Part shown: positions 1 through 64,000 of the stretch, piece after piece | How positions within the stretch are numbered: position 1 is the stretch's first letter | How the letters are laid out: each line of letters begins with the position of its first letter | DNA from: a virus | Length of the DNA stretch: 64,000 bases | Reading direction: 5' to 3' (one strand) | IMG/VR virus record: IMGVR_UViG_3300010401_000038 | Coordinates: 1 to 64,000 of that record | Notes under the pieces: generated by a model | What the model was told of the DNA's origin: nothing | The model's input: the letters and a program-made list of their open reading frames with translations, nothing else | The model's database searches: none | Position numbers and translations under genes: made by a program

Positions 1-150
1 ACGAACCCGCGCCGGCGCGGCCTGGACGGGCTCTACGAAGTCATCGACGGGACGAAGCGACGCATCGTCGAGACCCTGATCGAGATGCAGGTCCCGGTCT
101 CGCGAGACGCCCTCGCCGCGAACGAAGTCCTGCCGGCGGCGTACGAGTGA
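1..150 (+). CDS. C-terminal fragment of a small phage protein (5' end outside window)
   Basis: The frame is open from the first base to a TGA at 148-150 and gives 49 residues ending in LPAAYE. Codons end mostly in G or C, as in the neighbouring genes. The stop overlaps the next ATG by one base (TGATG), so the two are probably co-translated. No family is recognised and the N-terminus is missing. Confidence 0.6.
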   Translation, partial: TNPRRRGLDGLYEVIDGTKRRIVETLIEMQVPVSRDALAANEVLPAAYE

Positions 151-380
151 TGCCCGACGACCTCAATCCAATCGGCGACGATGCCCTGGAGGAGATCCGC
201 CAGGCCCTCTATCTGTCCACCACCAAGGAGGCGGCGTACCAGGTTCTCCGCGCCCTCCTCGCGCGAGAGGGGGAGCGTGTGGCGAGGGCGATTGCCGTAG
301 ATCTGACGCCGATGTCGATGCCGACAGAGCGCGCGATAGCCATCGTCCGCCGCCTGCTCGGCGTCAAGGAGGCGAAGTGA
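150..380 (+). CDS. Small acidic hypothetical protein
   Basis: A 76-residue protein starting MPDDLNPIGDDALEEIRQAL. I prefer ATG 150 to the GTG at 147 because it sits in a TGATG junction with the preceding gene. The sequence looks mainly helical, with alternating acidic and Ala/Leu/Arg segments, and has no Cys or membrane segment. It lies first in a run of overlapping early-type genes. Function unknown. Confidence 0.65.
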   Translation: MPDDLNPIGDDALEEIRQALYLSTTKEAAYQVLRALLAREGERVARAIAVDLTPMSMPTERAIAIVRRLLGVKEAK

Positions 381-757
381 GCGACAACCCGGAGGATGAC
401 TACGAGGACCGCGTGAAGAATCCGCTGCCACCGGAACCGCCGCCGATTCACGAGCCGCAGGCGCCCGCGCACATTGATGCCGCCGACTGCCCTGCGTGTC
501 CTCCGCGAAAGCAGGAACCCGCGTCGGAGGGCGAGTTGGAGAGGCTCATCGAGCTGATCACGCTCGGGCGTCAGGCTCCGTCCAGCGAGTGCAGGGCGTT
601 ACGTGACGCTATCAACAAGCAAATCGCTGCCGAGAGGACCGACGCCGCCCGACAGGAGCGCCGGAGGACGCTGGAGGAGGTGAAGCAGCGGTGGGGCTAT
701 GTCGATTCGATCGGACGCTGGCTCAACGAGAGAATCCGGGAGGCGGGCGGAGAATGA
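377..757 (+). CDS. Hypothetical protein, acidic/proline N-terminus and helical C-terminus
   Basis: A 126-residue protein from a GTG that overlaps the previous stop as GTGA. The first 45 residues are acidic and Pro-rich with a CPACPP segment; the rest is charged and probably helical (ERLIELITLGRQAP, RRTLEEVKQRWGYVD). No known family is recognised. Position between overlapping small genes supports translation as part of a polycistron. Confidence 0.65.
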   Translation: MSDNPEDDYEDRVKNPLPPEPPPIHEPQAPAHIDAADCPACPPRKQEPASEGELERLIELITLGRQAPSSECRALRDAINKQIAAERTDAARQERRRTLEEVKQRWGYVDSIGRWLNERIREAGGE

Positions 758-897
758 GCGCCAAGCGACGTACACCCAAGAAAGCAAGGCGACGCAGCGT
801 TGCCGCCGTGGTTCGTGAGGAACTGCTGTTGGATCGCCTGCGTCGGGAGTGCGCGCGAACGGAACGCGAGAATGAAGAACTCAGGAGGCGGCGATGA
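754..897 (+). CDS. Very basic 47-residue protein
   Basis: ATG 754 overlaps the previous stop as ATGA. The product begins MSAKRRTPKKARRRS and ends in a Leu/Glu/Arg helix (REELLLDRLRRECARTERE). Such a strongly basic tail plus short amphipathic helix could bind nucleic acid, but this is inference only. The longer in-frame extension from 691 lies inside the preceding gene and is rejected. Confidence 0.6.
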   Translation: MSAKRRTPKKARRRSVAAVVREELLLDRLRRECARTERENEELRRRR

Positions 898-1331
898 GTG
901 AGCAGACGTTGGACAAGACACTGGCGGCGCTCAAGGAGCGGCTCGCCTGCCACGACATCGGCGAGGCCCGCGCGATTCTCTCCCGCGCCCTGGCCGAGGC
1001 CGTCAGGGAGGCGGATCAGGCACGCCAAGACGCTGTGGAGGCATGGCATCGAATTACGCTCTGCGCCCAACATAACCGACTCGCTCAGACCAACACGCGC
1101 TGCATTGTGTGCGAGCGCGACGAGGCGAGGGACGAGAGGGATGTGCTTCGCGGCAGCGCCTATACGGCCGCTGAAGTGCGTGACCGGCTGGTTCGCTCGC
1201 TGGAGCAGCGCGCCGAGAAGGCCGAGGCCGAGTGTGTCTACTTGCAGGAGCGCCTTGAGAGGCACCACGTCGTCGGCGAAGATAAGGACTGCCTCTGCTA
1301 TCAGCCATCCAAGGAGCCGAGCCGTGATTGA
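894..1331 (+). CDS. Hypothetical helical protein with a paired-Cys motif
   Basis: A 145-residue protein whose ATG overlaps the previous stop (ATGA). It is rich in Ala, Arg and Glu and probably helical or coiled-coil. A central segment around residues 58-75 has C-x(14)-C-x2-C (CAQHN...TRCIVCERDE), which could hold a metal. No family is recognised. Confidence 0.65.
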   Translation: MSEQTLDKTLAALKERLACHDIGEARAILSRALAEAVREADQARQDAVEAWHRITLCAQHNRLAQTNTRCIVCERDEARDERDVLRGSAYTAAEVRDRLVRSLEQRAEKAEAECVYLQERLERHHVVGEDKDCLCYQPSKEPSRD

Positions 1332-1512
1332 CCGGGAGGAGGCCGATCTGATTCGTCTGGCGCGCGACCGCGAGTGGTCGAACCGCCTACAATCACAAGA
1401 CACCATGCACCCGGATTCACCAGATCTCGACGTGGCAATTGCGTGGTACGTAAGCGTCAAGCGTGCGGAGGCCCGCTGCTTCCAACAGTCGCCCGCGAAG
1501 GAGAGGAGATGA
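1324..1512 (+). CDS. Small hypothetical protein
   Basis: A 62-residue protein from GTG 1324, preceded by AAGGAG at a good distance and overlapping the previous gene by 8 bases. It starts MIDREEADLIRLARDREW and ends before the next overlapping ATG. Upstream codons in this frame belong to the neighbouring gene's shadow. Function unknown. Confidence 0.6.
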   Translation: MIDREEADLIRLARDREWSNRLQSQDTMHPDSPDLDVAIAWYVSVKRAEARCFQQSPAKERR

Positions 1513-1718
1513 GCGAACTCACTGACCGCGCGAAACTTGATCTGATCGAGGAGGCCGCGTTCGATCCGAGTCTGAGCGACTTCAGCGTGCGCGTGGTGGT
1601 GCAGAACATGACGCGCCCGTTGCCGCTGACCAAGAAAGACATGGAGTGGGCGCAAACCATCGTCGCCGGCATCGACAAGTCGCCCGCGAAGGCGGGAGGG
1701 GAGGGGAACAATGGCTAG
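1509..1718 (+). CDS. Small hypothetical protein
   Basis: A 69-residue protein starting MSELTDRAKLDLIEEAAF at an ATG that overlaps the previous stop and follows GGAGAGGAG. The C-terminal 15 residues are Gly/Lys/Ala-rich. It probably adopts a helical fold. No family recognised. Confidence 0.65.
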   Translation: MSELTDRAKLDLIEEAAFDPSLSDFSVRVVVQNMTRPLPLTKKDMEWAQTIVAGIDKSPAKAGGEGNNG

Positions 1719-1947
1719 CGCAGGAGTCATCTATCGCGAGGTTCGATTCAGGTTCGATGACGACCTAACGCAGGTTTATGTGCTGTGCGAGGCGACTGGC
1801 GATGCACCGATCGGCGTCCAGGGCTGGCATCACCGCGCATTTCCGCCGACGATGAACATGGAGCAGATCATCGACAAGACTTTCAAATGGTCCGGCGACA
1901 GCAACGATCATCCGCTCGCTTGGGGTCAGGAAGCGCCTCGTCCATGA
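1711..1947 (+). CDS. Small hypothetical protein
   Basis: A 78-residue protein, MASAGVIYREVRFRFDDD..., overlapping the previous gene by 8 bases with GGAGGGGAGG upstream. Alternating hydrophobic residues near the N-terminus suggest beta-strands. No family is recognised. Confidence 0.65.
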   Translation: MASAGVIYREVRFRFDDDLTQVYVLCEATGDAPIGVQGWHHRAFPPTMNMEQIIDKTFKWSGDSNDHPLAWGQEAPRP

Positions 1948-2159
1948 CCCCCTGGCGCAGGCTCGTGTGCTTCGTGGGGCATCGGTGGTCATGGCATATT
2001 CCGACAAGCCGCTTCGAGGTGCGCACCAACAAGGCTCGCGGAGTGACGAGGATTTACTCTCCCCTCGGGAACGCTCCATTCGCACAGGACGATCCGTGGG
2101 AGCTTGAGCTCGCCTTCTTCCAATGCTGGAAGTGCGGCAACAAGTGGCCCGCCCGATGA
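1944..2159 (+). CDS. Small protein with a CxxC zinc-type knuckle
   Basis: A 71-residue product from ATG 1944, overlapping the previous stop as ATGA. The C-terminus carries CWKCGNKW, the form of a zinc-ribbon half-site, and the N-terminus has a further Cys-x(2)-Gly-His segment (CFVGHRW) that could complete the site. Function unknown; possibly a small nucleic-acid or protein-binding factor. Confidence 0.6.
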   Translation: MTPWRRLVCFVGHRWSWHIPTSRFEVRTNKARGVTRIYSPLGNAPFAQDDPWELELAFFQCWKCGNKWPAR

Positions 2160-2356
2160 CCCGCCTCCGTCTCGCTCCAAATGGGTATTGGGTCGAGTGT
2201 TATGCCTGCGGTGGCACAGGAGAAGGCGATCACGACTGCGGAGAGGACTCCTGTTGTTGTCTTGATCCGGAGCCGGAATCCTGTATGCAATGCGATGGCG
2301 ACGGTGGCTGGTATCAAAAGGACGAGCCAGTGACCGACCAGGGTGACGAGCCATGA
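2156..2356 (+). CDS. DnaJ-type cysteine-rich zinc protein
   Basis: A 66-residue protein with CYACGGTGEG at the N-terminal side and CMQCDGDGGW at the C-terminal side. These are the CxxCxGxG repeats of the DnaJ central zinc domain, with an extra CCCL between them. There is no J domain. Free-standing DnaJ-zinc-finger proteins are common in phages; their targets are mostly unknown. The start overlaps the previous stop (ATGA). Confidence 0.7.
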   Translation: MTRLRLAPNGYWVECYACGGTGEGDHDCGEDSCCCLDPEPESCMQCDGDGGWYQKDEPVTDQGDEP

Positions 2357-2394
2357 TCCGTCTCGCTCTCTGCGCCGTGGGGATGGTGGAGTGA
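2353..2394 (+). CDS. Possible 13-codon coupling ORF
   Basis: ATG 2353 overlaps the preceding stop as ATGA, and its own stop overlaps the methyltransferase GTG as GTGA. The 13-codon peptide (MIRLALCAVGMVE) therefore tiles the gap between two genes exactly. Its main role may be to carry ribosomes into the methyltransferase start. Too short to judge as a protein. Confidence 0.35.
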   Translation: MIRLALCAVGMVE

Positions 2395-2936
2395 GCAGCA
2401 CGAACCGCGGCTCGAAGCGCGCCAAGGGCGATGCCTACATGACGCGGCCCCAGGACATTGAGGCGCTGCTCCGGCACGTCAAGCCTTGGGGGCGCGTCCT
2501 CGAGCCCTGCGCGGGGACCGGGAATATCGTCGATGCCCTCCAGCGTGTCGCCTGCGAATACGCGATCGAGTGGATCGACACCTACGAGCTCGCCAAGGGC
2601 CGCGACTTCCTCCTCGTCGGAGAAGGCCACTCGCGCTACGACTGGATCGTCACGAACCCGCCGTTCTCCCTCGCCGTCCCGTTCATCGACAAGGCGCTCA
2701 AACTGGCCGATCATGTCGCCATGCTCCTGCCGACCGGCTTCTACGCCAGCAAGGAGCGGTTCGAGTGGTGGCAGGACAAGCTGCCGACCGCGCAGTACAC
2801 GCTTCATCAGCGCCCCTGGTTCCTCGACTGGGACGGAAACCGCGTGCTCGGCAAGGACGGCAAGCCGGGGACCGACTCGGCGACCTATGCCTGGCTGGTG
2901 TGGTCTAGGCTGTATTCGGGGATTCACGTGATATGA
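2391..2936 (+). CDS. Adenine-specific (N6) DNA methyltransferase
   Basis: A 181-residue class I SAM-dependent methyltransferase. The SAM-binding motif I is VLEPCAGTGN near residue 38, and the catalytic motif IV is NPPF (IVTNPPFS) near residue 89, which marks an exocyclic-amine methylase. It is short, with little room for a separate target-recognition domain, and no restriction nuclease is adjacent. A solitary phage methylase of this kind most likely protects phage DNA or marks it. The start is the GTG at the GTGA junction; longer extensions are in the shadow of the previous gene. Confidence 0.85.
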   Translation: MSSTNRGSKRAKGDAYMTRPQDIEALLRHVKPWGRVLEPCAGTGNIVDALQRVACEYAIEWIDTYELAKGRDFLLVGEGHSRYDWIVTNPPFSLAVPFIDKALKLADHVAMLLPTGFYASKERFEWWQDKLPTAQYTLHQRPWFLDWDGNRVLGKDGKPGTDSATYAWLVWSRLYSGIHVI

Positions 2937-3277
2937 AGAAGAAGTACGTGCTGCACCCCGGACCTCTGTACAGCCGCACGGACGACGATGAGCACTTCGT
3001 CGGCGCGGCGGATCTCGCCAGGCTGTACCGTGTCCGCATGAGCGAGTGCTATGTCTACAAGGGGGACACGACCCCGCATCTTCTCGACCTTCCTGGGGTA
3101 ACCCACCTCTATCCGGACCATTTCGGCAAGTACTCACCCGCCGGCGACGCCGGCAAGGAGGCACCGTGCAAAAGATCCTCACTGCCTGGGCTTGGACATC
3201 CACCGCCGCCACCCTGCTCGCTCTTACGCTCGCGCTCGCCGCGCCGAAGACGTCAGCCCCGCCACTCCCGGACATGA
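2933..3277 (+). CDS. Hypothetical protein; C-terminal tail probably artefactual
   Basis: ATG 2933 overlaps the methyltransferase stop. The first ~75 residues (MKKKYVLHPGPLYSRTDDDE... to HLYPDHFGKY) look like a genuine compact protein. After 3166 the frame is Pro/Arg/Ser low-complexity and overlaps the next gene by 112 bases, unlike any other junction here. The real end may be near 3165 if a base is missing from the sequence. Function unknown. Confidence 0.5.
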   Translation: MKKKYVLHPGPLYSRTDDDEHFVGAADLARLYRVRMSECYVYKGDTTPHLLDLPGVTHLYPDHFGKYSPAGDAGKEAPCKRSSLPGLGHPPPPPCSLLRSRSPRRRRQPRHSRT

Positions 3278-3657
3278 GCGGAGACCGGACCTGCGTCTCC
3301 CTCTACGAGTTCGGGCCGGACGGGACCCTGGTTTTCGTCGGGGCCAGTGAGAGCCCGTCGTTCAAGGGACGCACCGAGGATCTCCCGAGCCTGATCGATG
3401 TCCACCTGCGGCACTCGTTCCAGTTCATCGGGCGCACCCACGGCAAGAGCGAGCGGTGGCTCGCGCAGCGGGACGCCGCGCCGATCACCCTGACCGACGG
3501 CCTCAACTACAGCCCCGAGTACGTCAGGACGGTCGGAGGGGGCGAGGGCGGAGCGGTGTGCTGGTGCGCGACGCCGACCCGCGGCGCGGACGATAAGACG
3601 ATCATCGGTTGCGACTTCCCGTGCGGGTCATGCGAGAAGTGCGTCGTCACGGGATGA
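3166..3657 (+). CDS. Exported or membrane-anchored Cys-rich protein
   Basis: GTG 3166 follows AAGGAGG at 7 bases. The 163-residue product begins with a hydrophobic segment (residues 8-27, TSTAATLLALTLALA) like a signal peptide or anchor, then a mixed domain ending in a Cys cluster (CWCATPT, CDFPCGSCEKC). The Cys pattern suggests disulphides or a metal site outside the cytoplasm. No family recognised. Confidence 0.6.
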   Translation: MQKILTAWAWTSTAATLLALTLALAAPKTSAPPLPDMSGDRTCVSLYEFGPDGTLVFVGASESPSFKGRTEDLPSLIDVHLRHSFQFIGRTHGKSERWLAQRDAAPITLTDGLNYSPEYVRTVGGGEGGAVCWCATPTRGADDKTIIGCDFPCGSCEKCVVTG

Positions 3658-4115
3658 TCGTCCTCGCTGTCGATCCGGGGACGCGCTGCGGCTTCGCCAT
3701 CGGAGGCGTTGGCGGAATATCGGGGACATGGGACCTCGCGCCGAAGCGTGGCGACTCGCCGGGGATGCGCTACATCTACCTGCGCACGAAACTCGAGTGG
3801 GTCCTGAACGCCTATTCCAACCTCGAGCTCGTGGCGTACGAGATGGCACACCACCGTGGCGGGGCCGCGACGGAGTACGCGATCGGTGTCGTGACCCACC
3901 TGCAGAGCTGGTGCGCCGAGCGCAATATCGAGCACGTCGCCGTTCACGCCGCCCAGGTCAAGCGGCACGCGACGGGACGCGGCAATGCGAAGAAGCCGGA
4001 GATGCTCGCGGCGGCCGAGAAGCGGTTCGGGTTCCGTCCGCAGTTCGATGACGAGGCGGACGCGCTGTGGATCCTGGACTACGCGATGAACGCGATCGCC
4101 AAGAGCGGCCAGTGA
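3654..4115 (+). CDS. RuvC-like Holliday-junction resolvase
   Basis: A 153-residue protein of the RNase H-like RuvC superfamily. The first strand carries VDPGTRCGFAI with the likely catalytic Asp7; an acidic residue follows in VAYEMAHHRGG; the C-terminal DDEADALWILDYA supplies the last acidic pair. The VKRHATGRGNAKK segment matches the family's basic loop. It would cleave branched recombination or replication intermediates before packaging. The start is ATG 3654 in an ATGA junction; the upstream extension is the previous gene's shadow. Confidence 0.85.
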   Translation: MIVLAVDPGTRCGFAIGGVGGISGTWDLAPKRGDSPGMRYIYLRTKLEWVLNAYSNLELVAYEMAHHRGGAATEYAIGVVTHLQSWCAERNIEHVAVHAAQVKRHATGRGNAKKPEMLAAAEKRFGFRPQFDDEADALWILDYAMNAIAKSGQ

Positions 4116-4276
4116 GGCGCCCGGTCATCGGCGCGGCAGTGTGGGGTTTCGTAGGAGCCGCCTTTGTGTTGAAATTCGGGGGCCGCGCGGACGCGCGCGC
4201 CGCGATCGCCGGCGGTGTCGGCTGCGCGGCGATCTACCTGATCGTCACCGTCATGCGGAGGATCGCCCGTGTCTGA
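4112..4276 (+). CDS. Small two-segment membrane protein
   Basis: A 54-residue protein from a GTG in a GTGA junction. Two hydrophobic stretches (residues 5-19 and 31-46) are separated by a charged Gly/Arg loop, consistent with a helical hairpin in the inner membrane. Function unknown; it lies outside the lysis region. Confidence 0.6.
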   Translation: MRRPVIGAAVWGFVGAAFVLKFGGRADARAAIAGGVGCAAIYLIVTVMRRIARV

Positions 4277-4514
4277 CCTCACGAACGCCCCGATCGCGCC
4301 CATCGGAATCCGCTGCCCTGGCTGTCCGGCCACCTTCGAGATCAGCATCCCGCGCAACCTTGCGGAGAGCACGGGGGGCATCAGCCCGGCTCACCCGATG
4401 TTCGCCGGCCTGCGCCAGCACCTCGCCACGACCGGTCACGCTGGGAGCCTCAACGGCGTCGTCAGCATCGACCAGCTCATCGAGGCGTTTCTGGCGACAG
4501 CGGCCGGGCAGTGA
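4269..4514 (+). CDS. Small protein with a CPGC motif
   Basis: An 81-residue protein from GTG 4269. It has CPGCPATFEI near residue 16 and a histidine further on (LATTGHAG), which together resemble a small zinc-binding module. Overlaps the previous gene by 8 bases. No family recognised. Confidence 0.6.
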   Translation: MSDLTNAPIAPIGIRCPGCPATFEISIPRNLAESTGGISPAHPMFAGLRQHLATTGHAGSLNGVVSIDQLIEAFLATAAGQ

Positions 4515-4725
4515 CCTGGCTGTATCGAGGCGTCAGCCAAGCTCTCGCGCGACGCGGGCTCTACCTGTGCCACGGTTGCCCGACCGTATTCACCGACGTT
4601 GTCGCAGCCACCTCGCAAGCGAGACCCTACAGGCCCGGTCGTGCCGCGCTGTGCCCCGCTGCGTCCACCGGATGCGGGTCGCGAAGTCCATCGCGCGCCA
4701 CTGGCGGAAGGTCGCCCGCGCATAA
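4511..4725 (+). CDS. Small zinc-finger-like protein with an apparent -1 frameshift
   Basis: Translation starts at GTG 4511 (GTGA junction) and reads LYLCHGCPTVFTDV. Around 4615-4625 the G/C-third-position pattern moves to the -1 frame, which then reads CRAVPRCVHRM... and stops at 4723-4725, just before the terminator. Joined, the two halves give about 71 residues with two Cys pairs, the layout of a zinc finger. The original frame would instead run on through the terminator to 4867 as low-complexity sequence. Either a base is missing or the ribosome shifts. Confidence 0.45.
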
Positions 4726-4757
4726 AAAGGCCGGGGGTCAGAACTGCACCCCCGGCC
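4724..4757 (-). terminator. Rho-independent terminator of the leftward operon
   Basis: A perfect 10-bp stem (4729-4738 with 4748-4757) and 9-base loop is followed on the - strand by five T residues (4724-4728 are A on the + strand). It sits where the leftward operon meets the rightward early genes. Confidence 0.75.
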
Positions 4758-4867
4758 GCGGGAACGAGCCCGGCTTGATCCGTACTACCGCAACGCCGGC
4801 CCCGCCACGTCGAGGCGCCCGCGCGCCCCATCGCCCCGTGGGTGATACGTTCGTGCCTGCCAGGTAG

Positions 4868-4897
4868 GAGCGCCCCATGACAGCGGGGGCGCCTTTG
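4868..4897 (+). terminator. Weak candidate terminator of the rightward early genes
   Basis: GCGCCCC (4870-4876) pairs with GGGGCGC (4886-4892) and is followed by only CTTT. It is correctly placed beyond the last rightward gene, but the T tract is short, so termination would be partial. Confidence 0.35.
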
Positions 4898-4987
4898 GGC
4901 TGTTAGGCGAGGAGGTTGGTGCGGTGTGGGGCGTGATCGTGGCGCCTGGGCCGGTTGCGCGCGGCCAGGAGCCCGATTTCGTCAGGG

Positions 4988-5062
4988 TCACCGGACCCTC
5001 ATGTAGACGAGCAGCAGCAGAGCCAGGAGGACGGCGCGCAGGACTGGCCAGGTCCGCCTCAC
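4988..5062 (-). CDS. Possible 24-residue single-span membrane peptide
   Basis: A GTG overlaps the stop of the Lar-like gene as GTGA. The peptide (VRRTWPVLRAVLLALLLLVY...) has a basic N-terminus and one hydrophobic helix. It is the last reading frame of the leftward operon. Very short, so support comes only from the junction and the hydrophobic pattern. Confidence 0.4.
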   Translation of the reverse strand: MRRTWPVLRAVLLALLLLVYMRVR

Positions 5063-5415
5063 CACAGCCGGCCCCACGCCCCGATCAGCAGGATCAGGTC
5101 GGCAAGGCTCAGGGCTACGAGCCCGGCCAGGACGCCGGCCGCGAAGCACATGCCCGGGTTGTCCCTGGCGAACGCGACCCACCAGCGTTCCCGCTTCGCC
5201 GGGGGCGGGTTGGCGCGCAGGAAGCGGCCGTTCGAGAGCGCCTCGATCGGCATGTTCCAGAGCTGGATCGCCCTGTCGGTCCGTGCATCCCACGGCCCGC
5301 GCGCGCCGCACGGGCACATGACCGACGCGCCGACGGTGGGGTGGAAGTGGTAGATCACGATGGGGATGTCGCCGCACCAGCCGCAGGGGCGCGGGTCCTT
5401 CTCAGATTTCAGCAC
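5059..5415 (-). CDS. Lar-like restriction-alleviation zinc ribbon fused to a membrane segment
   Basis: A 118-residue protein from GTG 5415, with AAGGAG upstream. The N-terminal half has the Lar-family pattern: PRPCGWCGDIP, then VMCPCGARGPWD, then an Ala/Ile-x-x-WN ending (AIQLWN). Lar of lambdoid Rac prophage moderates type I restriction in favour of DNA modification. Here a C-terminal hydrophobic helix (about residues 91-113) has been added, which most Lar proteins lack, so it may act at the membrane during DNA entry. The longer upstream frame is a shadow. Exact activity is inferred from family resemblance. Confidence 0.75.
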   Translation of the reverse strand: MLKSEKDPRPCGWCGDIPIVIYHFHPTVGASVMCPCGARGPWDARTDRAIQLWNMPIEALSNGRFLRANPPPAKRERWWVAFARDNPGMCFAAGVLAGLVALSLADLILLIGAWGRLW

Positions 5416-5723
5416 GTTACTCCTTTCCTCCGCGCCTCGTGGCGCAGCATGTGTCGATGCGCGGCTTCCGCGCCTATCAGGTTGTCGACCTTCTCCTGGG
5501 CCTCGCGCTTCGTCTTGAACAGCGGGAACCCCGCCGAGAGGGCCTTGCTCACCGTCCAGCCCCGCCCGATGCGCTCCACGAACTGCGCCCCGAACGCATG
5601 GCGGTGAACCAGGGCGTTCCACTCTGATTCGCTCAGGCGCCCGAGGCTCGTCTCGTAGGCGGTGTTACAGGTGGCGCACGGCAGCTCGTCCTCCTCGTAC
5701 ATTGGCATAGGGCGCTCCGTCAC
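5409..5723 (-). CDS. Hypothetical protein with a CATC knuckle
   Basis: A 104-residue protein from a GTG that overlaps the upstream gene's stop (GTGA). It has one CxxC motif (LPCATCNTAYET) near residue 17 and a basic helical C-terminus. The longer frame to 5798 is a shadow of the upstream gene. No family recognised. Confidence 0.6.
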   Translation of the reverse strand: MTERPMPMYEEDELPCATCNTAYETSLGRLSESEWNALVHRHAFGAQFVERIGRGWTVSKALSAGFPLFKTKREAQEKVDNLIGAEAAHRHMLRHEARRKGVTC

Positions 5724-6076
5724 GCCAGCCGTTTCAGGTTGCTCAAGAGAATCCGAACGCGCCCGATCGTGCTGTGCTGACAGTATTCGCCGTCGCATCC
5801 CTCCTCCTCACGGTGGCTGGCCACTTGGTAGACCTCGCCCCACTCGTCGAAGTCGTTGAGCAGCTCGCTCAAGAGAGCTAGCATCGTGGGCGCCGCGGCG
5901 GCGAAATGCGTGAAGTAGTCACAGTCGGTTGGATTGAAGTAGCCGCCCCCGCCGTTCTCTTTCGGCTTGAGGCACCGCTGAATCGTCACGAACGGCACAC
6001 CCTCCACCGCGATCAGCCGTCCGTCCTCGACCTTGTATCGGCCGCTCGGGATGCTGCGCCGGTATTCCTTCGGCAT
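5720..6076 (-). CDS. Hypothetical protein
   Basis: A 118-residue protein from ATG 6076 with a strong GGAGGT site upstream. The N-terminal part is beta-rich (GRYKVEDGRLIAVEGVPFVTI) and is followed by a helical segment (APTMLALLSELLNDFDEWGEVY). A late REEEGCDGEYCQH stretch could bind metal. Small phage proteins of this shape are common in early operons, but no function is known to me. Confidence 0.65.
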   Translation of the reverse strand: MPKEYRRSIPSGRYKVEDGRLIAVEGVPFVTIQRCLKPKENGGGGYFNPTDCDYFTHFAAAAPTMLALLSELLNDFDEWGEVYQVASHREEEGCDGEYCQHSTIGRVRILLSNLKRLA

Positions 6077-6147
6077 GGCCTACCTCCATCGTGCGGTAGC
6101 GCACGGCGGGCGGTCGCGTCCTCCACGGCGCGGCCGTCCTCTCTGCG

Positions 6148-6219
6148 TTACCTGCCGTGGAAGTGCTGGAAGAACTGCCAGGCCGTGCCACAGAAGTGCG
6201 CGAGCTGGTACCAGATCAT
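6148..6219 (-). CDS. Possible 23-residue aromatic peptide
   Basis: ATG 6219 follows GGGAGGTGATGG. The peptide MIWYQLAHFCGTAWQFFQHF is unusually rich in aromatic residues and could associate with membrane or protein. It fills an otherwise empty 160-base gap between two leftward genes. Evidence is limited to the ribosome-binding site and spacing. Confidence 0.35.
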   Translation of the reverse strand: MIWYQLAHFCGTAWQFFQHFHGR

Positions 6220-6236
6220 CGGGCCATCACCTCCCT

Positions 6237-6455
6237 TCAAATAGAATCGTCCGCGAGCGGACAGTCACGGAAGTGGCCGGCGGTCGAGCCACATTCGGAG
6301 CACACCCCGTCGTACCCCGTCCCGCAGTCGCCCTGCTCGCCGCAGGACGAGCACGGCGCCGCGTCGGTGCAGACGTGCGGGCACGACTTGTCGTTGCAGC
6401 ACATCCCCACGCCATCGCTCGAGGGTTCGGCCTCGCGGCCCCAGGTCAGGCTCAC
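6237..6455 (-). CDS. Small cysteine-rich protein
   Basis: A 72-residue protein from a GTG in a GTGA junction. It holds eleven Cys residues plus two His in the C-terminal 55 residues (CCNDKSCPHVC, CSSCGEQGDC, CSECGSTAGHFRDC), enough for two zinc knuckles. The longer in-frame extension to 6572 is a shadow. Function unknown. Confidence 0.6.
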   Translation of the reverse strand: MSLTWGREAEPSSDGVGMCCNDKSCPHVCTDAAPCSSCGEQGDCGTGYDGVCSECGSTAGHFRDCPLADDSI

Positions 6456-6772
6456 GACTGCACCGGCCAGATGAGGTCCATCGCCTCGTTGAGGTCCTCT
6501 GGCTCGATGTCGTCCCACCAATCCGCGAACCACGCGACCCCGTCGTCGTGCGGGCCGAAACCGCTCACCCACCCGCCGCTATAGGGGGCCGGCGATTCGC
6601 TTCGTGGGTGCAGCCCCATAGGACAGCGTGGTTCCCCGTCCGGGAATCCGCGCCACCGGAAGCTACTGCAAAAGTCGCCGACCCTCTCCCTGGTCGGCAG
6701 CGTTTGGGGGCGCGCGACGGTGGCGCGGATCTCTCGTACGACATCGCGTGCGGCGTCGGGTAGCGGATTCAT
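6452..6772 (-). CDS. Hypothetical protein
   Basis: A 106-residue protein from ATG 6772 with GAGGAGG upstream. It is Trp-rich in its acidic C-terminal third (VAWFADWWDDIEPEDLNEAM). No family is recognised; the next gene starts in its GTGA stop. Confidence 0.65.
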   Translation of the reverse strand: MNPLPDAARDVVREIRATVARPQTLPTRERVGDFCSSFRWRGFPDGEPRCPMGLHPRSESPAPYSGGWVSGFGPHDDGVAWFADWWDDIEPEDLNEAMDLIWPVQS

Positions 6773-7000
6773 CTATTCCTCCTCTGGCCCGAACAGGCGG
6801 GCCCTTTCGGTTGGGTGGTCGGTGAGGGTCTGGCGCAGGGCCGCACACAGGATGCCGTAGGCGCGGCGCACGGCCTTGCGGTTCCCCTTGCCGGGGAACG
6901 CGGAGGCCAAGCGGTCAGGGAAATGAACGACCTGCCCTGCGGCGATGGAAAGCCCCTGGGCCTGCTCGACGGTGAGCGTGACGCGGACGCGGGGTCTCAT
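6773..7000 (-). CDS. Small basic hypothetical protein
   Basis: A 75-residue protein whose ATG overlaps the upstream stop by one base. It opens with a beta-strand-like MRPRVRVTLTVEQAQGL and continues as a basic helical region. The EEQA-type segment resembles other short proteins of this operon (see 7799-8032). Function unknown. Confidence 0.6.
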   Translation of the reverse strand: MRPRVRVTLTVEQAQGLSIAAGQVVHFPDRLASAFPGKGNRKAVRRAYGILCAALRQTLTDHPTERARLFGPEEE

Positions 7001-7470
7001 TACACGCCGCCCATGTTCATGTGGCGCACCACGAACGCGCGCGCCGCCTCGTACGCGGCACGCTGGTCGAAGGCGTCGAGCACGCTCAACAGCGCCTCCG
7101 GCATCGTGACGGTGAAGAAGTCGCTGCCCTGGTGGCCCAGGACGCTCCCGAGTTCATGCGCCGCCTCTTGGATCGCCTCGTCGCGCGCCTCCTCCAGCGC
7201 GTACAGCCTCCGCGTCCCTTCCACGCGCCCGATCCTGTTGCCCGTGGGCGCCTGATACTCTTTGGCGGCGACGCAGGCGCCACCCAGGATCGCGTCGAGG
7301 TTCTTGACCAGCACGGAAAAGTTCTCGTCTTTGACCCGGACGCCGTAGCGATCGTTCGGTCGCGGCTCGACCTCGAAGGCGCGCGACTCCGCGATGAGCA
7401 CCGCGGCCACGCTCCGTAGCGCACTCACTCCCTTCACATGCAGCGTCTTCCATCCTGCTCGGGCGTGCAT
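7000..7470 (-). CDS. Hypothetical protein
   Basis: A 156-residue protein from ATG 7470, which follows AAGGAGG; the upstream extension to 7926 lies in other genes' shadows. The sequence is well balanced, with a central EVEPRPNDRYGVRVKDEN strand region and a helical C-terminus. No family recognised. Confidence 0.65.
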   Translation of the reverse strand: MHARAGWKTLHVKGVSALRSVAAVLIAESRAFEVEPRPNDRYGVRVKDENFSVLVKNLDAILGGACVAAKEYQAPTGNRIGRVEGTRRLYALEEARDEAIQEAAHELGSVLGHQGSDFFTVTMPEALLSVLDAFDQRAAYEAARAFVVRHMNMGGV

Positions 7471-7472
7471 CG

Positions 7473-7802
7473 TCAGTCCTCCTTGCGTGGAAGTGGTGGG
7501 GTCACGGGTTCGGGTTTCACGAACAGCGGCGCCTCCTCGTGGGTGGCCGGGGCGACGCTGCGGAACTTCCGTTCGTACGCCTGTCGGTCCAACTCGCGGC
7601 GACGTGCGGCGAGGGCGCGTGCGGTCGCCCCCTCCTGCGCCTCGATCAGGCGGTCGCTCGTCGGTGGGGTACGGAAGCTCGATGACCCGCGCAGCGTCCG
7701 CCAGCACCCGCGACACAGCGGGCCCGCGTGTGCGTCCATCACCTCGCAGCCCGTCTTGATGCGGCGACCACACTGAGCGCAGCGCCACATGCTGCCGCTC
7801 AC
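7473..7802 (-). CDS. Four-Cys zinc-ribbon protein with charged helical tail
   Basis: A 109-residue protein from a GTG in a GTGA junction. The N-terminus has CAQCGRRIKTGC followed by AGPLCRGCW, a LIM/treble-clef-like zinc site. An Arg/Glu helix follows, then a Pro-rich tail. It probably binds nucleic acid or protein; no specific partner can be named. Confidence 0.65.
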   Translation of the reverse strand: MSGSMWRCAQCGRRIKTGCEVMDAHAGPLCRGCWRTLRGSSSFRTPPTSDRLIEAQEGATARALAARRRELDRQAYERKFRSVAPATHEEAPLFVKPEPVTPPLPRKED

Positions 7803-8032
7803 GGCTTCGCCCGCTTCTTCTCGTCGCGTGCGGCGAGGCGATCGATCTTCTCGTTGAAGTGCCGATCGATAGCGTCGGACATGGCGAAGTAGCCGCGCGT
7901 GGCGGCTGTTCTCGTTCCGCGATCAAACACCGCGAGCAGCGAGTCGCGACACTGAACGACTTCCCGGAGGACGCGATAGAGGGCGCGCGCCTGCTCCTCG
8001 GTCAGGAAGATGACGACATCGCGCCGCCTCAC
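7799..8032 (-). CDS. Small helical hypothetical protein
   Basis: A 77-residue product if the GTG at 8032 is used. It begins with VVIFLTEEQARALYRVLREV, a strand plus helix that resembles an LTxEQ-type helical repeat, and ends in a basic tail. The start is uncertain because the frame stays open to 8164, but upstream residues look like shadow sequence. Confidence 0.5.
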   Translation of the reverse strand: MRRRDVVIFLTEEQARALYRVLREVVQCRDSLLAVFDRGTRTAATRGYFAMSDAIDRHFNEKIDRLAARDEKKRAKP

Positions 8033-8078
8033 CGCTTGCCACCGTGATCGCTCACCCGATGGGGCTGCCCTGGATCGG

Positions 8079-8378
8079 TCAGGATCGACAGCGCCGGGAG
8101 GCCAGCGCAGTCGCGAGCGCGAGAGCGGCGCGGGCCTTCTCACATGCTCCGTCAAGTCCACCATCCTCGAAATACACCCCGCGCTTAATGGCGTCGAGCA
8201 ACCCCGCCAGCGCCTCCCGCATGGCCGGCGCGGCGAGAATCAGCCGCACCGCGTCGGCCCCAGCGGTCGGCTGATCGCCACGATAGGAGACCGTAATCAC
8301 CCGACTGTCACCGATGGTGATGTCAACGGCGATTGCCCCAGCGCCGCGCCGTGTGCAGATTTCTTCCCACGCCTTCAT
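8079..8378 (-). CDS. Hypothetical protein
   Basis: A 99-residue protein from ATG 8378, which overlaps the upstream stop as ATGA. The first half is beta-rich (GAIAVDITIGDSRVITVSYR); the second half is helical (LILAAPAMREALAGLLDAIK), a pattern common in small phage early proteins of unknown role. The frame beyond 8378 is a shadow. Confidence 0.6.
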   Translation of the reverse strand: MKAWEEICTRRGAGAIAVDITIGDSRVITVSYRGDQPTAGADAVRLILAAPAMREALAGLLDAIKRGVYFEDGGLDGACEKARAALALATALASRRCRS

Positions 8379-8683
8379 CGCGCCCCTCCGTACCCCTTCG
8401 ATGGGTCGAGCCAGCCCGCCCCGTTCTTGATGTGCTCCGCGTAGCGCGTCCCATCCTGGGCGTTGCGCGGGCCGATCGTTCCCTCCTCGTGGTCCTCGGT
8501 GACGTGGTCGAGCCCGCACACCTCGCACGGCCCATACACCGGGTCGGCGTCCGGCACGGGGTCGCAGTCGTGGTCATGCTTCTCGAAGTGCAGGAGCGCC
8601 TCCATCCTCGTGAGGCTCTGAGCGTCGGCGCACGGCGTCACCTGCGCGCCGCTCGTCCGTCCTGTGCACCTGTACGTCTGCAT
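8375..8683 (-). CDS. Hypothetical protein with His/Cys-rich centre
   Basis: A 102-residue protein from ATG 8683, preceded by AAGGAG. The central region carries HFEKHDHDCDP and later CEVCGLDHVTEDH, which together resemble a zinc-binding site. Function unknown. Confidence 0.6.
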   Translation of the reverse strand: MQTYRCTGRTSGAQVTPCADAQSLTRMEALLHFEKHDHDCDPVPDADPVYGPCEVCGLDHVTEDHEEGTIGPRNAQDGTRYAEHIKNGAGWLDPSKGYGGAR

Positions 8684-8757
8684 CTCTCGGTCTCCTTGTG
8701 TCGGGCGCTGGCTTGACGGTCGCGGCTCCTCCTGCACCGCGGCCGTCCGTGTCAGCG

Positions 8758-9027
8758 TCAGACCTCCTCGACATCCCCTACGATGCACCGCCGCCCCACG
8801 TCCACCGGCTCCATCTTCCCGCGCCCACCCACCTCCACGAACGCCCGCGCACCCACCACCGACCGCGCCGACACAGTGATGTAGAACTCGCGCGTCTCCT
8901 TCACCAGCATCCGATACTTCCTCACCGGCCGCGCCGCCACCTTCTGCTTGATGCTCGCAGGTAACCGCCCACCGTTCGCCAACACGAACGCCACGCCCAG
9001 GTCCGGCGGCTTCCGGTCGGCGCTCAC
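8758..9027 (-). CDS. Small basic hypothetical protein
   Basis: An 89-residue protein from a GTG in a GTGA junction with the first gene of the operon. It is basic in the middle (ASIKQKVAARPVRKYRM) and beta-rich toward the C-terminus (REFYITVSARSVVGARAFVEV). No family recognised. Confidence 0.6.
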   Translation of the reverse strand: MSADRKPPDLGVAFVLANGGRLPASIKQKVAARPVRKYRMLVKETREFYITVSARSVVGARAFVEVGGRGKMEPVDVGRRCIVGDVEEV

Positions 9028-9269
9028 TGCCGCGCCTGCATCTTGATCGCGGCCTGGATGAGAAGCGCCTGCTCGGCCGCTGGCTGCCGAAGCGTGTAGT
9101 GCACCGCCGCCATCTGCATCGGGTCCGCTCCCTGCTGAATGTGGTCCAGCTCCAACCCGTACCCCGTCGCCACCCCTTCGAGACGCGCGGCCTCTACGTC
9201 CTCCGCGGTGAACTGCCGCTTCGGCTCGTCGGTCGTCCCCTGCGGACACGCCTTGTTGTCGAGTCGCAT
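9024..9269 (-). CDS. First gene of the leftward operon, helical hypothetical protein
   Basis: An 81-residue protein starting MRLDNKACPQGTTDEP at ATG 9269, with GGAGGGCAGGGAG just upstream. It is mostly helical (FTAEDVEAARLEGVATGYGL). It follows the promoter at 9308-9336 with a leader of about 32 bases. The longer frame to 9443 includes the promoter and is rejected. Confidence 0.6.
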   Translation of the reverse strand: MRLDNKACPQGTTDEPKRQFTAEDVEAARLEGVATGYGLELDHIQQGADPMQMAAVHYTLRQPAAEQALLIQAAIKMQARQ

Positions 9270-9307
9270 CTCCCTGCCCTCCTGTGATGAAACGTTCACC
9301 CGCGCGT

Positions 9308-9336
9308 AACCTACGCCCTCTTGCGACTCCGTGCAA
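9308..9336 (-). promoter_or_regulatory. Sigma70-type promoter of the leftward operon with split operator
   Basis: Read on the - strand: TTGCAC (9331-9336), a 17-bp spacer, then TAGGTT (9308-9313). The -35 is embedded in ACTCTTG, whose inverted partner CAAGAG lies 10 bp away, so the inverted repeat 9318-9340 overlaps the promoter. The half-sites match those of the 15-bp palindrome at 13017, 15181 and 57162. Confidence 0.6.
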
Positions 9337-9489
9337 GAGTTATTTGCGGACAATGTTCGTGCCAAGCGTGCGAGTCGGCGAACAGGAAAGGCGCGTGCCA
9401 TGACGAATGTGTGTGCGTATTGACACACTCGCACATGCTTCACATCGACCTACGTAGGCCGCCACAAAAGGTAACGCGAATCGACAGGT

Positions 9490-9505
9490 GTGTCAGTTTT
9501 GACAC
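9490..9505. repeat. GTGTCA inverted repeat, operator-like
   Basis: GTGTCA-GTTT-TGACAC is a perfect 6-bp inverted repeat. A related TTGACACA lies 70 bp away at 9420. It may bind a dimeric regulator distinct from the one reading ACTCTTG sites. Confidence 0.35.
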
Positions 9506-9635
9506 GGTCTGCGGCTCGGCGGTTGGTGGCGTCCCGCCTCGTTCGCGCCCCCAGCCGCTCTAGTTTCGCGCCCGATGCGCCCTGGTTTCTCCTGCCACTC
9601 CGCGCGTGAGTAGCTGCCAGTGACGCAGCGCCTCG

Positions 9636-9659
9636 ACTCTTGATGCGCGTCGCAAGAGT
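9636..9659. promoter_or_regulatory. ACTCTTG-N10-CAAGAGT inverted repeat
   Basis: Two perfect 7-bp half-sites (9636-9642 and 9653-9659) separated by 10 bp. The halves are identical to those of the 15-bp palindromes elsewhere, where they are separated by one base. No clear promoter overlaps it. It may be an auxiliary site for the same regulator. Confidence 0.5.
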
Positions 9660-9920
9660 GCGTGACGTGTCGCCGGCCGGTCTCTGGTGGTGGTGCGGCG
9701 GGTCGTCCGGTCCTCGATGGAGTGGCGCGCGTGTCGGTGGTTGGTTGCTGGCCTGGGCTGCTCCATGCGTTCGGTCGGTGGACCGTGGGTGGGGGGGGAT
9801 GGCGCGACGTGGGGTGGCCAGCAGGTGAGAGAGGGTACCCTACCTGTCGCTACGCCTACCACACAACTCGAACCGAAATTTTTTACAACTCAGTAGGCCG
9901 TACTGAGGCCCATGTAGCGT

Positions 9921-9957
9921 AGGGTTCAGAACCCAACCAGAACTAGTTCTGAACCCT
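9921..9957. repeat. 12-bp inverted repeat containing a nested 14-bp palindrome
   Basis: AGGGTTCAGAAC (9921-9932) is the inverse of 9946-9957. Between and overlapping them CAGAACTAGTTCTG (9938-9951) is itself a perfect palindrome. Alternative hairpins are therefore possible. Confidence 0.55.
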
Positions 9958-9962
9958 GCGGC

Positions 9963-10028
9963 AGAGTCGTGAGTAGGGCCAGCCGAAAACGGGCATTTCA
10001 GAGCCCGTTTCGGTGGCTCTACGACTCT
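9963..10028. repeat. Extended hairpin of two nested inverted repeats
   Basis: An outer 8-bp pair (9963-9970 with 10021-10028, AGAGTCGT/ACGACTCT) encloses an inner 11-bp pair with one bulged A (9983-9994 with 10003-10013). The spacing would allow a cruciform or a stable RNA fold. Confidence 0.5.
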
Positions 10029-10049
10029 CTCGGTCGACTGTGGGTATTT

Positions 10050-10215
10050 GGGTCCAGAACTCCTATGGGGGGTACGGGGGGTTTTGGACCCTGGACCCAA
10101 GGCTGTGGAAATCTAGCCATTGACCTCACGCTTCGAGGCTGCGGGTCGCGGAGCTAAAATCGTGTGGGTCGGTGGTGGTTGATGGGTCTGAAATGGAGGG
10201 TAGGGTCCAGAACTC
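10050..10215. repeat. GGGTCCAG iteron-like cluster
   Basis: GGGTCCAGAACTC occurs twice in the same orientation (10050-10062 and 10203-10215). The core GGGTCCAG also occurs inverted at 10091-10098 next to a second partial copy. CCAGAAC is also present in the 9921-9957 repeat. Repeats of this size beside a primase-helicase gene resemble origin iterons, though function is inferred. Confidence 0.45.
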
Positions 10216-11995
10216 AATCTGGTCTGGCGAGGTTCCAGGCGCGCTTGATGGTTGAGCGGGAGAATCCCTTGCCGGCTAGGGCGAAGGCGACCTTGGAAAA
10301 CGGGACACCTGGTTCGGACTCGAGGATGGCGGCGACGGCTGTGATGGCGTCCTCGAGGATGGTGGGTGGGCGGCCGCCCTGGCGCCGGTCGCTGAACTGG
10401 GAGGCGTCGGCGACTGGCTCGAAGCGGAGCACCCCTTCCTGCCAGGTCGTACGCAGGTAGAACTCGAGGCCCTGTTCGGCGTCGCGCTGGGCGTCGACGA
10501 TGAGCTTCATGGCGCGGTCGGAGCCCTTGCCGACCCGGGCGAGGGCGACGTGGGTGTCGACGACGTTCCGGAAGTCGCCCGCCCCGCGGACGGCCGAACT
10601 GGGGTCATCGCTCCCCATCATCGGCTTGCGGTGGTGGTGGAGGATGGTGATGCCGACCTTGGCCTCGTCCCGGAGCCGGAAGATCCGGTCGATGAAGAAG
10701 CGGCGCATCTCGCCGTTGTCATTCTCGTTCAGCGTGTGGATGCCGGTCAGGGAGTCGAGGACGAGCTCGGTCACATCGTTCGCCTGCAGCCACTCGAGGA
10801 GGGACCGGAAGTTGTCCTCCTGGTTCAGATACAGGCTCCGGGCGCTGATGTACTTGATGCGGCCCTTCCGGACCATGTCGATGCCGTCGACCTCGAGCCC
10901 CGCCGCCACCGCCTTGAGCCGGCGCGCCCAGACAGACATCCTGTTTTCCGCGTCGACGATCGCCCAGGAATGGCCGCCCGTCGACTTGAACTGGCCGGCG
11001 ATCGTCGCGCCCGTCGCGCTCGAGATGGCCGCGGCGATGATAAAACTGGACTTGTAGGTTTTGCCTAATCCGGTGAGCAGCCGAACGCCGCCCGTCGTGA
11101 ACAACGGCTCGAGAGTCCACGACAGCGGTTCGTTGCTGGCCGCCTCGATCTCGTCCGCCGTCGCGTGCACGAGAGCCGACGTCGCGCGCACCGGCGTCCC
11201 GTTCGAGTCCGGCACCGTCGGGTCCGTCAGGTCGACCGGCTTCATCGTCGCCTGCGCCGTGATCAGCTCGCGCAACCGCTCCGCCGTGCCGCCGGCGTCG
11301 AGCCAGTCGGAGACGTCGCCCTTCTCCTTCACCCCGGGAAGGTGCACGAGCCGAAGCGACGCGACGCCCGGGAGCACCGCGGCCGCGATCTTCCGCATGT
11401 GCTTCTCGCCCGGCGGGTCGTTGTCGGGGATCAGGACGACGTGCCGGCCCTGCAACGACTCCGACCAGGCTCCGTCCCACCCCCGCGCGGCGCCGCCAAC
11501 CGAGGTCGTGGTGACGAACCCCAGCGCCGCCAGGCGATCCGCGTCCTTCTCGCCCTCGGTGATCAGGACCGCCCGGTTCGGCGCCGCCTTCACGAGCTCA
11601 GGTAGCCGGTACAGAACCCGCGGCACGCCGTTGAGATCCCACTCCCACCCGCCCTTCCCGTCCGGATGACGCTGCCGGAAGTCCTTCGGGTCGTACCGGA
11701 GGACCTCGTAGAGCAGCGCCCCGTGCGGGTCGCGGTAGGCGTAGGTGGCGACGAGGCGGCGCCTGGGGGCCGGCGCCGGCTTCTCCGGCATCAGGTCGGC
11801 GACCTTGCAGTCCAGGGCGGCGACGATGTCGGCGATGACACAGCCGGTGTGGCACTTCGCGAGGATTCCCCCGTTGTCGCCGATTGTGATCGAGAGGGAC
11901 TGGTGGCCGTCGTCGTGCGCCGGACACTTCGCGACCGCACGGTCTCCCGTCCGCCTCACCCCTTGGAGGCGGGAGAGGAAGTCGTCGAGCGTCAT
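10214..11995 (-). CDS. Bifunctional primase-helicase (zinc finger, TOPRIM, RecA-like ATPase)
   Basis: A 593-residue replication protein from ATG 11995 (ATGA junction). Residues 24-52 form a CHC2-type zinc finger (C24-P-A-H27, C48-HTG-C52). A TOPRIM domain follows: Glu147 in ITEGEKD and Asp191-Asn-Asp193 in LIPDNDPP. From about residue 285 comes a RepA/AAA_25-like RecA-fold ATPase; its P-loop reads GLGKTYKSS, with Tyr where most have Gly before Lys, as in some phage relatives. VLDSLTGIH is the Walker B and ILHHHRK a sensor region. It should unwind and prime phage DNA; the partner polymerase is outside this window. The DNA-binding C-terminal tail is short. Confidence 0.88.
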   Translation of the reverse strand: MTLDDFLSRLQGVRRTGDRAVAKCPAHDDGHQSLSITIGDNGGILAKCHTGCVIADIVAALDCKVADLMPEKPAPAPRRRLVATYAYRDPHGALLYEVLRYDPKDFRQRHPDGKGGWEWDLNGVPRVLYRLPELVKAAPNRAVLITEGEKDADRLAALGFVTTTSVGGAARGWDGAWSESLQGRHVVLIPDNDPPGEKHMRKIAAAVLPGVASLRLVHLPGVKEKGDVSDWLDAGGTAERLRELITAQATMKPVDLTDPTVPDSNGTPVRATSALVHATADEIEAASNEPLSWTLEPLFTTGGVRLLTGLGKTYKSSFIIAAAISSATGATIAGQFKSTGGHSWAIVDAENRMSVWARRLKAVAAGLEVDGIDMVRKGRIKYISARSLYLNQEDNFRSLLEWLQANDVTELVLDSLTGIHTLNENDNGEMRRFFIDRIFRLRDEAKVGITILHHHRKPMMGSDDPSSAVRGAGDFRNVVDTHVALARVGKGSDRAMKLIVDAQRDAEQGLEFYLRTTWQEGVLRFEPVADASQFSDRRQGGRPPTILEDAITAVAAILESEPGVPFSKVAFALAGKGFSRSTIKRAWNLARPD

Positions 11996-12669
11996 GGGCG
12001 CGCCTTGAGGAAGCAGGCCGCCATGATCTGCCGGCCGACGAACTGCGTGTACGCCGGCGGGATCGCCTGGGTCAGCTCCCGCCAGGTCATCCAGTCGATC
12101 CCCATCGCGTCCCCCGCGTCCTCGCGGTTCTTCGCCCGGATGAACGAGCCGCCCTTCTCGCGCGGCCGGAGAGATCCGGACCCCTGGTGACCGTAGACGC
12201 CGACGGACCTGCCCTGCGCGCCGTGTTGGTGGAGCGGCTGCAGCATCGACACGTTCGACTCGAACAGCCGGTGCCGGCGCACCCGCAACCCGAACGACGA
12301 CCCGCACAGCACGATCGCGTTCTCGAGCGGCGCCGACTCGACGTTCTCGATGACGTAGTAGAGGCCGGTCTTCTTGAGCGCCGCGCGCACCGGCTCGATC
12401 AGACGCGGGTGGCTGGACGTCTTGCGATGCAGGGCGGTTAGGTAGCAGTACGCCTGGCAGGGCGGCGAGGCGTGGATCACGTCGTACTCGTGGGCGTAAC
12501 GCGCCACCCAGTCGAGCGCGTCAGCCCGGACGAACGTGAAGGGGTAGTTGCGCTGGAACTTGTGGTCGACGCCCACCACCTCGAAACCGGCGCGCGCGTA
12601 TCCCATCGCGGCACCGCCGGCGCCGCAGAACAGGTCGAGTAATTGTGGGCGTCCTGGAGCGACCGTCAC
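11992..12669 (-). CDS. C5-cytosine DNA methyltransferase
   Basis: A 225-residue protein from GTG 12669. Family motifs are in order: motif I LDLFCGAGGAAMGYARAGF, motif IV with the catalytic Cys in SPPCQAY, motif VI YVIENVESAPL, motif VIII RRHRLFES, and a late IPPAYTQFVGRQ that matches motif X. It is shorter than typical enzymes (over 300 residues), with only about 60 residues for target recognition. With no restriction partner, it likely modifies phage DNA against host restriction. It is coupled to the primase-helicase by an ATGA overlap. Confidence 0.9.
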   Translation of the reverse strand: MTVAPGRPQLLDLFCGAGGAAMGYARAGFEVVGVDHKFQRNYPFTFVRADALDWVARYAHEYDVIHASPPCQAYCYLTALHRKTSSHPRLIEPVRAALKKTGLYYVIENVESAPLENAIVLCGSSFGLRVRRHRLFESNVSMLQPLHQHGAQGRSVGVYGHQGSGSLRPREKGGSFIRAKNREDAGDAMGIDWMTWRELTQAIPPAYTQFVGRQIMAACFLKARP

Positions 12670-12911
12670 CCGCGCGCCCGGCTCTTTCCGTAGGGGCTCA
12701 CCGCCTGCATCGCGATCGAATCGAGCTGCAGGTTCGCCAACTCGAGCTCGGCGTCAATGACCGCCAGATGCGCCTCGGACAGGCGGGCGCGCGCCGCCTG
12801 GACGGTGGACTCCTTCCAGAAAATCCTGACGCGAAGGTAGGTGATGAAGGCGCGGTGGCGAAGGTACTGCAGGCGGGAACGGAGAGGTGACACCCGGGGA
12901 CCCCCCTTCAC
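12666..12911 (-). CDS. Small helical protein leading the replication operon
   Basis: An 81-residue basic helical protein (LRSRLQYLRHRAFITYLRV..., then a Glu/Ala/Leu helix). The GTG at 12911 or the GTG at 12893 could be the start; neither has a strong ribosome-binding site. It is translationally coupled (GTGA) to the methyltransferase. Its mRNA leader can fold (see 12918-12967). Function unknown. Confidence 0.55.
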   Translation of the reverse strand: MKGGPRVSPLRSRLQYLRHRAFITYLRVRIFWKESTVQAARARLSEAHLAVIDAELELANLQLDSIAMQAVSPYGKSRARG

Positions 12912-12917
12912 AATCCG

Positions 12918-12967
12918 GGCGGGCCCCTCTGCGACCCGGGGGGATCCGAGGATCGCCGGGGCCCGCC
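12918..12967 (-). promoter_or_regulatory. Structured mRNA leader of the replication operon
   Basis: GGCGGGCCCC (12918-12927) is the exact inverse of 12958-12967, and the loop contains a second inverted repeat (GATCC-TC-GGATC on the - strand). The stem ends seven bases before the GTG at 12911. It could hide or expose the start site; there is no T tract, so it is not a simple terminator. Confidence 0.45.
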
Positions 12968-12998
12968 ACGCACGCGACCGTCGCCGCGCGCCGTCACG

Positions 12999-13027
12999 CT
13001 TCTACTCCTCCGAAAAACTCTTGTCAA
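12999..13027 (-). promoter_or_regulatory. Leftward promoter with operator-embedded -35
   Basis: On the - strand TTGACA (13022-13027) lies inside the palindrome, followed by 17 bp and TAGAAG (12999-13004). Transcription would begin near 12992 and read the 12911 to 10214 operon. It is divergent from the promoter at 13036-13064, and one operator can control both. Confidence 0.65.
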
Positions 13028-13031
13028 GAGT
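13017..13031. promoter_or_regulatory. 15-bp operator palindrome ACTCTTGTCAAGAGT
   Basis: Perfect 7-bp half-sites around one central base. It contains the leftward -35 and ends four bases before the rightward -35. The same palindrome (centre A) recurs at 15181-15195 and 57162-57176. A dimeric helix-turn-helix repressor is the expected ligand. Confidence 0.75.
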
Positions 13032-13035
13032 GGCC

Positions 13036-13064
13036 TTGACATTTGTCCGCGCGGAGTCTAGAGT
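13036..13064 (+). promoter_or_regulatory. Rightward promoter giving a leaderless mRNA
   Basis: TTGACA (13036-13041), 17-bp spacer, TAGAGT (13059-13064), then eight bases to ATG 13073. The start point should fall within about two bases of the ATG, leaving no room for a ribosome-binding site. The 37-bp distance from -35 to ATG is the same as at 15185 and 57166. Confidence 0.7.
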
Positions 13065-13072
13065 CCCGCGCC

Positions 13073-13345
13073 ATGAGGACAGCACTCCAGACCCCCGTCG
13101 CCAAGTTGACTTGCGCGGGCTGCGGGCGGCAGGCCGATTTCGACCTCCTGCTGGGGCGCGTCGCGTCGGTCTGGCAAATCAGGTTCACGCCCGAAACCTT
13201 CTCCGGAGTCGAACACAGAGAGGACGGAGAGCATCGCATCGGAGTGCTCCCGGCGTACCTCACCGTTCAGTGTCTTGACTGCCACTGGACGACGCGGTCC
13301 AAAACCTACGCCCAGCTTCTCACCGAGAGGACCCCGGAGGCATGA
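13073..13345 (+). CDS. Zinc-ribbon protein translated from a leaderless mRNA
   Basis: A 90-residue protein starting MRTALQTPVAKLTCAGCGR. The CAGC and CLDC pairs (about residues 14 and 69) form a zinc ribbon. An in-frame TTG at 13043 lies between the -35 and -10 elements and cannot be used, so ATG 13073 is the start. It heads a rightward operon that includes the XRE-type protein. Function unknown; early expression is likely. Confidence 0.75.
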   Translation: MRTALQTPVAKLTCAGCGRQADFDLLLGRVASVWQIRFTPETFSGVEHREDGEHRIGVLPAYLTVQCLDCHWTTRSKTYAQLLTERTPEA

Positions 13346-13605
13346 GACTCCGCGACCTGTTCTCCATCCCCGGCTACAAGGCGACGATCTGGCGCTCGAA
13401 GGGCGGCGGTCCGATCCGCAGGGGCACGAACCGCCACCAGCTAACCAAGGCGCAGAAGAAGCGCGCGCGGCGCAACCGGACCCGGGCGGCGCTCCTGGCG
13501 AACGGACGACTCGTGGCGCGGCGGACAGCGAAGCGCGGCCGGCGGATGCAGCGGGCGCTGGGTAAGGTCTGGTCCGAGGGGGCGATGCCCGAGGTGTTCT
13601 GCTGA
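13342..13605 (+). CDS. Small strongly basic protein
   Basis: An 87-residue protein with about one third Arg/Lys (KAQKKRARRNRTRAALL, RRTAKRGRRMQRAL). It overlaps the preceding gene as ATGA. The composition suggests nucleic-acid binding. No family recognised. Confidence 0.65.
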   Translation: MRLRDLFSIPGYKATIWRSKGGGPIRRGTNRHQLTKAQKKRARRNRTRAALLANGRLVARRTAKRGRRMQRALGKVWSEGAMPEVFC

Positions 13606-14018
13606 TGGGCTACATCGTCCACCCTGACGGCCGCATTGAGGCCGCGACACCCGAGGAAGCCGTCGAGCTCGCGCGCCTGTTCGCCCGCGGGCCGACGCCG
13701 GGTGCGCGCGTCGTGTCCGACGCGCCGGCACCGCGCGTCAAGCCGAGGCCGGTCGCCGATCCCATCATTCGCGAGACCCTCGCCCAACTCCCGCGCATGG
13801 GGCAGGCGCCGACTGTGGCTCCGCTCCGCTTGAAGGACATCGCCCCCAAGGCCGCTAACGGCGTCACGCTGCTCGGCAAGGACCTGCGGGAGTACCGCCA
13901 GCGCCACGGTCTCAACCAGACCAACGTCGCCCACCTGATGAAATACGGCGGCGCCGGGACGGTGAGCGTCGCGGAGACGAACCAGTTCGCGCCGCTCCCG
14001 GAGCGCATGGCGACCTGA
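13605..14018 (+). CDS. XRE/Cro-type helix-turn-helix protein
   Basis: A 137-residue protein. Residues 91-128 read GKDLREYRQRHGLNQTNVAH then LMKYGGAGTVSVAE, a Cro/C1-type helix-turn-helix with the LNQ at the start of the second helix. The first 85 residues are a flexible Ala/Pro-rich arm with a short N-terminal beta motif (MGYIVHPDGRIEAATPEEA). It is the third gene from the 13017 operator and the only XRE-like protein seen, so it is the best candidate to bind the ACTCTTG palindromes, perhaps regulating itself. That link is inference. Confidence 0.7.
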   Translation: MGYIVHPDGRIEAATPEEAVELARLFARGPTPGARVVSDAPAPRVKPRPVADPIIRETLAQLPRMGQAPTVAPLRLKDIAPKAANGVTLLGKDLREYRQRHGLNQTNVAHLMKYGGAGTVSVAETNQFAPLPERMAT

Positions 14019-14036
14019 CTGACGGAGCGCCTGGCG

Positions 14037-14371
14037 ATGGAACGTGAGGATCGTGGTCCGAAGGAGGAGCGCGCAGGGCCCGCCACAACCGCTCCATAAA
14101 AGCCGACCTGTACTGGGAGAGAAAGTGGGGACGCCTCCTCAAGCTCACCGACCACATCGCGCCGCGACTCACGTTCGACGGCGCCCACGCGCACGCCGAC
14201 CGCAGGGTGACCGACGCGGTGAGGGTGTACCAGACGTGGCTCAGAGGCGAGGACCTTATCGGAGGCTGTCGCGCGGAGATGGAGCGTCTCGCGACCGGAG
14301 GGTACGGGCGCAGGGACGTCAACGGATACAGCGTCAGGAGGAAGCGCGATGGATCTGAGAAGCCTGTGTGA
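14037..14371 (+). CDS. Hypothetical protein with an apparent -1 frameshift
   Basis: ATG 14037 reads MEREDRGPKEER and stops at 14097-14099. From about 14070 the coding signal moves to the -1 frame, reading RHNRSIKADLYWERKWGRLL and on to a TGA at 14369-14371; that frame has no start codon of its own. Joined, they give about 110 residues with a plausible helical core. The shift lies near GCAGGGCCC. A missing base in the assembly or a real -1 event would both fit. No family recognised. Confidence 0.5.
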
Positions 14372-14891
14372 CGCCCTCGAGAAGCCGTGGTCCGACATGA
14401 TGAACCACCTTCTCGTCCTCTACTCGATCGCGCGCTACGCCCCCGGACGCAAGGTCGTCGAGATCGGCGTCGACGACGGGTCGTCGACGGCGGCGCTGCT
14501 CCTGGGGGTCGCCGCGGCGAACGGTCACCTGACGAGCATCGACGTCGCGCCGTGCGACCGCACGCGCCAGGACATCTCGGGTTGCCCCTTCTACTCCCGC
14601 TGGACCTTCATCCAGGGAAAAAGCGCCGAGGTCGCCGGCCAGATCGACAACGACCTGGATGTCGTGTTCATCGACGGCGATCACTCCTACGCCGGCACGA
14701 AAGCCGACTGGGAGGCGTACTCGAAGAAGGTGAAGATCGGGGGCCTCATCCTGTTCCACGACGCGCTCGCATACCCGGACGTGCAGCGCGTCGTCGACGA
14801 GATCCCCGTCGTCGCCGCCCCCGAGGGATGGTGGGAGAAGGTCACGCTGCCGTGGGGCTACGGCCTCACGATCGCGAAGCGTCTGCAGTGA
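14349..14891 (+). CDS. Class I SAM-dependent methyltransferase (Methyltransf_24-like)
   Basis: A 180-residue Rossmann methyltransferase. Motif I is VVEIGVDDGSST (residues 35-46), the post-motif acidic residue is in LTSIDV, and VVFIDGDHSYAGTKADWEAY plus GGLILFHDAL are typical of the Methyltransf_24 group that often modifies sugars or small molecules. Unlike the two DNA methylases in the window, it has no NPPF or PC motif. It is near a glycosyltransferase (16129), so glycan methylation is possible but unproven. Confidence 0.8.
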   Translation: MDLRSLCDALEKPWSDMMNHLLVLYSIARYAPGRKVVEIGVDDGSSTAALLLGVAAANGHLTSIDVAPCDRTRQDISGCPFYSRWTFIQGKSAEVAGQIDNDLDVVFIDGDHSYAGTKADWEAYSKKVKIGGLILFHDALAYPDVQRVVDEIPVVAAPEGWWEKVTLPWGYGLTIAKRLQ

Positions 14892-15181
14892 GCGACGTCG
14901 TCGACCTGCAGGCCGAGCGCGAGAAGCGCCGGCCGCACTCCACGGGGCGCGCGCGCTGCCTCGACTGCAAACACGAGTGGCAGTCCGTTGCCCCGAGCGG
15001 TACGGTCTGGCTCGAGTGCCCGAAGTGCTCTCTCGTGCGCGGGCGATTCATCTTCCCGCACGAGCTTCCCGAAGGGACGGGGGTCTGGCACTGCAACTGC
15101 GGCAACACGCTGTTCGAGGTCCTCGTCGACGGGTTCTTCTGCCCGAACTGCGGCGTCAAGCACGAAGGATTGCCCGATTAA
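14888..15181 (+). CDS. Double zinc-ribbon protein
   Basis: A 97-residue protein from GTG 14888 (GTGA junction). It carries two ribbons: CLDCKHEW with CPKCS, and CNCGN with CPNCG. The stop codon shares its last base with the operator palindrome at 15181, so transcription of this gene may be followed by fresh initiation there. Probable nucleic-acid or polymerase-binding role, by analogy only. Confidence 0.7.
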   Translation: MSDVVDLQAEREKRRPHSTGRARCLDCKHEWQSVAPSGTVWLECPKCSLVRGRFIFPHELPEGTGVWHCNCGNTLFEVLVDGFFCPNCGVKHEGLPD

Positions 15182-15213
15182 CTCTTGACAAGAGTCGCGG
15201 GGGAGAGTAGGGT
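15181..15213 (+). promoter_or_regulatory. Operator-embedded promoter giving a leaderless mRNA
   Basis: The palindrome ACTCTTGACAAGAGT (15181-15195) contains TTGACA (15185-15190). A 17-bp spacer leads to TAGGGT (15208-15213), then eight bases to ATG 15222. A bound repressor would cover the -35. The promoter drives 15222 and the anti-CBASS gene downstream. Confidence 0.75.
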
Positions 15214-15221
15214 CTCGCGTC

Positions 15222-15680
15222 ATGGACCTCCTCGGGGAGTGGATCAGAACCATTCGGATCGCCAAGGACCGCAGCGCGATCGAGATGGAGGCGACGTCGG
15301 TATCCTCGGCCGGCCCGTTCCTCTATCGGTGCTCGAACGATTGCTGCAACGAGGTCTGGATCGAGCACGTCACTGGCGTCGACTCGATCCTGTCGTCGTG
15401 CAATGAACCGGAGAAGCAGATCGTCGCGCTTGACCTGCACGTCGTCGACGACCTTGAGCCGCACCTCATCGCGAACCAGATCCAGCGCACCGAGAGCAAG
15501 GATGGCGGAGACGCCGGCGTCGAGACGACGTACTACTTCCGCCTGCGCACGAAGAAGGGGACGTTCACGATCGAGCTGCGGAATAACCACAATGGGTACT
15601 ACGGCGGGAAGCTGGAGCGCGCGCTCCCGGGAGAGCTGCCGCGCGACCTGGAGTGGGTCGACGTGAAGGAGGACCTCTGA
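15222..15680 (+). CDS. Leaderless-mRNA hypothetical protein
   Basis: A 152-residue protein starting MDLLGEWIRTIRIAKDRSA. It has paired Cys (CSNDCCNEVW) near residue 37 and a long beta-rich C-terminal half (TTYYFRLRTKKGTFTIELR). ATG 15222 is eight bases past the -10 element. First gene of the operon that carries the Acb2-like protein. No family recognised. Confidence 0.75.
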   Translation: MDLLGEWIRTIRIAKDRSAIEMEATSVSSAGPFLYRCSNDCCNEVWIEHVTGVDSILSSCNEPEKQIVALDLHVVDDLEPHLIANQIQRTESKDGGDAGVETTYYFRLRTKKGTFTIELRNNHNGYYGGKLERALPGELPRDLEWVDVKEDL

Positions 15681-15916
15681 TGGACATCCAGACCTGCAGT
15701 GAGCCGACCTGCGGCAAGCAGTTCGTCTTCCTCAACAGCGTCCGCCAGCCCGGCAAGTTCGTCCCGGTCGACGTCGCGAGCGTGACCCAGGCGGAGATGG
15801 CCGGGGAAGGCGTCGACTTCGAGAGCGGGCGCCACGTCAGCCACTATTCCACCTGCACCAACCCGAAGGCGTTCAGCAAACAGCTCCACTCGAAGGGAGG
15901 ACCCAGTGCCGCCTGA
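15680..15916 (+). CDS. Small zinc-binding-type protein
   Basis: A 78-residue protein whose ATG overlaps the previous stop by one base. The N-terminus has CSEPTCGKQFVF and the C-terminal part HVSHYSTC, which together could bind one zinc. Typical of small early phage proteins. The long N-terminal extension from 15653 is rejected. Confidence 0.65.
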   Translation: MDIQTCSEPTCGKQFVFLNSVRQPGKFVPVDVASVTQAEMAGEGVDFESGRHVSHYSTCTNPKAFSKQLHSKGGPSAA

Positions 15917-16124
15917 GTCAACGAACGACATCAACAATCGCTTCACCTACCACGCCCCCAAAGGCGACCAGGCGCAGACGTACGAGACGATTCGGAGCGA
16001 GGCAAAGGGACTCGCCCTGCTCCTGCTCGAGAAGTGCCCGCCGAGCCGCGAGCTGTCGTTGGCACTGACGAACCTCGAACAGGCCGTGTTCTGGGCGAAC
16101 GCCTCCATCGCGCGAAACGGGTGA
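15906..16124 (+). CDS. acb2: Acb2/Tad1-hairpin family anti-CBASS cyclic-nucleotide sponge
   Basis: A 72-residue protein from GTG 15906 after GGGAGGA. It has the family signature throughout: NNRFTYHAPKGDQAQTYE at residues 10-27, then helical LALLLLEKCPPSREL and ending ALTNLEQAVFWANASIARNG. Family members such as Acb2 of Pseudomonas phages form hexamers that bind signalling cyclic di- and trinucleotides and so block CBASS (and, for some, Thoeris) abortive defence. It is the third gene of the leaderless operon from 15185, which suits early expression. Assignment is from recalled family pattern, with no structural test here. Confidence 0.85.
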   Translation: MPPESTNDINNRFTYHAPKGDQAQTYETIRSEAKGLALLLLEKCPPSRELSLALTNLEQAVFWANASIARNG

Positions 16125-16128
16125 TCCG

Positions 16129-16725
16129 GTGAGCCTGTACCGATTCGGCGTCGTCACCCCGACCGTTGCGGACCGCGGCGTGCTCCTGAAACGCTGCCGA
16201 CGATCGATCGACTGGCAGTGGCGCAACGATGTCCGGCATATCGTCTACGGTGACGGATTCACGCCGGAGTCTCCGGTGGGTGCCGTCGCTTTCATCGACC
16301 GATCGGGGCGCGACCGAAAGGGGCACGATCCGCTCATCGGGAACGACATCCGAAACAAGGCCGTCCAGGAGTGGGCCGACAAGGTCGACCTGTTCGTCTT
16401 CGTCGACGACGACAACATCCTCCTGCCTGGGGCGCTGAACCGCTTCGAGAAGGCCGCAGCCCCGGTCGTGCTATCGAGGATGCTCGAAATCTCGACCGAC
16501 GGACGCCAGAGGATTTATCCGAAGCCGGAGGACGCGAGACTCATCGAGGGCAACTTCGGATCGCTCCAAATCTGCGTGGCATCGGAGATCGCCAAGGACT
16601 GCCGGTTCACGCCCGACAGGTACAACGGCGACTGGGACTTCATCCAGCAGGCCCTCGCGATCGCCGGCCGGGAGGCGAAGGCGATCGAGGACATCACCGG
16701 GATCTGGTGCCGGGAGGGAGTGTGA
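16129..16725 (+). CDS. GT-A fold glycosyltransferase-like protein
   Basis: A 198-residue protein from GTG 16129. The N-terminus FGVVTPTVADRGVLLKRC is the first Rossmann strand of a GT2-type fold, and FVFVDDDNILLPGAL (about residue 88) is the DxD metal/nucleotide-sugar motif followed by the typical LLPGAL helix. The C-terminal half has a DWDF segment typical of the acceptor side. It may glycosylate a host or phage component. Acceptor unknown. Confidence 0.7.
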   Translation: MSLYRFGVVTPTVADRGVLLKRCRRSIDWQWRNDVRHIVYGDGFTPESPVGAVAFIDRSGRDRKGHDPLIGNDIRNKAVQEWADKVDLFVFVDDDNILLPGALNRFEKAAAPVVLSRMLEISTDGRQRIYPKPEDARLIEGNFGSLQICVASEIAKDCRFTPDRYNGDWDFIQQALAIAGREAKAIEDITGIWCREGV

Positions 16726-17041
16726 GGCAGCGGTGCGGAAAGTGTGGCCGACGCCGCAAGACTGCGCACGAACTGGACCGCGCGCGCTGGTGCCGGCAAT
16801 CGGGATGGCGCCTGCGCCGGTTCACCGAACGCATGTTGCGGCTGACGGATCCGCAGAACGCGGGCGTCTCTGCTGCCTCTGCGGTTCCGAGTACGATCCC
16901 GAAGACGTAGCGGTCAGAGGCCACGCCCGACTGTGTCCCGCGTGTCGAAAGCGCGCGAGGGAGGAGGAAGCAGGTGCAAGGGACGGGAAGGTTCGCGTGT
17001 CTCGACCTAGGAAGCGGGGTCGAGGTATCGCTTCAAGTTGA
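16722..17041 (+). CDS. Double zinc-knuckle protein with an apparent -1 frameshift
   Basis: GTG 16722 (GTGA junction) reads VRQRCGKCGRRRKTAHELD. Near 16858, at GCGGGCG, the coding signal moves to the -1 frame, which reads RLCCLCGSEYDPED then HARLCPACRKR and stops at 17041. Joined, this gives about 106 residues with CxxC, C and two further CxxC pairs. In the first frame the sequence after 16860 loses coding bias and stops at 16910; an ATG at 16805 in the second frame has poor codon usage up to the shift. A missing G is the simplest cause. Confidence 0.5.
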
Positions 17042-17483
17042 GAATCCAGGCGTGATGACGCTTCGCGTCGACACGCGCTCCTCCGGCAAGGGCGCAATGA
17101 TGACCACGCTGGCCTGGATTCCGATCGAAGCTTGGCGCTGGCTGTTGTCCGAATCGGAGAGGCCGGCCACGGGAGATCCGCTCGATGACATGGTGGCCAA
17201 AGCCTTCGCCGACAGCGCCGGTCGCGTGGAGAACCCGGAGACCGCGAGGCCGATGGACCCAATCCGGAAGTCCGACGTGCCATGCTGTCTGTACTTCGGC
17301 GCCGGCGCATTTCACTGCTCCAGGCACGGATCCATCGAGACCGAGATTCACGTCTTCTCTGATCCGAACACGTACATCTGTCATTGCCCGGAGTGTCACA
17401 AAGACAACTGGCGCGACCTGCAGAGCTACAGCGGCGCGCTCCCGGTTTTCTCGTACCTGGGGAGGGTAAAAGCCAGTGCCTGA
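16974..17483 (+). CDS. Hypothetical protein with His/Cys C-terminal cluster
   Basis: A 169-residue protein from GTG 16974, with GGAGGAAG upstream; it overlaps the previous gene by 68 bases in another frame. The first half is beta-rich, the middle charged, and the C-terminal third has CCLYFGAG, CSRHG and CHCPECHKD, consistent with a zinc site. ATG 17055 is an alternative start. No family recognised. Confidence 0.6.
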   Translation: MQGTGRFACLDLGSGVEVSLQVENPGVMTLRVDTRSSGKGAMMTTLAWIPIEAWRWLLSESERPATGDPLDDMVAKAFADSAGRVENPETARPMDPIRKSDVPCCLYFGAGAFHCSRHGSIETEIHVFSDPNTYICHCPECHKDNWRDLQSYSGALPVFSYLGRVKASA

Positions 17484-17712
17484 CGATCGCTTCGGTCTCC
17501 CTCTCCGTATCCGCCTGACCGCGGAGATGCGCGCGTGGCTGCTCCTCGAGGGGAGCCGCCGCGGGACGACGGCGAGCCAGGTGATGCGCGACCTCATCCG
17601 CGCGGCGATGGACAAGTCGCCGCGCCGCCCGGCCGCGGCGCGCGGTGAGCACGGCCTCCACGCGGTCACGTCGAAGCTGGCGCCGGAGCTGCCCGACGAA
17701 GACAATGTCTGA
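17476..17712 (+). CDS. Ribbon-helix-helix DNA-binding protein
   Basis: A 78-residue protein from GTG 17476. PLRIRLTAEMRAWLLLEGSR then GTTASQVMRDLIRAAMD has the Arc/CopG pattern: a short basic strand followed by two helices. Such proteins dimerise and bind DNA as transcription regulators. The tail after residue 47 is flexible. Its target is unknown; it is a second candidate regulator for the repeats in this window. Confidence 0.7.
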   Translation: MPDDRFGLPLRIRLTAEMRAWLLLEGSRRGTTASQVMRDLIRAAMDKSPRRPAAARGEHGLHAVTSKLAPELPDEDNV

Positions 17713-17950
17713 CCAGCCCCCGCAGGGGCACGGAAACCCAGTAGACGCCCTCCGGTTCGGGGACGATGACATCCTTCGAGCGAGCCTCGAGTTTCGGTGT
17801 TGGATCTGCACCGGCGTCCACAGCGCGACGGTCACCTTCTCTCGCGTCGCGGGAGGATCCGGTATGCGCATCACGGAGGACGCCATCTTCGAGTGCGGCC
17901 GCAAGAGCCGGATGGTCTTCGGCGTGACCGACGGAGCGTACGACGCATGA
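17705..17950 (+). CDS. Small hypothetical protein
   Basis: An 81-residue protein from ATG 17705, overlapping the RHH gene by 8 bases. CWICTGVHSATVTF around residue 33 and a later FECG give three Cys and one His, a possible zinc site in a beta-rich domain. No family recognised. Confidence 0.6.
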   Translation: MSDQPPQGHGNPVDALRFGDDDILRASLEFRCWICTGVHSATVTFSRVAGGSGMRITEDAIFECGRKSRMVFGVTDGAYDA

Positions 17951-18168
17951 GGCTCGCCAACCAGGTCAACAACCTGTACCGAACGCGCGGTGGCCGGCAA
18001 AGCGCGAACCGCATGAAGCGATGCGGCTTCGAGCGCGGTGGCCGGCCGAGGACCGAGCGGCCCGTGGCCGTCGCCGAGTTCCGGTGCGTCGGATGCGGCG
18101 CCGCGATGGACGGGGCGGCTTCCTTCTGCGACGGGTGCGTCGCCGGCGCGCCCCGTGTCCAAGACTGA
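17947..18168 (+). CDS. Small basic zinc-ribbon protein
   Basis: A 73-residue protein in an ATGA junction. The basic N-terminus (MRLANQVNNLYRTRGGR) is followed by CVGCGAAMDGAASFCDGC, a compact zinc knuckle. Probable nucleic-acid binding by composition only. Confidence 0.6.
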   Translation: MRLANQVNNLYRTRGGRQSANRMKRCGFERGGRPRTERPVAVAEFRCVGCGAAMDGAASFCDGCVAGAPRVQD

Positions 18169-18556
18169 CCCCTTCGCGCGCCTCGACGAGAGCGAAATCG
18201 CCGCGGCCGTCCGCTCCGAGGCGGCCGCCGGGGCGAGGACCAATCCTGGCCCCGACCACCTAGCCGCGCTGTTCCGCAAGGCCATCCGAGAAATCCTCAA
18301 CGAGGACGAGATCAAGAAGGCGATCCGGGCGCGCCTGCTCAGGGAGCTCAAGGGCGAGGTCGCGGCCCGCTTCGGCCCCGTGCTGATGAAGATCGGCGGG
18401 GGCAGCAAGACGGGCACGAAGGGCTCGAGGAAGTACGAGGGTCGAAAGGCCGAGGAGTTCGTGGGCTGGACAGTCGCGGAGAAGATTCGCTACTCTGAGA
18501 CCGGCGAGAGGCCAGCCAGGCTCACCGCACCGGCGAGCCCAAAGGAGACGACATGA
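18155..18556 (+). CDS. Helical hypothetical protein upstream of the structural module
   Basis: A 133-residue protein from GTG 18155. It is helical and charged (LFRKAIREILNEDEIKKAIR, RLLRELKGEVAARFGPVL) with a basic glycine-rich C-terminal part. Its size, charge and position before the terminase would suit a small terminase subunit, but no diagnostic motif is present, so I leave function open. Confidence 0.6.
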   Translation: MSKTDPFARLDESEIAAAVRSEAAAGARTNPGPDHLAALFRKAIREILNEDEIKKAIRARLLRELKGEVAARFGPVLMKIGGGSKTGTKGSRKYEGRKAEEFVGWTVAEKIRYSETGERPARLTAPASPKETT

Positions 18557-18906
18557 AGCGCCTTCCGTGGTTCCTCGTATTCGTCTGCTCCGTTCTCTGC
18601 GTTGCTCTCATGGGGGCCAGCAAGGGAACCATCCGCGGCGGCGACCCCGCCGTCGTCCTGACGACCATAGCGGCCGGCCCGACCGAGACCTGCTCGACGC
18701 TCTCGAGGGAAATCACGGGATTCATCATCCACAATCGAACGGCGCACGACACGAAGGTCTGCTTCGTCGCCGGCTGCACGGCCTCGAGCTACATGACGCT
18801 CCTGGCCAACACCTACTGGCAGGCGGACATGTACCTGAAAAACGGCGACGTCGTCTGCTTCAACGGCACGGCCGCGGACGTCGTCGAGATGGTGACCCTC
18901 CAGTGA
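18553..18906 (+). CDS. Exported Cys-containing beta protein
   Basis: A 117-residue protein beginning MKRLPWFLVFVCSVLCVALM, a signal peptide, followed by a beta-rich domain with four Cys (ETCSTL, KVCFVAGC, DVVCFN) that could form two disulphides. It is coupled by GTGA to the exported beta-helix protein at 18903, so the two probably act together outside the cytoplasm or on the virion. Confidence 0.65.
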   Translation: MKRLPWFLVFVCSVLCVALMGASKGTIRGGDPAVVLTTIAAGPTETCSTLSREITGFIIHNRTAHDTKVCFVAGCTASSYMTLLANTYWQADMYLKNGDVVCFNGTAADVVEMVTLQ

Positions 18907-20960
18907 AACGCCTGCTCGCCGCGGTCCTCGCCTTCCTCGTAGCGACACCGTCCTTCGCGGTGACGAGCTACTACTTCTCGAATTGCGACGGGAGCTACAG
19001 CGGCCCCGACTACGGGCGCGGCGATGTCGCGAGGGTCGACTCGACGATCAGCGCGTGCAGTCACAGCGAGGATGGGATCCACCCCATCAACGCCTGCCGG
19101 TGCAATGGAACGCTGGCCAACTGCAACGACCTGGTCGCCCTCGCGGGCACGGACAAGAGGAACCCGTACTGCCTCGCCCCGGCGGGGTTCAACGAATCGA
19201 CCGGCGGATACGACTACACATCGTTCGCCGCGGTTGCCTCCGCCGCCAACATCCACGCCGGCGACACGTTCTATCTCTGCGCCGGGCAGTGCGATGGGCT
19301 CGGCTCGGCGACCTACCACGTCGGTCCGACCATCACGTCGGGGACGGGGAACGGGTCGCTTCTGGTGCCCCGAGTCTCTGGCTCGAACGGGAGCCCCATC
19401 CAGATCCTGCCCTACTGTGAAAACGGGACGTGCGAGACGGTGACGATCAGCGGGGACAGCAACGGGAACGGGTCTTTCGACGCGGGCGAGATCCAGCACT
19501 TCATGACCAATGCCGCGCAGTCGCCGCAGAGCGCGGGGTCCGGCGCGACGATTAGTTACTGGACCATCGACGGCGATCCGCTCGGAACCGCGACGCACCA
19601 CATCATCTTCGACAAGTGCGACGGGATCGGCATCGAGCTCGACTACACCGACCCAGGCGGCGGGGACCAGAATAACCACGATGGCGTGGCCAACGTCACG
19701 TTCAAGCACTTCGACGTCATGGAGACCGGGGCGAGGATCTGGGGAAAGGCCGATCTTGAGGCCGCGAATTGCGACTCGAACAGCGCCAACAGCCAGTGGT
19801 TCGCGTTCAAGATCAACAACTCAGGTGGCCCAGTCGTCCTCCAGGACCTCCTCCTGAAACACATCTGCGGCGTCGGCGTGCGCTACAACAATAACAACGA
19901 CGCCTCCGCATCGCTCCTGGCGGACGGGATCCGATTCGAGGATGTCGTCTACCTGACGAACGACAACAACTTCAACGTGAACACCTCGAGTACGACCTCC
20001 TACCACGTCGCCCCGGCGGCCTCGATCACCTACCAGAACTGCGAGGCGCACGGGTTCATCTACGGCATCCAGGAGGAGGACAATATCCACAATCTGACCG
20101 TCCAGGACAATCGCCTCTACTGCGACGGTCTCTACCGGACCGACCCCTACTGTTCGTACCCCGGCAACTACAGTTGCCTCACGGGAATCTCGATGACGGA
20201 CGGTGACACCCCGCCGTGCACGGGAGACTGCTGGAGCGACAACTACATCATCCGGCGCAACACGGTCATCGGGACCGGGAACAAGGGAAGCATCGGTGAC
20301 CTCTGGACCGGCATCGCCTTCGGCGTCACGAATCGCGGCAACGGGGTGACGGCGCTCATCGAGAACAACACGGTGTCCGGTGCCAACGACGGGTGCGACG
20401 GAACGGGACAGGCCGCGGGTCTGAGCATCAACACGGCGGAGGCCGGCGTCGTGGCCCGCAACAACTCCATCTCCAGCCCGACATCGATCCCTGGCGGGAC
20501 GGCGCACACGCTCTACATCAACGGACACGACATCTCGTTCACGAACAACATCGTCTCGGGCGGCGCGACGACCCCGTACGCCAACTTCACGTCCTCGGCG
20601 GCCGGGTCGACCATCACGACGAACGACTTCTACGCCGGCGCTGGTCTGAACCTCCTGCGCGTCAACGCGACGAATTACACCTGCGCGACCATCCCGACGC
20701 TGCAGACCGGGAACATCTGCTCGAAGCCCAGCTTCTCCGTTGACCCTTCCTCCACGGACGTGCCCGCCAGCCTGGCTCTGTGGGGATCCCAGGCGTGCGT
20801 CGACGCTGGCGCCTCCTGCTCGACGGACGACCTGCAGGGAACCACGAGACCGATCGGGTCGGCGTGCGACATCGGCGCCTTCGAGTACCTGGCCCCCGTG
20901 TCGACGACGAAACCTTCCCCCGTCACCTACTGCCCGGGAGTCTTCGGGCCGTCCCAGTAG
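18903..20960 (+). CDS. Secreted right-handed beta-helix protein (spike or depolymerase-like)
   Basis: A 685-residue protein from GTG 18903. It starts VKRLLAAVLAFLVATPSFA, a clear signal peptide with an Ala-x-Ala-like cleavage region. The body is a long series of N/D/G-rich turns with repeating strands (for example LIENNTVSGANDG, VVARNNSISSP, SFTNNIVSGG), the pattern of parallel beta-helix repeats in pectate-lyase-like folds. It ends ACDIGAFEYLAP, typical of bacterial surface beta-helix proteins of the choice-of-anchor Q type. Many Cys residues suit an oxidising compartment. It could be a polysaccharide-binding or cleaving factor. A signal peptide on such a phage protein is unusual. Confidence 0.75.
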   Translation: MKRLLAAVLAFLVATPSFAVTSYYFSNCDGSYSGPDYGRGDVARVDSTISACSHSEDGIHPINACRCNGTLANCNDLVALAGTDKRNPYCLAPAGFNESTGGYDYTSFAAVASAANIHAGDTFYLCAGQCDGLGSATYHVGPTITSGTGNGSLLVPRVSGSNGSPIQILPYCENGTCETVTISGDSNGNGSFDAGEIQHFMTNAAQSPQSAGSGATISYWTIDGDPLGTATHHIIFDKCDGIGIELDYTDPGGGDQNNHDGVANVTFKHFDVMETGARIWGKADLEAANCDSNSANSQWFAFKINNSGGPVVLQDLLLKHICGVGVRYNNNNDASASLLADGIRFEDVVYLTNDNNFNVNTSSTTSYHVAPAASITYQNCEAHGFIYGIQEEDNIHNLTVQDNRLYCDGLYRTDPYCSYPGNYSCLTGISMTDGDTPPCTGDCWSDNYIIRRNTVIGTGNKGSIGDLWTGIAFGVTNRGNGVTALIENNTVSGANDGCDGTGQAAGLSINTAEAGVVARNNSISSPTSIPGGTAHTLYINGHDISFTNNIVSGGATTPYANFTSSAAGSTITTNDFYAGAGLNLLRVNATNYTCATIPTLQTGNICSKPSFSVDPSSTDVPASLALWGSQACVDAGASCSTDDLQGTTRPIGSACDIGAFEYLAPVSTTKPSPVTYCPGVFGPSQ

Positions 20961-20962
20961 AC

Positions 20963-22651
20963 GTGCCTCCACCATCCGCACGCGACCGCCAGGCGGCCCT
21001 CGAGTCGGCCGAGCGCGAGATGTTCGCCGCCGACCCCTGGTGGGCGATCGAGAAGGGCTACGTCTTCACCGAGGACGAGCACGCCGCCAAGGGAGAGTCC
21101 GCCCGCAAGCCGTTCCCGAAGTGCGACTACCTCAAGTTCATCGTGCGCATCTATCAGGAGCGCGACGTCGGGCTGATCATGAAGGCCCGCCAGCTCCGCA
21201 TGACGTGGCTGTTCTGCTACCTCCTGCTCCACAAGGCGATCACGAAGCCCGGAGCTCTGTGCGTCGCGCAGGGGAAGCGCGAGGAGGACATCCTCGCCAA
21301 GGGGACCAAGGGGCTCATGGGCCGCATCAAGTTCATGCGGCGCAACCTGCCGAAGCACCTGCAGCCCGTTCTCCTCGAGGAACCCTCCAAGGCGTCCGAG
21401 GTCTACGCCCACGAGAGCGGCATGAGCTCGACGATCATGGCGATCCCGCAGGGAGCCGACATCATCCGGTCCCTGACCGCGACCGACGTGTTCATGGACG
21501 AGCTCGCGTTCCATCCGAACGGCGAGGCGGCCTGGACCGCGGCGCTGCCGACGGTGCGCGGCGGCGGCAAGCTGTGGGGTGTAACCACGCCGAACGGTCG
21601 CGAGTTCTGCTACCTCCAGGCCGACGCCCGCATGAAGTGGGAGAGCTGGCGCGAGTGGCCGTCGGTCATGGAGGGCCTCCACGGCTACCAGACCGCGAAC
21701 GGCGTCCAACTCATCGCCCTGCACTACACCGCCGACCCGGAGAAGCGGTCCTACGAATACCAGGACACGATCCGTCGCGGCTACACCAACCCGAAATACT
21801 ACCGCCGAGAGAACGAGCTCGATTTCTCCGTCGAGGAGGGCGAAGGGGTTTTCCAGAACGAGTTCAAGCGCGAGTCCCATGTCCTCAAGGCGCGCTACGT
21901 CCTCAATCCGATCGCGCCCCTCTACCGCGGCTGGGACTTCGGATACAACGGCCAGGCGTGCGTGTTCATGCAACACAACAGCCGCGGGCAACTGGTCTGG
22001 TTCGACACCGTGTTCGCGCAGGGCAAGGCGCTCTCCCTCGTGTGCGTTGAGGTGATTCGGCGCACGCTGATGCACGCCGGGATTGCCTCCGAGAAGGGGA
22101 TCGTCCAGCACGTCCCGCTCCCGCTCAAGGATCTCGAGGGGAACGTGATCGACAACATGAAGCTGACGCAGCCGGTCATCGGCGGGATCGGGCTCATGGT
22201 ATTCGACTACGGCGACCCGGCGGCCGACGCCAAGAACCGCGAGGGCACGACCGACCGGGACACGCTCTCCAGGTTCGGTATGACGCTCCTGACGAAGCCG
22301 ACCCAGAACCGGAAGCGTGACATCGTCGACCAGGTGCGCGACATGCTGCTGCTGCGCAGCGACGGGGCACCCGGGCTCATCGTGTGCGACGGGCCGGCGC
22401 AGGAGCAGTCGTTCGTGATCGCCGGGTTCGAGGGCGGCTACCACTGGCCGGCGCGCAACAGCGGCCGCGCCGACAAGATGCTCCCCCAGAAAGACGGCTT
22501 CTTCGATCACATCTTCGACGCCTGCCAGTACCTCGTCGACCACGTCAAACCCATCCGCCCGGGACTGCTCGCAGACGATTCGGCGGACACGGACTGGCGC
22601 GCGCCGGAGTGGGCGGACAATCCGCTTCGAGGAGACTTCTCATCCGAATAA
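20963..22651 (+). CDS. terL: Terminase large subunit
   Basis: A 562-residue packaging motor. The ATPase half has a degenerate Walker A (KARQLRMTW, residues 75-83) and Walker B TDVFMDELAFHP near residue 179, followed by a TTPNG coupling motif. The nuclease half has the acidic triad expected of Terminase_6C: GWDFGYNG (Asp near 325), VFDYGDPAAD, and DHIFDACQYL. It cuts and packages concatemeric DNA at the portal. GTG 20963 is two bases after the previous stop. No small subunit is certain nearby. Confidence 0.92.
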   Translation: MPPPSARDRQAALESAEREMFAADPWWAIEKGYVFTEDEHAAKGESARKPFPKCDYLKFIVRIYQERDVGLIMKARQLRMTWLFCYLLLHKAITKPGALCVAQGKREEDILAKGTKGLMGRIKFMRRNLPKHLQPVLLEEPSKASEVYAHESGMSSTIMAIPQGADIIRSLTATDVFMDELAFHPNGEAAWTAALPTVRGGGKLWGVTTPNGREFCYLQADARMKWESWREWPSVMEGLHGYQTANGVQLIALHYTADPEKRSYEYQDTIRRGYTNPKYYRRENELDFSVEEGEGVFQNEFKRESHVLKARYVLNPIAPLYRGWDFGYNGQACVFMQHNSRGQLVWFDTVFAQGKALSLVCVEVIRRTLMHAGIASEKGIVQHVPLPLKDLEGNVIDNMKLTQPVIGGIGLMVFDYGDPAADAKNREGTTDRDTLSRFGMTLLTKPTQNRKRDIVDQVRDMLLLRSDGAPGLIVCDGPAQEQSFVIAGFEGGYHWPARNSGRADKMLPQKDGFFDHIFDACQYLVDHVKPIRPGLLADDSADTDWRAPEWADNPLRGDFSSE

Positions 22652-22707
22652 GGCGCTGGCCCGAACACCTACGCAAGAACCCCGAGCGGCGCCGGCGGCT
22701 GCGGCGG

Positions 22708-23034
22708 ATGGCCCGTGGCCTGCGCGGCTACTACGGCGAGCCGGTCTACCTCTGCGGGTCCGCGCTCCTCGACTGCAACGCCGACCCGCGAGACTGGGAC
22801 GTGAGGATCGGTCTGCGCGACGCGGACTTCAAGCGCAGGTACGGAAACCCGGACGAGTTCAGGAAGAACCAGAGCAGTGGAAATTGGACGCGGGTCAACT
22901 GGCGATGGTCGTACGACTGCGTGAAGCAGTCCAAGGACAGCTACAACCGCACCCAGCTCAACGTCGACCTCCAGACGCAGACCTGGAGAACGTGGAGGGC
23001 GTACCGGCACATGCCGAGATTCCAGCTCGCATGA
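22708..23034 (+). CDS. Minimal Pol-beta-type nucleotidyltransferase-like protein
   Basis: A 108-residue protein with YLCGSALLDCNADPRDWDVRI at residues 14-34 split as GS (17-18), ten residues, then DWD (29-31). This matches the hG[GS]x(9-13)DhDh signature of Pol-beta superfamily nucleotidyltransferases. No third catalytic Asp is obvious. Coding bias extends upstream to 22648, where an ATA codon makes an ATAA overlap with the terminase stop; ATG 22708 is the first standard start. The substrate is unknown; it sits between terminase and portal genes. Confidence 0.65.
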   Translation: MARGLRGYYGEPVYLCGSALLDCNADPRDWDVRIGLRDADFKRRYGNPDEFRKNQSSGNWTRVNWRWSYDCVKQSKDSYNRTQLNVDLQTQTWRTWRAYRHMPRFQLA

Positions 23035-23351
23035 GCGGCGTCTTCCTGACCGTCTTCCGTCCCGGCCGGTCCTCGTGGCTCGTCGACCTCCTCGGGATCT
23101 CGCGATTCGCCATGCACGACATCATCAACGACACGACGGGAGAACTGCGGCGCCAGGCTCTCGGGCGGTACAAGACCGTCCTTCGTCTCGAGCGGCGCCA
23201 GCGCCGGCGTGAGCGCGTCGAGAAGTGGCTGTTCATCCGGGATCTGCGCCGCCTCTACAGAGAGAACCAAGCCTATCAGCGTGCCGCCGGAGACGCCCCT
23301 GGACTACCGGCGCTTGACAGACCGAAGAAGGGGGCCGATACTCCGCCGTGA
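23031..23351 (+). CDS. Basic helical hypothetical protein
   Basis: A 106-residue protein in an ATGA junction. The N-terminus (FLTVFRPGRSSWLVDLLGI) is hydrophobic; the rest is Arg-rich helix (LERRQRRRERVEKWLFIRD). Function unknown. A promoter for the next gene lies within its 3' end. Confidence 0.6.
   Translation: MSGVFLTVFRPGRSSWLVDLLGISRFAMHDIINDTTGELRRQALGRYKTVLRLERRQRRRERVEKWLFIRDLRRLYRENQAYQRAAGDAPGLPALDRPKKGADTPP
23314..23342 (+). promoter_or_regulatory. Sigma70-type promoter before the portal operon
   Basis: TTGACA (23314-23319), a 17-bp spacer and GATACT (23337-23342). Start would be near 23349 with a ~30-base leader that contains GGGAGGA before ATG 23380. No ACTCTTG palindrome is present. 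Confidence 0.65.
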
Positions 23352-23379
23352 CGAAGTCCCCTGACGGGAGGACACGACG

Positions 23380-23634
23380 ATGATCGGATCGAAGGTCGCG
23401 CAGGCGGAAAACCCGAACACCGGACCCTACGAGGCGTCGAGCGTCGAGGGGGCCGCGTCCGGAGACATGGGCGGATCGTCCGCGGGCCAGCCGTCCTTCC
23501 CGCAGAACGGCGCCTACGAGAACAAGGTCGCGAGCTTCGGGAACTACCCGCACGGCTCGCCCGACCCCGAGCTCGACGGCCCGCCCCTCGCGAGCCCGGC
23601 GACGCAGGCCACCGCCGCGCAGCAGCCGAAGTAA
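23380..23634 (+). CDS. Small virion-region hypothetical protein
   Basis: An 84-residue protein, polar and Gly/Pro/Asn-rich with few hydrophobic residues, probably unstructured in isolation. Good ribosome-binding site (GGGAGGA). First gene after the promoter at 23314. Function unknown. Confidence 0.65.
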   Translation: MIGSKVAQAENPNTGPYEASSVEGAASGDMGGSSAGQPSFPQNGAYENKVASFGNYPHGSPDPELDGPPLASPATQATAAQQPK

Positions 23635-23640
23635 GGCGCC

Positions 23641-23964
23641 ATGAGCAAGGCCGCGGACGCGATCATCGGCGAGGAGCTCGCCGATCTCCAGAACGTGAAA
23701 CGCGACTCCTTCGGCGTCATGACGCAGCCCACGTACGAAGACGCCTGTGAGGCGATGGGGAACGGCACGGTCAACGTCGAGAGCGGGATGAACGACCCCG
23801 CCTACGACCCGCCGGTCAGCCAGGCGCAGAACGCCGCGATGCACGCCGCGGCGGCCGGCCACTCCACCCTGGGAATCCCGAGAAGCGTCGGCGAGGACTA
23901 CGTCGCCGCCGCGCACGGCACGAAGGTCGGCAATCTGCCGAAGCACGTCCGCCACAAGTCCTGA
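23641..23964 (+). CDS. Small virion-region hypothetical protein
   Basis: A 107-residue protein (MSKAADAIIGEELADLQNVK...) with a helical N-terminus and Ala/His-rich middle. It starts six bases after the preceding gene. No family recognised; it may be a minor head or packaging factor by position. Confidence 0.65.
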   Translation: MSKAADAIIGEELADLQNVKRDSFGVMTQPTYEDACEAMGNGTVNVESGMNDPAYDPPVSQAQNAAMHAAAAGHSTLGIPRSVGEDYVAAAHGTKVGNLPKHVRHKS

Positions 23965-23977
23965 CCGGAGGCGCCGG

Positions 23978-24508
23978 ATGCCGCGCTACAAAATCGAGTT
24001 CGTCTGCAACTGGGAGCCGCGCAAGCGCGGCATGGCCGAGGTCGCCATCCGGAAGTGGCTCGCGAACATGGGCGGCGTCAGCGAGCTCGACCGTCTCAGA
24101 ATGGAGGAGGTCGGAGCGCCCGAGCAGCCGGCGCTCCGGATGCTCCGCCTCACCTGCGCGCAGCCGGCCGGGAAGGGAAAGGCGAAATCGATCTGCGGGC
24201 AGACTTGGCAGAACCCGACGTTCACGCCCTGCCCGAAGTGCAACGGCCGCGCGTTCGTCACGAAGGTCGCCGAGGCGGACTACGAAAAGCACCCGCTCAC
24301 CGACGCGCCGCCCGAGCCGGCCCCCGGGGATCCGAAGGCGCCGCCGGCGGAGCCTCCCAAGCCGCCGACCGTCGAGGTCGTCGAGCCCGAGAAGGACCTC
24401 CCGAAACCAGTCGAGGTCCCGCCGGGCACCCCCGAGACGCAGCTCCCCCCGGCCGTCGTCAGCCAACGCGCCCAGGAGGAGGAGAGTTACCGCGCTCCTA
24501 ACTGGTAA
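23978..24508 (+). CDS. Zinc-ribbon protein with Pro/Glu-rich tail
   Basis: A 176-residue protein. The first half contains CNWEPRKRG, a lone Cys, then SICGQTW and TPCPKCNGR, which together make a zinc ribbon. The second half is Pro/Glu/Val-rich (APGDPKAPPAEPPKPPTVEV), likely extended. It directly abuts the portal gene and may be an accessory head protein. Confidence 0.6.
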   Translation: MPRYKIEFVCNWEPRKRGMAEVAIRKWLANMGGVSELDRLRMEEVGAPEQPALRMLRLTCAQPAGKGKAKSICGQTWQNPTFTPCPKCNGRAFVTKVAEADYEKHPLTDAPPEPAPGDPKAPPAEPPKPPTVEVVEPEKDLPKPVEVPPGTPETQLPPAVVSQRAQEEESYRAPNW

Positions 24509-26634
24509 TGGCCCTCGAAGAAATCGGCCTCAGTCCACAGGTCGCGACCAGCAGCCTCCCGCAGTTCAGCCAGAGCCGTAGCTGGCAACGCTTCCCGCTG
24601 ACCGGCCCGCTCAACGAGCGTCTCGCGACCCTCATCTCGACCCGCGCCAAGGACTCGCTCAACTACTGCCAGGCGCGCTTCGAGCGGTTCGCCCGCTACG
24701 ACAAGATCCTCCAGATGATGTCGAAGCGGAAGCCGTACGAGTGGAAGGCGAACGTCTACCTGCCGTACGCGCTGATGGCTGCGGAGCAGAGCGCCGCGAT
24801 CAAGTTTCAGAAGATGGCCCAGCTCCGGCCGATGGTCGGGATCGAGCCCCTCAAGGGCGGAAGCCCGGAAGTCGCCGACCACCGCGAGGCGCTCCTGTCC
24901 TGGCACTTCTGCAACGACATGCCGATGGATTTCGTCCTGCCCGACGTGCTGCGCAACTGCGAGCGGTACGGCAAGGCCGTCGCCCTCATCGCGCCGGACT
25001 GGGACCTCAAGACGATTCGCTTCCGCGAGAAGGTGAACATCCCGACATCGTACGGCCCGATCGCGCGCATGGAGTGGAAGACGACCAGCGAGCGCGCCTA
25101 CCGTCTCCGGCTCCAGAACCTCGACCTCGTGACCCTGCGCCCGCAGCCCGGGAAGCAGAACATCAACGGCGTCGATGGCATGGACTACTTCATCCGCGAG
25201 TACTTCATCCCGCTCGAGACGATCGAGGAGATGGAGCAGGATGGCCTGTGGGGTCCTCTCGTGGGCGGTCAGTCGTCCGCGATGATCGGGCACACGTCGG
25301 ACTACCCGGTGAACGAGTGGGTGCAGCGGCGCCTGATGCTCCTCAACCGGACGACGATCGATTTCTCGTCGGACCAGTTCGATCGCTACGTGAAGGTCCT
25401 CGAGTACCAGGGCCGCGTGCCGATGGAGTGTGTCGACGACCAGCTATCCCAGATGGAGCAGCAGGCCGGACTGGACCCGCGCTTCCGTCTGGTGACCTGC
25501 GTGAACGACCGCGTGATCGGCATCAACCAGGCGCTCCCGTGGGACCACGGGTTCAAGTCGTTCGTCGAGATGGACTGCATCCCGAACACGGGCGACTTCT
25601 GGAGTGTCGGGAAGGTCGAGCCGATCGAGCACCTCGTCTACGCCGGCAACGAGATCCTCAACATGAGGATCGACAACGTGAAGGCCGCGATCAACAGCAT
25701 GATCGGCGTCGACGGGACGCGGATGCCGCCCGGCTGGAAGCGCAAGCTCGTCAGCCAGCCCTTCGGTGTCCACGAGACCAACGGGCCCCCGAACGAGATC
25801 ATCCAGCGCCTCCAGCTCGGCGACGTCACCGCGAGCTCGTCGGCCGAGCAGATGCAGATTTTCGGCCTGATCCAGGAGGCCGACTCGGTCAACGAGACAA
25901 CCCTCGGGATTACCGGAGGATCGGTCCGCACCCTCGGGGAGCAACAGCTCAAGGCGGGCGCCGCCGGTACGCGCCTCAACTTCGAGCTCGCGCGCCAGTC
26001 GTTCCAGTTCCTCTCCGCGAGCAAGGACCGGCCCGGGCTCATCTACATGGCGCTGATGCTGGACCGTCAGTACATGCCGCTGGGTCAGGCGTTCAGCATC
26101 ATGCAGCCTGGCGTTCCCGACTCCATGATGCAATTCACGCTCGAGCCGGCGGACCTGTCCGACGACCTCGACCGCTACGAGTTCATCTACCCCGGCACGC
26201 CGCAGGCGCTCTTGATGCAGGACCGCCGCCTTGAGCTCACGGGCCTCCTGCAGACGCTCGCGCCCTACGTGCCGATCCTCCAGGCCGCCGGCGCCGACAT
26301 GATCGACCTGTTCAAACAGGTCCTCCGCGCGTACAACGTCGACACGAGCCGGATGTTCCGCCTCCCGGTCGGCATCAACCCCGTGAACCAGGGGATGCTC
26401 GCCGCCGCCGGCGGCCCCCCAGGCCCGGGCGGCCCGGGCGCGCCAATGGGGCCCGCCCCCGGAGCGCCGCCGCCGAACGTGGCGCCCATGCGGCCGCGTG
26501 GCGTCGCGGGCGGCCCGATGCGCCCCGACCAGCGCGCGCGCCCGGGAACCCTGATCGCCCCGCCGTGGCACGGGACGGGCATGGGCGCGCCGGGATTCCA
26601 GCGCATCGCCAACAGGGGGCCGAATGTCGAGTAA
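24508..26634 (+). CDS. Portal protein
   Basis: A 708-residue protein placed between terminase and scaffold/capsid genes, the usual portal position. It has the size and mixed architecture of the large portals of podovirus-like and SU10-like phages: a helical N-terminal region with KANVYLPYALMAAEQSAAI, a beta-rich clip/wing region, and a long helix near residues 440-520 (SSAEQMQIFGLIQEADSVNE). The last 70 residues are Gly/Pro-rich and flexible. It forms the dodecameric ring at one vertex through which DNA passes. Assignment rests on position, size and these features. Confidence 0.8.
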   Translation: MALEEIGLSPQVATSSLPQFSQSRSWQRFPLTGPLNERLATLISTRAKDSLNYCQARFERFARYDKILQMMSKRKPYEWKANVYLPYALMAAEQSAAIKFQKMAQLRPMVGIEPLKGGSPEVADHREALLSWHFCNDMPMDFVLPDVLRNCERYGKAVALIAPDWDLKTIRFREKVNIPTSYGPIARMEWKTTSERAYRLRLQNLDLVTLRPQPGKQNINGVDGMDYFIREYFIPLETIEEMEQDGLWGPLVGGQSSAMIGHTSDYPVNEWVQRRLMLLNRTTIDFSSDQFDRYVKVLEYQGRVPMECVDDQLSQMEQQAGLDPRFRLVTCVNDRVIGINQALPWDHGFKSFVEMDCIPNTGDFWSVGKVEPIEHLVYAGNEILNMRIDNVKAAINSMIGVDGTRMPPGWKRKLVSQPFGVHETNGPPNEIIQRLQLGDVTASSSAEQMQIFGLIQEADSVNETTLGITGGSVRTLGEQQLKAGAAGTRLNFELARQSFQFLSASKDRPGLIYMALMLDRQYMPLGQAFSIMQPGVPDSMMQFTLEPADLSDDLDRYEFIYPGTPQALLMQDRRLELTGLLQTLAPYVPILQAAGADMIDLFKQVLRAYNVDTSRMFRLPVGINPVNQGMLAAAGGPPGPGGPGAPMGPAPGAPPPNVAPMRPRGVAGGPMRPDQRARPGTLIAPPWHGTGMGAPGFQRIANRGPNVE

Positions 26635-26935
26635 CGACGACCTCGACGCGCTGCGCGAGGAGTACCAGACGATCCAGACCCTCGGGCACCGCATCCGCGC
26701 CGAGCGGTACCACTCGCTATTCGACGGCTACGCGCGCCGCCTGGCCCTCGAGAAACTCAGCCCGGGCGATCCGGAGTTCGGGCGGCTGCAGGGGCGGTGC
26801 GAGATGCTCAAGGAGCTTCTCGAGTACGATGCGAAGGTCGTCGAGGAGTGGGAGCGGCACGTCGCGGGCGAGGAACGCGAGGAAGAAGTCATCGAGGGCG
26901 GCCCGGTGGCGCCCAATTACGAGGCGGCTCGCTAG
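26624..26935 (+). CDS. Coiled-coil hypothetical protein
   Basis: A 103-residue protein with heptad-like Leu/Glu/Arg content throughout (LDALREEYQTIQTLGHRIRA, RCEMLKELLEYDAKVVEEW). It overlaps the portal gene by 11 bases. Acidic C-terminus. Could be a head-assembly accessory; no family recognised. Confidence 0.65.
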   Translation: MSSNDDLDALREEYQTIQTLGHRIRAERYHSLFDGYARRLALEKLSPGDPEFGRLQGRCEMLKELLEYDAKVVEEWERHVAGEEREEEVIEGGPVAPNYEAAR

Positions 26936-26944
26936 GAGGCCAGC

Positions 26945-27262
26945 ATGTCGACGCACATCACCGAGAGGCTCAAGGTCGGAAGGATGGGGGCGGAGATCCG
27001 CGAGATTGTCCACGGCTCCGTTACGATCGACATGCCGAGTATCAACGCCGGCGCCGTCGCGAGTGCGAGCGCCGCGGCCGGCGGTCTCCGCACGACGATG
27101 AAGGTGTTCGTGTCGGGAAGCAACTGGCAGCTCCCCGCGGCCCTCATGGGGGCACAGTGCCTCGCGGACGACGTGATCACCGTCTGGCTGGGGAACAACG
27201 CGACGGGTGCCGTCGACTCGGGATCCGCCGTCAACATCGACTACCTGGCCTTCCGGCCATGA
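26945..27262 (+). CDS. Decoration-like beta protein, paralogue 1
   Basis: A 105-residue beta-rich protein. It shares a pattern with the products at 30412 and 30787: an EI(V/L)-x-G-x-VT strand, an Ala/Ser-rich ASASA loop, an N-x-T turn and a final LA(F/I)R strand. Such small paralogues beside the capsid gene are likely capsid decoration or fibre subunits. This is inference from composition and position. Confidence 0.6.
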   Translation: MSTHITERLKVGRMGAEIREIVHGSVTIDMPSINAGAVASASAAAGGLRTTMKVFVSGSNWQLPAALMGAQCLADDVITVWLGNNATGAVDSGSAVNIDYLAFRP

Positions 27263-27459
27263 ACGACGACGACATCACCTGCGCGCTGTGGCACGACGAC
27301 CCTCCGGACCGCGTGTCGCTCGAGGAGGATCGCGAGCGCGGCGCCGCGGAAGACGCGCGCCGACAGCACGAGGAACGCCTGAGCCGCATCATGTTCGAGA
27401 GGTTCGGGGGGCACTTCGATCGGGAGGGTCGCCTCATCGCTCCGATCAAGCTCTATTGA
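27259..27459 (+). CDS. Small charged protein
   Basis: A 66-residue protein in an ATGA junction, highly acidic/basic and helical (RVSLEEDRERGAAEDARRQH). The promoter for the capsid operon begins in its last codons. Function unknown. Confidence 0.6.
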   Translation: MNDDDITCALWHDDPPDRVSLEEDRERGAAEDARRQHEERLSRIMFERFGGHFDREGRLIAPIKLY

Positions 27460-27484
27460 CAACGCGCAGAAGGGCTCCTATCTT
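27456..27484 (+). promoter_or_regulatory. Strong sigma70-type promoter of the capsid operon
   Basis: TTGACA (27456-27461), 17-bp spacer, TATCTT (27479-27484). Start near 27491 gives a 43-base leader with GAAGGAG before ATG 27534. It uses the same -35, spacing and -10 as the promoter at 57118-57146 and lacks the ACTCTTG palindrome. Confidence 0.7.
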
Positions 27485-27533
27485 CTGACCGACCTGAGCC
27501 CCCGGCACCGCCGGACACGGCGAAGGAGTCGCA

Positions 27534-28733
27534 ATGGCACCAGGGCAGATTCGGGCCGCAACCTTCGACGAGCTCCCCGAGCTCGGTCAGGGTGAAATCG
27601 CGAAGCTGTCGACGGGAGCGCCGGGGGTCGACCTCGAGTCGGTCGTCGCCGCAGTCGCCGACGCCTTCAACATGGGCGGTTTCAAGCCGTCCGACAATCC
27701 GCTCTTTGCAGTCCCACCCGCTCCGGCCGCGCCCGCGCTCACCACGCCGCAGCCTGGAGCACCCGCCCCCGCGCTCGCCGCAGTGGCCCCGGTCCAGAGA
27801 CCGGACACGCCTCCTGCCGCGGCGCTGCCGGGCGGCCTACCACTCAGCGTACCCTCCGCAGCCTCGGTCGGTCTGACCGAGGAACAGCTCGCGGAGAAGG
27901 TGCGGCGGGTCACCGAGAAGTTCGGCGGCGATCCCGCAGCGACGGCGCGAGCCTACGTCGAGGCGCAACGGAAGATCACATCACTGGGTCAGGACAACGC
28001 CGCCATCATGGCCGCGGTCGCCCCCGTGCTGGATCGCCAGAGTCGCATCGAGACGCAGCTCGCGCAGATGATGTCGATGCTCCAGCCGGGCGGCGGCTTC
28101 CGCCACCCCGGCGCAGCAGCGGCCCCTCCCGCCGATCCTTCCATGCCAGGCGCCACGGGCACGTCCGCGTCAGCGGACGAGTTCATGCGCGACCCGGAGG
28201 GGAGGACCCGCGAGGTCGTGACACAGGTGGTGCGACAGGAAATGGTGAGCTTCACGCAGGCACAGAGCCGCGCCGAAGCCGAGCGCAGGATGAACGAGGA
28301 CTACTTCGCGGTGTTCAACGCCAACAAGGACGTCATCTCCATCCTCAAGCCGGTGATGGACGAGCTCTACGTGCAGCACGCGCAAGCCTACAACCAGCTC
28401 GCCCCGGCCGACCGCCTCCGGATGCTCATCGGACAGGCGCAGGACCGGGTCGAGGCGTGGAAGGGGCAGCAAATCTTCGAGCAGACCAGGGAGATCCTGG
28501 GACAGAACGGCGGCGCCCTCACGGCGCCTCCGGGCAACTCGGGGGCCGTCCCTTCGGGGGCGGCAGCGCGTGGCGTGCCAGGGGCGCAGGTACCGCGACC
28601 GGGAGACCTCTCCAACACACCCGCCATGCAGCGGATGTGGAGGGCGCCTTCCGGATCCCTTGAGGAGGAAATCGCAATCGCGAGCGTCCTCAAGGAGCGC
28701 GGGCACTACGCCGGACTCGCACCACGTTACTGA
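27534..28733 (+). CDS. Scaffolding-type head assembly protein
   Basis: A 399-residue acidic protein immediately upstream of the capsid gene. It has a flexible Pro/Ala-rich first third, a helical Gln/Glu/Ala-rich middle (LTEEQLAEKVRRVTEKFGG, coiled-coil-like), a second linker and a helical C-terminus ending in ILKERGHYAGLAPRY. This order and position are typical of scaffolding proteins, which direct capsid assembly and leave or stay inside the head. No protease motif is seen. Confidence 0.7.
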   Translation: MAPGQIRAATFDELPELGQGEIAKLSTGAPGVDLESVVAAVADAFNMGGFKPSDNPLFAVPPAPAAPALTTPQPGAPAPALAAVAPVQRPDTPPAAALPGGLPLSVPSAASVGLTEEQLAEKVRRVTEKFGGDPAATARAYVEAQRKITSLGQDNAAIMAAVAPVLDRQSRIETQLAQMMSMLQPGGGFRHPGAAAAPPADPSMPGATGTSASADEFMRDPEGRTREVVTQVVRQEMVSFTQAQSRAEAERRMNEDYFAVFNANKDVISILKPVMDELYVQHAQAYNQLAPADRLRMLIGQAQDRVEAWKGQQIFEQTREILGQNGGALTAPPGNSGAVPSGAAARGVPGAQVPRPGDLSNTPAMQRMWRAPSGSLEEEIAIASVLKERGHYAGLAPRY

Positions 28734-28753
28734 CCCTCTGAGAGGTATTCAAC

Positions 28754-29749
28754 ATGGGTGCCGTAGCCGACACCTTCACGTTGGCCCAGTCGGGGTCCGC
28801 CTACATCGGCGCAGCCGTCCGCGAGGACCTGCTCGACGTGGTGACCCTCCTGTCGCCGACCGACACGCCGCTGTTCACCATGCTCCGCAAGACCAAGGTC
28901 AAGAACGTCGAGACGTCGTGGCTGGTCGACAACCTGCAGACGGCCGCGTCCAACGCGGTCATCGAGGGATCGACCGCGGCGTTCAACACCATCCAGTCCC
29001 GTGGCCGGCTGACCAACTACGTGCAGACGTCCCGGCACGCCTACGAGGTCACCGACACGATGCGCGCCGTCGACCCGGCGGGCATCCAGGACGAGTTCCT
29101 GTACCAGATGGGAAAGGGCGCGAAGCAGTGGAAGCGCGACGTCGAGTTCGAGATCATCAACTCGAGCGCGTTCTCCGGCACGACCGCCTCGGCCCGCCGG
29201 GTGCAGGGGATGTACCAGTGGCTCGTCGTGACGTCCGGCTCGGGCAACTCGACCGGCGTCACCGGGTCCAACACCGCCAACCTGATGCAGGAGGCCGACT
29301 TCAACGCCCGCCTGCAGTCCCTCTGGGTGAACGGCGCCTCCTGCGACTACGTGATCGCGACCCCGAACAACAAGGGTCAGATCAGCTCCAACTACTCCGG
29401 GTCGGCGAACAGCCGCCGGAACATCCCCATGACGGAGAACACGGTGGTCAACGTGGTCGACTACTACTTCTCCGACTTCGGGAACGTCAAGGTCCTGCCG
29501 CATCGCTGGTTCTCGTCCGCATCCCCGACGACCGCGACCAACGTCCAGAAGGCGACGCTGTTCGTGCAGTCGGACATGTGGATGATCGGCATCCTGCGGC
29601 CGCCCAAGAACATCCCGCTCGCGAAGCTCGGTTCGTCCGAGCGGGCCATGATCGAGGGCGACTGGACCCTGATCGTCCGCCACCCGTCGGCGAACGCGGC
29701 CCTCACCGGCCACGCCTCCGGCACCGGCCCGAACTTCTCGACCTCGTAG
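28754..29749 (+). CDS. Major capsid protein (SU10/DUF5309-like)
   Basis: A 331-residue protein with the DUF5309/SU10-type capsid layout. The N-terminal arm reads YIGAAVREDLLDVVTLLSPT then DTPLFTMLRKTK; the next segment WLVDNLQ, then NYVQTSRHAYEVTDTMRAVD and a long helix (DEFLYQMGKGAKQWKRDVEF) match the HK97-fold E-loop and spine. The C-terminus is beta-rich (VQSDMWMIGIL, IEGDWTLIVRHP). It would form the icosahedral shell. A perfect 32-bp palindrome follows its stop. Assignment is by recalled family pattern and context. Confidence 0.85.
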   Translation: MGAVADTFTLAQSGSAYIGAAVREDLLDVVTLLSPTDTPLFTMLRKTKVKNVETSWLVDNLQTAASNAVIEGSTAAFNTIQSRGRLTNYVQTSRHAYEVTDTMRAVDPAGIQDEFLYQMGKGAKQWKRDVEFEIINSSAFSGTTASARRVQGMYQWLVVTSGSGNSTGVTGSNTANLMQEADFNARLQSLWVNGASCDYVIATPNNKGQISSNYSGSANSRRNIPMTENTVVNVVDYYFSDFGNVKVLPHRWFSSASPTTATNVQKATLFVQSDMWMIGILRPPKNIPLAKLGSSERAMIEGDWTLIVRHPSANAALTGHASGTGPNFSTS

Positions 29750-29754
29750 TACCC

Positions 29755-29786
29755 CCGCGGGCCCGGTCTATAGACCGGGCCCGCGG
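29755..29786. terminator. Perfect 32-bp hairpin after the capsid gene
   Basis: Bases 29755-29770 are the exact inverse of 29771-29786, so the transcript can form a 16-bp stem with a minimal loop. No T tract follows, so it may protect the capsid mRNA 3' end, pause polymerase, or attenuate rather than fully terminate. Confidence 0.6.
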
Positions 29787-29804
29787 CTCTACCCGGAGAG
29801 AGCG

Positions 29805-30404
29805 ATGGCGAGCAGCAACCGGAGCCCGTCCTACCTGGCCTGGCGCGACTTCGTCCGCAACTGGACCTCGACGACGCAGGCGGGAGATTTCGCGCGCCAC
29901 AACGCGCGCGAGTGGTCGGACGGGAACGACGCTTCGCACGTCTTCGACGACGACCAGTGGACCGACTTCGAGGAGTTCTACCGGGAGAACCGGGACGCCG
30001 TCATCGTCGCGAAGAACAACCTCGAGATGCAGAACGCCTTCCAGCAGGGCCACGCCCTGCCGGGGACGCGCCTCCTGCGCTTCGCGCGCGTGCCGCTCGG
30101 CTACCACCTGCGGCGCATCGCCGAGACGGGGGAGCCGGACTACTGGAACGACATGCGCAACACGCTGCGCGAGGTGCTCGACAACCCGTGGTTCGCCACG
30201 GTGCCAGCCTGGTACCTGCGCGGCAAGCTCGAGACGCTCCTGCCGAAGGGCCAGAGCATCCTGATCTACGACGAGTTCGGAAAGCCCGTGAAGAAGGCGA
30301 AGACCGACGAGCAGCAGGCCGCCGACGAACCCGTCGCGGTCATCCCCGTGCCGATGGACCTGTCGGAGTTCGAGGCGAGCTCCGGCATCCACTCGGCCGC
30401 GTGA
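29805..30404 (+). CDS. Virion-region hypothetical protein
   Basis: A 199-residue protein. The sequence is charged and aromatic with helical character (LAWRDFVRNWTSTTQAGDFA, TDFEEFYRENRDAVIVAKNN); the C-terminus is acidic. It lies between capsid and decoration-like genes after GGAGAGAG. Function unknown. Confidence 0.65.
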   Translation: MASSNRSPSYLAWRDFVRNWTSTTQAGDFARHNAREWSDGNDASHVFDDDQWTDFEEFYRENRDAVIVAKNNLEMQNAFQQGHALPGTRLLRFARVPLGYHLRRIAETGEPDYWNDMRNTLREVLDNPWFATVPAWYLRGKLETLLPKGQSILIYDEFGKPVKKAKTDEQQAADEPVAVIPVPMDLSEFEASSGIHSAA

Positions 30405-30411
30405 GGGCGCC

Positions 30412-30777
30412 ATGCCGAACGTGACGGAAGGGCTCCACATCCAGCCGCCCGGAACGCTCACCGTGGGCGACCGCGACGAGTGCACGAAGATCCTCGAGAT
30501 CGTCAAGGGCACTGTGACCCTCGAGTTCGCCACCACCGCGCCGCTCGGCGTGGCGAGCGCGAGCGCCGCGCTCGCCGCCATCGACACCGGGAAGCCTGGC
30601 ACCTGGGAGGTCTTCATGTCCTGGGGCGGTGGCTACGCGGACGGGATGTTCACCGACATCGTCGCCTCGATCGCCATCGCCGGCGGCGTCCAGGCGACCG
30701 GGCTCAATCTCTCGACGTCGGTCACGGCGTCGGCCACCACCAGCAGGACCGCCAACGTCCTGGCGATCCGGCACTGA
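30412..30777 (+). CDS. Decoration-like beta protein, paralogue 2
   Basis: A 121-residue beta-rich protein (HIQPPGTLTVGDRDE, ILEIVKGTVTLEF, ASASAALAAI, ANVLAIRH). The EI-x-KG-x-VT strand, the ASASA loop and the terminal LAIR are shared with 26945 and 30787. Likely trimeric or monomeric capsid ornament. Confidence 0.65.
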   Translation: MPNVTEGLHIQPPGTLTVGDRDECTKILEIVKGTVTLEFATTAPLGVASASAALAAIDTGKPGTWEVFMSWGGGYADGMFTDIVASIAIAGGVQATGLNLSTSVTASATTSRTANVLAIRH

Positions 30778-30786
30778 GGAGGCCCC

Positions 30787-31176
30787 ATGAGCCAGATCGA
30801 CGAAGACGTCATCATCGAGCCGCCGGGATGCCTGCGCTTCTCCGAGGGAGAGCAGGGATTCGAGATCCACGAGATCCTCGCCGGCCAGGTCACGCTCACC
30901 TACGGATCGATCAACGCCAACCACGCCTCGGCGACGGCGACCGCGTCCTTGCCAGCGGCGACGCTGGCGGTACGTGACAAGCAGGCGGCGAACCTGGGCT
31001 GGTCGGTCATGCTCGCGCCGATCACCCAGGCCGACCAGGTGAGCATCGAGGCCGCGGAGATTTCGTCCGAGGGAGTCCTGATGGCGACGGCCGTGAATCA
31101 CAGCACGGCGGCCGTCAACACCGGCGCCCGCGTGTGCTCGTACCTGGCCATCCGCGGCAAGCGCGCGGCGGACTGA
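30787..31176 (+). CDS. Decoration-like beta protein, paralogue 3
   Basis: A 129-residue protein that begins with the same EPPGxLxxxxGE motif as paralogue 2 (IIEPPGCLRFSEGE), continues IHEILAGQVTLTYGSINANH and ends CSYLAIRGKRAAD. Tandem placement with 30412 indicates duplication. Confidence 0.65.
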   Translation: MSQIDEDVIIEPPGCLRFSEGEQGFEIHEILAGQVTLTYGSINANHASATATASLPAATLAVRDKQAANLGWSVMLAPITQADQVSIEAAEISSEGVLMATAVNHSTAAVNTGARVCSYLAIRGKRAAD

Positions 31177-31185
31177 GGAGGCCAC

Positions 31186-31572
31186 ATGGCGACGATCATC
31201 CGCGAAAAGCTGGTCCTGGGAGTGCTCGGAGACAAGGTCAAGCTCCGCGTCGGTCCGCGCGACGAGGCCCACGACATCAGGGGCCTCATGGTCAACAGGG
31301 AGATCAGCGGCGGAGCCCTGGCCCTGGCGAGCTACGCGACCAACGCGGGCGCCACCGGGGCCAGCGCCGTGGCCAACGGAGGACCGAACTTCTCTAGCCT
31401 CCTGGCCTTCATCTACAGGCCGGCGAGGCAGACCCTCTACTTCGGGACGAACGGGGCCGTGCGGCCGCTCTCGATCGTCCCGAACGCGACCGGCATCCAG
31501 TCGACTTCGTTCAACCCCAACACGGCGGCCAAGACGGTGGCCCTGAGTCTGCAGTCCCTCGCATTTCGCTGA
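31186..31572 (+). CDS. Decoration-like beta protein, probable paralogue 4
   Basis: A 128-residue beta-rich protein. It is more diverged than the others but has a similar Ala/Ser/Asn-rich middle (ALASYATNAGATGASA) and a final LQSLAFR strand like paralogue 1. Ten bases after the previous gene. Likely a fourth member of the ornament set. Confidence 0.6.
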   Translation: MATIIREKLVLGVLGDKVKLRVGPRDEAHDIRGLMVNREISGGALALASYATNAGATGASAVANGGPNFSSLLAFIYRPARQTLYFGTNGAVRPLSIVPNATGIQSTSFNPNTAAKTVALSLQSLAFR

Positions 31573-31583
31573 AAGGAGCCAGA

Positions 31584-33650
31584 GTGAACGCAGGAGACAA
31601 GGTCTCGGTCGTCATCCCCACCCGCGGTCTGTCGGACATGCTGGCGAACTGCCTGCGCAGCCTGGCAGCTCAGTGGCCGTCGCTCGAGGTCATCGTCGTC
31701 GAGCACGAGACCCACGACGCCAAGGAGATCCTCGAGGAGACGTTCCCGCGTGGGATCTACATCGAGGCGTTCGACAAGGACGCTCCCGATCGCGGGGAGG
31801 ATGGACCGAAGGGCCATTCGTACTCGACGCTCAACAACCTGGGCGTGGCGAAGGCGACCCGGCCGTACATCCTCCTGCTCAACAACGACGTGACCGCGCG
31901 CAAGGGTTCGATCGACGCGATGGTAGAGGTCCTCGAGAAGGACGAACAGACGGGGATCGTCGGCGCGAAACTCCTGACCCCCAAGAACAAGATCCAGCAC
32001 ATCGGGGTCGTGTTCAACCACTACGGCATCCCGTCGCATCTCGGGTGGGGAGAGGAGCACGCCCGCACGTTCCTACCCGCTTGGCGGAGCGAATACTTCG
32101 ACGCCGTGACCTTCGCCGCTGCGCTCATCCGACGCGACCTGTGGGAGAAGCTCGGCGGCCTGTCCGACGACTACTTCTTCAACTACGAGGATTCGGACTT
32201 CTGCCTGCGCGCGCGCGCCGAGGGCTTCCGCTGCTACGTCAACCAGGTGGCGATTTTCACCCACCTCGAGGGCGGCAGCGGCGACCTGCGCACGACCGAG
32301 CACCACTCCATCAAGCGAAACCTGACGGTCTTCCGCGACAAGTGGATCGAGACCGGGACGCTGGAGAACCTGACGGGGATCCGGCTCACGACCGGACAGG
32401 GGCCGCTGGCGATGGAGCGGCTCAACGTGATCATGATGCCGAGCGGGCGCGGCGCCGGCGTGAGCTGGTGGCGGATGGACCTCATCGGCCAGAAGCTCGT
32501 CAAGAGGAAGCTCGCCAACGTCATGTTCTGCTTCCCGGACATGAAGCAGGACGCGCTGATGGAGGCGTTCGGGCGCGCCGACCTGGCCGTCATCCAGGGG
32601 CACCACGGCGGCGACCTGCTGCGCGCGTTGCGCGCGGATCGCCCGTTCAAGACGGTGTTCGAGCACGACGATCACCCGGTCTACCTGAGCCCCTACGCCG
32701 AGGTCTACCGGACACTCGGGACCCAGGAGATCCAACTCCTCGGGAGCGACGGCAGCGCAATCTGGCTGTGGCGCGACGGCGAGAGCGGGTTCGACCTCGA
32801 CCGGAACCGCGCCGCCAAGGCGTCCCTGCTCGAGACGATGGGCGCCTGTGACGCAATGACGACGACGACCGTGCCGCTGGCCGAGTACTTCTCGACCATC
32901 AGCAAGCACGTCTTCGTCCTGCCGAACTGCGTCGACTTCGACCATTACCCGCCCGTCTTCGACCGCTACCAGCGCGCGGGTGACGATGGCGTGCGTGTCG
33001 GCTGGTGGGGAGGCGACAACCACTGGCACGACATGACCGCGATCGGGCCTTGGCTCCGTGACTTCATCAACGCGCGCGAGGACGCGAAACTCGTGCTCAT
33101 CGGCGCGTTCTACCGCGGCCCGTTCCGCGGCATCGACATGGCGAAGGTCGAGGACCAGCAGTGGGTCCACGTCGAGGCGTGGCCGTACAAGCTGGCGACG
33201 GCCGGGCTCGACGCCGCCATCATCCCGCTCGCCAGCCCCTCCCAGCCGTACATGCAGTTCAACCACTTCAAAAGCGACATCAAGTGGCTCGAGGCCGCCG
33301 CCTACAAGATCCCCTGCCTCGTGCAGGCCGGCGTGGCGCCCTACGAGAACTGCATCGACGGGGTGAACGCGCTGACGTTCGCCTCGCGCGAGGAGTTCCT
33401 CGAGAAGCTCGATCGCCTCACGAAGGACAGCGACCTGCGCCGCCGCCTCGGGCAGGCCGCCTACGACTACGCCAGGGAGTACCGTGACCTGGAGAAGAAC
33501 ATCGAGAGCTGGCTGGACATCTACCAGCAGGTCGCGAAGGGCGAGTACATCTTCGAGAAGAAGGCCAAGGAGAGCGAGGAGGCGATTCCCGCTCTCGGAC
33601 CCGCCCTGCCGGCGGTCGAGGCGAGAGGGGTCCGGGATGCGGCCTCGTGA
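31584..33650 (+). CDS. Two-domain glycosyltransferase (GT2-like plus GT-B-like)
   Basis: A 688-residue protein from GTG 31584 after AAAGGAG. Residues 5-270 are a GT2-type GT-A domain: VSVVIPTRGLSDMLANCLRS, the DxD-like LLLNNDVTARKGSID and the C-terminal FNYEDSDFCLRARAEGF. Residues 275-660 resemble a GT4-type GT-B domain with MPSGRGAGVSWWRMD, VLPNCVDFDHYPPV and the donor-side DIKWLEAAAYKIPCLVQ. It lies inside the head gene block, so it may glycosylate capsid or decoration proteins, or a host surface polymer. Substrate is unknown. Confidence 0.85.
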   Translation: MNAGDKVSVVIPTRGLSDMLANCLRSLAAQWPSLEVIVVEHETHDAKEILEETFPRGIYIEAFDKDAPDRGEDGPKGHSYSTLNNLGVAKATRPYILLLNNDVTARKGSIDAMVEVLEKDEQTGIVGAKLLTPKNKIQHIGVVFNHYGIPSHLGWGEEHARTFLPAWRSEYFDAVTFAAALIRRDLWEKLGGLSDDYFFNYEDSDFCLRARAEGFRCYVNQVAIFTHLEGGSGDLRTTEHHSIKRNLTVFRDKWIETGTLENLTGIRLTTGQGPLAMERLNVIMMPSGRGAGVSWWRMDLIGQKLVKRKLANVMFCFPDMKQDALMEAFGRADLAVIQGHHGGDLLRALRADRPFKTVFEHDDHPVYLSPYAEVYRTLGTQEIQLLGSDGSAIWLWRDGESGFDLDRNRAAKASLLETMGACDAMTTTTVPLAEYFSTISKHVFVLPNCVDFDHYPPVFDRYQRAGDDGVRVGWWGGDNHWHDMTAIGPWLRDFINAREDAKLVLIGAFYRGPFRGIDMAKVEDQQWVHVEAWPYKLATAGLDAAIIPLASPSQPYMQFNHFKSDIKWLEAAAYKIPCLVQAGVAPYENCIDGVNALTFASREEFLEKLDRLTKDSDLRRRLGQAAYDYAREYRDLEKNIESWLDIYQQVAKGEYIFEKKAKESEEAIPALGPALPAVEARGVRDAAS

Positions 33651-34396
33651 GCCTCACGATCGTCGTCGCGACGGCAGGACCGACCCCCGCCGCCGGCGAC
33701 GAAACCTTTGCGTCCATCAAGCAGCAGATCGCCGCGGTCGCCGGGCGCCACCGGGACTCCAAGGCGCTCACGCTCGCCGGCGCGTTCGTCCGTGACCGCA
33801 TCGACGACCTGAACCGCCTCCAGACCTGGACGTTCAACCTCGTGACGTCGCCGACGATCACGACGTCGCCTGGCGTCTCGAGCTACGCGGTCCCGGCCGA
33901 CTTCTGGAAGGTCTACAACGCGCGCAAGACGAGCGACCCGGACTACCAGCTCTCGACCATCCGGCAGAAGACATTCGACACCCTGTTCGCGAGTCAGCGC
34001 AGCATCGTCGGCTACCCGTACCTCCTGATCATCAAGAACACGTTCCGCGGCGCGACGGTGCAGTTCTTCCCGACGCCGTCGGCCGCGTTCGACCTGAGCA
34101 TCAACTACTACAAGCTGATCCAGAAGCCGGCGAGCGACTCCGACTTCCTCGACCTGCCACTCCCGTACCAAGGGGTCGTGAAGTACCACGCGATGATGCG
34201 CATGGCCGCGCTGGGCCGGGACAGTCAGCAGCAGCAGATGTACGGTGCGATGGCCGATCGCGCGTACGCCGAGATGATGCGGTCGGACGACGACGTCCCG
34301 GACGAGAACCTTCGGTTCACGCACATCGAGGAGCTGTCCTACCGCAGCTCCTACATGGACCCGGCGATTCGTCCCCGCGCGTACGACCTGTGGTGA
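33647..34396 (+). CDS. Head-tail adaptor (connector-type) protein
   Basis: A 249-residue protein from GTG 33647 (GTGA). A helical N-terminal segment (FVRDRIDDLNRLQTWTF) precedes a beta region (VSSYAVPADFWKVYNARKT) and a helical C-terminus (YQGVVKYHAMMRMAALGRDS). This order matches podovirus-type adaptors or tail tubular A proteins that bind beneath the portal. Position between head and tail genes agrees. Confidence 0.65.
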   Translation: MSLTIVVATAGPTPAAGDETFASIKQQIAAVAGRHRDSKALTLAGAFVRDRIDDLNRLQTWTFNLVTSPTITTSPGVSSYAVPADFWKVYNARKTSDPDYQLSTIRQKTFDTLFASQRSIVGYPYLLIIKNTFRGATVQFFPTPSAAFDLSINYYKLIQKPASDSDFLDLPLPYQGVVKYHAMMRMAALGRDSQQQQMYGAMADRAYAEMMRSDDDVPDENLRFTHIEELSYRSSYMDPAIRPRAYDLW

Positions 34397-34404
34397 GGTG
34401 ATAC

Positions 34405-35712
34405 ATGCCGCAACTCGGATGGTTCAACTTCCTCCTGCAGGACGCCGCCGGCAACGCCCTCGCGGGCGTCAACATCGAGGTCCGCAAGCAGGCCGCGATG
34501 GTCAACGGGGCCCAGTCCGTCACGAGCGGGCAGAACATCACGGTCTACCATCCTGGTGGGCTGACGACCGGCGACACCGTCCAGCTCAACGCTGGCGCGA
34601 CCGCCTACACCGCGACCGTCATCAACGCCACGACGATCCAGCTCTCCGGGTTCTCCGGATCGCTCGCCCTTGTCGACGGAGACCACATCCACGCCTCGAC
34701 CCCTCTCGTCACGGCGTACCAGAACCCGACGGCCACCGGGTCGGCCATCACATTCCCACTCCAGACGGACGCCTCCGGAAAGGCGCGCTGCTCGACGGTC
34801 TGTGCACCCTGCACGATCTACATGTCTGGCGGCGGGATGCCGGCGCCGGACATCCGCTACGACGAGGTCCCGACGGGCTTCGAGTCGGAGTCGAGCGAGG
34901 TCTTCACGACCGGGTCGGCCGTCGCCTACGACCGGAACACGCGCCGCGCGCTCGCCGCGGGGGACAAGCACACCCGCTTCCGCGTCGCGGGCGTCGAGGT
35001 CGCGAACGTCGGCTACGACGGGACGATCTCGTCCGCCGCGGGCGCCTCGTTCGGTGGCAGCGTCACCGCCGTCGGTGGCACGTTCTCGGGCAACATCAGC
35101 GCGGTCGACGGGACATTCTCCGGCACGTTGGCCGTCTCCGGGGCGTCGACCCTCGCGGCCCTGTCAGCGGCGGCTGGAGCGTTTTCCGGTCTCATTAGCG
35201 GATCGGCCGGGCTGACGATCTCGGCGGGGTCGATCAGCCTGCCGGCCGGCGCCGTAGCCGGCGCCGCGCTCGCGGCCAACGCTGTCAGCGCGACCTACAT
35301 CTCGACCGGCACCACCGATCAGGACCTCACGAACAACGGCACCTACGTCGCCGTGGTTGGCGACGGCCCCGGGACGGTGGTCGCCGTGACCATGACGCCA
35401 GCCTCGACGGCGAGCGAAATCATCGTCATGGCCGTCGGGGTCGGCACGCCTCCTGGCGGCGCGAGCATTGGGCTCCAGTTGAGGGTCAAGAACGGCTCGA
35501 CGGTCATCCACGAGGCCCTGCAGTACAGCTCTGCCGGAGCGGCGACCCTCGGAATTACGGCAACCTGCTACGCCCGGCAGACCGGCCTGACGGGGGCCCA
35601 GACCTACAGCGTGGAGGCGGCCGGGTCCGCTTCCGCTGGCGGCCACACCCTGCTCAACAGCAGCTCTACCGACCACAAGGTCAAGCTGATCGTCATCGAG
35701 CACAAGAAGTGA
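34405..35712 (+). CDS. Tail fibre or spike-like protein with repeats
   Basis: A 435-residue beta-rich protein. The N-terminal ~180 residues look like a virion-anchoring domain. Residues 205-285 contain short repeats of the form GTFSGNISAVDGTFSGTLAV, typical of fibrous shaft sequences. The C-terminal 130 residues resemble a globular tip. Possible receptor-binding structure. Confidence 0.65.
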   Translation: MPQLGWFNFLLQDAAGNALAGVNIEVRKQAAMVNGAQSVTSGQNITVYHPGGLTTGDTVQLNAGATAYTATVINATTIQLSGFSGSLALVDGDHIHASTPLVTAYQNPTATGSAITFPLQTDASGKARCSTVCAPCTIYMSGGGMPAPDIRYDEVPTGFESESSEVFTTGSAVAYDRNTRRALAAGDKHTRFRVAGVEVANVGYDGTISSAAGASFGGSVTAVGGTFSGNISAVDGTFSGTLAVSGASTLAALSAAAGAFSGLISGSAGLTISAGSISLPAGAVAGAALAANAVSATYISTGTTDQDLTNNGTYVAVVGDGPGTVVAVTMTPASTASEIIVMAVGVGTPPGGASIGLQLRVKNGSTVIHEALQYSSAGAATLGITATCYARQTGLTGAQTYSVEAAGSASAGGHTLLNSSSTDHKVKLIVIEHKK

Positions 35713-36737
35713 GCCACCACGTCGTCTCCCTCGGTACTCCGACGGCAGCGGACGAGGTAGCCGTCCACGGCGGGCTCCTCCTGTACTGCGCCGGCGATCG
35801 CCTGTGGCACGACTACCGCATCGCGCCGGACCCCGACGACACGTCAAGGTTCACGCTGCAGCGCGTCGGCCGATACGACACGGTGCCGGCCGGGGTCCCG
35901 ATCCTCGATTCCCTGCGCGTGCCGAAGCTCTGGATGCGGACGAACTGGCACATCTACCGCCTGAGCCGGATCGGGATGTTCACGACGCCCGAGGGGGATC
36001 AGGAGCTCGGCGACGCCGAGGCGGCGTGGGTCCTCCCCCGCGGGATGCGCGAGTATCCGAACGGGCTGGCGCTCCGCGGTGGCCTCTACCTGCTCGGAGA
36101 AGACAGCCTCAACCACCTGATCCTCCCGGTCCTGCAGAACCCTCCGTTCGTCGACCCCGGAGACTGGTCCTGGGTGACGGACGACGACGACTCGGATCTC
36201 GTGGAGGCTGGTGGTCTACAGTCCAAGCGGATGATCTCGTCCGACGCGCCTGATAACTCGGGGACTTTCAGCTTCAACATCCCGGTCAATTCCACGAAGG
36301 TGGCGTACTTCTTCTCCGATCCCGGAGAGCCTGGTAGCGAGCTGTGGTCGTCCCTGTCGACCGCGCTGGCCATCGTCAACGTCAGCACGGCCAACAGCCG
36401 GATCGACCTGACGATCCAGCTCGGCCGGGTCTCCGACTCCGGGATGTTCCGCCAGTCCTACGCCTCGTTCGGCGGCACGATCAACCTCGCGAGCACTGGA
36501 CCGAAGAACTTCCAGATGTCACCATCGCCACAGGTCGGAGCCCAGGACACTGATAGGATGCGGATGGCGCTGGTCTTCACGAGGGGGACCACGCTCGGCA
36601 CGGGGGTCGTCGGAATCAGCTTCGGCAACCCGGCGCACGACAGCCTGAGCGCCCCAGTGAGCAATCCAGATTCGTCCATCGTGCAGCTCGAGGACGTCGG
36701 CCAAGCCCCCTACTATCCGTTCGCGGGAACGCCATGA
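35709..36737 (+). CDS. Tail-associated beta-rich hypothetical protein
   Basis: A 342-residue protein from GTG 35709 (GTGA). Entirely beta-like with Trp/Tyr-rich N-terminus (LLLYCAGDRLWHDYRI) and repeated short strands. Coupled to the exported beta-helix protein that follows. No family recognised; likely a tail or receptor-contact component. Confidence 0.6.
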   Translation: MSHHVVSLGTPTAADEVAVHGGLLLYCAGDRLWHDYRIAPDPDDTSRFTLQRVGRYDTVPAGVPILDSLRVPKLWMRTNWHIYRLSRIGMFTTPEGDQELGDAEAAWVLPRGMREYPNGLALRGGLYLLGEDSLNHLILPVLQNPPFVDPGDWSWVTDDDDSDLVEAGGLQSKRMISSDAPDNSGTFSFNIPVNSTKVAYFFSDPGEPGSELWSSLSTALAIVNVSTANSRIDLTIQLGRVSDSGMFRQSYASFGGTINLASTGPKNFQMSPSPQVGAQDTDRMRMALVFTRGTTLGTGVVGISFGNPAHDSLSAPVSNPDSSIVQLEDVGQAPYYPFAGTP

Positions 36738-39052
36738 AGCGCGCCGGCTGGGCGATCGCGTGCCTCGCGGCTCTCGTGCTACTCGCCTTCGTTGCGAGCG
36801 GTGACGCGGCGGCGACGCTGTACGCCGCGCGCGACGTGGCGAACAAGTTCCTCAAGGAGCAGTGGTTCTCCCTCGGGATGAAAGTGAGCCAGATCGTCAG
36901 CGACGCCGCCGACGCTGGGCCGCACTACAACGCGGCGATCGACTTCGACAACTCGTTCTCTCCGTCGGCCTCGACGAACCTCGGGCAGGTCCGCGTGACC
37001 GGCGCGATCGCGAACCCGACGACGCCGCTCATCATCGGCGACCAGGCCGGCGGCTCACTCCCGAACGGGACGTACCACGTCACCTACGCCTGGATCGGCC
37101 GCTACTCGAACGGGCTCAACGGCTCGACCCAGGCTCTCGCGGCCGAGGCCATGACGCTGGCCGGAGGTCAGGGCGACCACGTCGTCTCCGGTACGAACAA
37201 CACGATGATCTTCACGCTCCCGACCGCGTACCCGACGGGCGCGACGGGGGTCAACTTCTTCTGCGCGCGCGACGGGTTCCTCTCCGGAGCCCTGAGATTC
37301 TGCGGGACGATGAATTACCCGTCGACCTCGCTCTCGATCGTGTCGTACGTCGGCACTATCGTCCCGCCGACGACGAACAATACGACCGACATCTATGCGT
37401 TCAGGGCGCTCGCCAACGGCTTCGTGTCCTTCCCGCAGCCGGTCGGGATCGGGTCGGGCCTCTCGTTCCGGATCGCCGGTCCGTCTACGGTCACCGCGTA
37501 CAAGGCTGGCCCCTCGTTCGATTACTCTCACGACGATGGCGCGACGTTCTACAGGCTGCGGGACCCGCTGTTCTACATCCCCGTGTGCGCAGCAGGAGGT
37601 CCGACAATCGCGAGCGTCTTCGCGGCGATGGACGGAACCACCCTGCCCGTCCCGACCGCCACCGGGACGATACAGCTCGTCCAGGTCGGGTCCTGTCAGC
37701 AGGAGACCGTCACCTGGAAAAGCTACGTCGACATGCTCGGAATGGGTCCGAACATGCCCCGCGGCTTCACGCCGGTGACGGTGGACTTCACCAACGTCGT
37801 TGACGTGGCGATCAGGGACTTCTCGAACCCACTGTTCATCACGGGGTCCGGAGCCGCGCGCATCCGTTTCGATCGGAGCGCCGTCAGCGGGTCGCTCACG
37901 AACAGCAATGGCATCCTGTTCCGGGCCATCCGGACGGGGTTCACATACCTGACCTCGAGCTACTGCGGCCAGCTCAACGTCAGCGGCGGGACGTACACGA
38001 TCGCGGAGAGCGACTTCACCTGCCCCGACCTGGGGGTCGTGGATCCGGCGTCAGCCAACATCCCCCTCGCCATCGGCTCGGAGAGCGGCGCCGGCGTCGC
38101 CACGCCGCAGACGAGCGCCCAGATCGTCAACAACTTCATGCGCCCGAACACACGCACGGGGCCCGGATACGATGGCTGGCTGCGGGTCTTCGTTGACGCG
38201 ACTCCGACGCCGAGCATCGTCACCCTGACGGGCAACGACATCCACCTGGACAACGGCGACGCGACGGCCTGCATCGCGGCGGCGCCCGGCCAGGGAAGCC
38301 TCATCGCGATCAACACGGGGGTCGTCGACAGCGCCGGCCTCGTGAAGGTGAAGGGCAGCGGCAACACCCTCTGGGAGAGGTCGTGCGAGAAGGCGATCAT
38401 CTGGAGGACGGCGCAGCTCGACCCGGCCAGCGAACTCGAGGTCGTCGGCGGAACGATGTACGCCGAGACCACCGGCACCGGTACCAGCGGGGTCGACGAG
38501 GACGCGCACTGCTACGAGGGGGCGATAGGCGCGCCAGCGAAGCCCACGTTCAAGGGCGGCCAGTGTGTCGTCGTCAACAACAACGGAGAGGCGCGCCCCT
38601 TCTACATGCACGAGGGATGCTGCGGCGCCGGGGAACACCCGATCGTCTACGTCGAGGACTACGACATCCAGACATTGAGCGCGGCGGCTTCGGCAGGCCA
38701 GGGATTCGGGGTGGGTACGTCCTGTGGCTCGGGGACCGGCTGCGACATGTTCGTCTCGCGCACGAGGATCGCGGCCACGCATCCCGGCGCGACCGGGTGG
38801 GTGGGTGACGTCTACCTCGACCCGTTCAGCCCATCTACCTCGAATATCATCCTCACGGACGTCGAGTACGATCCGACGACGACAACGACCTCTTTCAGGA
38901 CGCGGCGTGGTCTCGTCCCGCAGGCCACGGCTCCGCCGACGTGCCAGGTCGGGGATCGATACGAGGACACGAGCGGCGGGGACTGCGTGTGCACGGCGAG
39001 CGGCACGCCGGGCACGTGGACGAACACGCACGGCGTCGGCAACTGCAGCTAG
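36734..39052 (+). CDS. Second signal-peptide-bearing beta-helix protein
   Basis: A 772-residue protein starting MKRAGWAIACLAALVLLAF then VASGDAAA, a signal peptide. The rest is beta-rich with G/N/D turns and later beta-helix-like rungs (for example GNDIHLDNGDATACIAAAPG, VEVVGGTMYAETTG-type strands) and a short C-terminal Cys-containing domain (DTSGGDCVCTASGTPGTW). It is coupled by ATGA to 35709. With 18903, this makes two large exported beta-helix proteins in one phage. Confidence 0.65.
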   Translation: MKRAGWAIACLAALVLLAFVASGDAAATLYAARDVANKFLKEQWFSLGMKVSQIVSDAADAGPHYNAAIDFDNSFSPSASTNLGQVRVTGAIANPTTPLIIGDQAGGSLPNGTYHVTYAWIGRYSNGLNGSTQALAAEAMTLAGGQGDHVVSGTNNTMIFTLPTAYPTGATGVNFFCARDGFLSGALRFCGTMNYPSTSLSIVSYVGTIVPPTTNNTTDIYAFRALANGFVSFPQPVGIGSGLSFRIAGPSTVTAYKAGPSFDYSHDDGATFYRLRDPLFYIPVCAAGGPTIASVFAAMDGTTLPVPTATGTIQLVQVGSCQQETVTWKSYVDMLGMGPNMPRGFTPVTVDFTNVVDVAIRDFSNPLFITGSGAARIRFDRSAVSGSLTNSNGILFRAIRTGFTYLTSSYCGQLNVSGGTYTIAESDFTCPDLGVVDPASANIPLAIGSESGAGVATPQTSAQIVNNFMRPNTRTGPGYDGWLRVFVDATPTPSIVTLTGNDIHLDNGDATACIAAAPGQGSLIAINTGVVDSAGLVKVKGSGNTLWERSCEKAIIWRTAQLDPASELEVVGGTMYAETTGTGTSGVDEDAHCYEGAIGAPAKPTFKGGQCVVVNNNGEARPFYMHEGCCGAGEHPIVYVEDYDIQTLSAAASAGQGFGVGTSCGSGTGCDMFVSRTRIAATHPGATGWVGDVYLDPFSPSTSNIILTDVEYDPTTTTTSFRTRRGLVPQATAPPTCQVGDRYEDTSGGDCVCTASGTPGTWTNTHGVGNCS

Positions 39053-39064
39053 AAGGGAGGACAG

Positions 39065-39367
39065 GTGGAGATTCCGGATCAGCTTTGGAACGAGACCCTC
39101 ATGGGCGCCGGCCAGATTGCCCTCGACCGCGAGCGGCAATTCATGGCCGTGAGGCACCTCACCTTGGAGCTCGAGAAAGAGAAGGAAAAGGTCGCGTTCC
39201 TGGAGGGCCTCCTCGCGCAGAGGGCAGAAGTCGAGATGGAGCTTCGGGATCAGATCAAGAAGGCGACGACCCACGCCTACGTCGTGAAAACCGGCAGCGA
39301 GCCAGCGGCCGTTGAGGGTAGCGCACCGCAGGCACCGGACGCCATCGAGGGCATCCCGGAGGGATAG
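39065..39367 (+). CDS. Coiled-coil hypothetical protein
   Basis: A 100-residue protein from GTG 39065 after GGGAGGA. Residues 20-65 form a strong coiled coil (LTLELEKEKEKVAFLEGLLA). Could bridge tail components. No family recognised. Confidence 0.6.
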   Translation: MEIPDQLWNETLMGAGQIALDRERQFMAVRHLTLELEKEKEKVAFLEGLLAQRAEVEMELRDQIKKATTHAYVVKTGSEPAAVEGSAPQAPDAIEGIPEG

Positions 39368-40396
39368 ATGCGGCCGTTCCCGATTCCGGTCAGCGAAGGA
39401 TGCGAGTTCGGCAAGCCACCCGACGCCATCACCAGGGGGGCCTGCCGCGTCGCGCGCAACTCCTTCTACGAGCCGGAGTCGGACACGCTGCATCAGCTCT
39501 GGTGGCGGTCCCAGTTCGGCACGCTGCAGTCGAACCAGACGCCGAAGGGCATCTCGGCCGTGCGCTTCCGGAACGGCAACCGCTTCATCGTGGGAGCGGC
39601 CGGCAACAAGATCGTCCAGGCCCCGATGGGCGAGACCGGGACGTTCACCGTCCTCAAGACCCTGGCGTCCCAGCTCGGCGACGCGACCTTCCAGTACAAC
39701 AACGACGACGACCACCTCTACATCATGGACGGCGTCAACGCGCCGCAGGTGTGGGACGGGGTCTCCGGAGCGACGCGGGATATGGGGCTCCGCGCGCCGA
39801 CCTCACCGCTGGTCATCAGCCTCTTGAGCAACGCGCAGACGACCTACGCGATCGGGTCCACCTTCCAGTACCTCATCACGGAGTTCGATTCCGTCAACGA
39901 CGTCGAAAGCGGCCCGGGGCCAGTCGGGGTGACGGCCATCAGTGCGACCGGGCAGACAATCAAGATCGCGCTCCCCGCGAAGCTCAACGCGAGCGCCGAC
40001 ACCTTCCGCCTCTACCGCACGCAGGCCGGCGGATCCGTGTGGTTCCGCATGGCTGAGTTCCCCGCGACGCTCTCGTTCTACTACGACGGCGCCAACACGG
40101 ACGGCGGGACCCCGGCGCAGCAGAACACCGACCAGTACCCCTTCGTCACGCTCGACGATCTGTTCCTGTCGGCCCTCCCCGTCATGCCGATGGTCGGGGA
40201 GCCACTCCAGAACAACTACGTGACGGTGAACGGGTCCATCCCCATCGGCGACATCGCCCTGTTCTTCCAGGGATGCCTGCTCATCGCCGGCGTTGACGAC
40301 TTCCCGCAGCACGTCTACTACAGCCTGCCTGGCCTGCCGGAGTGTTTCAGCCCGGTCTACTTCCTCAACGAGTCGAGCGCGGCGGCGAGCCGGTGA
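39368..40396 (+). CDS. Tail beta-propeller-like protein, N-terminal part
   Basis: A 342-residue protein with repeated blade-like strands (ISAVRFRNGNRFIVGAAGN, DHLYIMDGVNAPQVWDGV, KLNASADTFRLYRTQAGG). Near its end PQHVYYSLPGLPECFSPVYF leads in related tail proteins directly into a GxPVTGL segment, but here a TGA intervenes at 40394-40396 and the segment continues in the -1 frame (next gene). It is probably the N-terminal half of one ~660-residue tail nozzle or tubular-B-like protein. Confidence 0.65.
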   Translation: MRPFPIPVSEGCEFGKPPDAITRGACRVARNSFYEPESDTLHQLWWRSQFGTLQSNQTPKGISAVRFRNGNRFIVGAAGNKIVQAPMGETGTFTVLKTLASQLGDATFQYNNDDDHLYIMDGVNAPQVWDGVSGATRDMGLRAPTSPLVISLLSNAQTTYAIGSTFQYLITEFDSVNDVESGPGPVGVTAISATGQTIKIALPAKLNASADTFRLYRTQAGGSVWFRMAEFPATLSFYYDGANTDGGTPAQQNTDQYPFVTLDDLFLSALPVMPMVGEPLQNNYVTVNGSIPIGDIALFFQGCLLIAGVDDFPQHVYYSLPGLPECFSPVYFLNESSAAASR

Positions 40397-41361
40397 CCGG
40401 CCTGGCGATCGCGAACGACAAGCTCGTGACGTTCAACCGCAACCGCATCTCGCGCTATGACCGCATCCCGTTCGTCACTGACCCCGGGTTCGGGACGGGA
40501 GCGACGACGCGCCAGAACGTCGCCGAGGACCACGGCTCGATCGCGAAGCGCGCCGTCGTGCCGTTCAGCGTTGGGTTGCCGAACAGCCGGTGCTTCTACC
40601 TGAGCAACCGCGGCCCGTTCGTGACGGACGCCTATCGCACCATCCCCATCGGCGCCGACCTCGACTGGGACAAGCTGTTCATCAACTACGCCGCCATCAG
40701 CGGCGCGGTGGCGGTGAACTGGCCGAAGTATCGCGTCATCATCCTGTGCCTCCCCAGCGCCGGGTCGACGGTGAACGACTTCGCCCTCATCTACCACTAC
40801 GACCCGTCGCACGCGAAGCGCGGCGCCGAGATCGGGAAGTGGACCGGCCCCATCGACATCCGGATCGCCTGCGCCGCCGTGAGCCACGAGGCCGCGCTCG
40901 AGACGCGCCTGTTCCTCGGAGACTCGCGGGCCAACGGTCAGGTCTATCTCGAGGACAACGGCGCGACCGACGCTGGTCAGTTCACGAACGCGAGCGGCGA
41001 CGTCAACTGGGAAGTCGAGACGGGCGACGTCCCGATCGGTAGCCCCACCCGCCAGACCTTCCTCGGCAACGCCTTCGTGAGCCTTGAGGACACCGGCGAC
41101 TACGACGGAACCTTCCTGACCGCTGTCGACCGATCAGATACGGAGCTCGAGCAGCCGCTCGAGAACCTCACCCCGAACGAGGATTCCACGGAGATCGTCG
41201 GCACGACCAGCGTCACGCGCAAGAAGGGTCGCACCTACGTCGCCGGCATCTACGAGATGGCGTCGCACCTGCGCGTCCACCTCAAGGCCAGCGGTCACGG
41301 CACGCGCCGCCACGTCGTCAGCATCGAGACCGAGGGAGAGGACCGTGGTCCACGCCGATGA
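40393..41361 (+). CDS. Tail beta-propeller-like protein, C-terminal part
   Basis: A 322-residue product if the GTG at 40393 (GTGA junction) is used; the frame is open from 40342. It starts with TGLAIANDKLVTFNRNRISR, the sequence expected to follow the end of the previous gene, then FYLSNRGPFVTDAYRTI and further blades. Whether the two halves are made as one protein by frameshift, as two coupled proteins, or are one gene with a missing base cannot be decided from sequence alone. Confidence 0.65.
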   Translation: MTGLAIANDKLVTFNRNRISRYDRIPFVTDPGFGTGATTRQNVAEDHGSIAKRAVVPFSVGLPNSRCFYLSNRGPFVTDAYRTIPIGADLDWDKLFINYAAISGAVAVNWPKYRVIILCLPSAGSTVNDFALIYHYDPSHAKRGAEIGKWTGPIDIRIACAAVSHEAALETRLFLGDSRANGQVYLEDNGATDAGQFTNASGDVNWEVETGDVPIGSPTRQTFLGNAFVSLEDTGDYDGTFLTAVDRSDTELEQPLENLTPNEDSTEIVGTTSVTRKKGRTYVAGIYEMASHLRVHLKASGHGTRRHVVSIETEGEDRGPRR

Positions 41362-41924
41362 TCCAGCTCCCGCGACCCTACGCGCTCCCCGTGCACGGCC
41401 CTCAGAGCTTCGAGGAGCTGACCAGGCAGATGTCCGCCGTCGACAGCGCGATCATCGACATCCTCGAGAGCCTCAAGCAGATCGCGCAGTTCGTAAACCG
41501 GCAGCTCGCCCTAGCGAGTACTCCGCCGGCGATCGTTTTCGGGACGGTCGCCGGGACCGGGATCAGCCCGCAGTTCGTACGCTCCGACGCGACGCTCGCC
41601 ATCTTCACCACGAGCACACCGGCCGTGCTCGGGGCAGTCGGCGCGACCGGGTCGGCGGCGTTCGCCGCGCGCGTGGACCACGTCCACAAGTCGGAGACGC
41701 CCGGGGATTGGTACGCGAGCGCGAACGGCAAGGGCCTGGTCACGAAGGACGCGCAGGGGACTGCGCGCTACTGGCGGATCAGCGTGACCAACGGAACGGG
41801 CAACCCGACAGGAGGCGCCACACTGACCGTCAGCTCGCTCGGGAACCTGAGCGCCAGCCGGGACGGTGGCGCAACGGGCAACCTGCTCATCCGCATCGAC
41901 GACGTGGGAACGACGCCTCCGTAG
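41358..41924 (+). CDS. Tail fibre-like protein
   Basis: A 188-residue protein in an ATGA junction. A short helical N-terminus (ELTRQMSAVDSAIIDILESL) is followed by a Gly/Ala/Thr-rich region containing RVDHVHKSETP, a motif common in phage fibre domains, and a beta C-terminus. Possible small fibre or fibre adaptor. Confidence 0.6.
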   Translation: MIQLPRPYALPVHGPQSFEELTRQMSAVDSAIIDILESLKQIAQFVNRQLALASTPPAIVFGTVAGTGISPQFVRSDATLAIFTTSTPAVLGAVGATGSAAFAARVDHVHKSETPGDWYASANGKGLVTKDAQGTARYWRISVTNGTGNPTGGATLTVSSLGNLSASRDGGATGNLLIRIDDVGTTPP

Positions 41925-42000
41925 GCGTCGCCTTGCGGGAGAGAGGGCGTCCCGATATGATTCGCACGGACGCGCCGAACCGCGGCGCTGGGTGGCTCAC

Positions 42001-43278
42001 ATGAACGAGGACTGGGTCTACGATCCCTACTCGGGTCAGATGGTCTACGTCGGCCCCGGCGCACCTGGCGCGGGCGGTGGTGGCGGAGGCGGCGGTCTCG
42101 GATCGACCGGCAGCACTCCAGGCGACCCGGGCCTCGGCGGGATGCCGACCGCGAGCGGCGGGGCGTACTGGGATCCGTTCTCGAACCAGTGGATCACGCC
42201 CGCGCAGCCGTACCCGGCAGGCGTGCCCCAGGGATACCTGATCTGGAATCCATCCCTGAGCCAGTACGTCCTCAACCCGAACTTCACGGCTGGCGGTCAG
42301 CAGAGCGGTCAGGGGGACAGCGGACATCAGGGCGGCACGCAGCAGCCGCCCTTCTACAATCCTGGAGTTCCCGGGGGCACGCTCCCGGGTGGTGGCGGGG
42401 GTGCGACGCCGGGCGGCACGGGCGGTTCCCTAGCGGCGATGATGGGGCTCGTCCCGGCGAACCCGGGGTTCTCGAACACGATGTACTACGACCCGAAGAC
42501 AGGCTACCTCTACGACTCTCAGGGGAAGCCCTACCAGGGGAACGGCCAGTACCACATCTACGACCCGCGCACGCAGAAGTCGACCGCGACGACCCAGCCG
42601 CCGGCGCCGCTGACCTCGAGCCCCGCGTCGTCCGCGCCAGGGTCGACCCCAACCGGCGGCGTGCCCGGGGCGACGCCCTCGAGCTCCAGCAGCCCGTGGT
42701 CGAAGTACGCGCCGTTCGTCTACGGCGGCCTCAACGCCATCACGGGATACCTCTCGGCGAACGAGGCGAAGAAGGCGAACCAGGCGGCCATCGACGCGGC
42801 GAACAAGAATCGCACCGCGGCGCTCGGATACTCGTCGCCGGCGGAGTACTCGAGCCTCGTCTCGGGGATGGTGCCGTTCTACCGCGGCCTCTACAAGCCG
42901 GCCCTGCTCGACTCGGGTGAGGCGATCGCGCTCTCTGAGCAGGGCAACGAGCAGGCGTTCTCGACCGACGTCGCGCGCCGCGGACTCACCGGGTCTGGCA
43001 TCGACATCGCCGGCCGCAACGCGATCCACGCCGGGCGCACGGCAGCGTACAGCGGCGCGGTGCGCGACTACGAGACGGCCAGCCTCAACGCGGCCGACCA
43101 GGCGGCGAAGGACGTCTATCACACGCAGGTCACCGCGTCGTCCGGGAACCCCATCCCGTCGGGCTACGCTGGCCCGTCGACGGCCGTCAACATCGCGGGC
43201 GGGCTCATCGGCGGCGCCGGTGCGTACGCGCTCTCGAAGACGCTGCAGAACTACCCGTACCTGTATCCGGGTCAGTGA
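42001..43278 (+). CDS. Ejection-type internal virion protein with Gly/Tyr-rich N-terminus
   Basis: A 425-residue protein from ATG 42001. The first 230 residues are Gly/Pro/Gln-rich with recurring YxDPxxxxxxY units (VYDPYSGQMVY, YWDPFSNQW, YYDPKTGYLYD). The C-terminal 170 residues are Ala-rich helix (ANEAKKANQAAIDAANKN, ARRGLTGSGIDIAGRNAI), like T7 gp14-type ejection proteins. Placement right before the giant protein supports this. The frame upstream of 42001 overlaps the previous gene and lacks coding features. Confidence 0.6.
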   Translation: MNEDWVYDPYSGQMVYVGPGAPGAGGGGGGGGLGSTGSTPGDPGLGGMPTASGGAYWDPFSNQWITPAQPYPAGVPQGYLIWNPSLSQYVLNPNFTAGGQQSGQGDSGHQGGTQQPPFYNPGVPGGTLPGGGGGATPGGTGGSLAAMMGLVPANPGFSNTMYYDPKTGYLYDSQGKPYQGNGQYHIYDPRTQKSTATTQPPAPLTSSPASSAPGSTPTGGVPGATPSSSSSPWSKYAPFVYGGLNAITGYLSANEAKKANQAAIDAANKNRTAALGYSSPAEYSSLVSGMVPFYRGLYKPALLDSGEAIALSEQGNEQAFSTDVARRGLTGSGIDIAGRNAIHAGRTAAYSGAVRDYETASLNAADQAAKDVYHTQVTASSGNPIPSGYAGPSTAVNIAGGLIGGAGAYALSKTLQNYPYLYPGQ

Positions 43279-43287
43279 GGTAGGCGC

Positions 43288-44379
43288 ATGGCGCTCCTCC
43301 CTGTACAGCCGAACGACCCGCGCTACCCGCAGCCGATCCCGGGTATGCCGCCGATGCCCCCGCTCCCTCCCGCTCCGGTCGTGCCGGGGGTCGCCGGGCC
43401 TCCTGCGTGGGGTGCCATCCCTCCCGGCACTCCAGCCCCGGGGCCGGCCGTCGACTCGCTCCCGTTCGCGAATCCGACGCCCCCCGGGATGGCCGCTTCT
43501 CCAGCGACGCCCGACCAGCCGCCCTTCGGTGGGACGGAGTACTGGTCGAACGTGATGCGCAAGTACCTCGACGAGATGACGCGCGTCCAGCCGCCCATCC
43601 AGCCGCAGCCGCTCGACAACAGCCAGGTCGCAGCGTTCATGCTCAATCCGTCGATGCGCCCGCAGCTCATGGAGATGTACCACGAGCCCATGCGCGCGGC
43701 GATCGCCAACTCGCGATCGCGCGACGAGATGCTCGGGCGCGCCGTGGGCGGCGCCGGACACATGCTGGCCGCCGCAGGCGAGTACGAGCAGCGCGCCGCG
43801 GAGGACCGCCGCCGCAAGGACGCGCAGGACTACCAGACCGCCCACAGCGCCGCCCTCAACGGCGACGTCAACTTCGATTTCAGCCGCTTCCCGGAGCTCG
43901 CGAGCCTGGCGCACACGAAGGCCGTCCAGTTCGGGACGATCCACGCGCCGGAGGACCGGGTCACGCGACAGGACCGCCTCCGCAAGGAGTGGGGTGGCCA
44001 CCTCGACAAGTTGCGCGGCGACATCGACAAGGTGCGCGAGCAGCGCATCCAGCTCGGGCTCAATCCCAACTTCCAGAGCCTCTCGAGCCTCCTGGTCGGG
44101 CAGGACGAGGACGCGAAGAAGTACGCCAAGACGCAGATCGGCGACCTGGCCGACGCGCGCCAGAGTCTCGTCGAACAGGAGGGGCAGCTCAAGGGCGAGT
44201 ACGAGTTCGTCGCCCACCTGAGCACGGCGATGGGACCGCACGGCGAGCCGTCGCCCTACGAGAACTTCATCAACCTGTCCGACCCGGAGCGCCGCAAGAT
44301 CATGGACGAGTTCGCGCGGGCCCAGGCACGGAAATCCAGCCAAGGTGACGTGGTCCGTGGACCGCTCGCGAGCCCCTGA
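43288..44379 (+). CDS. Internal virion (ejection) protein
   Basis: A 363-residue protein with a Pro-rich first quarter and helical remainder (MHMLAAAGEYEQRAAEDRRRK-like stretch, DKVREQRIQLGLNPNF, LADARQSLVEQEGQLKGEYE). Two ejection-type proteins followed by a giant enzyme mirrors the gene order of podovirus ejectosomes. Stop and the next ATG share one base. Confidence 0.6.
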   Translation: MALLPVQPNDPRYPQPIPGMPPMPPLPPAPVVPGVAGPPAWGAIPPGTPAPGPAVDSLPFANPTPPGMAASPATPDQPPFGGTEYWSNVMRKYLDEMTRVQPPIQPQPLDNSQVAAFMLNPSMRPQLMEMYHEPMRAAIANSRSRDEMLGRAVGGAGHMLAAAGEYEQRAAEDRRRKDAQDYQTAHSAALNGDVNFDFSRFPELASLAHTKAVQFGTIHAPEDRVTRQDRLRKEWGGHLDKLRGDIDKVREQRIQLGLNPNFQSLSSLLVGQDEDAKKYAKTQIGDLADARQSLVEQEGQLKGEYEFVAHLSTAMGPHGEPSPYENFINLSDPERRKIMDEFARAQARKSSQGDVVRGPLASP

Positions 44380-47300
44380 TGCCGCCGCGCGCCGCCGACC
44401 CGTTCGAGGCCCTTCGCGGCCAGCTCGGACTGACCGGGGACTCCACCTCCGCCCCGCCTGACGCCGCCCCATCGGGCGACGACCTCGAGCGCAACTTCGG
44501 CCTGCCCCCTGGACTTCTCGACGCCGTGATGGCGAAGGAGTCGGCCGGGGATCCCAACGCGGTGTCTCCGAAGGGCGCGGCCGGCGCCTACCAGTTCATG
44601 CCGGCGACGGCGCGCTCCTACGGGCTCCGGGTCGACCTCGGGAAGGACGAGCGCCTCGACCCGGTGAAAAGCCGGGCGGCCGCGGCCCGCTATCTCGGAG
44701 ACCTGCACCGCAAGTACGGCCGTACGGACCTCGCGGTGGCCGCCTATAACGCCGGCGAGCCGGCCGTGGACTCGGCGCGCGGCATCCCAGACTACCCAGA
44801 GACGCAGCAGTACGTCCAGCGCGTGATGGGCCAGCTCGGCGCGCCCGGGGCTCCGGCGCCCGCGCAGACGGCCAGCGACGCGGCGACGCGGCTGCGCTCA
44901 CAGCTCGGGCTCGACGCGCCACAGGAACAGCCTGGAACGGACTGGTGGACCCAGGTCGCGGCGGCGCAGCCCCAAGCTGCCAGGCCGGAGACCGCCGCGG
45001 CTCCCGCGCCGCCCGTGCCGGGGCCGGCGACCCCCGACACGGGCGGCTACCAGCCGCCACGCATCACGCCGGGCCCAGGCGGAGACCTGGCGATGCAGCT
45101 CCCCGATCACCCGCCGCAGGGCGAGGTCAACGTGCCGCCGAAGTCGGCCACCGACTACGAGCAGAAGCGCCGCGAGCTCGCGCAGTGGTGGGAGAGCGGC
45201 GGCAAGGCCCTCCCGCCGGACCAGATCCGCCGCCTTGGTCCGGAGTACGCGAAGTACGCCGACTACATCACGGGGAAGGGCGGCCCGACGATCGGGCCTC
45301 CGCCGGCCGAGTACGACATGACGGGCGGCCAACTCGCGCGCGCCACCGGCGAGCAGGCCGCGGCTGGCGCGCTCGACGTCGTCGCCCCATTCGCGCCCAA
45401 CGCGCCGGATTTCGTGAAGTGGTACCGCCAGGCAGGCCCGACGGGGCCGATCGGCGTCGGCGCCGGGCTCGCCGGAACGCTCGCGGGTTACATGACCCCC
45501 GCCCCCCTGCCGCTCGCCTCGCAGAAGGTGGGGCGCGCTGCGGCGGACCTGATGATCGGGAGCGGCGCAATCAAGGCGGCCAACCAGGGAGGAAAGGCCC
45601 TGTTCGAGGACTCCCTCGACGCGCTGCTCAAGGGCTCCGACGGCCAGGAAGTGCTCGCCGCCGCCGACCGCGCGCGCAAGGCGGCGCAGGCCGCCGGCCT
45701 CAGTGCGGACGAGGCGGAGAGCGCCGCCTCCGTCGCCGCGACCGACCACATCCGCACCGTCGTATCCCCGAAGGCAGCGAAGTTCTCCGACTCGATGTCG
45801 GCCGAGCTGCTCAAGAAGATGTCCGGCCCGGCCCGCGTCTGGGCGGCGAGGAACCTGGTCGAGCCGTCGACCGCTGGCCTGACCGCCGCGTCCATCGAGT
45901 CGGCCGTCGGCGTCGCGCGCGGCGAGATGAAGCCCGACGAGGTCCCTGAGCACCTGGTCGGCACGTCGCTCGGCTTCCTGGTGGCGCATCTGGGGTGGCA
46001 GGGCATCACGGCGGCCCTCCGTGAGGCCGGCGCCGTTCCGCGCGACTTCGTGGGCCGTGCCCGCCGCGGCCAGGACCTCACCGACGACGAGAAAGCCATG
46101 CTCGAGCGCCTCATGCAGAGGATCCGTGAAGGGCGTCAGGAGCCGGCCTCCTACGACGTGCCGCCGCAGATGGTTGCAGGCACGCCTCCACAGGCGCCGA
46201 CCGGCCCGGTCGCCCCTGGTGAGGCGCTCGAGCGCACCGGACAGGCCCAGGCCCTCGACGCCGTTCTGCGCCCGGTGCGCGAGGCCAAGGCGCGCGAGGA
46301 CCTGCGCCAGAAGCTCCTCGCCGAGCGCGCCAGCGACAAGGCCGCCCGGGAAGCCTCCGTGGCCGCCGCGGCGCCGGAGGACGTGTCCGCCGCGATGGGC
46401 CCCCTGCAGGAGCGGGCAAAGTTCTACGTGGAACGTGGGCTCCTGTCCGATGGCGAGGTCCAGGCCGCCGACTCGCCGGACGCCATCGGGAAACTGCTCG
46501 AGACCGCGCAGGCGCGCCGGGCGGAGGAGGAATCGCGAAAGCTCGCCACGATGGCCCAGGACGCACGACTGGCCGGCCAAGGCATCGAGACGCCACTCCC
46601 GACCGCCCCCGAGGCGCCACCGCCCACGCCTGCTCCCACGGGCCCCGTTCCGCAGCCGCCTCCGGTCGAGGAGATGTACATGCCGAGCCAGAGGGAGCGG
46701 TTCTGGATCTCGAGCATCGTGGCGCGCGCCAAGACGGCCGACGAGGCGGTCCAGATGGCGAACGAGCGCCTGACCGCGAAGCCGGGACTCGAGAAGTACG
46801 TTCGGGGCCGGTTCGCCCTCGGGGCGTCCGCGGCGGCGCGCGCCGGTGGTCTCAAGGAGACGATCGGCAAGGCCAACGCCTCCGAGCGGGCGCGGCTGGC
46901 GGCCGGGGAAAGTCGGACGAAGGTCGCGCGGGACATCGAGGCCCGGGTCGCCGCTGATGCCGCGCACGCCGAGCGCGAGAACCTCCGGCGCGCCGCGGGG
47001 GAGCAGCCGACGGCGATTGGCCGAGCCACGGACCTCGACATCGGGAGGAAGTTCTTCGGGCAGACCGCCGGCACGGTGTCGGCTCCCGGGGCGCCCCCGC
47101 CGGCGGAAACGACCGGAGTCGCACCTTCCCCTCCGCCGCCGGCGGTGGCGCCTCCCGCGCCCGCTCCACCCGCGCCGCTTTCACCGGAACCGGCCGTTTC
47201 ACCGTCCGGTGAAAGCCCCGCTCCGGGTGAAACTCCCGCGCCCGCGGCGCCGCCCGTGAAGGCGGCAAAGCGCACGAAGGAACAGCAGACCTACGTCGAG

Positions 47301-50300
47301 GCCCTCTCGAGCGCCGTCGGCCAGGTTGGGAAGATGATCATCACGGAGACCGGCCCGATCCGGATCGACCGGCAGGTCGACATCAAGAAGCGCGGCCAGC
47401 GGGATTCGACGACGAGCGACCTCCACCCCGACACGATCAAGGTCCTCAACGACACCGGCCTCGGGATGCTCAAGGGCCTCCTGGTCAACAGCGACGGCAC
47501 GCCGATCGACGAGGCGGCGCAGTACATGTTCGACCGCGGTACGGGGCACTCGGTCGTCGACGCGCGTCGGATGATCCTCGACGAGCTGATGAAGATCGCG
47601 AAGGACGCGAGCGCCGGGAAGTTCCTGCGCCTATCCGAGCAGCTCCAGTGGGGCAAGCCGATCGACGGTTCCGAGGGCGCGATCGTCACGGTGACCGCCG
47701 GGACCCTCGTGAAGGGCGACGAGTTCCAGTCCCAGGATGGCGAAGGCTGGACGGTCACGAGCATCAAGCCCGGTATCATCACGATCGAAAACACCGTCTC
47801 ACAGAAGATCCGGCGGGTCGACGAGTTCGACATCATCCCGACGCTCGGCGGCGTCTCGAAGGCCGGCGACATGAAGGGGTGGCCGGGAACGAGCGAGCCG
47901 TACCACGCCTACCGCGCCGGCGGTCGGACGAGCTTCTTCCGCGAGCGGTCGATGCTGGTGCGCGAGGCGCCGGCTGACTGGAAGGCTGTCCCGAACGACG
48001 TCAAGGCGGCGGTGATCCGGACGGGCGCCTGGCACATGCGCCGCGGCGCGCGCGACGTCGAGAAGTTGACCGCGGCGATGGTGGGCGACTTCGGCGACCG
48101 GGTGCGCCCTTTCGTCCAGAATGTCTTTGCGCTACTCTCAAGGACGCCGGAGTTCGCGTCTCCGGCAGCGCAACCGGCGGGCGCCGCGGGTCCGACACCA
48201 ACCACTCCGGTCCCTGTTGGGTCGCCGGGCGTCGCGCCACCGAAGGCACCGGAGGCCCCGGTCGCAAAGCCGGCAACTCCGGCGCCCGCCGGCGGGGCAG
48301 GAGGAGCCAATGTCAGGCCCGAACCTCGACGAACTCAGCCAGCCCTCGGACAGCCCGTTGGAGCAGGAGGAGGGGCGCGTCTACCCGCCGCCCAGCCCGG
48401 AGGACGAGCGCGGCCTGTCCCTGGCGTTGAAGCAGGTCCGGCAGCGCCTCCTCCTGAAAAAGCGGCAAAGGCACCCAAGCCCGAGAAAGTCGAGCCGACC
48501 AGGACCCTCCGACCCGGCGGCATAGCGACCATCAGTCAGGAGCTCCTGCCGCCCCTCGAGCCGGAGTGGAAGTCCATCCTCGATCGCCTGACCCAGCCCG
48601 CCGGACTCGACAAGCTCGGGTCGATGTTCGGGACGCGCCCGCTCGAGCACCAGGTCGAGAACATGGTGCGCATCCTGCGCGCGTTCAAGCTCGGGCGCGC
48701 GCCGGTCCTAGCGGATGGCGGCGGGACCGGCAAGACGCTGTCGGCGATCATGGTGATCAACGAGCACCTGCTCAACAACCCGAACAGCCGCACCCTCGTC
48801 GTCCTGCCGAACCAGGAGATCAAGAAGCAGTGGGAGCGCACGCTCAAGCGCGCCGGCATCGCCGCGCACTACGTCGAGGGCGCGCTGTCGCCCAAGCCGA
48901 TGACGGTCAACTTTATGACCTACAAGCGGCTGGAAATCTGGGGGCGCGAGAAGAACCTCGGCCTGATCGAGGGGTTCGCCCCGGACCTGCTCATCTTCGA
49001 CGAGAGCCACCGGCTGCGCAATTTCTACACGGGGGACACCGAGACGGCGAAGCTCGGCGTCGCGATCACCGGGAAGACGGATTCCGGCGAGAACGTCGCG
49101 AAGAACGTCCTGTTCATGTCGGGGACGCCGTTCGAGTCGTTCCTGCACACCGCCTACCTCGGCCGTACGGGCCTGTGGGAGCCGAAGAAGAAGTGGGAGG
49201 ACTGGATCTTCGACCTGACCGGCATCTACAAGGACCGGGACGGTGGGTGGGTCGGCGCGAGCCCGAAGACGCTGCGCAAGGTGCACGAGGCGATGTACCG
49301 CGGCGGCGTGATGATGAAGCACGAGCTCGACTTCAACGGCATCAAGAACTCGAAGGGCGAGAAGATCACCGTCACCGCAGAGCACCGGATGGCGAAAGCG
49401 AGCCCGGAGCACGCCGCCGAGCAGCACCGGATGGATGGCGTCTTCGGGTCAGTCCTCGAGGAACTGCAGCAGGACGCCTTCCGCAACCGGAACCGGATCC
49501 GCCTGGTCGCTGGCGTGCAGCACCTTTTCAACCGCTCGATGGACGAGACGGAGAAGGTGCGCCAGGTGATCGAGCACGCCCGCGCGCGCGCCGCCGAAGG
49601 TAAGAGCGTGATCTTCATGCTCCTGCGGAAGAACGAGACGTCCGCGGAGCGGTGGCTGGCCGACTTCGAGGCCGGGAAGCGCGAGTACAACCCGAAGTCG
49701 TTCATGCCTGAGCTCATCAACATCCTCAAGGACCACGGCATCAAGACGCCATCGCCGGTCGCGACTCTGCGCCGCGCGTTCCCGGACGCCGTGATGATCA
49801 CGGGCGACGAGCCGAGCGGCGGCGGCAAGCGTGCCAGCGCGATCGAGCACTTCCAGGCCGGAAAGGCGAAGGTCGCGATCGTGACGATGGCGTCTGGCGC
49901 CGAGGGGCTCGACCTGCAGGACACGACCGGCGATCACCCGCGCATCATGTACGTCGCCAGCGTCCCGTACACCGCCGGCCAGGCGTCACAGGTGGCCTGG
50001 CGGCCGTTCCGTCTCGGGAGCGAATCGAACGCCGAGATCGTCTGGCTGTTCACCGACTCGGCCCAGGACTTCCGGCAGGCGCGCCTCGTCGCCGCGCGTG
50101 ATCGTGAGATGGGCGCCCTCGTCCGCGGCGAGGTCGAGAGCCCGACGGCTGACGAGCGCGAGCGATTCAATTTCCCGGAGCTCAACAAGAAGCCGGTCGA
50201 GATGCCCGGCCTTGAGGCGTCCCTCGGCCCGGCGGGAACGACGGTGCAGCTCGAGGACTACATGTACGCCGACCTCGTCCCCGACGCCGACTACAACGTC

Positions 50301-53300
50301 AGCGAGCAGCGCCACAAGTACCGCCCGTCCGAATCGGAACAGCCGGAGCTGTTCGGGTCGGTCTCGGGCGTGCGCTACGCGAGCAACGCGAAGAAGCGTG
50401 GCGGGGCCATCCTCTCGGAGGACAGCGCCCTCTGGCACAAGCTCGAGCAGACCGGCGCTGGCGTGAACATCTACCGGGAGCGCATCGACGGGCCGGCCGA
50501 CATCGCGGCGATGTTCGGGTTCCTCAAGGACCGCGCGCGCGAGCACATGTATTTCGTTGGGATGAAGGGCGACAAGCCGCTCGGCGTCGTGCTGCACGCG
50601 ATCGGTGGGGTCAACTCCGCGAGGATGGACCCGCACCGCGCCGTGCCGGAGCTCGTAGCCCTCGGAGCGGACGGTGTCTACGTCGTCCACAACCATCCGT
50701 CCCAGAGCCCGGAGTTGAGCCACGACGACGTGATGATGGCCGCGAGCCTGCGCGACCTACTCGAGCCGCACGGCGTCGCCATGCACGGCATCCTCGCCAC
50801 CGACATCGATCGCTTCGGGTTCTCCACTGGGCCGTCACACCCCGGCCCGTTCATCCAGAAGGTCGGAGCGATGGGGAGTCCGATCGGCCGGCTCAACGAG
50901 GTTGCGCTCGCCTACAAGAGGGAGCGCCCTGTCGTCGGCGACATCGCGAGCGGCCCGCTCGACGCGGCGATGGCGTATCACGCCATGACGGTCGGCAACG
51001 ATGTTCGCCAGACGATGTTCATGGCGCGCGACAACAAGGGGCGGATCACTGGCCACATCGCCGTGCCGGCAGAGCCGCGCGAGCTCGTCGAGCGTCCGGA
51101 ACACGCCGAGAGCCTCGCGGCCGTGCGCCGCTTCCTGGCGCGCGCCGAACACACGGAGGTCCTCGTCGCGACCAACCGTATCGGCGGGTCGGTCATAGGG
51201 GCCGACGAGGACTGGTTCGCGAACTATCGGACGAAGATGGACTCGACGCTGGCCGTGATGAAGGCCGCCCTCGGCGATTCGGTCAAGGTCATAGACCTGA
51301 TCGGCGTTCCCCCTGGCGGGTTCACCGGCGTCGCTCACACGACTTACGGCGGCCGAAGGGAATGGGACCAGGCTGGGGCGAAGAAGAAGTTCCAGGTCTC
51401 GGAGCCGAAGGTCGGCCGCGGGCTCGGTGGCCTGCCGGCGCGCAGCGAGATCATCCGGAAGGCAGAGGAAGCCGTCGGGACGGCGATCCGCGTCGGTCGC
51501 ATGGGGCGCACGAGCAGGAGCGTGCTCGGCTTCTACAAGCGCCCCGGCGGCCAGATTCGCCTGCGCACGCCGAACGACATGCGCGTTGTGCTCCATGAGA
51601 TCGGCCACCGGCTCGACGACCTCATCTTCAAATCGCACGCTGTCGGTCACGACCTCGGCAGCGTGCGCGCGCTAGCGCGCTTCCGGGCGGAGCTGCTCCC
51701 GCTCGCGACGATCCCGGGCCGCGGTCAGGACCCCCTCCCGGAGGGCTTCGCCGAGTTCATGTACCACTACGTCAACGACCCGGCGAAGGCGGCGCGCGTC
51801 GCTCCGACGTTCTACCCGTGGTTCGAGAGCTACATGTCGAGCGCGAAGGACCTGCGCGTGCTGCACGAGGGCTTCCTCGGCCTCCGGGACCTGATGAAGG
51901 AGTGGAACCAGGCGGACCCGTGGGAGCGCCTCGGGAGCACCATCGTCAGCGGCGAGATGCCGTGGCACCAGTTCCGCCACGACATGACCTGGCGCCACCT
52001 CTACTCGTACACGTTCGACCAGATGCACTTCCTCCGGTGGGCGCAGGGCAAGCTCGAGGCGATGGCCGATGGCCAGCCGCTCCGCCAGGACCAGAACCTC
52101 AAGGTCCTCGCGACGACGATCATGGGGCGCATGGGGATCCGCGACATCATGATCGAGCACGGCATGGTCCGCTTCGAGACCCCCGGCGTGCGCGTCGGGC
52201 CCGGGTTGCGCGAGATCGCCGACTCGATCGGCGGGAAGTGGCGCCGCTACGAGACCTGGGTCAAGGCTCTGCGCACGCAGTACCTCATGGGCCGGGACCG
52301 CATGGGCGCCAAGGAGTTCATCGGAGACGCCGTCAAGGACGCCGAGATCCGCCAGATCGTCGACGACGGGAAGAAGGAGTTCCTGCACGTCTTCTCGATG
52401 CAGCAGGGCTACTCTCAGGGCCTCCTGCGCTACCTGGTGGGCGCGGGGATGCTGAAAGAGGAGCAGTTCTACGACGTCCACTCGAAGAACCTGATCTACT
52501 CGCCCTTCTGGCGCCTGATGGACGCGGAGCAGTTCACCCGCCCCGGTGGCCAGCCCGGAGGCGCCGCCGGCGGCCGCATGGCGAGCCTCTACAGGGGCGT
52601 CCTGTACACCCTGCGCGGCAGTTCGCGGGAGACGTTCCCGGCGCTCGAGTCGCTCCTCCGGATGACGAACGTCGTCGTCGACCGGGCGGAGCGCAACGCG
52701 GTCGTCGCGGCGCTCCTGCAGGCATCGAAGCACCTCAAGGACGCTGGCGTCCACATCGCCGAGATCGTTCCGGAGGAGCGCGTTCCAGTGGAGTTCCGCG
52801 TCGGGAGCGTGCTCGCGGCGCTCAAGAACGAGATGGGGATCAGCGCCAAGGGCGTCGACGAGGAGGACCTCGACAAGTACCTGACGGTATTCATGCCGTC
52901 GACGAGGATGCCGAAGGCGCCGTACGTCTGGGCCTGGATCAACGGCGAGCGGAAGTACGCCTGGATTCACCCGGACGTCTACGACACGCTGATGAACCTT
53001 GAGCGCGAGCAACTCCCCTGGTTTATCTCGTGGATGCGGGCCGGCCCGACCATCGTGCGCGGGGGCGCCGTCGTTCTGAACCCCGGATTCTGGGGCTGGA
53101 ACGAAATCCGCAAGGTCGCGACGACGATTATCCAGAGTCAGGCGCCCTGGCAGAACCTCAAGTTCATGCCGCGCGCCTTCATCGACGGGCTGCTCAAGAC
53201 GGACAGGTACTACAAGTACATGGCGACCGGCGCCGCCTACGCGACGTTCGTCAGGCAGAGCGAGGATGCCGTCGCCACAGCCATCCGTCACATGCTCGAT

Positions 53301-54542
53301 CGGAAGGAGGGCGCTATCTCCTTCTACGCGAACCCGGTGAACGTGATGCGTGGCGTCTTCACTGTGGCGCAGCGCATCCTGTCGGCGACGGACATGGCCC
53401 CGCGTATCGCGGAGGCACGCGCCCTCGGGCTCGATCGCGCCACGACTCGCGCGCAGCTCCTTCCGCTCGGCGCCGCGGCCTCCGACGTCACGCTCGACTA
53501 CCGCCGCATCGGAACGAAGCTCAAGCTCCTGTCGGGGGTCACGGCGTTCCTGACGGCGCACATGCAGGCGATCGACCGACCCGTGAGGTTCGCCAAGGAC
53601 CGTCCGGGGAAGGCGGCGGCGGTCGCCGTGACGGGTTTCCTGCTCGGCCTCATGTACTACCTGCTCAACCGAGACGACAAGCGATACCAGAACGAGGCGC
53701 AGGAGAACAAGGACACGTACTTCTACTTCTATCCGACCGACGATCCGACCGACCCCGGGATCCGGATGCCGAAGCCCTACGCCTACGGGTGGTACGTGAC
53801 GGCCGGCGAGCGCACGGCCGAGATGATGGGGAAGCACGACCCGGAGATGCTCAATCAGTTCGCCTGGGACTTCGGTCGCGGGATGACGCCCAACTTCTTC
53901 CCGACCGTCCTGCAGCCGATCTTCGAGGTCGGCATGAACCGGAAGTTCAACACCTGGCGGAAGGTCGAGCCCGACTCCGGGTTGCCGCAGGAGCGGTCGT
54001 TCCCGTGGACGACGGAGACGGCCAAGGACATCGCGCGTGCCCTCTCGAGCGAGGAACGCGGCGTCAGCGGACCCGTCGTCGAGCATCTGGCCTCCGGGTT
54101 CACCGGCGGCCTGGGACTGGACCTCCTCGAGGCGTCCGACAAGTACGTACTCGGTATCCCACCGAAGCAGCGCACGAGCCTCGCGGATGAGCCGGTCATC
54201 GGGCGGTTTTTCAGCCGGCAGCCTGAGTTCTCGACGAACGCCGTGCGCCGGTTCTACGAGCAGTGGACCCCGGCGGAGAACGCCTACCAGTCGCTCCTGC
54301 AGGCGCGCGCGACCTCGCCGATGGACGAGATGAAGTTCAGGGAGCGGTACAGCGACCTCCTGCGGCGCCGGACGGCGATGCAGGGCGCGCACACGACCAT
54401 CAGTCAGGGCTGGAAGGATCTCGACCGGCTCCAGAACGTCCCGATGGACGACGCGGCACGGCAGCGCGCCGAGAACGCCATCGCGCAGCGCCTCACCTGG
54501 GCGGCGAAAATGGGGCTTGCGGCAGCGGACGCCGTAAAGTGA
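44379..54542 (+). CDS. Giant polyvalent virion protein: SLT, SNF2-like helicase, RadC/JAB, zincin, LPD38
   Basis: A 3387-residue protein. Domains in order: (a) residues 36-150, soluble lytic transglycosylase with catalytic Glu54 in AKESAGDPNAVSPKGAAG; (b) long Ala/Pro linkers and helical regions to about 1400; (c) residues 1410-1900, SNF2/DEAD-type helicase with Walker A GGGTGKT (Lys1452), DESH at 1541-1544, an MSGTPFES motif III and QVAWRPFRLGS as motif VI; (d) about 2030-2160, RadC/JAB metalloprotease-like domain with H2104-N-H2106 and SHDD; (e) HEIGH zincin motif at 2406-2410 with PEGFAEF (2455-2459) as possible third ligand; (f) C-terminal helices with an LPD38-like region and membrane segment near 3055-3100. 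Such proteins are packaged and injected with DNA, digesting peptidoglycan and then acting in the host. Residues about 1312-1363 are read in a frame with poor coding bias (see 48310-48525). Confidence 0.85.
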   Translation: MPPRAADPFEALRGQLGLTGDSTSAPPDAAPSGDDLERNFGLPPGLLDAVMAKESAGDPNAVSPKGAAGAYQFMPATARSYGLRVDLGKDERLDPVKSRAAAARYLGDLHRKYGRTDLAVAAYNAGEPAVDSARGIPDYPETQQYVQRVMGQLGAPGAPAPAQTASDAATRLRSQLGLDAPQEQPGTDWWTQVAAAQPQAARPETAAAPAPPVPGPATPDTGGYQPPRITPGPGGDLAMQLPDHPPQGEVNVPPKSATDYEQKRRELAQWWESGGKALPPDQIRRLGPEYAKYADYITGKGGPTIGPPPAEYDMTGGQLARATGEQAAAGALDVVAPFAPNAPDFVKWYRQAGPTGPIGVGAGLAGTLAGYMTPAPLPLASQKVGRAAADLMIGSGAIKAANQGGKALFEDSLDALLKGSDGQEVLAAADRARKAAQAAGLSADEAESAASVAATDHIRTVVSPKAAKFSDSMSAELLKKMSGPARVWAARNLVEPSTAGLTAASIESAVGVARGEMKPDEVPEHLVGTSLGFLVAHLGWQGITAALREAGAVPRDFVGRARRGQDLTDDEKAMLERLMQRIREGRQEPASYDVPPQMVAGTPPQAPTGPVAPGEALERTGQAQALDAVLRPVREAKAREDLRQKLLAERASDKAAREASVAAAAPEDVSAAMGPLQERAKFYVERGLLSDGEVQAADSPDAIGKLLETAQARRAEEESRKLATMAQDARLAGQGIETPLPTAPEAPPPTPAPTGPVPQPPPVEEMYMPSQRERFWISSIVARAKTADEAVQMANERLTAKPGLEKYVRGRFALGASAAARAGGLKETIGKANASERARLAAGESRTKVARDIEARVAADAAHAERENLRRAAGEQPTAIGRATDLDIGRKFFGQTAGTVSAPGAPPPAETTGVAPSPPPPAVAPPAPAPPAPLSPEPAVSPSGESPAPGETPAPAAPPVKAAKRTKEQQTYVEALSSAVGQVGKMIITETGPIRIDRQVDIKKRGQRDSTTSDLHPDTIKVLNDTGLGMLKGLLVNSDGTPIDEAAQYMFDRGTGHSVVDARRMILDELMKIAKDASAGKFLRLSEQLQWGKPIDGSEGAIVTVTAGTLVKGDEFQSQDGEGWTVTSIKPGIITIENTVSQKIRRVDEFDIIPTLGGVSKAGDMKGWPGTSEPYHAYRAGGRTSFFRERSMLVREAPADWKAVPNDVKAAVIRTGAWHMRRGARDVEKLTAAMVGDFGDRVRPFVQNVFALLSRTPEFASPAAQPAGAAGPTPTTPVPVGSPGVAPPKAPEAPVAKPATPAPAGGAGGANVRPEPRRTQPALGQPVGAGGGARLPAAQPGGRARPVPGVEAGPAAPPPEKAAKAPKPEKVEPTRTLRPGGIATISQELLPPLEPEWKSILDRLTQPAGLDKLGSMFGTRPLEHQVENMVRILRAFKLGRAPVLADGGGTGKTLSAIMVINEHLLNNPNSRTLVVLPNQEIKKQWERTLKRAGIAAHYVEGALSPKPMTVNFMTYKRLEIWGREKNLGLIEGFAPDLLIFDESHRLRNFYTGDTETAKLGVAITGKTDSGENVAKNVLFMSGTPFESFLHTAYLGRTGLWEPKKKWEDWIFDLTGIYKDRDGGWVGASPKTLRKVHEAMYRGGVMMKHELDFNGIKNSKGEKITVTAEHRMAKASPEHAAEQHRMDGVFGSVLEELQQDAFRNRNRIRLVAGVQHLFNRSMDETEKVRQVIEHARARAAEGKSVIFMLLRKNETSAERWLADFEAGKREYNPKSFMPELINILKDHGIKTPSPVATLRRAFPDAVMITGDEPSGGGKRASAIEHFQAGKAKVAIVTMASGAEGLDLQDTTGDHPRIMYVASVPYTAGQASQVAWRPFRLGSESNAEIVWLFTDSAQDFRQARLVAARDREMGALVRGEVESPTADERERFNFPELNKKPVEMPGLEASLGPAGTTVQLEDYMYADLVPDADYNVSEQRHKYRPSESEQPELFGSVSGVRYASNAKKRGGAILSEDSALWHKLEQTGAGVNIYRERIDGPADIAAMFGFLKDRAREHMYFVGMKGDKPLGVVLHAIGGVNSARMDPHRAVPELVALGADGVYVVHNHPSQSPELSHDDVMMAASLRDLLEPHGVAMHGILATDIDRFGFSTGPSHPGPFIQKVGAMGSPIGRLNEVALAYKRERPVVGDIASGPLDAAMAYHAMTVGNDVRQTMFMARDNKGRITGHIAVPAEPRELVERPEHAESLAAVRRFLARAEHTEVLVATNRIGGSVIGADEDWFANYRTKMDSTLAVMKAALGDSVKVIDLIGVPPGGFTGVAHTTYGGRREWDQAGAKKKFQVSEPKVGRGLGGLPARSEIIRKAEEAVGTAIRVGRMGRTSRSVLGFYKRPGGQIRLRTPNDMRVVLHEIGHRLDDLIFKSHAVGHDLGSVRALARFRAELLPLATIPGRGQDPLPEGFAEFMYHYVNDPAKAARVAPTFYPWFESYMSSAKDLRVLHEGFLGLRDLMKEWNQADPWERLGSTIVSGEMPWHQFRHDMTWRHLYSYTFDQMHFLRWAQGKLEAMADGQPLRQDQNLKVLATTIMGRMGIRDIMIEHGMVRFETPGVRVGPGLREIADSIGGKWRRYETWVKALRTQYLMGRDRMGAKEFIGDAVKDAEIRQIVDDGKKEFLHVFSMQQGYSQGLLRYLVGAGMLKEEQFYDVHSKNLIYSPFWRLMDAEQFTRPGGQPGGAAGGRMASLYRGVLYTLRGSSRETFPALESLLRMTNVVVDRAERNAVVAALLQASKHLKDAGVHIAEIVPEERVPVEFRVGSVLAALKNEMGISAKGVDEEDLDKYLTVFMPSTRMPKAPYVWAWINGERKYAWIHPDVYDTLMNLEREQLPWFISWMRAGPTIVRGGAVVLNPGFWGWNEIRKVATTIIQSQAPWQNLKFMPRAFIDGLLKTDRYYKYMATGAAYATFVRQSEDAVATAIRHMLDRKEGAISFYANPVNVMRGVFTVAQRILSATDMAPRIAEARALGLDRATTRAQLLPLGAAASDVTLDYRRIGTKLKLLSGVTAFLTAHMQAIDRPVRFAKDRPGKAAAVAVTGFLLGLMYYLLNRDDKRYQNEAQENKDTYFYFYPTDDPTDPGIRMPKPYAYGWYVTAGERTAEMMGKHDPEMLNQFAWDFGRGMTPNFFPTVLQPIFEVGMNRKFNTWRKVEPDSGLPQERSFPWTTETAKDIARALSSEERGVSGPVVEHLASGFTGGLGLDLLEASDKYVLGIPPKQRTSLADEPVIGRFFSRQPEFSTNAVRRFYEQWTPAENAYQSLLQARATSPMDEMKFRERYSDLLRRRTAMQGAHTTISQGWKDLDRLQNVPMDDAARQRAENAIAQRLTWAAKMGLAAADAVK
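48310..48525 (+). other. Embedded +1-frame ORF inside the giant gene
   Basis: ATG 48310 follows AGGAGGAG (48299-48306) by three bases. The +1 frame reads MSGPNLDELSQPSDSPLEQE and on through LSLALKQVRQRLLLKK with strong G/C third positions until about 48457, whereas the giant frame there is low-complexity with weak third-position bias. At 48456-48462 the sequence GAAAAAG would let a ribosome slip -1 from this ORF back into the helicase frame. Either a compensating indel pair or an internal start plus frameshift producing a separate helicase is possible. Confidence 0.45.
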
Positions 54543-54571
54543 TACTGCGGGTGTGACGGGGGGACCAGACC

Positions 54572-55078
54572 ATGCCGACGGAAGACCTGGCCGGGAATCT
54601 CACCGCAGCGATCGCGCGGTACGCTCCGGACCTGCACGTTCCGGAGGGCATCAACGCGATCGCCCTCCTGCGCGCGCTCGCATCCCAGGAGACGAGCGAC
54701 CCGTCACGCACGAGGTCCTCGAAGCACGAGAATAGCTACTGCTACGGCGGCCGCTACCACACCTCGGCCCTGCGGCAGGTGGAGTGGAAGTACGGCTGCG
54801 CGGTACACTCAAGCTGGTCACCCTGGCAGATCATGTACGCCACCGCCGCGCTGCGCGGATTCGAGGGTGATCCGGTTGAGCTGCGCGATCCGATGGTCGC
54901 CGGCCAATACGTCGTGGCCGAGCTCAACGAGCGCGTCTTCGATCTTCTGCAGGACGTGAAGCTCCAGGACATCTTCGACGAGTGGAACAGCGGCACGGCA
55001 CGCGACAACCTCATGCCGGCGAAATACATCTCCGAGGCGACGGACCTGTACAACCACTTCGCGGGGCTCACGACATGA
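54572..55078 (+). CDS. Endolysin candidate, lysozyme-like (SLT-type)
   Basis: A 168-residue protein with a lysozyme-like layout: LLRALASQETS (Glu40 as likely catalytic acid), HENSYCYGGRY, then the conserved core HSSWSPWQIMYATAALRGF and a helical end. The SPWQIM-x-x-TA motif is typical of transglycosylase-type lysins. It has no signal peptide, so it would need the holin-like proteins downstream. Placed just after the giant protein and before small membrane genes, as in lysis cassettes. Confidence 0.7.
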   Translation: MPTEDLAGNLTAAIARYAPDLHVPEGINAIALLRALASQETSDPSRTRSSKHENSYCYGGRYHTSALRQVEWKYGCAVHSSWSPWQIMYATAALRGFEGDPVELRDPMVAGQYVVAELNERVFDLLQDVKLQDIFDEWNSGTARDNLMPAKYISEATDLYNHFAGLTT

Positions 55079-55476
55079 GACGCGAGGTGGCCCTGACCCT
55101 GTCCGTGCAGACGCTCGTCCAGGTCCTCGTGGCGCTCGGCGCCTTGGGTGGCTGGTGGATGCTCCGGGAGCGGGACGCGCAGCACGACCACGATCGAATC
55201 GGCGTCCTCGAGATTCACGACAAGGACATCGACAAGCGGAGCGTGGCCTACGACGTACGCATGGACAACGCCGAGAAGATCGATAGCCACCTGCTCATCG
55301 TGGCGAACCAAATCGCCCGCAAGGTCGGGATCCGGGACGCTGATCTTCCGCCGATGCCGACCTTGGAGCAGGTGCCGCGGGTCAGCCCGTCCGGACTCCA
55401 GGACTCGCCGCCCTGGAACCTGGCGATCGACACTGCGATCTCCAGAGCGAACCTGCCGTATTCGGCTGTCCCATAG
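55075..55476 (+). CDS. Single-span membrane protein of the lysis cassette
   Basis: A 133-residue protein from ATG 55075 in an ATGA junction with the lysin. Residues 8-25 (LSVQTLVQVLVALGALGGWW) are a membrane anchor; the rest is a charged helical region with many His/Asp. An N-in anchor with periplasmic coil would suit an i-spanin-like role, but a holin role is also possible. Confidence 0.6.
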   Translation: MRREVALTLSVQTLVQVLVALGALGGWWMLRERDAQHDHDRIGVLEIHDKDIDKRSVAYDVRMDNAEKIDSHLLIVANQIARKVGIRDADLPPMPTLEQVPRVSPSGLQDSPPWNLAIDTAISRANLPYSAVP

Positions 55477-55486
55477 GAGGGATTCC

Positions 55487-55696
55487 ATGTTCATCGCCGT
55501 GATGTGGTGGCTCGCGCAGGTCGTCGGCATGGGGCTGATCGCCTACCTCATCCTCTGGGCGATCGATTTCAGCGGCCTGCCGGCTCCCTTCCGCGCCGTT
55601 GCGAGAGTGGGTGTCGGCCTCGTCGCCGTCATCTTCCTGATCTGCATGGTCCTGCGGTTGTTCGTCATCCTCGGGCACCCGCTCGTCGGCCCATGA
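55487..55696 (+). CDS. Two-span holin candidate
   Basis: A 69-residue protein from ATG 55487 after AGGAGG. Two hydrophobic helices (VMWWLAQVVGMGLIAYLILW and VGVGLVAVIFLICMVLRLFV) are separated by a short polar loop. Size and location beside the lysin gene fit a class II holin. Confidence 0.65.
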   Translation: MFIAVMWWLAQVVGMGLIAYLILWAIDFSGLPAPFRAVARVGVGLVAVIFLICMVLRLFVILGHPLVGP

Positions 55697-55911
55697 AGCG
55701 CCGCCACAAGCAGGTTGCCGGCGGCGCCGCCATCTTGGTCACGGCCCTCGCGGGCTTCCTGGCCACGGTCGACAAGTTCATCACCCACCGCCACGAGGAC
55801 GCGACCATCCTGAGCCGGGCAAACAGCCGCATCCAGGAACTTGAGCGCGAGGTATGCGCCCTCCGCGGTGGCCGCTGGTACAGGGGCGATTGCCTCGAGA
55901 ACCTTCCCTGA
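55693..55911 (+). CDS. Small anchored coiled-coil protein (spanin-like)
   Basis: A 72-residue protein in an ATGA junction. A basic start, one membrane helix (AAILVTALAGFLATV) and a helical tail ending in two Cys (REVCALRGGRWYRGDC). This is the general form of a spanin subunit. No outer lipobox partner is obvious. Confidence 0.55.
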   Translation: MKRRHKQVAGGAAILVTALAGFLATVDKFITHRHEDATILSRANSRIQELEREVCALRGGRWYRGDCLENLP

Positions 55912-55925
55912 CGTATAAGACCCCC

Positions 55926-56192
55926 GTGAGATTCTTCGCACGCATCCGGACACTGCTCGGAATCGCCGAGCTCACCCTCTTGGAGGTCAGGCGCATGTCA
56001 CAGAAACTCGACGAGCTCAAGCTGCAGGTGGACCGCGTGGACAGCGGCGTGGACCTGCTCATCAGCAAGACGCAGCCGGCGACAGGCGTCACGACCGACG
56101 AGGAGATGCAGCCCGTCATCGACCGCGTGAAGGGGATCGCCGACAAGATCGACGCGGCCAACCAGCCGCCGGCGCCTCCGCCCGCTCAGTAA
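55926..56192 (+). CDS. Coiled-coil protein in the lysis region
   Basis: An 88-residue protein from GTG 55926. It has an amphipathic N-terminus and a strong heptad region (MSQKLDELKLQVDRVDSGVD), ending in a Pro/Ala tail. Similar short coiled-coil proteins are frequent in phage lysis or tail regions. Function unknown. Confidence 0.55.
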   Translation: MRFFARIRTLLGIAELTLLEVRRMSQKLDELKLQVDRVDSGVDLLISKTQPATGVTTDEEMQPVIDRVKGIADKIDAANQPPAPPPAQ

Positions 56193-56248
56193 AGGTGAAT
56201 CTGCGCGAGCTTTTTTTCCTTCGGCGTCTCGAACGAAAGGAGCTTCCC

Positions 56249-56464
56249 ATGTTGAAAACGCTGTTCGCCGGCGGTCAGTGGTTGAACGCCATCGTCCTGG
56301 GGATGAACATCCTCAACCAGGCAACGGACGCTTTCCCCGCCCTCAAGGCGAATCCGTGGGTGCTCGCGCTCCAGGCTGCCGTCGGCATCCTGCTCCCGAG
56401 CCTCGGAGGGTTCGCCCACAAGGCCGCCTTCGGAGAGGCCCAGAACCCGGACGCGCGCAAGTAG
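56249..56464 (+). CDS. Small membrane protein, second holin candidate
   Basis: A 71-residue protein from ATG 56249 after AAGGAG; an in-frame extension to 56195 lacks such a site. It has two moderately hydrophobic helices (GGQWLNAIVLGMNIL and PWVLALQAAVGILLPSLGG). It resembles phage holins of the small Ala/Leu-rich type. Confidence 0.6.
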   Translation: MLKTLFAGGQWLNAIVLGMNILNQATDAFPALKANPWVLALQAAVGILLPSLGGFAHKAAFGEAQNPDARK

Positions 56465-56498
56465 TTCTCGTAGTCCACTTCACTCGAAAGGGGGACCG

Positions 56499-57035
56499 AT
56501 GACCCATCCCGAGAGCCGTACCCGTACAAGGTTCGTCAGCATCCTCGCGCTCGCCCTGCTCGCGATCTTCCTGTCCGTGCCGGGGGTCGCGGACGCAGCG
56601 CCCACTGCCCCGCAGAAGGCGCTGACCGAGATGTACGGGTCGGTCGCCTTCTCCCAGAACAGCGACATCTCGGCCATCAGCGCCTCGATCGACGTCGAGT
56701 TCCCGCTCGGCACCCACTTCGCCATCGGCCCGCTCGCCACCTACGACAGCGTGCGGCCCAAGGGCGAATCGTGGACCTCCGATACTGCGGTGGGCGGAGT
56801 CTTCGTTCTCAACTTCGCGAACGATCACCTCGGTCCCTATTGCAGCGCGGGGGCGACCGCCCTGACATCCGACTTCCACGGGTGGACGTTGCTGCCGGAG
56901 TGCGGCTTCAAGTTCGGCACCGACCATATTGCGTTCCGTGTCGGAGCCCAGCATCCCATCCATTACGACGTCGGCGAGAGCCCCGTCGACCTGGAGGGAA
57001 CCAGAGTCGCCGGGTTCTTCGGCGGCCGCTGGTGA
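56499..57035 (+). CDS. Outer-membrane beta-barrel-like exported protein
   Basis: A 178-residue protein. A twin-arginine-free signal peptide (FVSILALALLAIFLSVPGVADAA, read from residue 12) precedes alternating beta-strands with Gly/aromatic girdles (LTEMYGSVAFSQ, GPLATYDSVRP, VGGVFVLNF, GFKFGTDHIAFRVGAQ) and a final FFGGRW, the C-terminal aromatic signature of barrel proteins. Such a protein could alter the host surface after infection, for instance to exclude other phages. It ends the late operon. Confidence 0.65.
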   Translation: MTHPESRTRTRFVSILALALLAIFLSVPGVADAAPTAPQKALTEMYGSVAFSQNSDISAISASIDVEFPLGTHFAIGPLATYDSVRPKGESWTSDTAVGGVFVLNFANDHLGPYCSAGATALTSDFHGWTLLPECGFKFGTDHIAFRVGAQHPIHYDVGESPVDLEGTRVAGFFGGRW

Positions 57036-57078
57036 CGTAGCTCCCACCGCGCGGGCCCTTCCTGCCCCGTGCGTTCAA

Positions 57079-57116
57079 GCCCGGTCGTCGTCTCCATGCG
57101 ACGGCCGGGCTTTTTT
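57079..57116 (+). terminator. Strong Rho-independent terminator of the late operon
   Basis: A 12-bp stem with one G.T pair (57079-57090 with 57099-57110), an 8-base loop and six T residues (57111-57116). It closes the structural/lysis transcript just before the next promoter. Confidence 0.85.
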
Positions 57117-57117
57117 C

Positions 57118-57146
57118 TTGACATCCCGCCACCATCCTCCTATCTT
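57118..57146 (+). promoter_or_regulatory. Upstream promoter of the recombination operon
   Basis: TTGACA (57118-57123), 17-bp spacer, TATCTT (57141-57146). Start would be near 57153, nine bases before the operator palindrome, so a bound repressor could block it as a roadblock. Same -35/-10 pair as the capsid promoter at 27456. Confidence 0.6.
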
Positions 57147-57161
57147 GTCTTGCGCGGAATA

Positions 57162-57194
57162 ACTCTTGACAAGAGTCGCGGAGTGAGGTATACA
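57162..57194 (+). promoter_or_regulatory. Operator-embedded promoter giving a leaderless mRNA
   Basis: The palindrome ACTCTTGACAAGAGT (57162-57176) contains TTGACA (57166-57171). A 17-bp spacer leads to TATACA (57189-57194), then eight bases to ATG 57203. The ATG at 57194 is the last base of the -10 element and cannot be in the transcript. Confidence 0.75.
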
Positions 57195-57202
57195 TGCCGG
57201 AC

Positions 57203-57454
57203 ATGAAAGAAGTCGACGAATGGAAAAAGGGCAACCGCTCCTACATCCGGGCCTACGACCGTCACTATCGCAAGGTGCAGCGGCTCGAGACGCTGGAGGC
57301 GCTCCTGACCATCGCGAAGATGGACCGTCCGTCGAAGGAACGCAACGTGAAGGTGTCGGAGCTGGAGTCGAAGATCCGGGTGCTCCGGAACAAGATGCGG
57401 GCCGAGGGGTTCAAGCCGCGGCGCGCATCGTCGAACGGCAAGGAGGGGTCGTGA
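57203..57454 (+). CDS. Basic helical protein translated from a leaderless mRNA
   Basis: An 83-residue protein starting MKEVDEWKKGNRSYIRAYDR. Start chosen at 57203, because the upstream ATG 57194 overlaps the -10 element and 57203 has the same 8-base spacing as the other two leaderless genes. The protein is helical (VKVSELESKIRVLRNKMRAE) and basic. Function unknown; first gene of the recombination operon. Confidence 0.7.
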   Translation: MKEVDEWKKGNRSYIRAYDRHYRKVQRLETLEALLTIAKMDRPSKERNVKVSELESKIRVLRNKMRAEGFKPRRASSNGKEGS

Positions 57455-57672
57455 CCGCCGAGACCCTTGGATTGCGCTCGCGCCGCCCTCGTCGTGGCGC
57501 TCTTACCGTGTCGCAATCGGCGGGTGCGCCGACGGGGCCCGGGGAGGATGCGGGGACGTGCGAAAACCCCGAGGATTCCCCGGGCGGTCGGTTCTCGTTC
57601 GTGGAGGATGATGCACCGACCTTCGTGAGGACGCGGCCCCCGGTCGCGTATCCCGAGAGGAGACGACGTTGA
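57451..57672 (+). CDS. Small low-complexity protein
   Basis: A 73-residue protein from GTG 57451 (GTGA). Gly/Pro/Arg-rich and probably disordered; ends VAYPERRRR. It overlaps the TTG start of the next gene. No family recognised. Confidence 0.5.
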   Translation: MTAETLGLRSRRPRRGALTVSQSAGAPTGPGEDAGTCENPEDSPGGRFSFVEDDAPTFVRTRPPVAYPERRRR

Positions 57673-58961
57673 TCGAGGGATTCGTGAAGCAGAACGGGCT
57701 ACCGCCGCGCATCGCGAAGATCCGGCTCGGCGTCAAGGGGAAGACGCAGGCTGGCAAGGAGTACCCGAAGGACACCGATCACTTCGTCCTGGCGGACTGC
57801 CCGGAGGTCGCGGTGCGCTACGGCGATCGCCCCAAGGCGCTCGTCGTCATGTTCGCATCCGACCAGATCGAATACAACTTCCCGCAGCGCCTCGAAGCGT
57901 GGAGCGGGAAGCCGCCCACGGATGGTCAGCCGAGCAAGTCGACCCTGTTCTGCTCGAGCGATGGCGTCACCGCGCACCGCATCTACAAGCCCGAGAAGGA
58001 CCCGAGCGGCAAGGCGTACGTCCAGAGCCTCGACGCCGACGACCAGCCCGAGGAAGGCGAGATGTTCGAGATGCCCTGCCCCTACCACGACTGCCCGTAC
58101 TTCGAGGGGCGCGGCTGCAAGGAGGTCGGGCGCCTGAACGTCGTGCTCCCCGAGATCACCCTGAGCGGCACGTATCAGGTCGAGACGTCGTCCGCCTACG
58201 GCGCGAGCAACATCTTCCAGATGATCGACTCGCGTCTCGACGAGACGGGCGAGCCGCGCGGCTGGGCGATGAGGATGACGCGCAGCGAGCGTCACCCCGG
58301 CGGTCACATCGCGTGGACGGTGCCGTTCGTGCTCGAGCGCGTGCCGCAGACCGTGGTGTTCGAGGGGAAGGGGACGATCAAGCATATCCTCCGCCTGCGC
58401 GCCCTCGACGACGCCGAGAAGCTGCGCAACCTCCAGATCAGCGTGCCAGCGTGGATGAGCGGGCGTACCGTGTTCGCCTCCTACGGGCCGCCGCAGATCG
58501 ACCGGCCGGAGGACCTGTTCCCGGGGGTCGCGACCGACCAGGTGCCAGCCATCGAAGCGCCGGCCGCGCAGCGTGCTCTGCCGCCGGCGTTGGAAGCCAC
58601 ATCCCAGCAGACGAGCACGGCCCCCGCGGCGGCGAGCGGACGAGAAACCGCTCCGAAACCCGCCGCGGCGGTCGTGCCGGACGCGATCGTCGAGTGGGCG
58701 AAGAAGGCCGGCGTCACGGCGGCCCAGCTCGAGAACCTGAAAATCTCCATGCGCGGCGACGAGGACCGTATCGTCGCCGAGCTCAAGGCGCGGGTGGCGC
58801 GCAAGGCTGACAAGAGGGCCGCCTCGCCTGCTCCGCCGCAACCGGCAGCACAGAGGCCGGCCGCACCGCCCCCGACCGCTCCCAGCCCCGCGCGGACGCA
58901 GCAAGGGTCGCCGGAGCCGCCCGAGTCGGGGCCTGGCGACCAGACGATTCTGGATTTCTGA
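57669..58961 (+). CDS. Gp3-like (phiC31 RDF-type) Cys-containing protein
   Basis: A 430-residue protein from TTG 57669. The N-terminal 300 residues resemble the Gp3-like group: PRIAKIRLGVKGKTQAGKEY, a strand-rich region, LFCSSDGVTAHRIYKP, a Cys cluster CPYHDCPYFEGRGCKEVG and ETSSAYGASNIFQMI. phiC31 gp3 is a recombination directionality factor, but homologues in many phages sit with replication and recombination genes and probably bind DNA. After residue 300 comes an Ala/Pro-rich tail ending GDQTILDF, which could bind a partner. No serine integrase is in this window. Confidence 0.6.
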   Translation: MIEGFVKQNGLPPRIAKIRLGVKGKTQAGKEYPKDTDHFVLADCPEVAVRYGDRPKALVVMFASDQIEYNFPQRLEAWSGKPPTDGQPSKSTLFCSSDGVTAHRIYKPEKDPSGKAYVQSLDADDQPEEGEMFEMPCPYHDCPYFEGRGCKEVGRLNVVLPEITLSGTYQVETSSAYGASNIFQMIDSRLDETGEPRGWAMRMTRSERHPGGHIAWTVPFVLERVPQTVVFEGKGTIKHILRLRALDDAEKLRNLQISVPAWMSGRTVFASYGPPQIDRPEDLFPGVATDQVPAIEAPAAQRALPPALEATSQQTSTAPAAASGRETAPKPAAAVVPDAIVEWAKKAGVTAAQLENLKISMRGDEDRIVAELKARVARKADKRAASPAPPQPAAQRPAAPPPTAPSPARTQQGSPEPPESGPGDQTILDF

Positions 58962-58970
58962 GGAGAACCG

Positions 58971-60140
58971 ATGCGCACCGCGTTGTCGCACAGCCGAATC
59001 GAGCTGCTCGAAGACTGCCCCCTCAAGTTCAAGGCGATCGTGCTCGACAAAACGCCCTGGAAGAAGGGCCTGCCGCTCTACAACGGCGGGTTCCTGCACG
59101 ACCTCGCCGAGGCGTACATCAACTACCTGACCGAGATCGGCATCCAGAGCGATATCAAGGGCGGCCTGGAGCTGTTCGAGGAGAAGTGGATGGCGCGCCA
59201 CGAGGACAAGGAGTTCAAGGCGATCCCGGAGGCGGAGCACGACCAGCTCCTCGAGGCGTGGACATCGTTCATCGAGGACCGCGTTTTCGAGCCGGACAAC
59301 ATCGTCGGGTCCGAGATGGAGATCGCGCTCGATGGGAAGTGGGAGCAGGTCGACTGGTTCGATAAGGAGCGGGCCTTCTTTCGCGCCAAGATGGATCTCG
59401 TGACGCTCACGAACCAGGACCCGCCCACCGTGACCGACTTCAAGAGCAGTTACAACGCCTCATCGAAGGACGAGGCCGAGAGGAACCCGCAGGGGCGCCG
59501 ATACATCATGGCGCTCCTGAGCACGAAGGGACGCCTGGGGTCGGCCGACGAGTACCGCGTCATCTACGACTTCATGCGCAGCAACGTGCAGCGCGAGGTC
59601 ATTCTGACCCGCGGGCACGGTCTCGAGGAGCGTGACCGGACGTTCGCCATCAGCGAAAAGCTGGAGAAGCGGATCAAGAAGAACGAATGGGACGCGACCC
59701 CCGGAAACGGTTGCCACGATTGTCCGCTATTCGAGAGCGCCTGCCCGGCGAAGGGGCTCGCGGCGCCCGAGCGTGGCATCCAGGACCCGGAAACGGCCAA
59801 GCAGATGCTCGCGCACCTGATCATGCTCAACGAGCAGGCGAAGCGCATCCGCGGGGCTCTTGAGGGCTACACGGCAACCGCTGGCATCGTCGAGAGTGGT
59901 GGCCAGGTATTCGGGCCACGGCCGATGCAGGACTACGCCTGGGACATCCTGACGCTGCGGGAGTGGGCGAACCGGAACGGTATCAGCATCGAGGACATCG
60001 TGCGGCCCCGTTCGCGCACCGAGCTCGAGAAGCTGGCGCGGAAGACGGCGGACAAGAAGAAGGCGATCGACGAGCTGCTCGGCATCGCGACGATCGAGAA
60101 TGGGACGGAGTACCGCATCCGGAAGGCGACCGGGGAATGA
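58971..60140 (+). CDS. Cas4/RecB-like PD-(D/E)XK exonuclease with Fe-S-type Cys set
   Basis: A 389-residue nuclease. SHSRIELLEDCPLKFKA starts the RecB-like fold; GGFLHDLAEAY is motif I-like; the active site is Asp142 (RAKMDLVTL) and Asp156-Phe-Lys158 (TVTDFKSS). Cys16 with Cys248, Cys251 and Cys257 forms the one-plus-three spacing that binds a [4Fe-4S] cluster in Cas4 and AddB. With the Rad50-like ATPase downstream it likely processes DNA ends for recombination. The C-terminal 130 residues are helical. Confidence 0.85.
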   Translation: MRTALSHSRIELLEDCPLKFKAIVLDKTPWKKGLPLYNGGFLHDLAEAYINYLTEIGIQSDIKGGLELFEEKWMARHEDKEFKAIPEAEHDQLLEAWTSFIEDRVFEPDNIVGSEMEIALDGKWEQVDWFDKERAFFRAKMDLVTLTNQDPPTVTDFKSSYNASSKDEAERNPQGRRYIMALLSTKGRLGSADEYRVIYDFMRSNVQREVILTRGHGLEERDRTFAISEKLEKRIKKNEWDATPGNGCHDCPLFESACPAKGLAAPERGIQDPETAKQMLAHLIMLNEQAKRIRGALEGYTATAGIVESGGQVFGPRPMQDYAWDILTLREWANRNGISIEDIVRPRSRTELEKLARKTADKKKAIDELLGIATIENGTEYRIRKATGE

Positions 60141-60316
60141 GCTGGTCGAGGTTTCTGTCCGGGGTCGCCATTGCGCTCACCTGCCTTGTGGCGTCGGCCG
60201 TGAACTACCAGAAGGGTCATCTATTTTTGGCTCTTTTGGAATTCGGCCTCAGTTCGATCATCGCCTTCCTGTGCGGGGTCTACTTCCCGCCCGACAAGAA
60301 AGGACGCCGCCTGTGA
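60137..60316 (+). CDS. Small two-span membrane protein
   Basis: A 59-residue protein in an ATGA junction. Two hydrophobic helices (FLSGVAIALTCLVASAV and LALLEFGLSSIIAFLCGVYF) end in a basic tail. It lies between nuclease and Rad50-like genes. Function unknown. Confidence 0.6.
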   Translation: MSWSRFLSGVAIALTCLVASAVNYQKGHLFLALLEFGLSSIIAFLCGVYFPPDKKGRRL

Positions 60317-62172
60317 AGATCAACAGCATCGCGATCGACAACCTGCGCAGCCACCACCACACCGAGATCAAGGACCTGGCGGAGGTCGTGTTCTTCGTCG
60401 GCCAGAACCGCGTCGGCAAGAGCACGATCATCGACGCCATCTCCTACACGCTGCGCGGGACGTGCCGGGGCGTCGACGACGGTGGCCGGGGCGTCGCCTA
60501 CCTCCCCACCCGGGACGGTAAGGTGCTCGCAGAGCAGTTCCGCGTCAGCCTCGCGACCGACATGGGCCTGATCTCGCGCGCCGGCCCGGGCGAGGGCGTT
60601 CGCAGCCCCGTCCAGGCGCAGGTCGACGGCCTGTTCAACAAGGACGGGGGCCAGCCTCTCGACCTGCGCGTGCTCGTCGAGACGCCGCGCTTCCTCGACT
60701 TCAACCCGAAGGATCAGCTCGCGTGGATGCACCGCGTCCTGACCCCGCGGATCCCGACCGGGTGGGTGGCGCAGGAGCTCGGCGAGGATTTCGCCTACCT
60801 CGAGCCGCTCCGGATGGACTGGTCGGAGCCACTGAGCCTCGACCGGGCGGAGAAGTACGTCCGCGAGCGCCGTCACCATCTCAAAAAGTCCATCGACGAA
60901 GTGAAGTCGATCGACCTGAGCACCTTCCCGGACACCTGGAAGAAGCTCACGCCGGAGGAGGCCGCGTCGCACCTGACCCGGTCGGAGGCAACCCTCATGG
61001 ACCTGCGCGAGCAGCTCCAGCGCGGGACACCAGACCTCAAGGGGCTGCAGGCGGTGTGCGAGCAGGCGGCGGCGGCCCAGGGACGGGCGGCGGCGCGCAT
61101 CACCGAGCTTGAGGCCGACCCGGCTGCGGCCAGAGACGTCAAGGTGCTCCGGAAGAACCTCAAGGGGGTCGAGACGAAGATCGCCCTCCTGCAGACGCAG
61201 CGTGCCGAGCGGCTGGCGGACACGAAGGCGCTCGGCGCCGCGCAGGGCGAGCTGGAACTGTGGGAGCGCGCCGAGATCCCACACTGCCCGACCTGCAAGC
61301 GCGCCTACGACGAGAACATGCGGGCCGAGCGGCGTGCGGCCCTCACGAAGGCGGTCTCGATCGGCAAGGCCGCGGAGCGGGCCGTCAAGGACATCGAGGC
61401 CGAGCTGGTGACCCTCCAGGCCGACGCGGAGAAGCTCAGAGGCCCGATCTCGGACGCCTCGAACCATCCCGCCCGGCTGCAGAAGGCGAAGGACGAGGCC
61501 GGCCTGGCGCGCGTGCACGCCGAGGAGGCCAGCCGCATCTACGAGACGGCGAAGTCAGAGGCCCTCGACGAAGAGACCCTCGCGGCCGTCAAGGCACGCA
61601 TCACCCGCGGCGACGCGCTCGTGTCCCACCTGCGGTCCTACATGTCGTCCCGCCAGGCGCAGGAGAAGATCGACCGGACGCTGACTGTGGCGCGCGCCGA
61701 GCTCGCGAGCATGGAGCGGCTCGTGAAGAAGCTGTCGACCGACGGCATCCGCAACGCCATCCCGGGGATCGGCCTGCCGGCGTTCGCGGCGGAGTTCGCG
61801 CAGATCGCCGAGCAGTTCGGGATGCGCCTGGAGTTGAGCCTCGACCCGTTCGTCTTCACGGTGGACGGGCGGCCGACGGACCTCCTCTCGAGCAGCGAAC
61901 GGCTCATGGTGGGGCTGGCGTTCCAGGTCGCCGCGGCGCGCGTCACGGGGGTGCGCTGGATCGCGTTCGACGACGCCGACCGGCTCGACGACGCGCACCG
62001 GCGCGTCCTGCACACCGTCCTCGCGGCGAAGCTCGTAGACCAGGTCATCGTGTGCGCGACGCTCAAGATGCCGGACGCGCAGTTCCAGCCGAAGCAGATC
62101 CCGCCGGGCTGGCAGTTCTTCCTCGTGCAGAGCACGGGGGCCGGCACGGCGGTGACACAGGTGGGGGCGTGA
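60313..62172 (+). CDS. Rad50/SbcC-like SMC-family ATPase
   Basis: A 619-residue protein from GTG 60313 (GTGA). Walker A GQNRVGKST is at residues 30-38. A coiled coil follows with CPTC (Cys325-Cys328) at its apex, the zinc hook. The C-terminal head has the ABC-like signature LLSSSERLMVGLAFQVA and Walker B WIAFDDADRLD near 550. Such ATPases tether and process DNA ends with a nuclease; no Mre11/SbcD gene is seen, so the Cas4-like nuclease upstream is the likely partner. Much shorter than host SbcC, as usual for phages. Confidence 0.88.
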   Translation: MKINSIAIDNLRSHHHTEIKDLAEVVFFVGQNRVGKSTIIDAISYTLRGTCRGVDDGGRGVAYLPTRDGKVLAEQFRVSLATDMGLISRAGPGEGVRSPVQAQVDGLFNKDGGQPLDLRVLVETPRFLDFNPKDQLAWMHRVLTPRIPTGWVAQELGEDFAYLEPLRMDWSEPLSLDRAEKYVRERRHHLKKSIDEVKSIDLSTFPDTWKKLTPEEAASHLTRSEATLMDLREQLQRGTPDLKGLQAVCEQAAAAQGRAAARITELEADPAAARDVKVLRKNLKGVETKIALLQTQRAERLADTKALGAAQGELELWERAEIPHCPTCKRAYDENMRAERRAALTKAVSIGKAAERAVKDIEAELVTLQADAEKLRGPISDASNHPARLQKAKDEAGLARVHAEEASRIYETAKSEALDEETLAAVKARITRGDALVSHLRSYMSSRQAQEKIDRTLTVARAELASMERLVKKLSTDGIRNAIPGIGLPAFAAEFAQIAEQFGMRLELSLDPFVFTVDGRPTDLLSSSERLMVGLAFQVAAARVTGVRWIAFDDADRLDDAHRRVLHTVLAAKLVDQVIVCATLKMPDAQFQPKQIPPGWQFFLVQSTGAGTAVTQVGA

Positions 62173-62522
62173 AGGACGAAGATACCGGGGTGGAGCAGCG
62201 GCCAGCTCATTCGGTTCATACCCGAAAGGTCGAGGGTTCAAATCCCTCCCCCGGCACCACCGTCACCTACGAGCAGGCGGTCATCGTCCAGGAGCAGTGC
62301 TGCTACGCCGGTCCGTCGACCTTCGAGTGCCGGCTCCACGGACAGATAAGCAACCTAATCGTGGGCAGCGCCCTCCACTGCAACCAGTGTCACCGAGAAC
62401 TGCCACTGGCCCGCGCCGTTTACCGGGCCATGCGCTCTATCCACGACGAGATGATCGGCGACATCCGATCGATCCTGAAAGGAGACCCGTGCCCACCCGA
62501 GAAACCGAAGTCCGAGACCTGA
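62169..62522 (+). CDS. Zinc-knuckle protein whose frame runs through the tRNA gene
   Basis: The frame starts at GTG 62169, in a GTGA junction with the Rad50-like gene, and reads through the whole tRNA. After the tRNA it has a credible Cys-rich sequence (CCYAGPSTFEC, ALHCNQCHRELP) of about 85 residues. No ATG, GTG or TTG exists in this frame between the tRNA and GTG 62361. tRNA processing would remove the proposed start, so the two RNAs must compete or the start is unusual. Confidence 0.5.
   Translation: MKDEDTGVEQRPAHSVHTRKVEGSNPSPGTTVTYEQAVIVQEQCCYAGPSTFECRLHGQISNLIVGSALHCNQCHRELPLARAVYRAMRSIHDEMIGDIRSILKGDPCPPEKPKSET
62184..62259 (+). tRNA. tRNA-Met(CAU), initiator-like
   Basis: A 76-base cloverleaf with encoded CCA (62257-62259). 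Acceptor 62184-62190 pairs with 62249-62255 except A1 x C72, which is a mismatch. The D stem has A11-U24, an initiator hallmark. The anticodon loop TTCATAC gives CAU at 62217-62219; the anticodon stem is TTCGG/CCGAA. The T arm is regular (GAGGG, TTCAAAT, CCCTC). The 1-72 mismatch and A11-U24 match initiator tRNAs, but the three G-C pairs at the bottom of the anticodon stem are only partly present (C-G, G-C, G-C). Confidence 0.88.
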
Positions 62523-62926
62523 AAGTCATCCTCACCCGGGACGAGAAGCTCGAGTACGGGGAGAAGATGGCGAAGGAGTGCAACATCCTCAAGCGCGCCG
62601 AGAATGAGAAGGCCGAGACGAGCGCCGAGATCAACGGCCGCATCAAAGGCCACAAGGCCGAGATCGACAAGGTCGCGGAGGTCCTCGCGCAGGGCTACGA
62701 GTACCGCCCGGTGAAGTGTGAGCGCGTCCTCGACTACGACCGCGGCGTGCTGCGGGTCATCCGGCTCGACACCGGCGAGATCGTCCAGGAGCGCGAGCTC
62801 ACGGAGCGCGAGCGGCAGATGTCCCTGCACATCGCGCCGCCGCCGACGATGGGGGCGACTCCAGGCGCGACCCTGGACGATGGCGTCCCCGCCGTGCCGG
62901 ACATCAACCCGGAGACGGAGTTCTAG
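62489..62926 (+). CDS. Charged helical hypothetical protein
   Basis: A 145-residue protein from GTG 62489 after AAAGGAG. A coiled-coil middle (MAKECNILKRAENEKAETSA) leads to a beta-like segment (YRPVKCERVLDYDRGVLRVI) and a Pro-rich tail. No family recognised. Confidence 0.65.
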   Translation: MPTRETEVRDLKVILTRDEKLEYGEKMAKECNILKRAENEKAETSAEINGRIKGHKAEIDKVAEVLAQGYEYRPVKCERVLDYDRGVLRVIRLDTGEIVQERELTERERQMSLHIAPPPTMGATPGATLDDGVPAVPDINPETEF

Positions 62927-63139
62927 ATGGACCTGACATCGTTTCCGAGTTGGCAGGCGTACGAGGACCACACCGATGTCGAGCACGGATGCGGTCCTGA
63001 ATGCGAAGCCCTCGTCGCACTCGTCGAGTCCCATCGCCGAGACGTCGCCGACTTAGCACGCGCCGAACTTTGCCCGCCTGACTGTATCCGCCAAGGGTGC
63101 CCTTGCGACGACGTGCGTCGCGCCCTGAAAGGAGTCTAG
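62927..63139 (+). CDS. Small Cys-rich protein
   Basis: A 70-residue protein starting directly after the previous stop. It has HGCGPEC near residue 20 and CPPDCIRQGCPCDD near residue 50, enough for one zinc site. Function unknown. Confidence 0.6.
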   Translation: MDLTSFPSWQAYEDHTDVEHGCGPECEALVALVESHRRDVADLARAELCPPDCIRQGCPCDDVRRALKGV

Positions 63140-63424
63140 ATGCCGAGCCTCGCGCAGAAGTGGTTCGAGCAGCGCAAGGACCGAGAGGTCTACGCCGCGA
63201 AGGCCAAGGAGTCGGTCGACGAGGGTCAGCCAATGCTCTACAGCGCGCACGACGAGAAGTTGCTGCTCGCCTACGTGAGCACATTCAACGGGCACGTCCG
63301 CATATTCGAGCGCGACCTATCGGCGGTCGACGCGGAGGCCCTCGCGAAGTGGCTGCTCGTCGTCACGGCCGGCCACGAGTACAACGTCCTCGCCGAGAAG
63401 GCGTCCGTCGAGCCGCCCTTCTGA
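63140..63424 (+). CDS. Small hypothetical protein
   Basis: A 94-residue protein after AAAGGAG. Helical N-terminus (MPSLAQKWFEQRKDREVYAA), then a beta segment (GHVRIFERDLSAVDAEALA) and a helical end. Typical small phage protein of unknown role. Confidence 0.65.
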   Translation: MPSLAQKWFEQRKDREVYAAKAKESVDEGQPMLYSAHDEKLLLAYVSTFNGHVRIFERDLSAVDAEALAKWLLVVTAGHEYNVLAEKASVEPPF

Positions 63425-63600
63425 TGTCGTGGGTGAAGCGCGACGCGCGCGCGGCGACGGTCGCCTCCGCTCTCCCGAGCGGGCCGGCGTTCCCGGGCCT
63501 GCCGCGCGTCCGTGAATCGTCCGAAGACTACGTGCCGCGCCTGCCGGAGCGCCTCCGGCGTATCGCCTGGGCCTTCCTTGGATGGCTCAAGGAGTTCTGA
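63424..63600 (+). CDS. Small hypothetical protein
   Basis: A 58-residue protein whose ATG overlaps the previous stop by one base. Basic and Pro-rich with an amphipathic C-terminal helix (LRRIAWAFLGWLKEF) that could contact membrane. Function unknown. Confidence 0.6.
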   Translation: MSWVKRDARAATVASALPSGPAFPGLPRVRESSEDYVPRLPERLRRIAWAFLGWLKEF

Positions 63601-63602
63601 CG

Positions 63603-63830
63603 GTGAGCGAAACTGGCATCAAGTACGGTCCACTGGTCGCCCCTCCAGATGTCATCCCATCCCTCTGCATCTTCCTGGTGAGCGGACGGACCTTCACGTT
63701 CCGCAGCGTGACGATCGAGCACGATAACGAGTCGGCGATCACCTTCACCTACGAGGCGATGAGCGACGGACGACGGAAGCGGGCGACATTCATCAAGCTC
63801 CACGTCGCGGGCGTCTCGAGGACGACGTGA
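63603..63830 (+). CDS. Small beta-rich hypothetical protein
   Basis: A 75-residue protein from GTG 63603. Alternating strands (LCIFLVSGRTFTFRSVTIEH) suggest a small beta domain. It is coupled to the HerA-like gene by a GTGA overlap. Confidence 0.55.
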   Translation: MSETGIKYGPLVAPPDVIPSLCIFLVSGRTFTFRSVTIEHDNESAITFTYEAMSDGRRKRATFIKLHVAGVSRTT

Positions 63831-64000
63831 AAGCCTTCCTCGGGGACGGCGTCCTGCTCGATGTCCAGATATTCACCGACACGCGCGCCCTGATCCAGGC
63901 CAACAGCGGCGGCGGGAAGTCCTGGGTCCTGCGGCGCATCCTCGAGCAGACGCATGGTAAGGTCCAGCATCTCGTCATCGATCCGGAGGGCGAGTTCTCC
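63827..64000 (+). CDS. HerA-like DNA-translocating ATPase (5' part only)
   Basis: GTG 63827 in a GTGA junction; open to the window end. The 58 visible residues include Walker A (ALIQANSGGGKSWVLRRIL) and the following strand QHLVIDPEGEFS, the DPEGEF form typical of HerA/DUF87 helicases. HerA proteins act with nucleases in end resection, or as phage accessory helicases. The rest lies outside the window. Confidence 0.75.
   Translation, partial: MKAFLGDGVLLDVQIFTDTRALIQANSGGGKSWVLRRILEQTHGKVQHLVIDPEGEFS

Follow-up and report, generated by a model that had tools for sequence, protein, structure and literature searches.

A phage-borne tRNA(CAU) with an initiator body and an anticodon arm of elongator type

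The window, the stretch of DNA analysed here, comprised 64,000 of the 64,488 bases of an IMG/VR virus record with about 67% GC. It held a single tRNA gene, which was located by ARAGORN at 62184-62259 on the + strand and carried the anticodon CAU. The gene matched Rfam RF00005 with 61.3 bits (E = 7.9e-11), confirming the tRNA(CAU) that a sequence-only reading of the window had placed there. Anatomically, the tRNA is a hybrid with an initiator body and an elongator-type anticodon arm. It is tentatively proposed, with a probability put somewhat short of even, that the phage encodes an auxiliary, formylatable initiator-type tRNA whose changed anticodon arm would let it escape nucleases that cut tRNA-fMet. 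The following features were assigned in the window.

20780/21020-22651, T4-type terminase large subunit
28754-29749, major head protein (PHROG 1328)
60313-62172, + strand, SbcC-like ATPase upstream of the tRNA (PHROG 77/1499, Pfam AAA_23)
62169-62522, + strand, sense open reading frame overlapping the tRNA, with coding signal from the tRNA 3' end on
62184-62259, + strand, tRNA(CAU) with initiator body, elongator-Met-like anticodon arm and encoded CCA (ARAGORN, Rfam RF00005, profile scores)
62184-62190, + strand, 5' side of the acceptor stem, ACCGGGG, with the A1xC72 mismatch, C2-G71, C3-G70 and G4-C69 (sequence)
62191-62208, + strand, U8, G9 and the initiator-type D arm GAGC-AGCGGCCA-GCTC, in which A11 faces U24 (reference comparison)
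62209-62226, + strand, A26 followed by the anticodon arm UUCGG-UUCAUAC-CCGAA, which equals that of Bacillota elongator tRNA-Met over positions 29-41
62215-62221, + strand, anticodon loop U32 U33 C34 A35 U36 A37 C38
62227-62248, + strand, variable loop AGGUC and T arm GAGGG-UUCAAAU-CCCUC
62249-62259, + strand, 3' side of the acceptor stem, CCCCGGC (C72), followed by A73 and CCA

The acceptor stem ACCGGGG/CCCCGGC lacked a Watson-Crick pair at 1-72, and A1xC72, the reverse of the usual C1xA72, was its sole unpaired position. This mismatch, A11-U24 in the D stem GAGC/GCTC and the CCA encoded after A73 had all been named in the sequence-only reading, and each was found as described. Among the features that direct formylation and keep a tRNA out of elongation, the window tRNA had the 1-72 mismatch, A11-U24, the UG(8-9)-GAGC/GCUC D arm and, from the minor formylation marks A73, C3-G70, G4-C69 and G2-C71 (PMC9976931; marks also in PMC7949028), the first three. 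The fourth was absent, and C2-G71 in its place speaks against the auxiliary-initiator reading. The anticodon stem UUCGG/CCGAA contained C29-G41, G30-C40 and G31-C39. The three consecutive G-C pairs of initiators (3GC) were therefore incomplete, as 29-41 is C-G. The loop read UUCAUAC and not CUCAUAA, the initiator type with C32 and A38. Position 38 was C instead of A, and it is directly 3' of this A38 that VapC cuts tRNA-fMet.

The class of the tRNA was assessed by profile comparison with 19 bacterial initiator, 19 elongator Met and 34 Ile2 genes aligned by standard tRNA numbering. These references originated from Pseudomonadota and Bacillota genomes and from genomes with UUCAUAC initiator-bodied matches. 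In a leave-one-out analysis they were cleanly separated, with initiators at +34 to +59 and the others at -34 to -95. For the body of the window tRNA, taken as everything outside the anticodon arm, the initiator profile gave 56.7 bits, the elongator Met profile 25.6 and the Ile2 profile -12.3, while its anticodon arm scored -4.4, +5.7 and +0.4, respectively. G9, A11, G12, C23 and U24 were present in 100% of the 19 initiators and in 0% of the elongator Met and Ile2 references. Of the latter, 52 of 53 were paired at 1-72 with G1. One list of the elongator references had been filtered for a paired 1-72, and since the unfiltered set held one more member, this filtering conceals at most one exception. 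Across 95 UUCAUAC tRNAs, the initiator body was ahead by a median of 36 bits and a minimum of 7. The initiator-type class is well supported by these comparisons. The designation as initiator-like in the sequence-only reading, which had itself called for a comparison with initiator alignments, thus stood for the body but not for the anticodon arm, where C29-G41 and UUCAUAC had been overlooked. Over positions 29-41, CGG-UUCAUAC-CCG was identical to Bacillota elongator tRNA-Met, and this arm was probably acquired either by replacement through recombination or by convergence. An ordinary elongator Met was rejected by the profile, and the tRNA lacked the paired 1-72, C11-G24 and U8-A9. An Ile2 tRNA was likewise rejected, with G4-C69 and G5-C68 in place of the Ile2-type C4-G69 and C5-G68.

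Scans with the major head protein and the terminase large subunit yielded one close relative, IMGVR_UViG_3300045243_000058 (G001), with 82% identity in the head protein and 76-77% in the terminase. Its single tRNA was located at 50471-50545, just 5' of a different gene and at a different genome position, and a membrane-protein-like open reading frame occupied the place that matches the window tRNA. The two tRNAs were identical at 54 of 68 positions. Five pairs (4-69, 28-42, 29-41, 30-40 and 50-64) were changed on both sides and none on one side. Common to both were A1xC72, A11-U24, UUCAUAC and C2-G71. The retention of A1xC72 and A11-U24 despite five compensatory changes shows that these initiator marks are not due to chance, on a conservation basis of one close relative and a wide tRNA sample. 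The 3GC run was not conserved, with CGG in the window and GCG in G001, where the middle pair is reversed to C30-G40.

The pattern of an initiator D arm with UUCAUAC had at least 120 matches in IMG/VR. A search of 84,980 bacterial and archaeal genomes found UUCAUAC on an initiator body at just 23 places, using a pattern stricter than the IMG/VR one by one fixed base, G7. Of these places, 15 were inspected and at least six adjoined phage genes, namely a head protein, a serine integrase, a terminase small subunit, a minor head protein, a portal with terminase and an antiterminator. The ordinary CUCAUAA initiator was also present in 13 of the 22 genomes with a UUCAUAC initiator body, as judged by the same strict pattern. 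A loop-blind census gave matches in 233 of 299 Pseudomonadota, 179 of 249 Bacillota and 183 of 198 Actinomycetota genomes. Among the matches listed, about 150 in each phylum, the initiators carried CUCAUAA. These amounted to about 450 listed host initiators, the exceptions being the phage-type copies of the seed genomes and a few non-tRNA matches. An initiator pattern with C72 was found in 31 viral stretches and in none of 398 Pseudomonadota genomes, the latter with a stricter pattern in which the CCA had to be encoded and the T loop was fixed. Altogether, initiator bodies carrying an elongator-type anticodon arm are almost confined to phages.

UUCAUAC was not the common form among phage initiator-like tRNAs. 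In a loop-blind viral sample, probably with some host initiators from the ends of prophages among its members, 76 of 82 distinct initiator-bodied tRNAs had the host-type CUCAUAA loop. An initial assignment of UUCAUAC to the majority was dropped, as it made up a few percent of this sample. Position 1-72 was unpaired in 60 of 76 tRNAs in many different ways, including A1xC72 in eight, and G1-C72 was present in one. Within the phage UUCAUAC class, G30-C40 and G31-C39 were mostly kept (TGG, AGG or GGG in 63 of 77). Initiators with A29-U41 were present in many Pseudomonadota, indicating that the first 3GC pair is not essential in general. U29-A41 occurred in 20 of 76 viral initiator-bodied tRNAs, whereas all listed host initiators of the three phyla had G-C or A-U at 29-41.

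The stop of the SbcC-like gene lies 11 nt 5' of the tRNA. This distance suggests that the tRNA is excised from a shared transcript, and neither a promoter nor a terminator was found in a search between the two. No relatives of the SbcC-like protein were found in IMG/VR or among named phages. In a Lachnospiraceae MAG (L205:928-1125), a UUCAUAC initiator-bodied tRNA also adjoins an SbcC-like gene, near a terminase small subunit. The open reading frame at 62169-62522 starts in a GTGA overlap with the SbcC-like gene and runs in sense through the entire tRNA gene, so that tRNA processing would cut its message. Its codon signal was strong from the tRNA 3' end (+21 bits over 62259-62360) and absent from the tRNA part. 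There was no ATG, GTG or TTG near the tRNA 3' end, where this signal begins. The product is rich in cysteine and without relatives in named phages. Elsewhere in the window, a two-domain glycosyltransferase of GT2 and GT1 type (31584-33650, + strand) was located within the structural gene block, and a small protein (5059-5415, - strand) matched the restriction alleviation protein Lar below the threshold (E = 6.7e-5). An open reading frame of 3,387 aa (44379-54542, + strand; GC3 0.90) was unusually large for a 64-kb phage record.

The translation starts of the phage were evaluated by anti-Shine-Dalgarno pairing. For 65 confidently called genes, the median duplex energy was -8.7 kcal/mol, compared with -5.2 for shuffled leaders, and 68% of the genes reached -7 or better, compared with 25% of the shuffles. 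Of the 19 genes with weak pairing, 13 overlapped the upstream stop or started within 5 nt of it, suggesting coupling and not leaderless initiation, and six remained. Shine-Dalgarno sites are thus the main start mode of this phage, with leaderless starts possible for single genes. The sequence-only reading had described leaderless starts in key operons and linked the tRNA to them. The description was not supported as a general feature of a phage in which most genes without strong pairing overlap or adjoin the upstream gene, and the link is left without a base.

Initiator tRNA is needed for every protein and is a known toxin target. MetRS recognition depends mainly on the CAU anticodon. The window tRNA would be co-transcribed with the SbcC-like gene and trimmed by RNase P, charged by the host MetRS via CAU and then formylated, and the 1-72 mismatch should bar it from elongation. 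As fMet-tRNA it would initiate translation. Its altered anticodon arm would escape host nucleases of the VapC type that cut initiator tRNA at 38/39, and phage proteins would still be started when the host tRNA-fMet is cut. The likeliest reason for the phage to carry such a tRNA may be that protein synthesis is kept starting after a defence response in which the host destroys its own tRNA. The enteric VapC cuts tRNA-fMet between A38 and C39 (PMC4105405), and for phage tRNAs an escape from such nucleases through changed anticodon loops has been proposed (PMC10264068). C38 is therefore the change with the clearest possible meaning, and a protective role of the changed anticodon arm can plausibly be inferred. 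Neither a VapC nor another initiator-cutting nuclease could be tied to the window phage. Since CUCAUAA predominates among viral initiator-bodied tRNAs, escape at position 38 is not the general reason for which phages carry them.

That predominance fits a plain top-up, in which initiation is limiting during infection and the anticodon-arm changes represent neutral drift or host-specific tuning of 29-41 and the 32-38 pair. Bacterial initiators vary at 29-41 as well, as the A29 of many Pseudomonadota illustrates. However, positions 32 and 38 were changed jointly and nearly only in phages, and UUCAUAC was kept in the divergent relative G001, which is more than drift readily gives. A top-up is thus conceivable but on the unlikely side. 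Less probable still is a passenger or decaying tRNA, acquired and weakly constrained, without a strong role. The overlap with the open reading frame at 62169-62522, the different location of the tRNA in G001 and the differing 3GC would agree with it, but the exclusively two-sided pair changes, the intact state of every stem and the retained mismatch and CCA argue for constraint. An E. coli initiator tRNA with its 3GC pairs replaced was charged, formylated and bound by IF2, but was inactive in initiation and impaired 30S maturation (PMC10486304). With an incomplete 3GC in the window tRNA, and in G001 with C30-G40, a change that formed part of this inactive 3GC mutant, initiation may be weak. 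Such an initiator body could also act as a decoy or poison that binds IF2 and the 30S subunit, initiates poorly and interferes with initiation in the host or with the maturation of ribosomes, for which the elongator-like score of the anticodon arm could be taken as a further sign. This is considered improbable, as the window tRNA and most members of the phage UUCAUAC class keep G30-C40 and G31-C39, and the phage itself needs translation.

Three further explanations received very little weight. Leaderless initiation is strongly dependent on fMet-tRNA, and an extra initiator tRNA could in principle favour leaderless phage mRNAs, as the sequence-only reading had suggested. With all but six of the 65 genes led by Shine-Dalgarno sites or coupled, such an effect is hardly to be expected. 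An equally slim chance is given to tRNA-dependent lysogeny, in which the phage would integrate into the host initiator tRNA gene and supply its own copy as replacement. Actinophages are known to use this strategy with tRNA-Lys, Leu and Ile2 (PMC10865867), and the window encodes a member of the Gp3-like recombination directionality factor family at 57669-58961, but no tyrosine or serine integrase was detected at E <= 0.1 in the window record or the G001 record, both of which are possibly incomplete. Use as elongator Met, or as Ile2 once C34 is modified to lysidine, had been named beforehand as an outcome that would overturn the initiator assignment. The identity of 29-41 with Bacillota elongator tRNA-Met would suit such a use. 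It is nevertheless most improbable, because the mismatch at 1-72 is unfavourable for binding to EF-Tu in elongation, the D arm is of initiator type, G4-C69/G5-C68 is unlike the Ile2 references and the body profile stood against both classes.

More broadly, phages may have evolved an initiator class of their own, with an initiator body and an elongator-type anticodon arm, that initiates while invisible to initiator-cutting host toxins. This extension of the auxiliary-initiator reading is considered rather doubtful. If true, translation initiation would be contested ground on which phages use an initiator of their own, at odds with the view in the literature that phages as a rule avoid carrying tRNA-fMet (PMC10264068), a statement that the phage initiator-bodied tRNAs call into question. 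A phage class with conserved formylation marks and a changed anticodon arm makes it possible to ask directly whether phages defend initiation and to probe, as a natural experiment, to what extent an initiator depends on the 3GC rule and on C32/A38.

Phage tRNA-fMet genes as such are already known from annotation, as in the phiLM21-like prophages of S. meliloti (PMC12429752). Neither the hybrid anticodon arm nor its almost complete absence among bacterial initiators was found described in the literature searched. With bacterial initiator tRNA-fMet of the E. coli metZWV/metY type, the window tRNA shares an unpaired 1-72, U8-G9, A11-U24, G12-C23, C3-G70, G4-C69 and A73 in the body and G30-C40, G31-C39 and U33-CAU-A37 in the anticodon arm. 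It differs in A1xC72 (mostly C1xA72 there), C2-G71, A26, C29-G41, U32 and C38. Bacillota elongator tRNA-Met shares the identical 29-41 and commonly A26, but has G1-C/U72, U8-A9 and C11-G24. Two other annotated phage-borne CAU tRNAs were also without a strong 1-72 pair. That of EBPR siphovirus 2 (L002:5999-6074; C1xA72) is identical at 27-43 but has an elongator-like D arm with C11-G24; with G55 in its T loop, it represents a different mix of initiator and elongator features. That of the Caulobacter Colossus group (U1-A72) differs in its CUCAUAA loop and U29-A41. Phage tRNA-Tyr and tRNA-Lys counter tRNA-cutting defences (PMC11555353). The proposed role resembles that of such defence-evading tRNAs (the mycobacteriophage C1 set, T5 tRNA-Tyr and phage tRNA-Lys against PrrC), in which the phage replaces a cut host tRNA and for some of which anticodon-loop changes have likewise been proposed. 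Those tRNAs are elongators, whereas the window tRNA has the body of an initiator.
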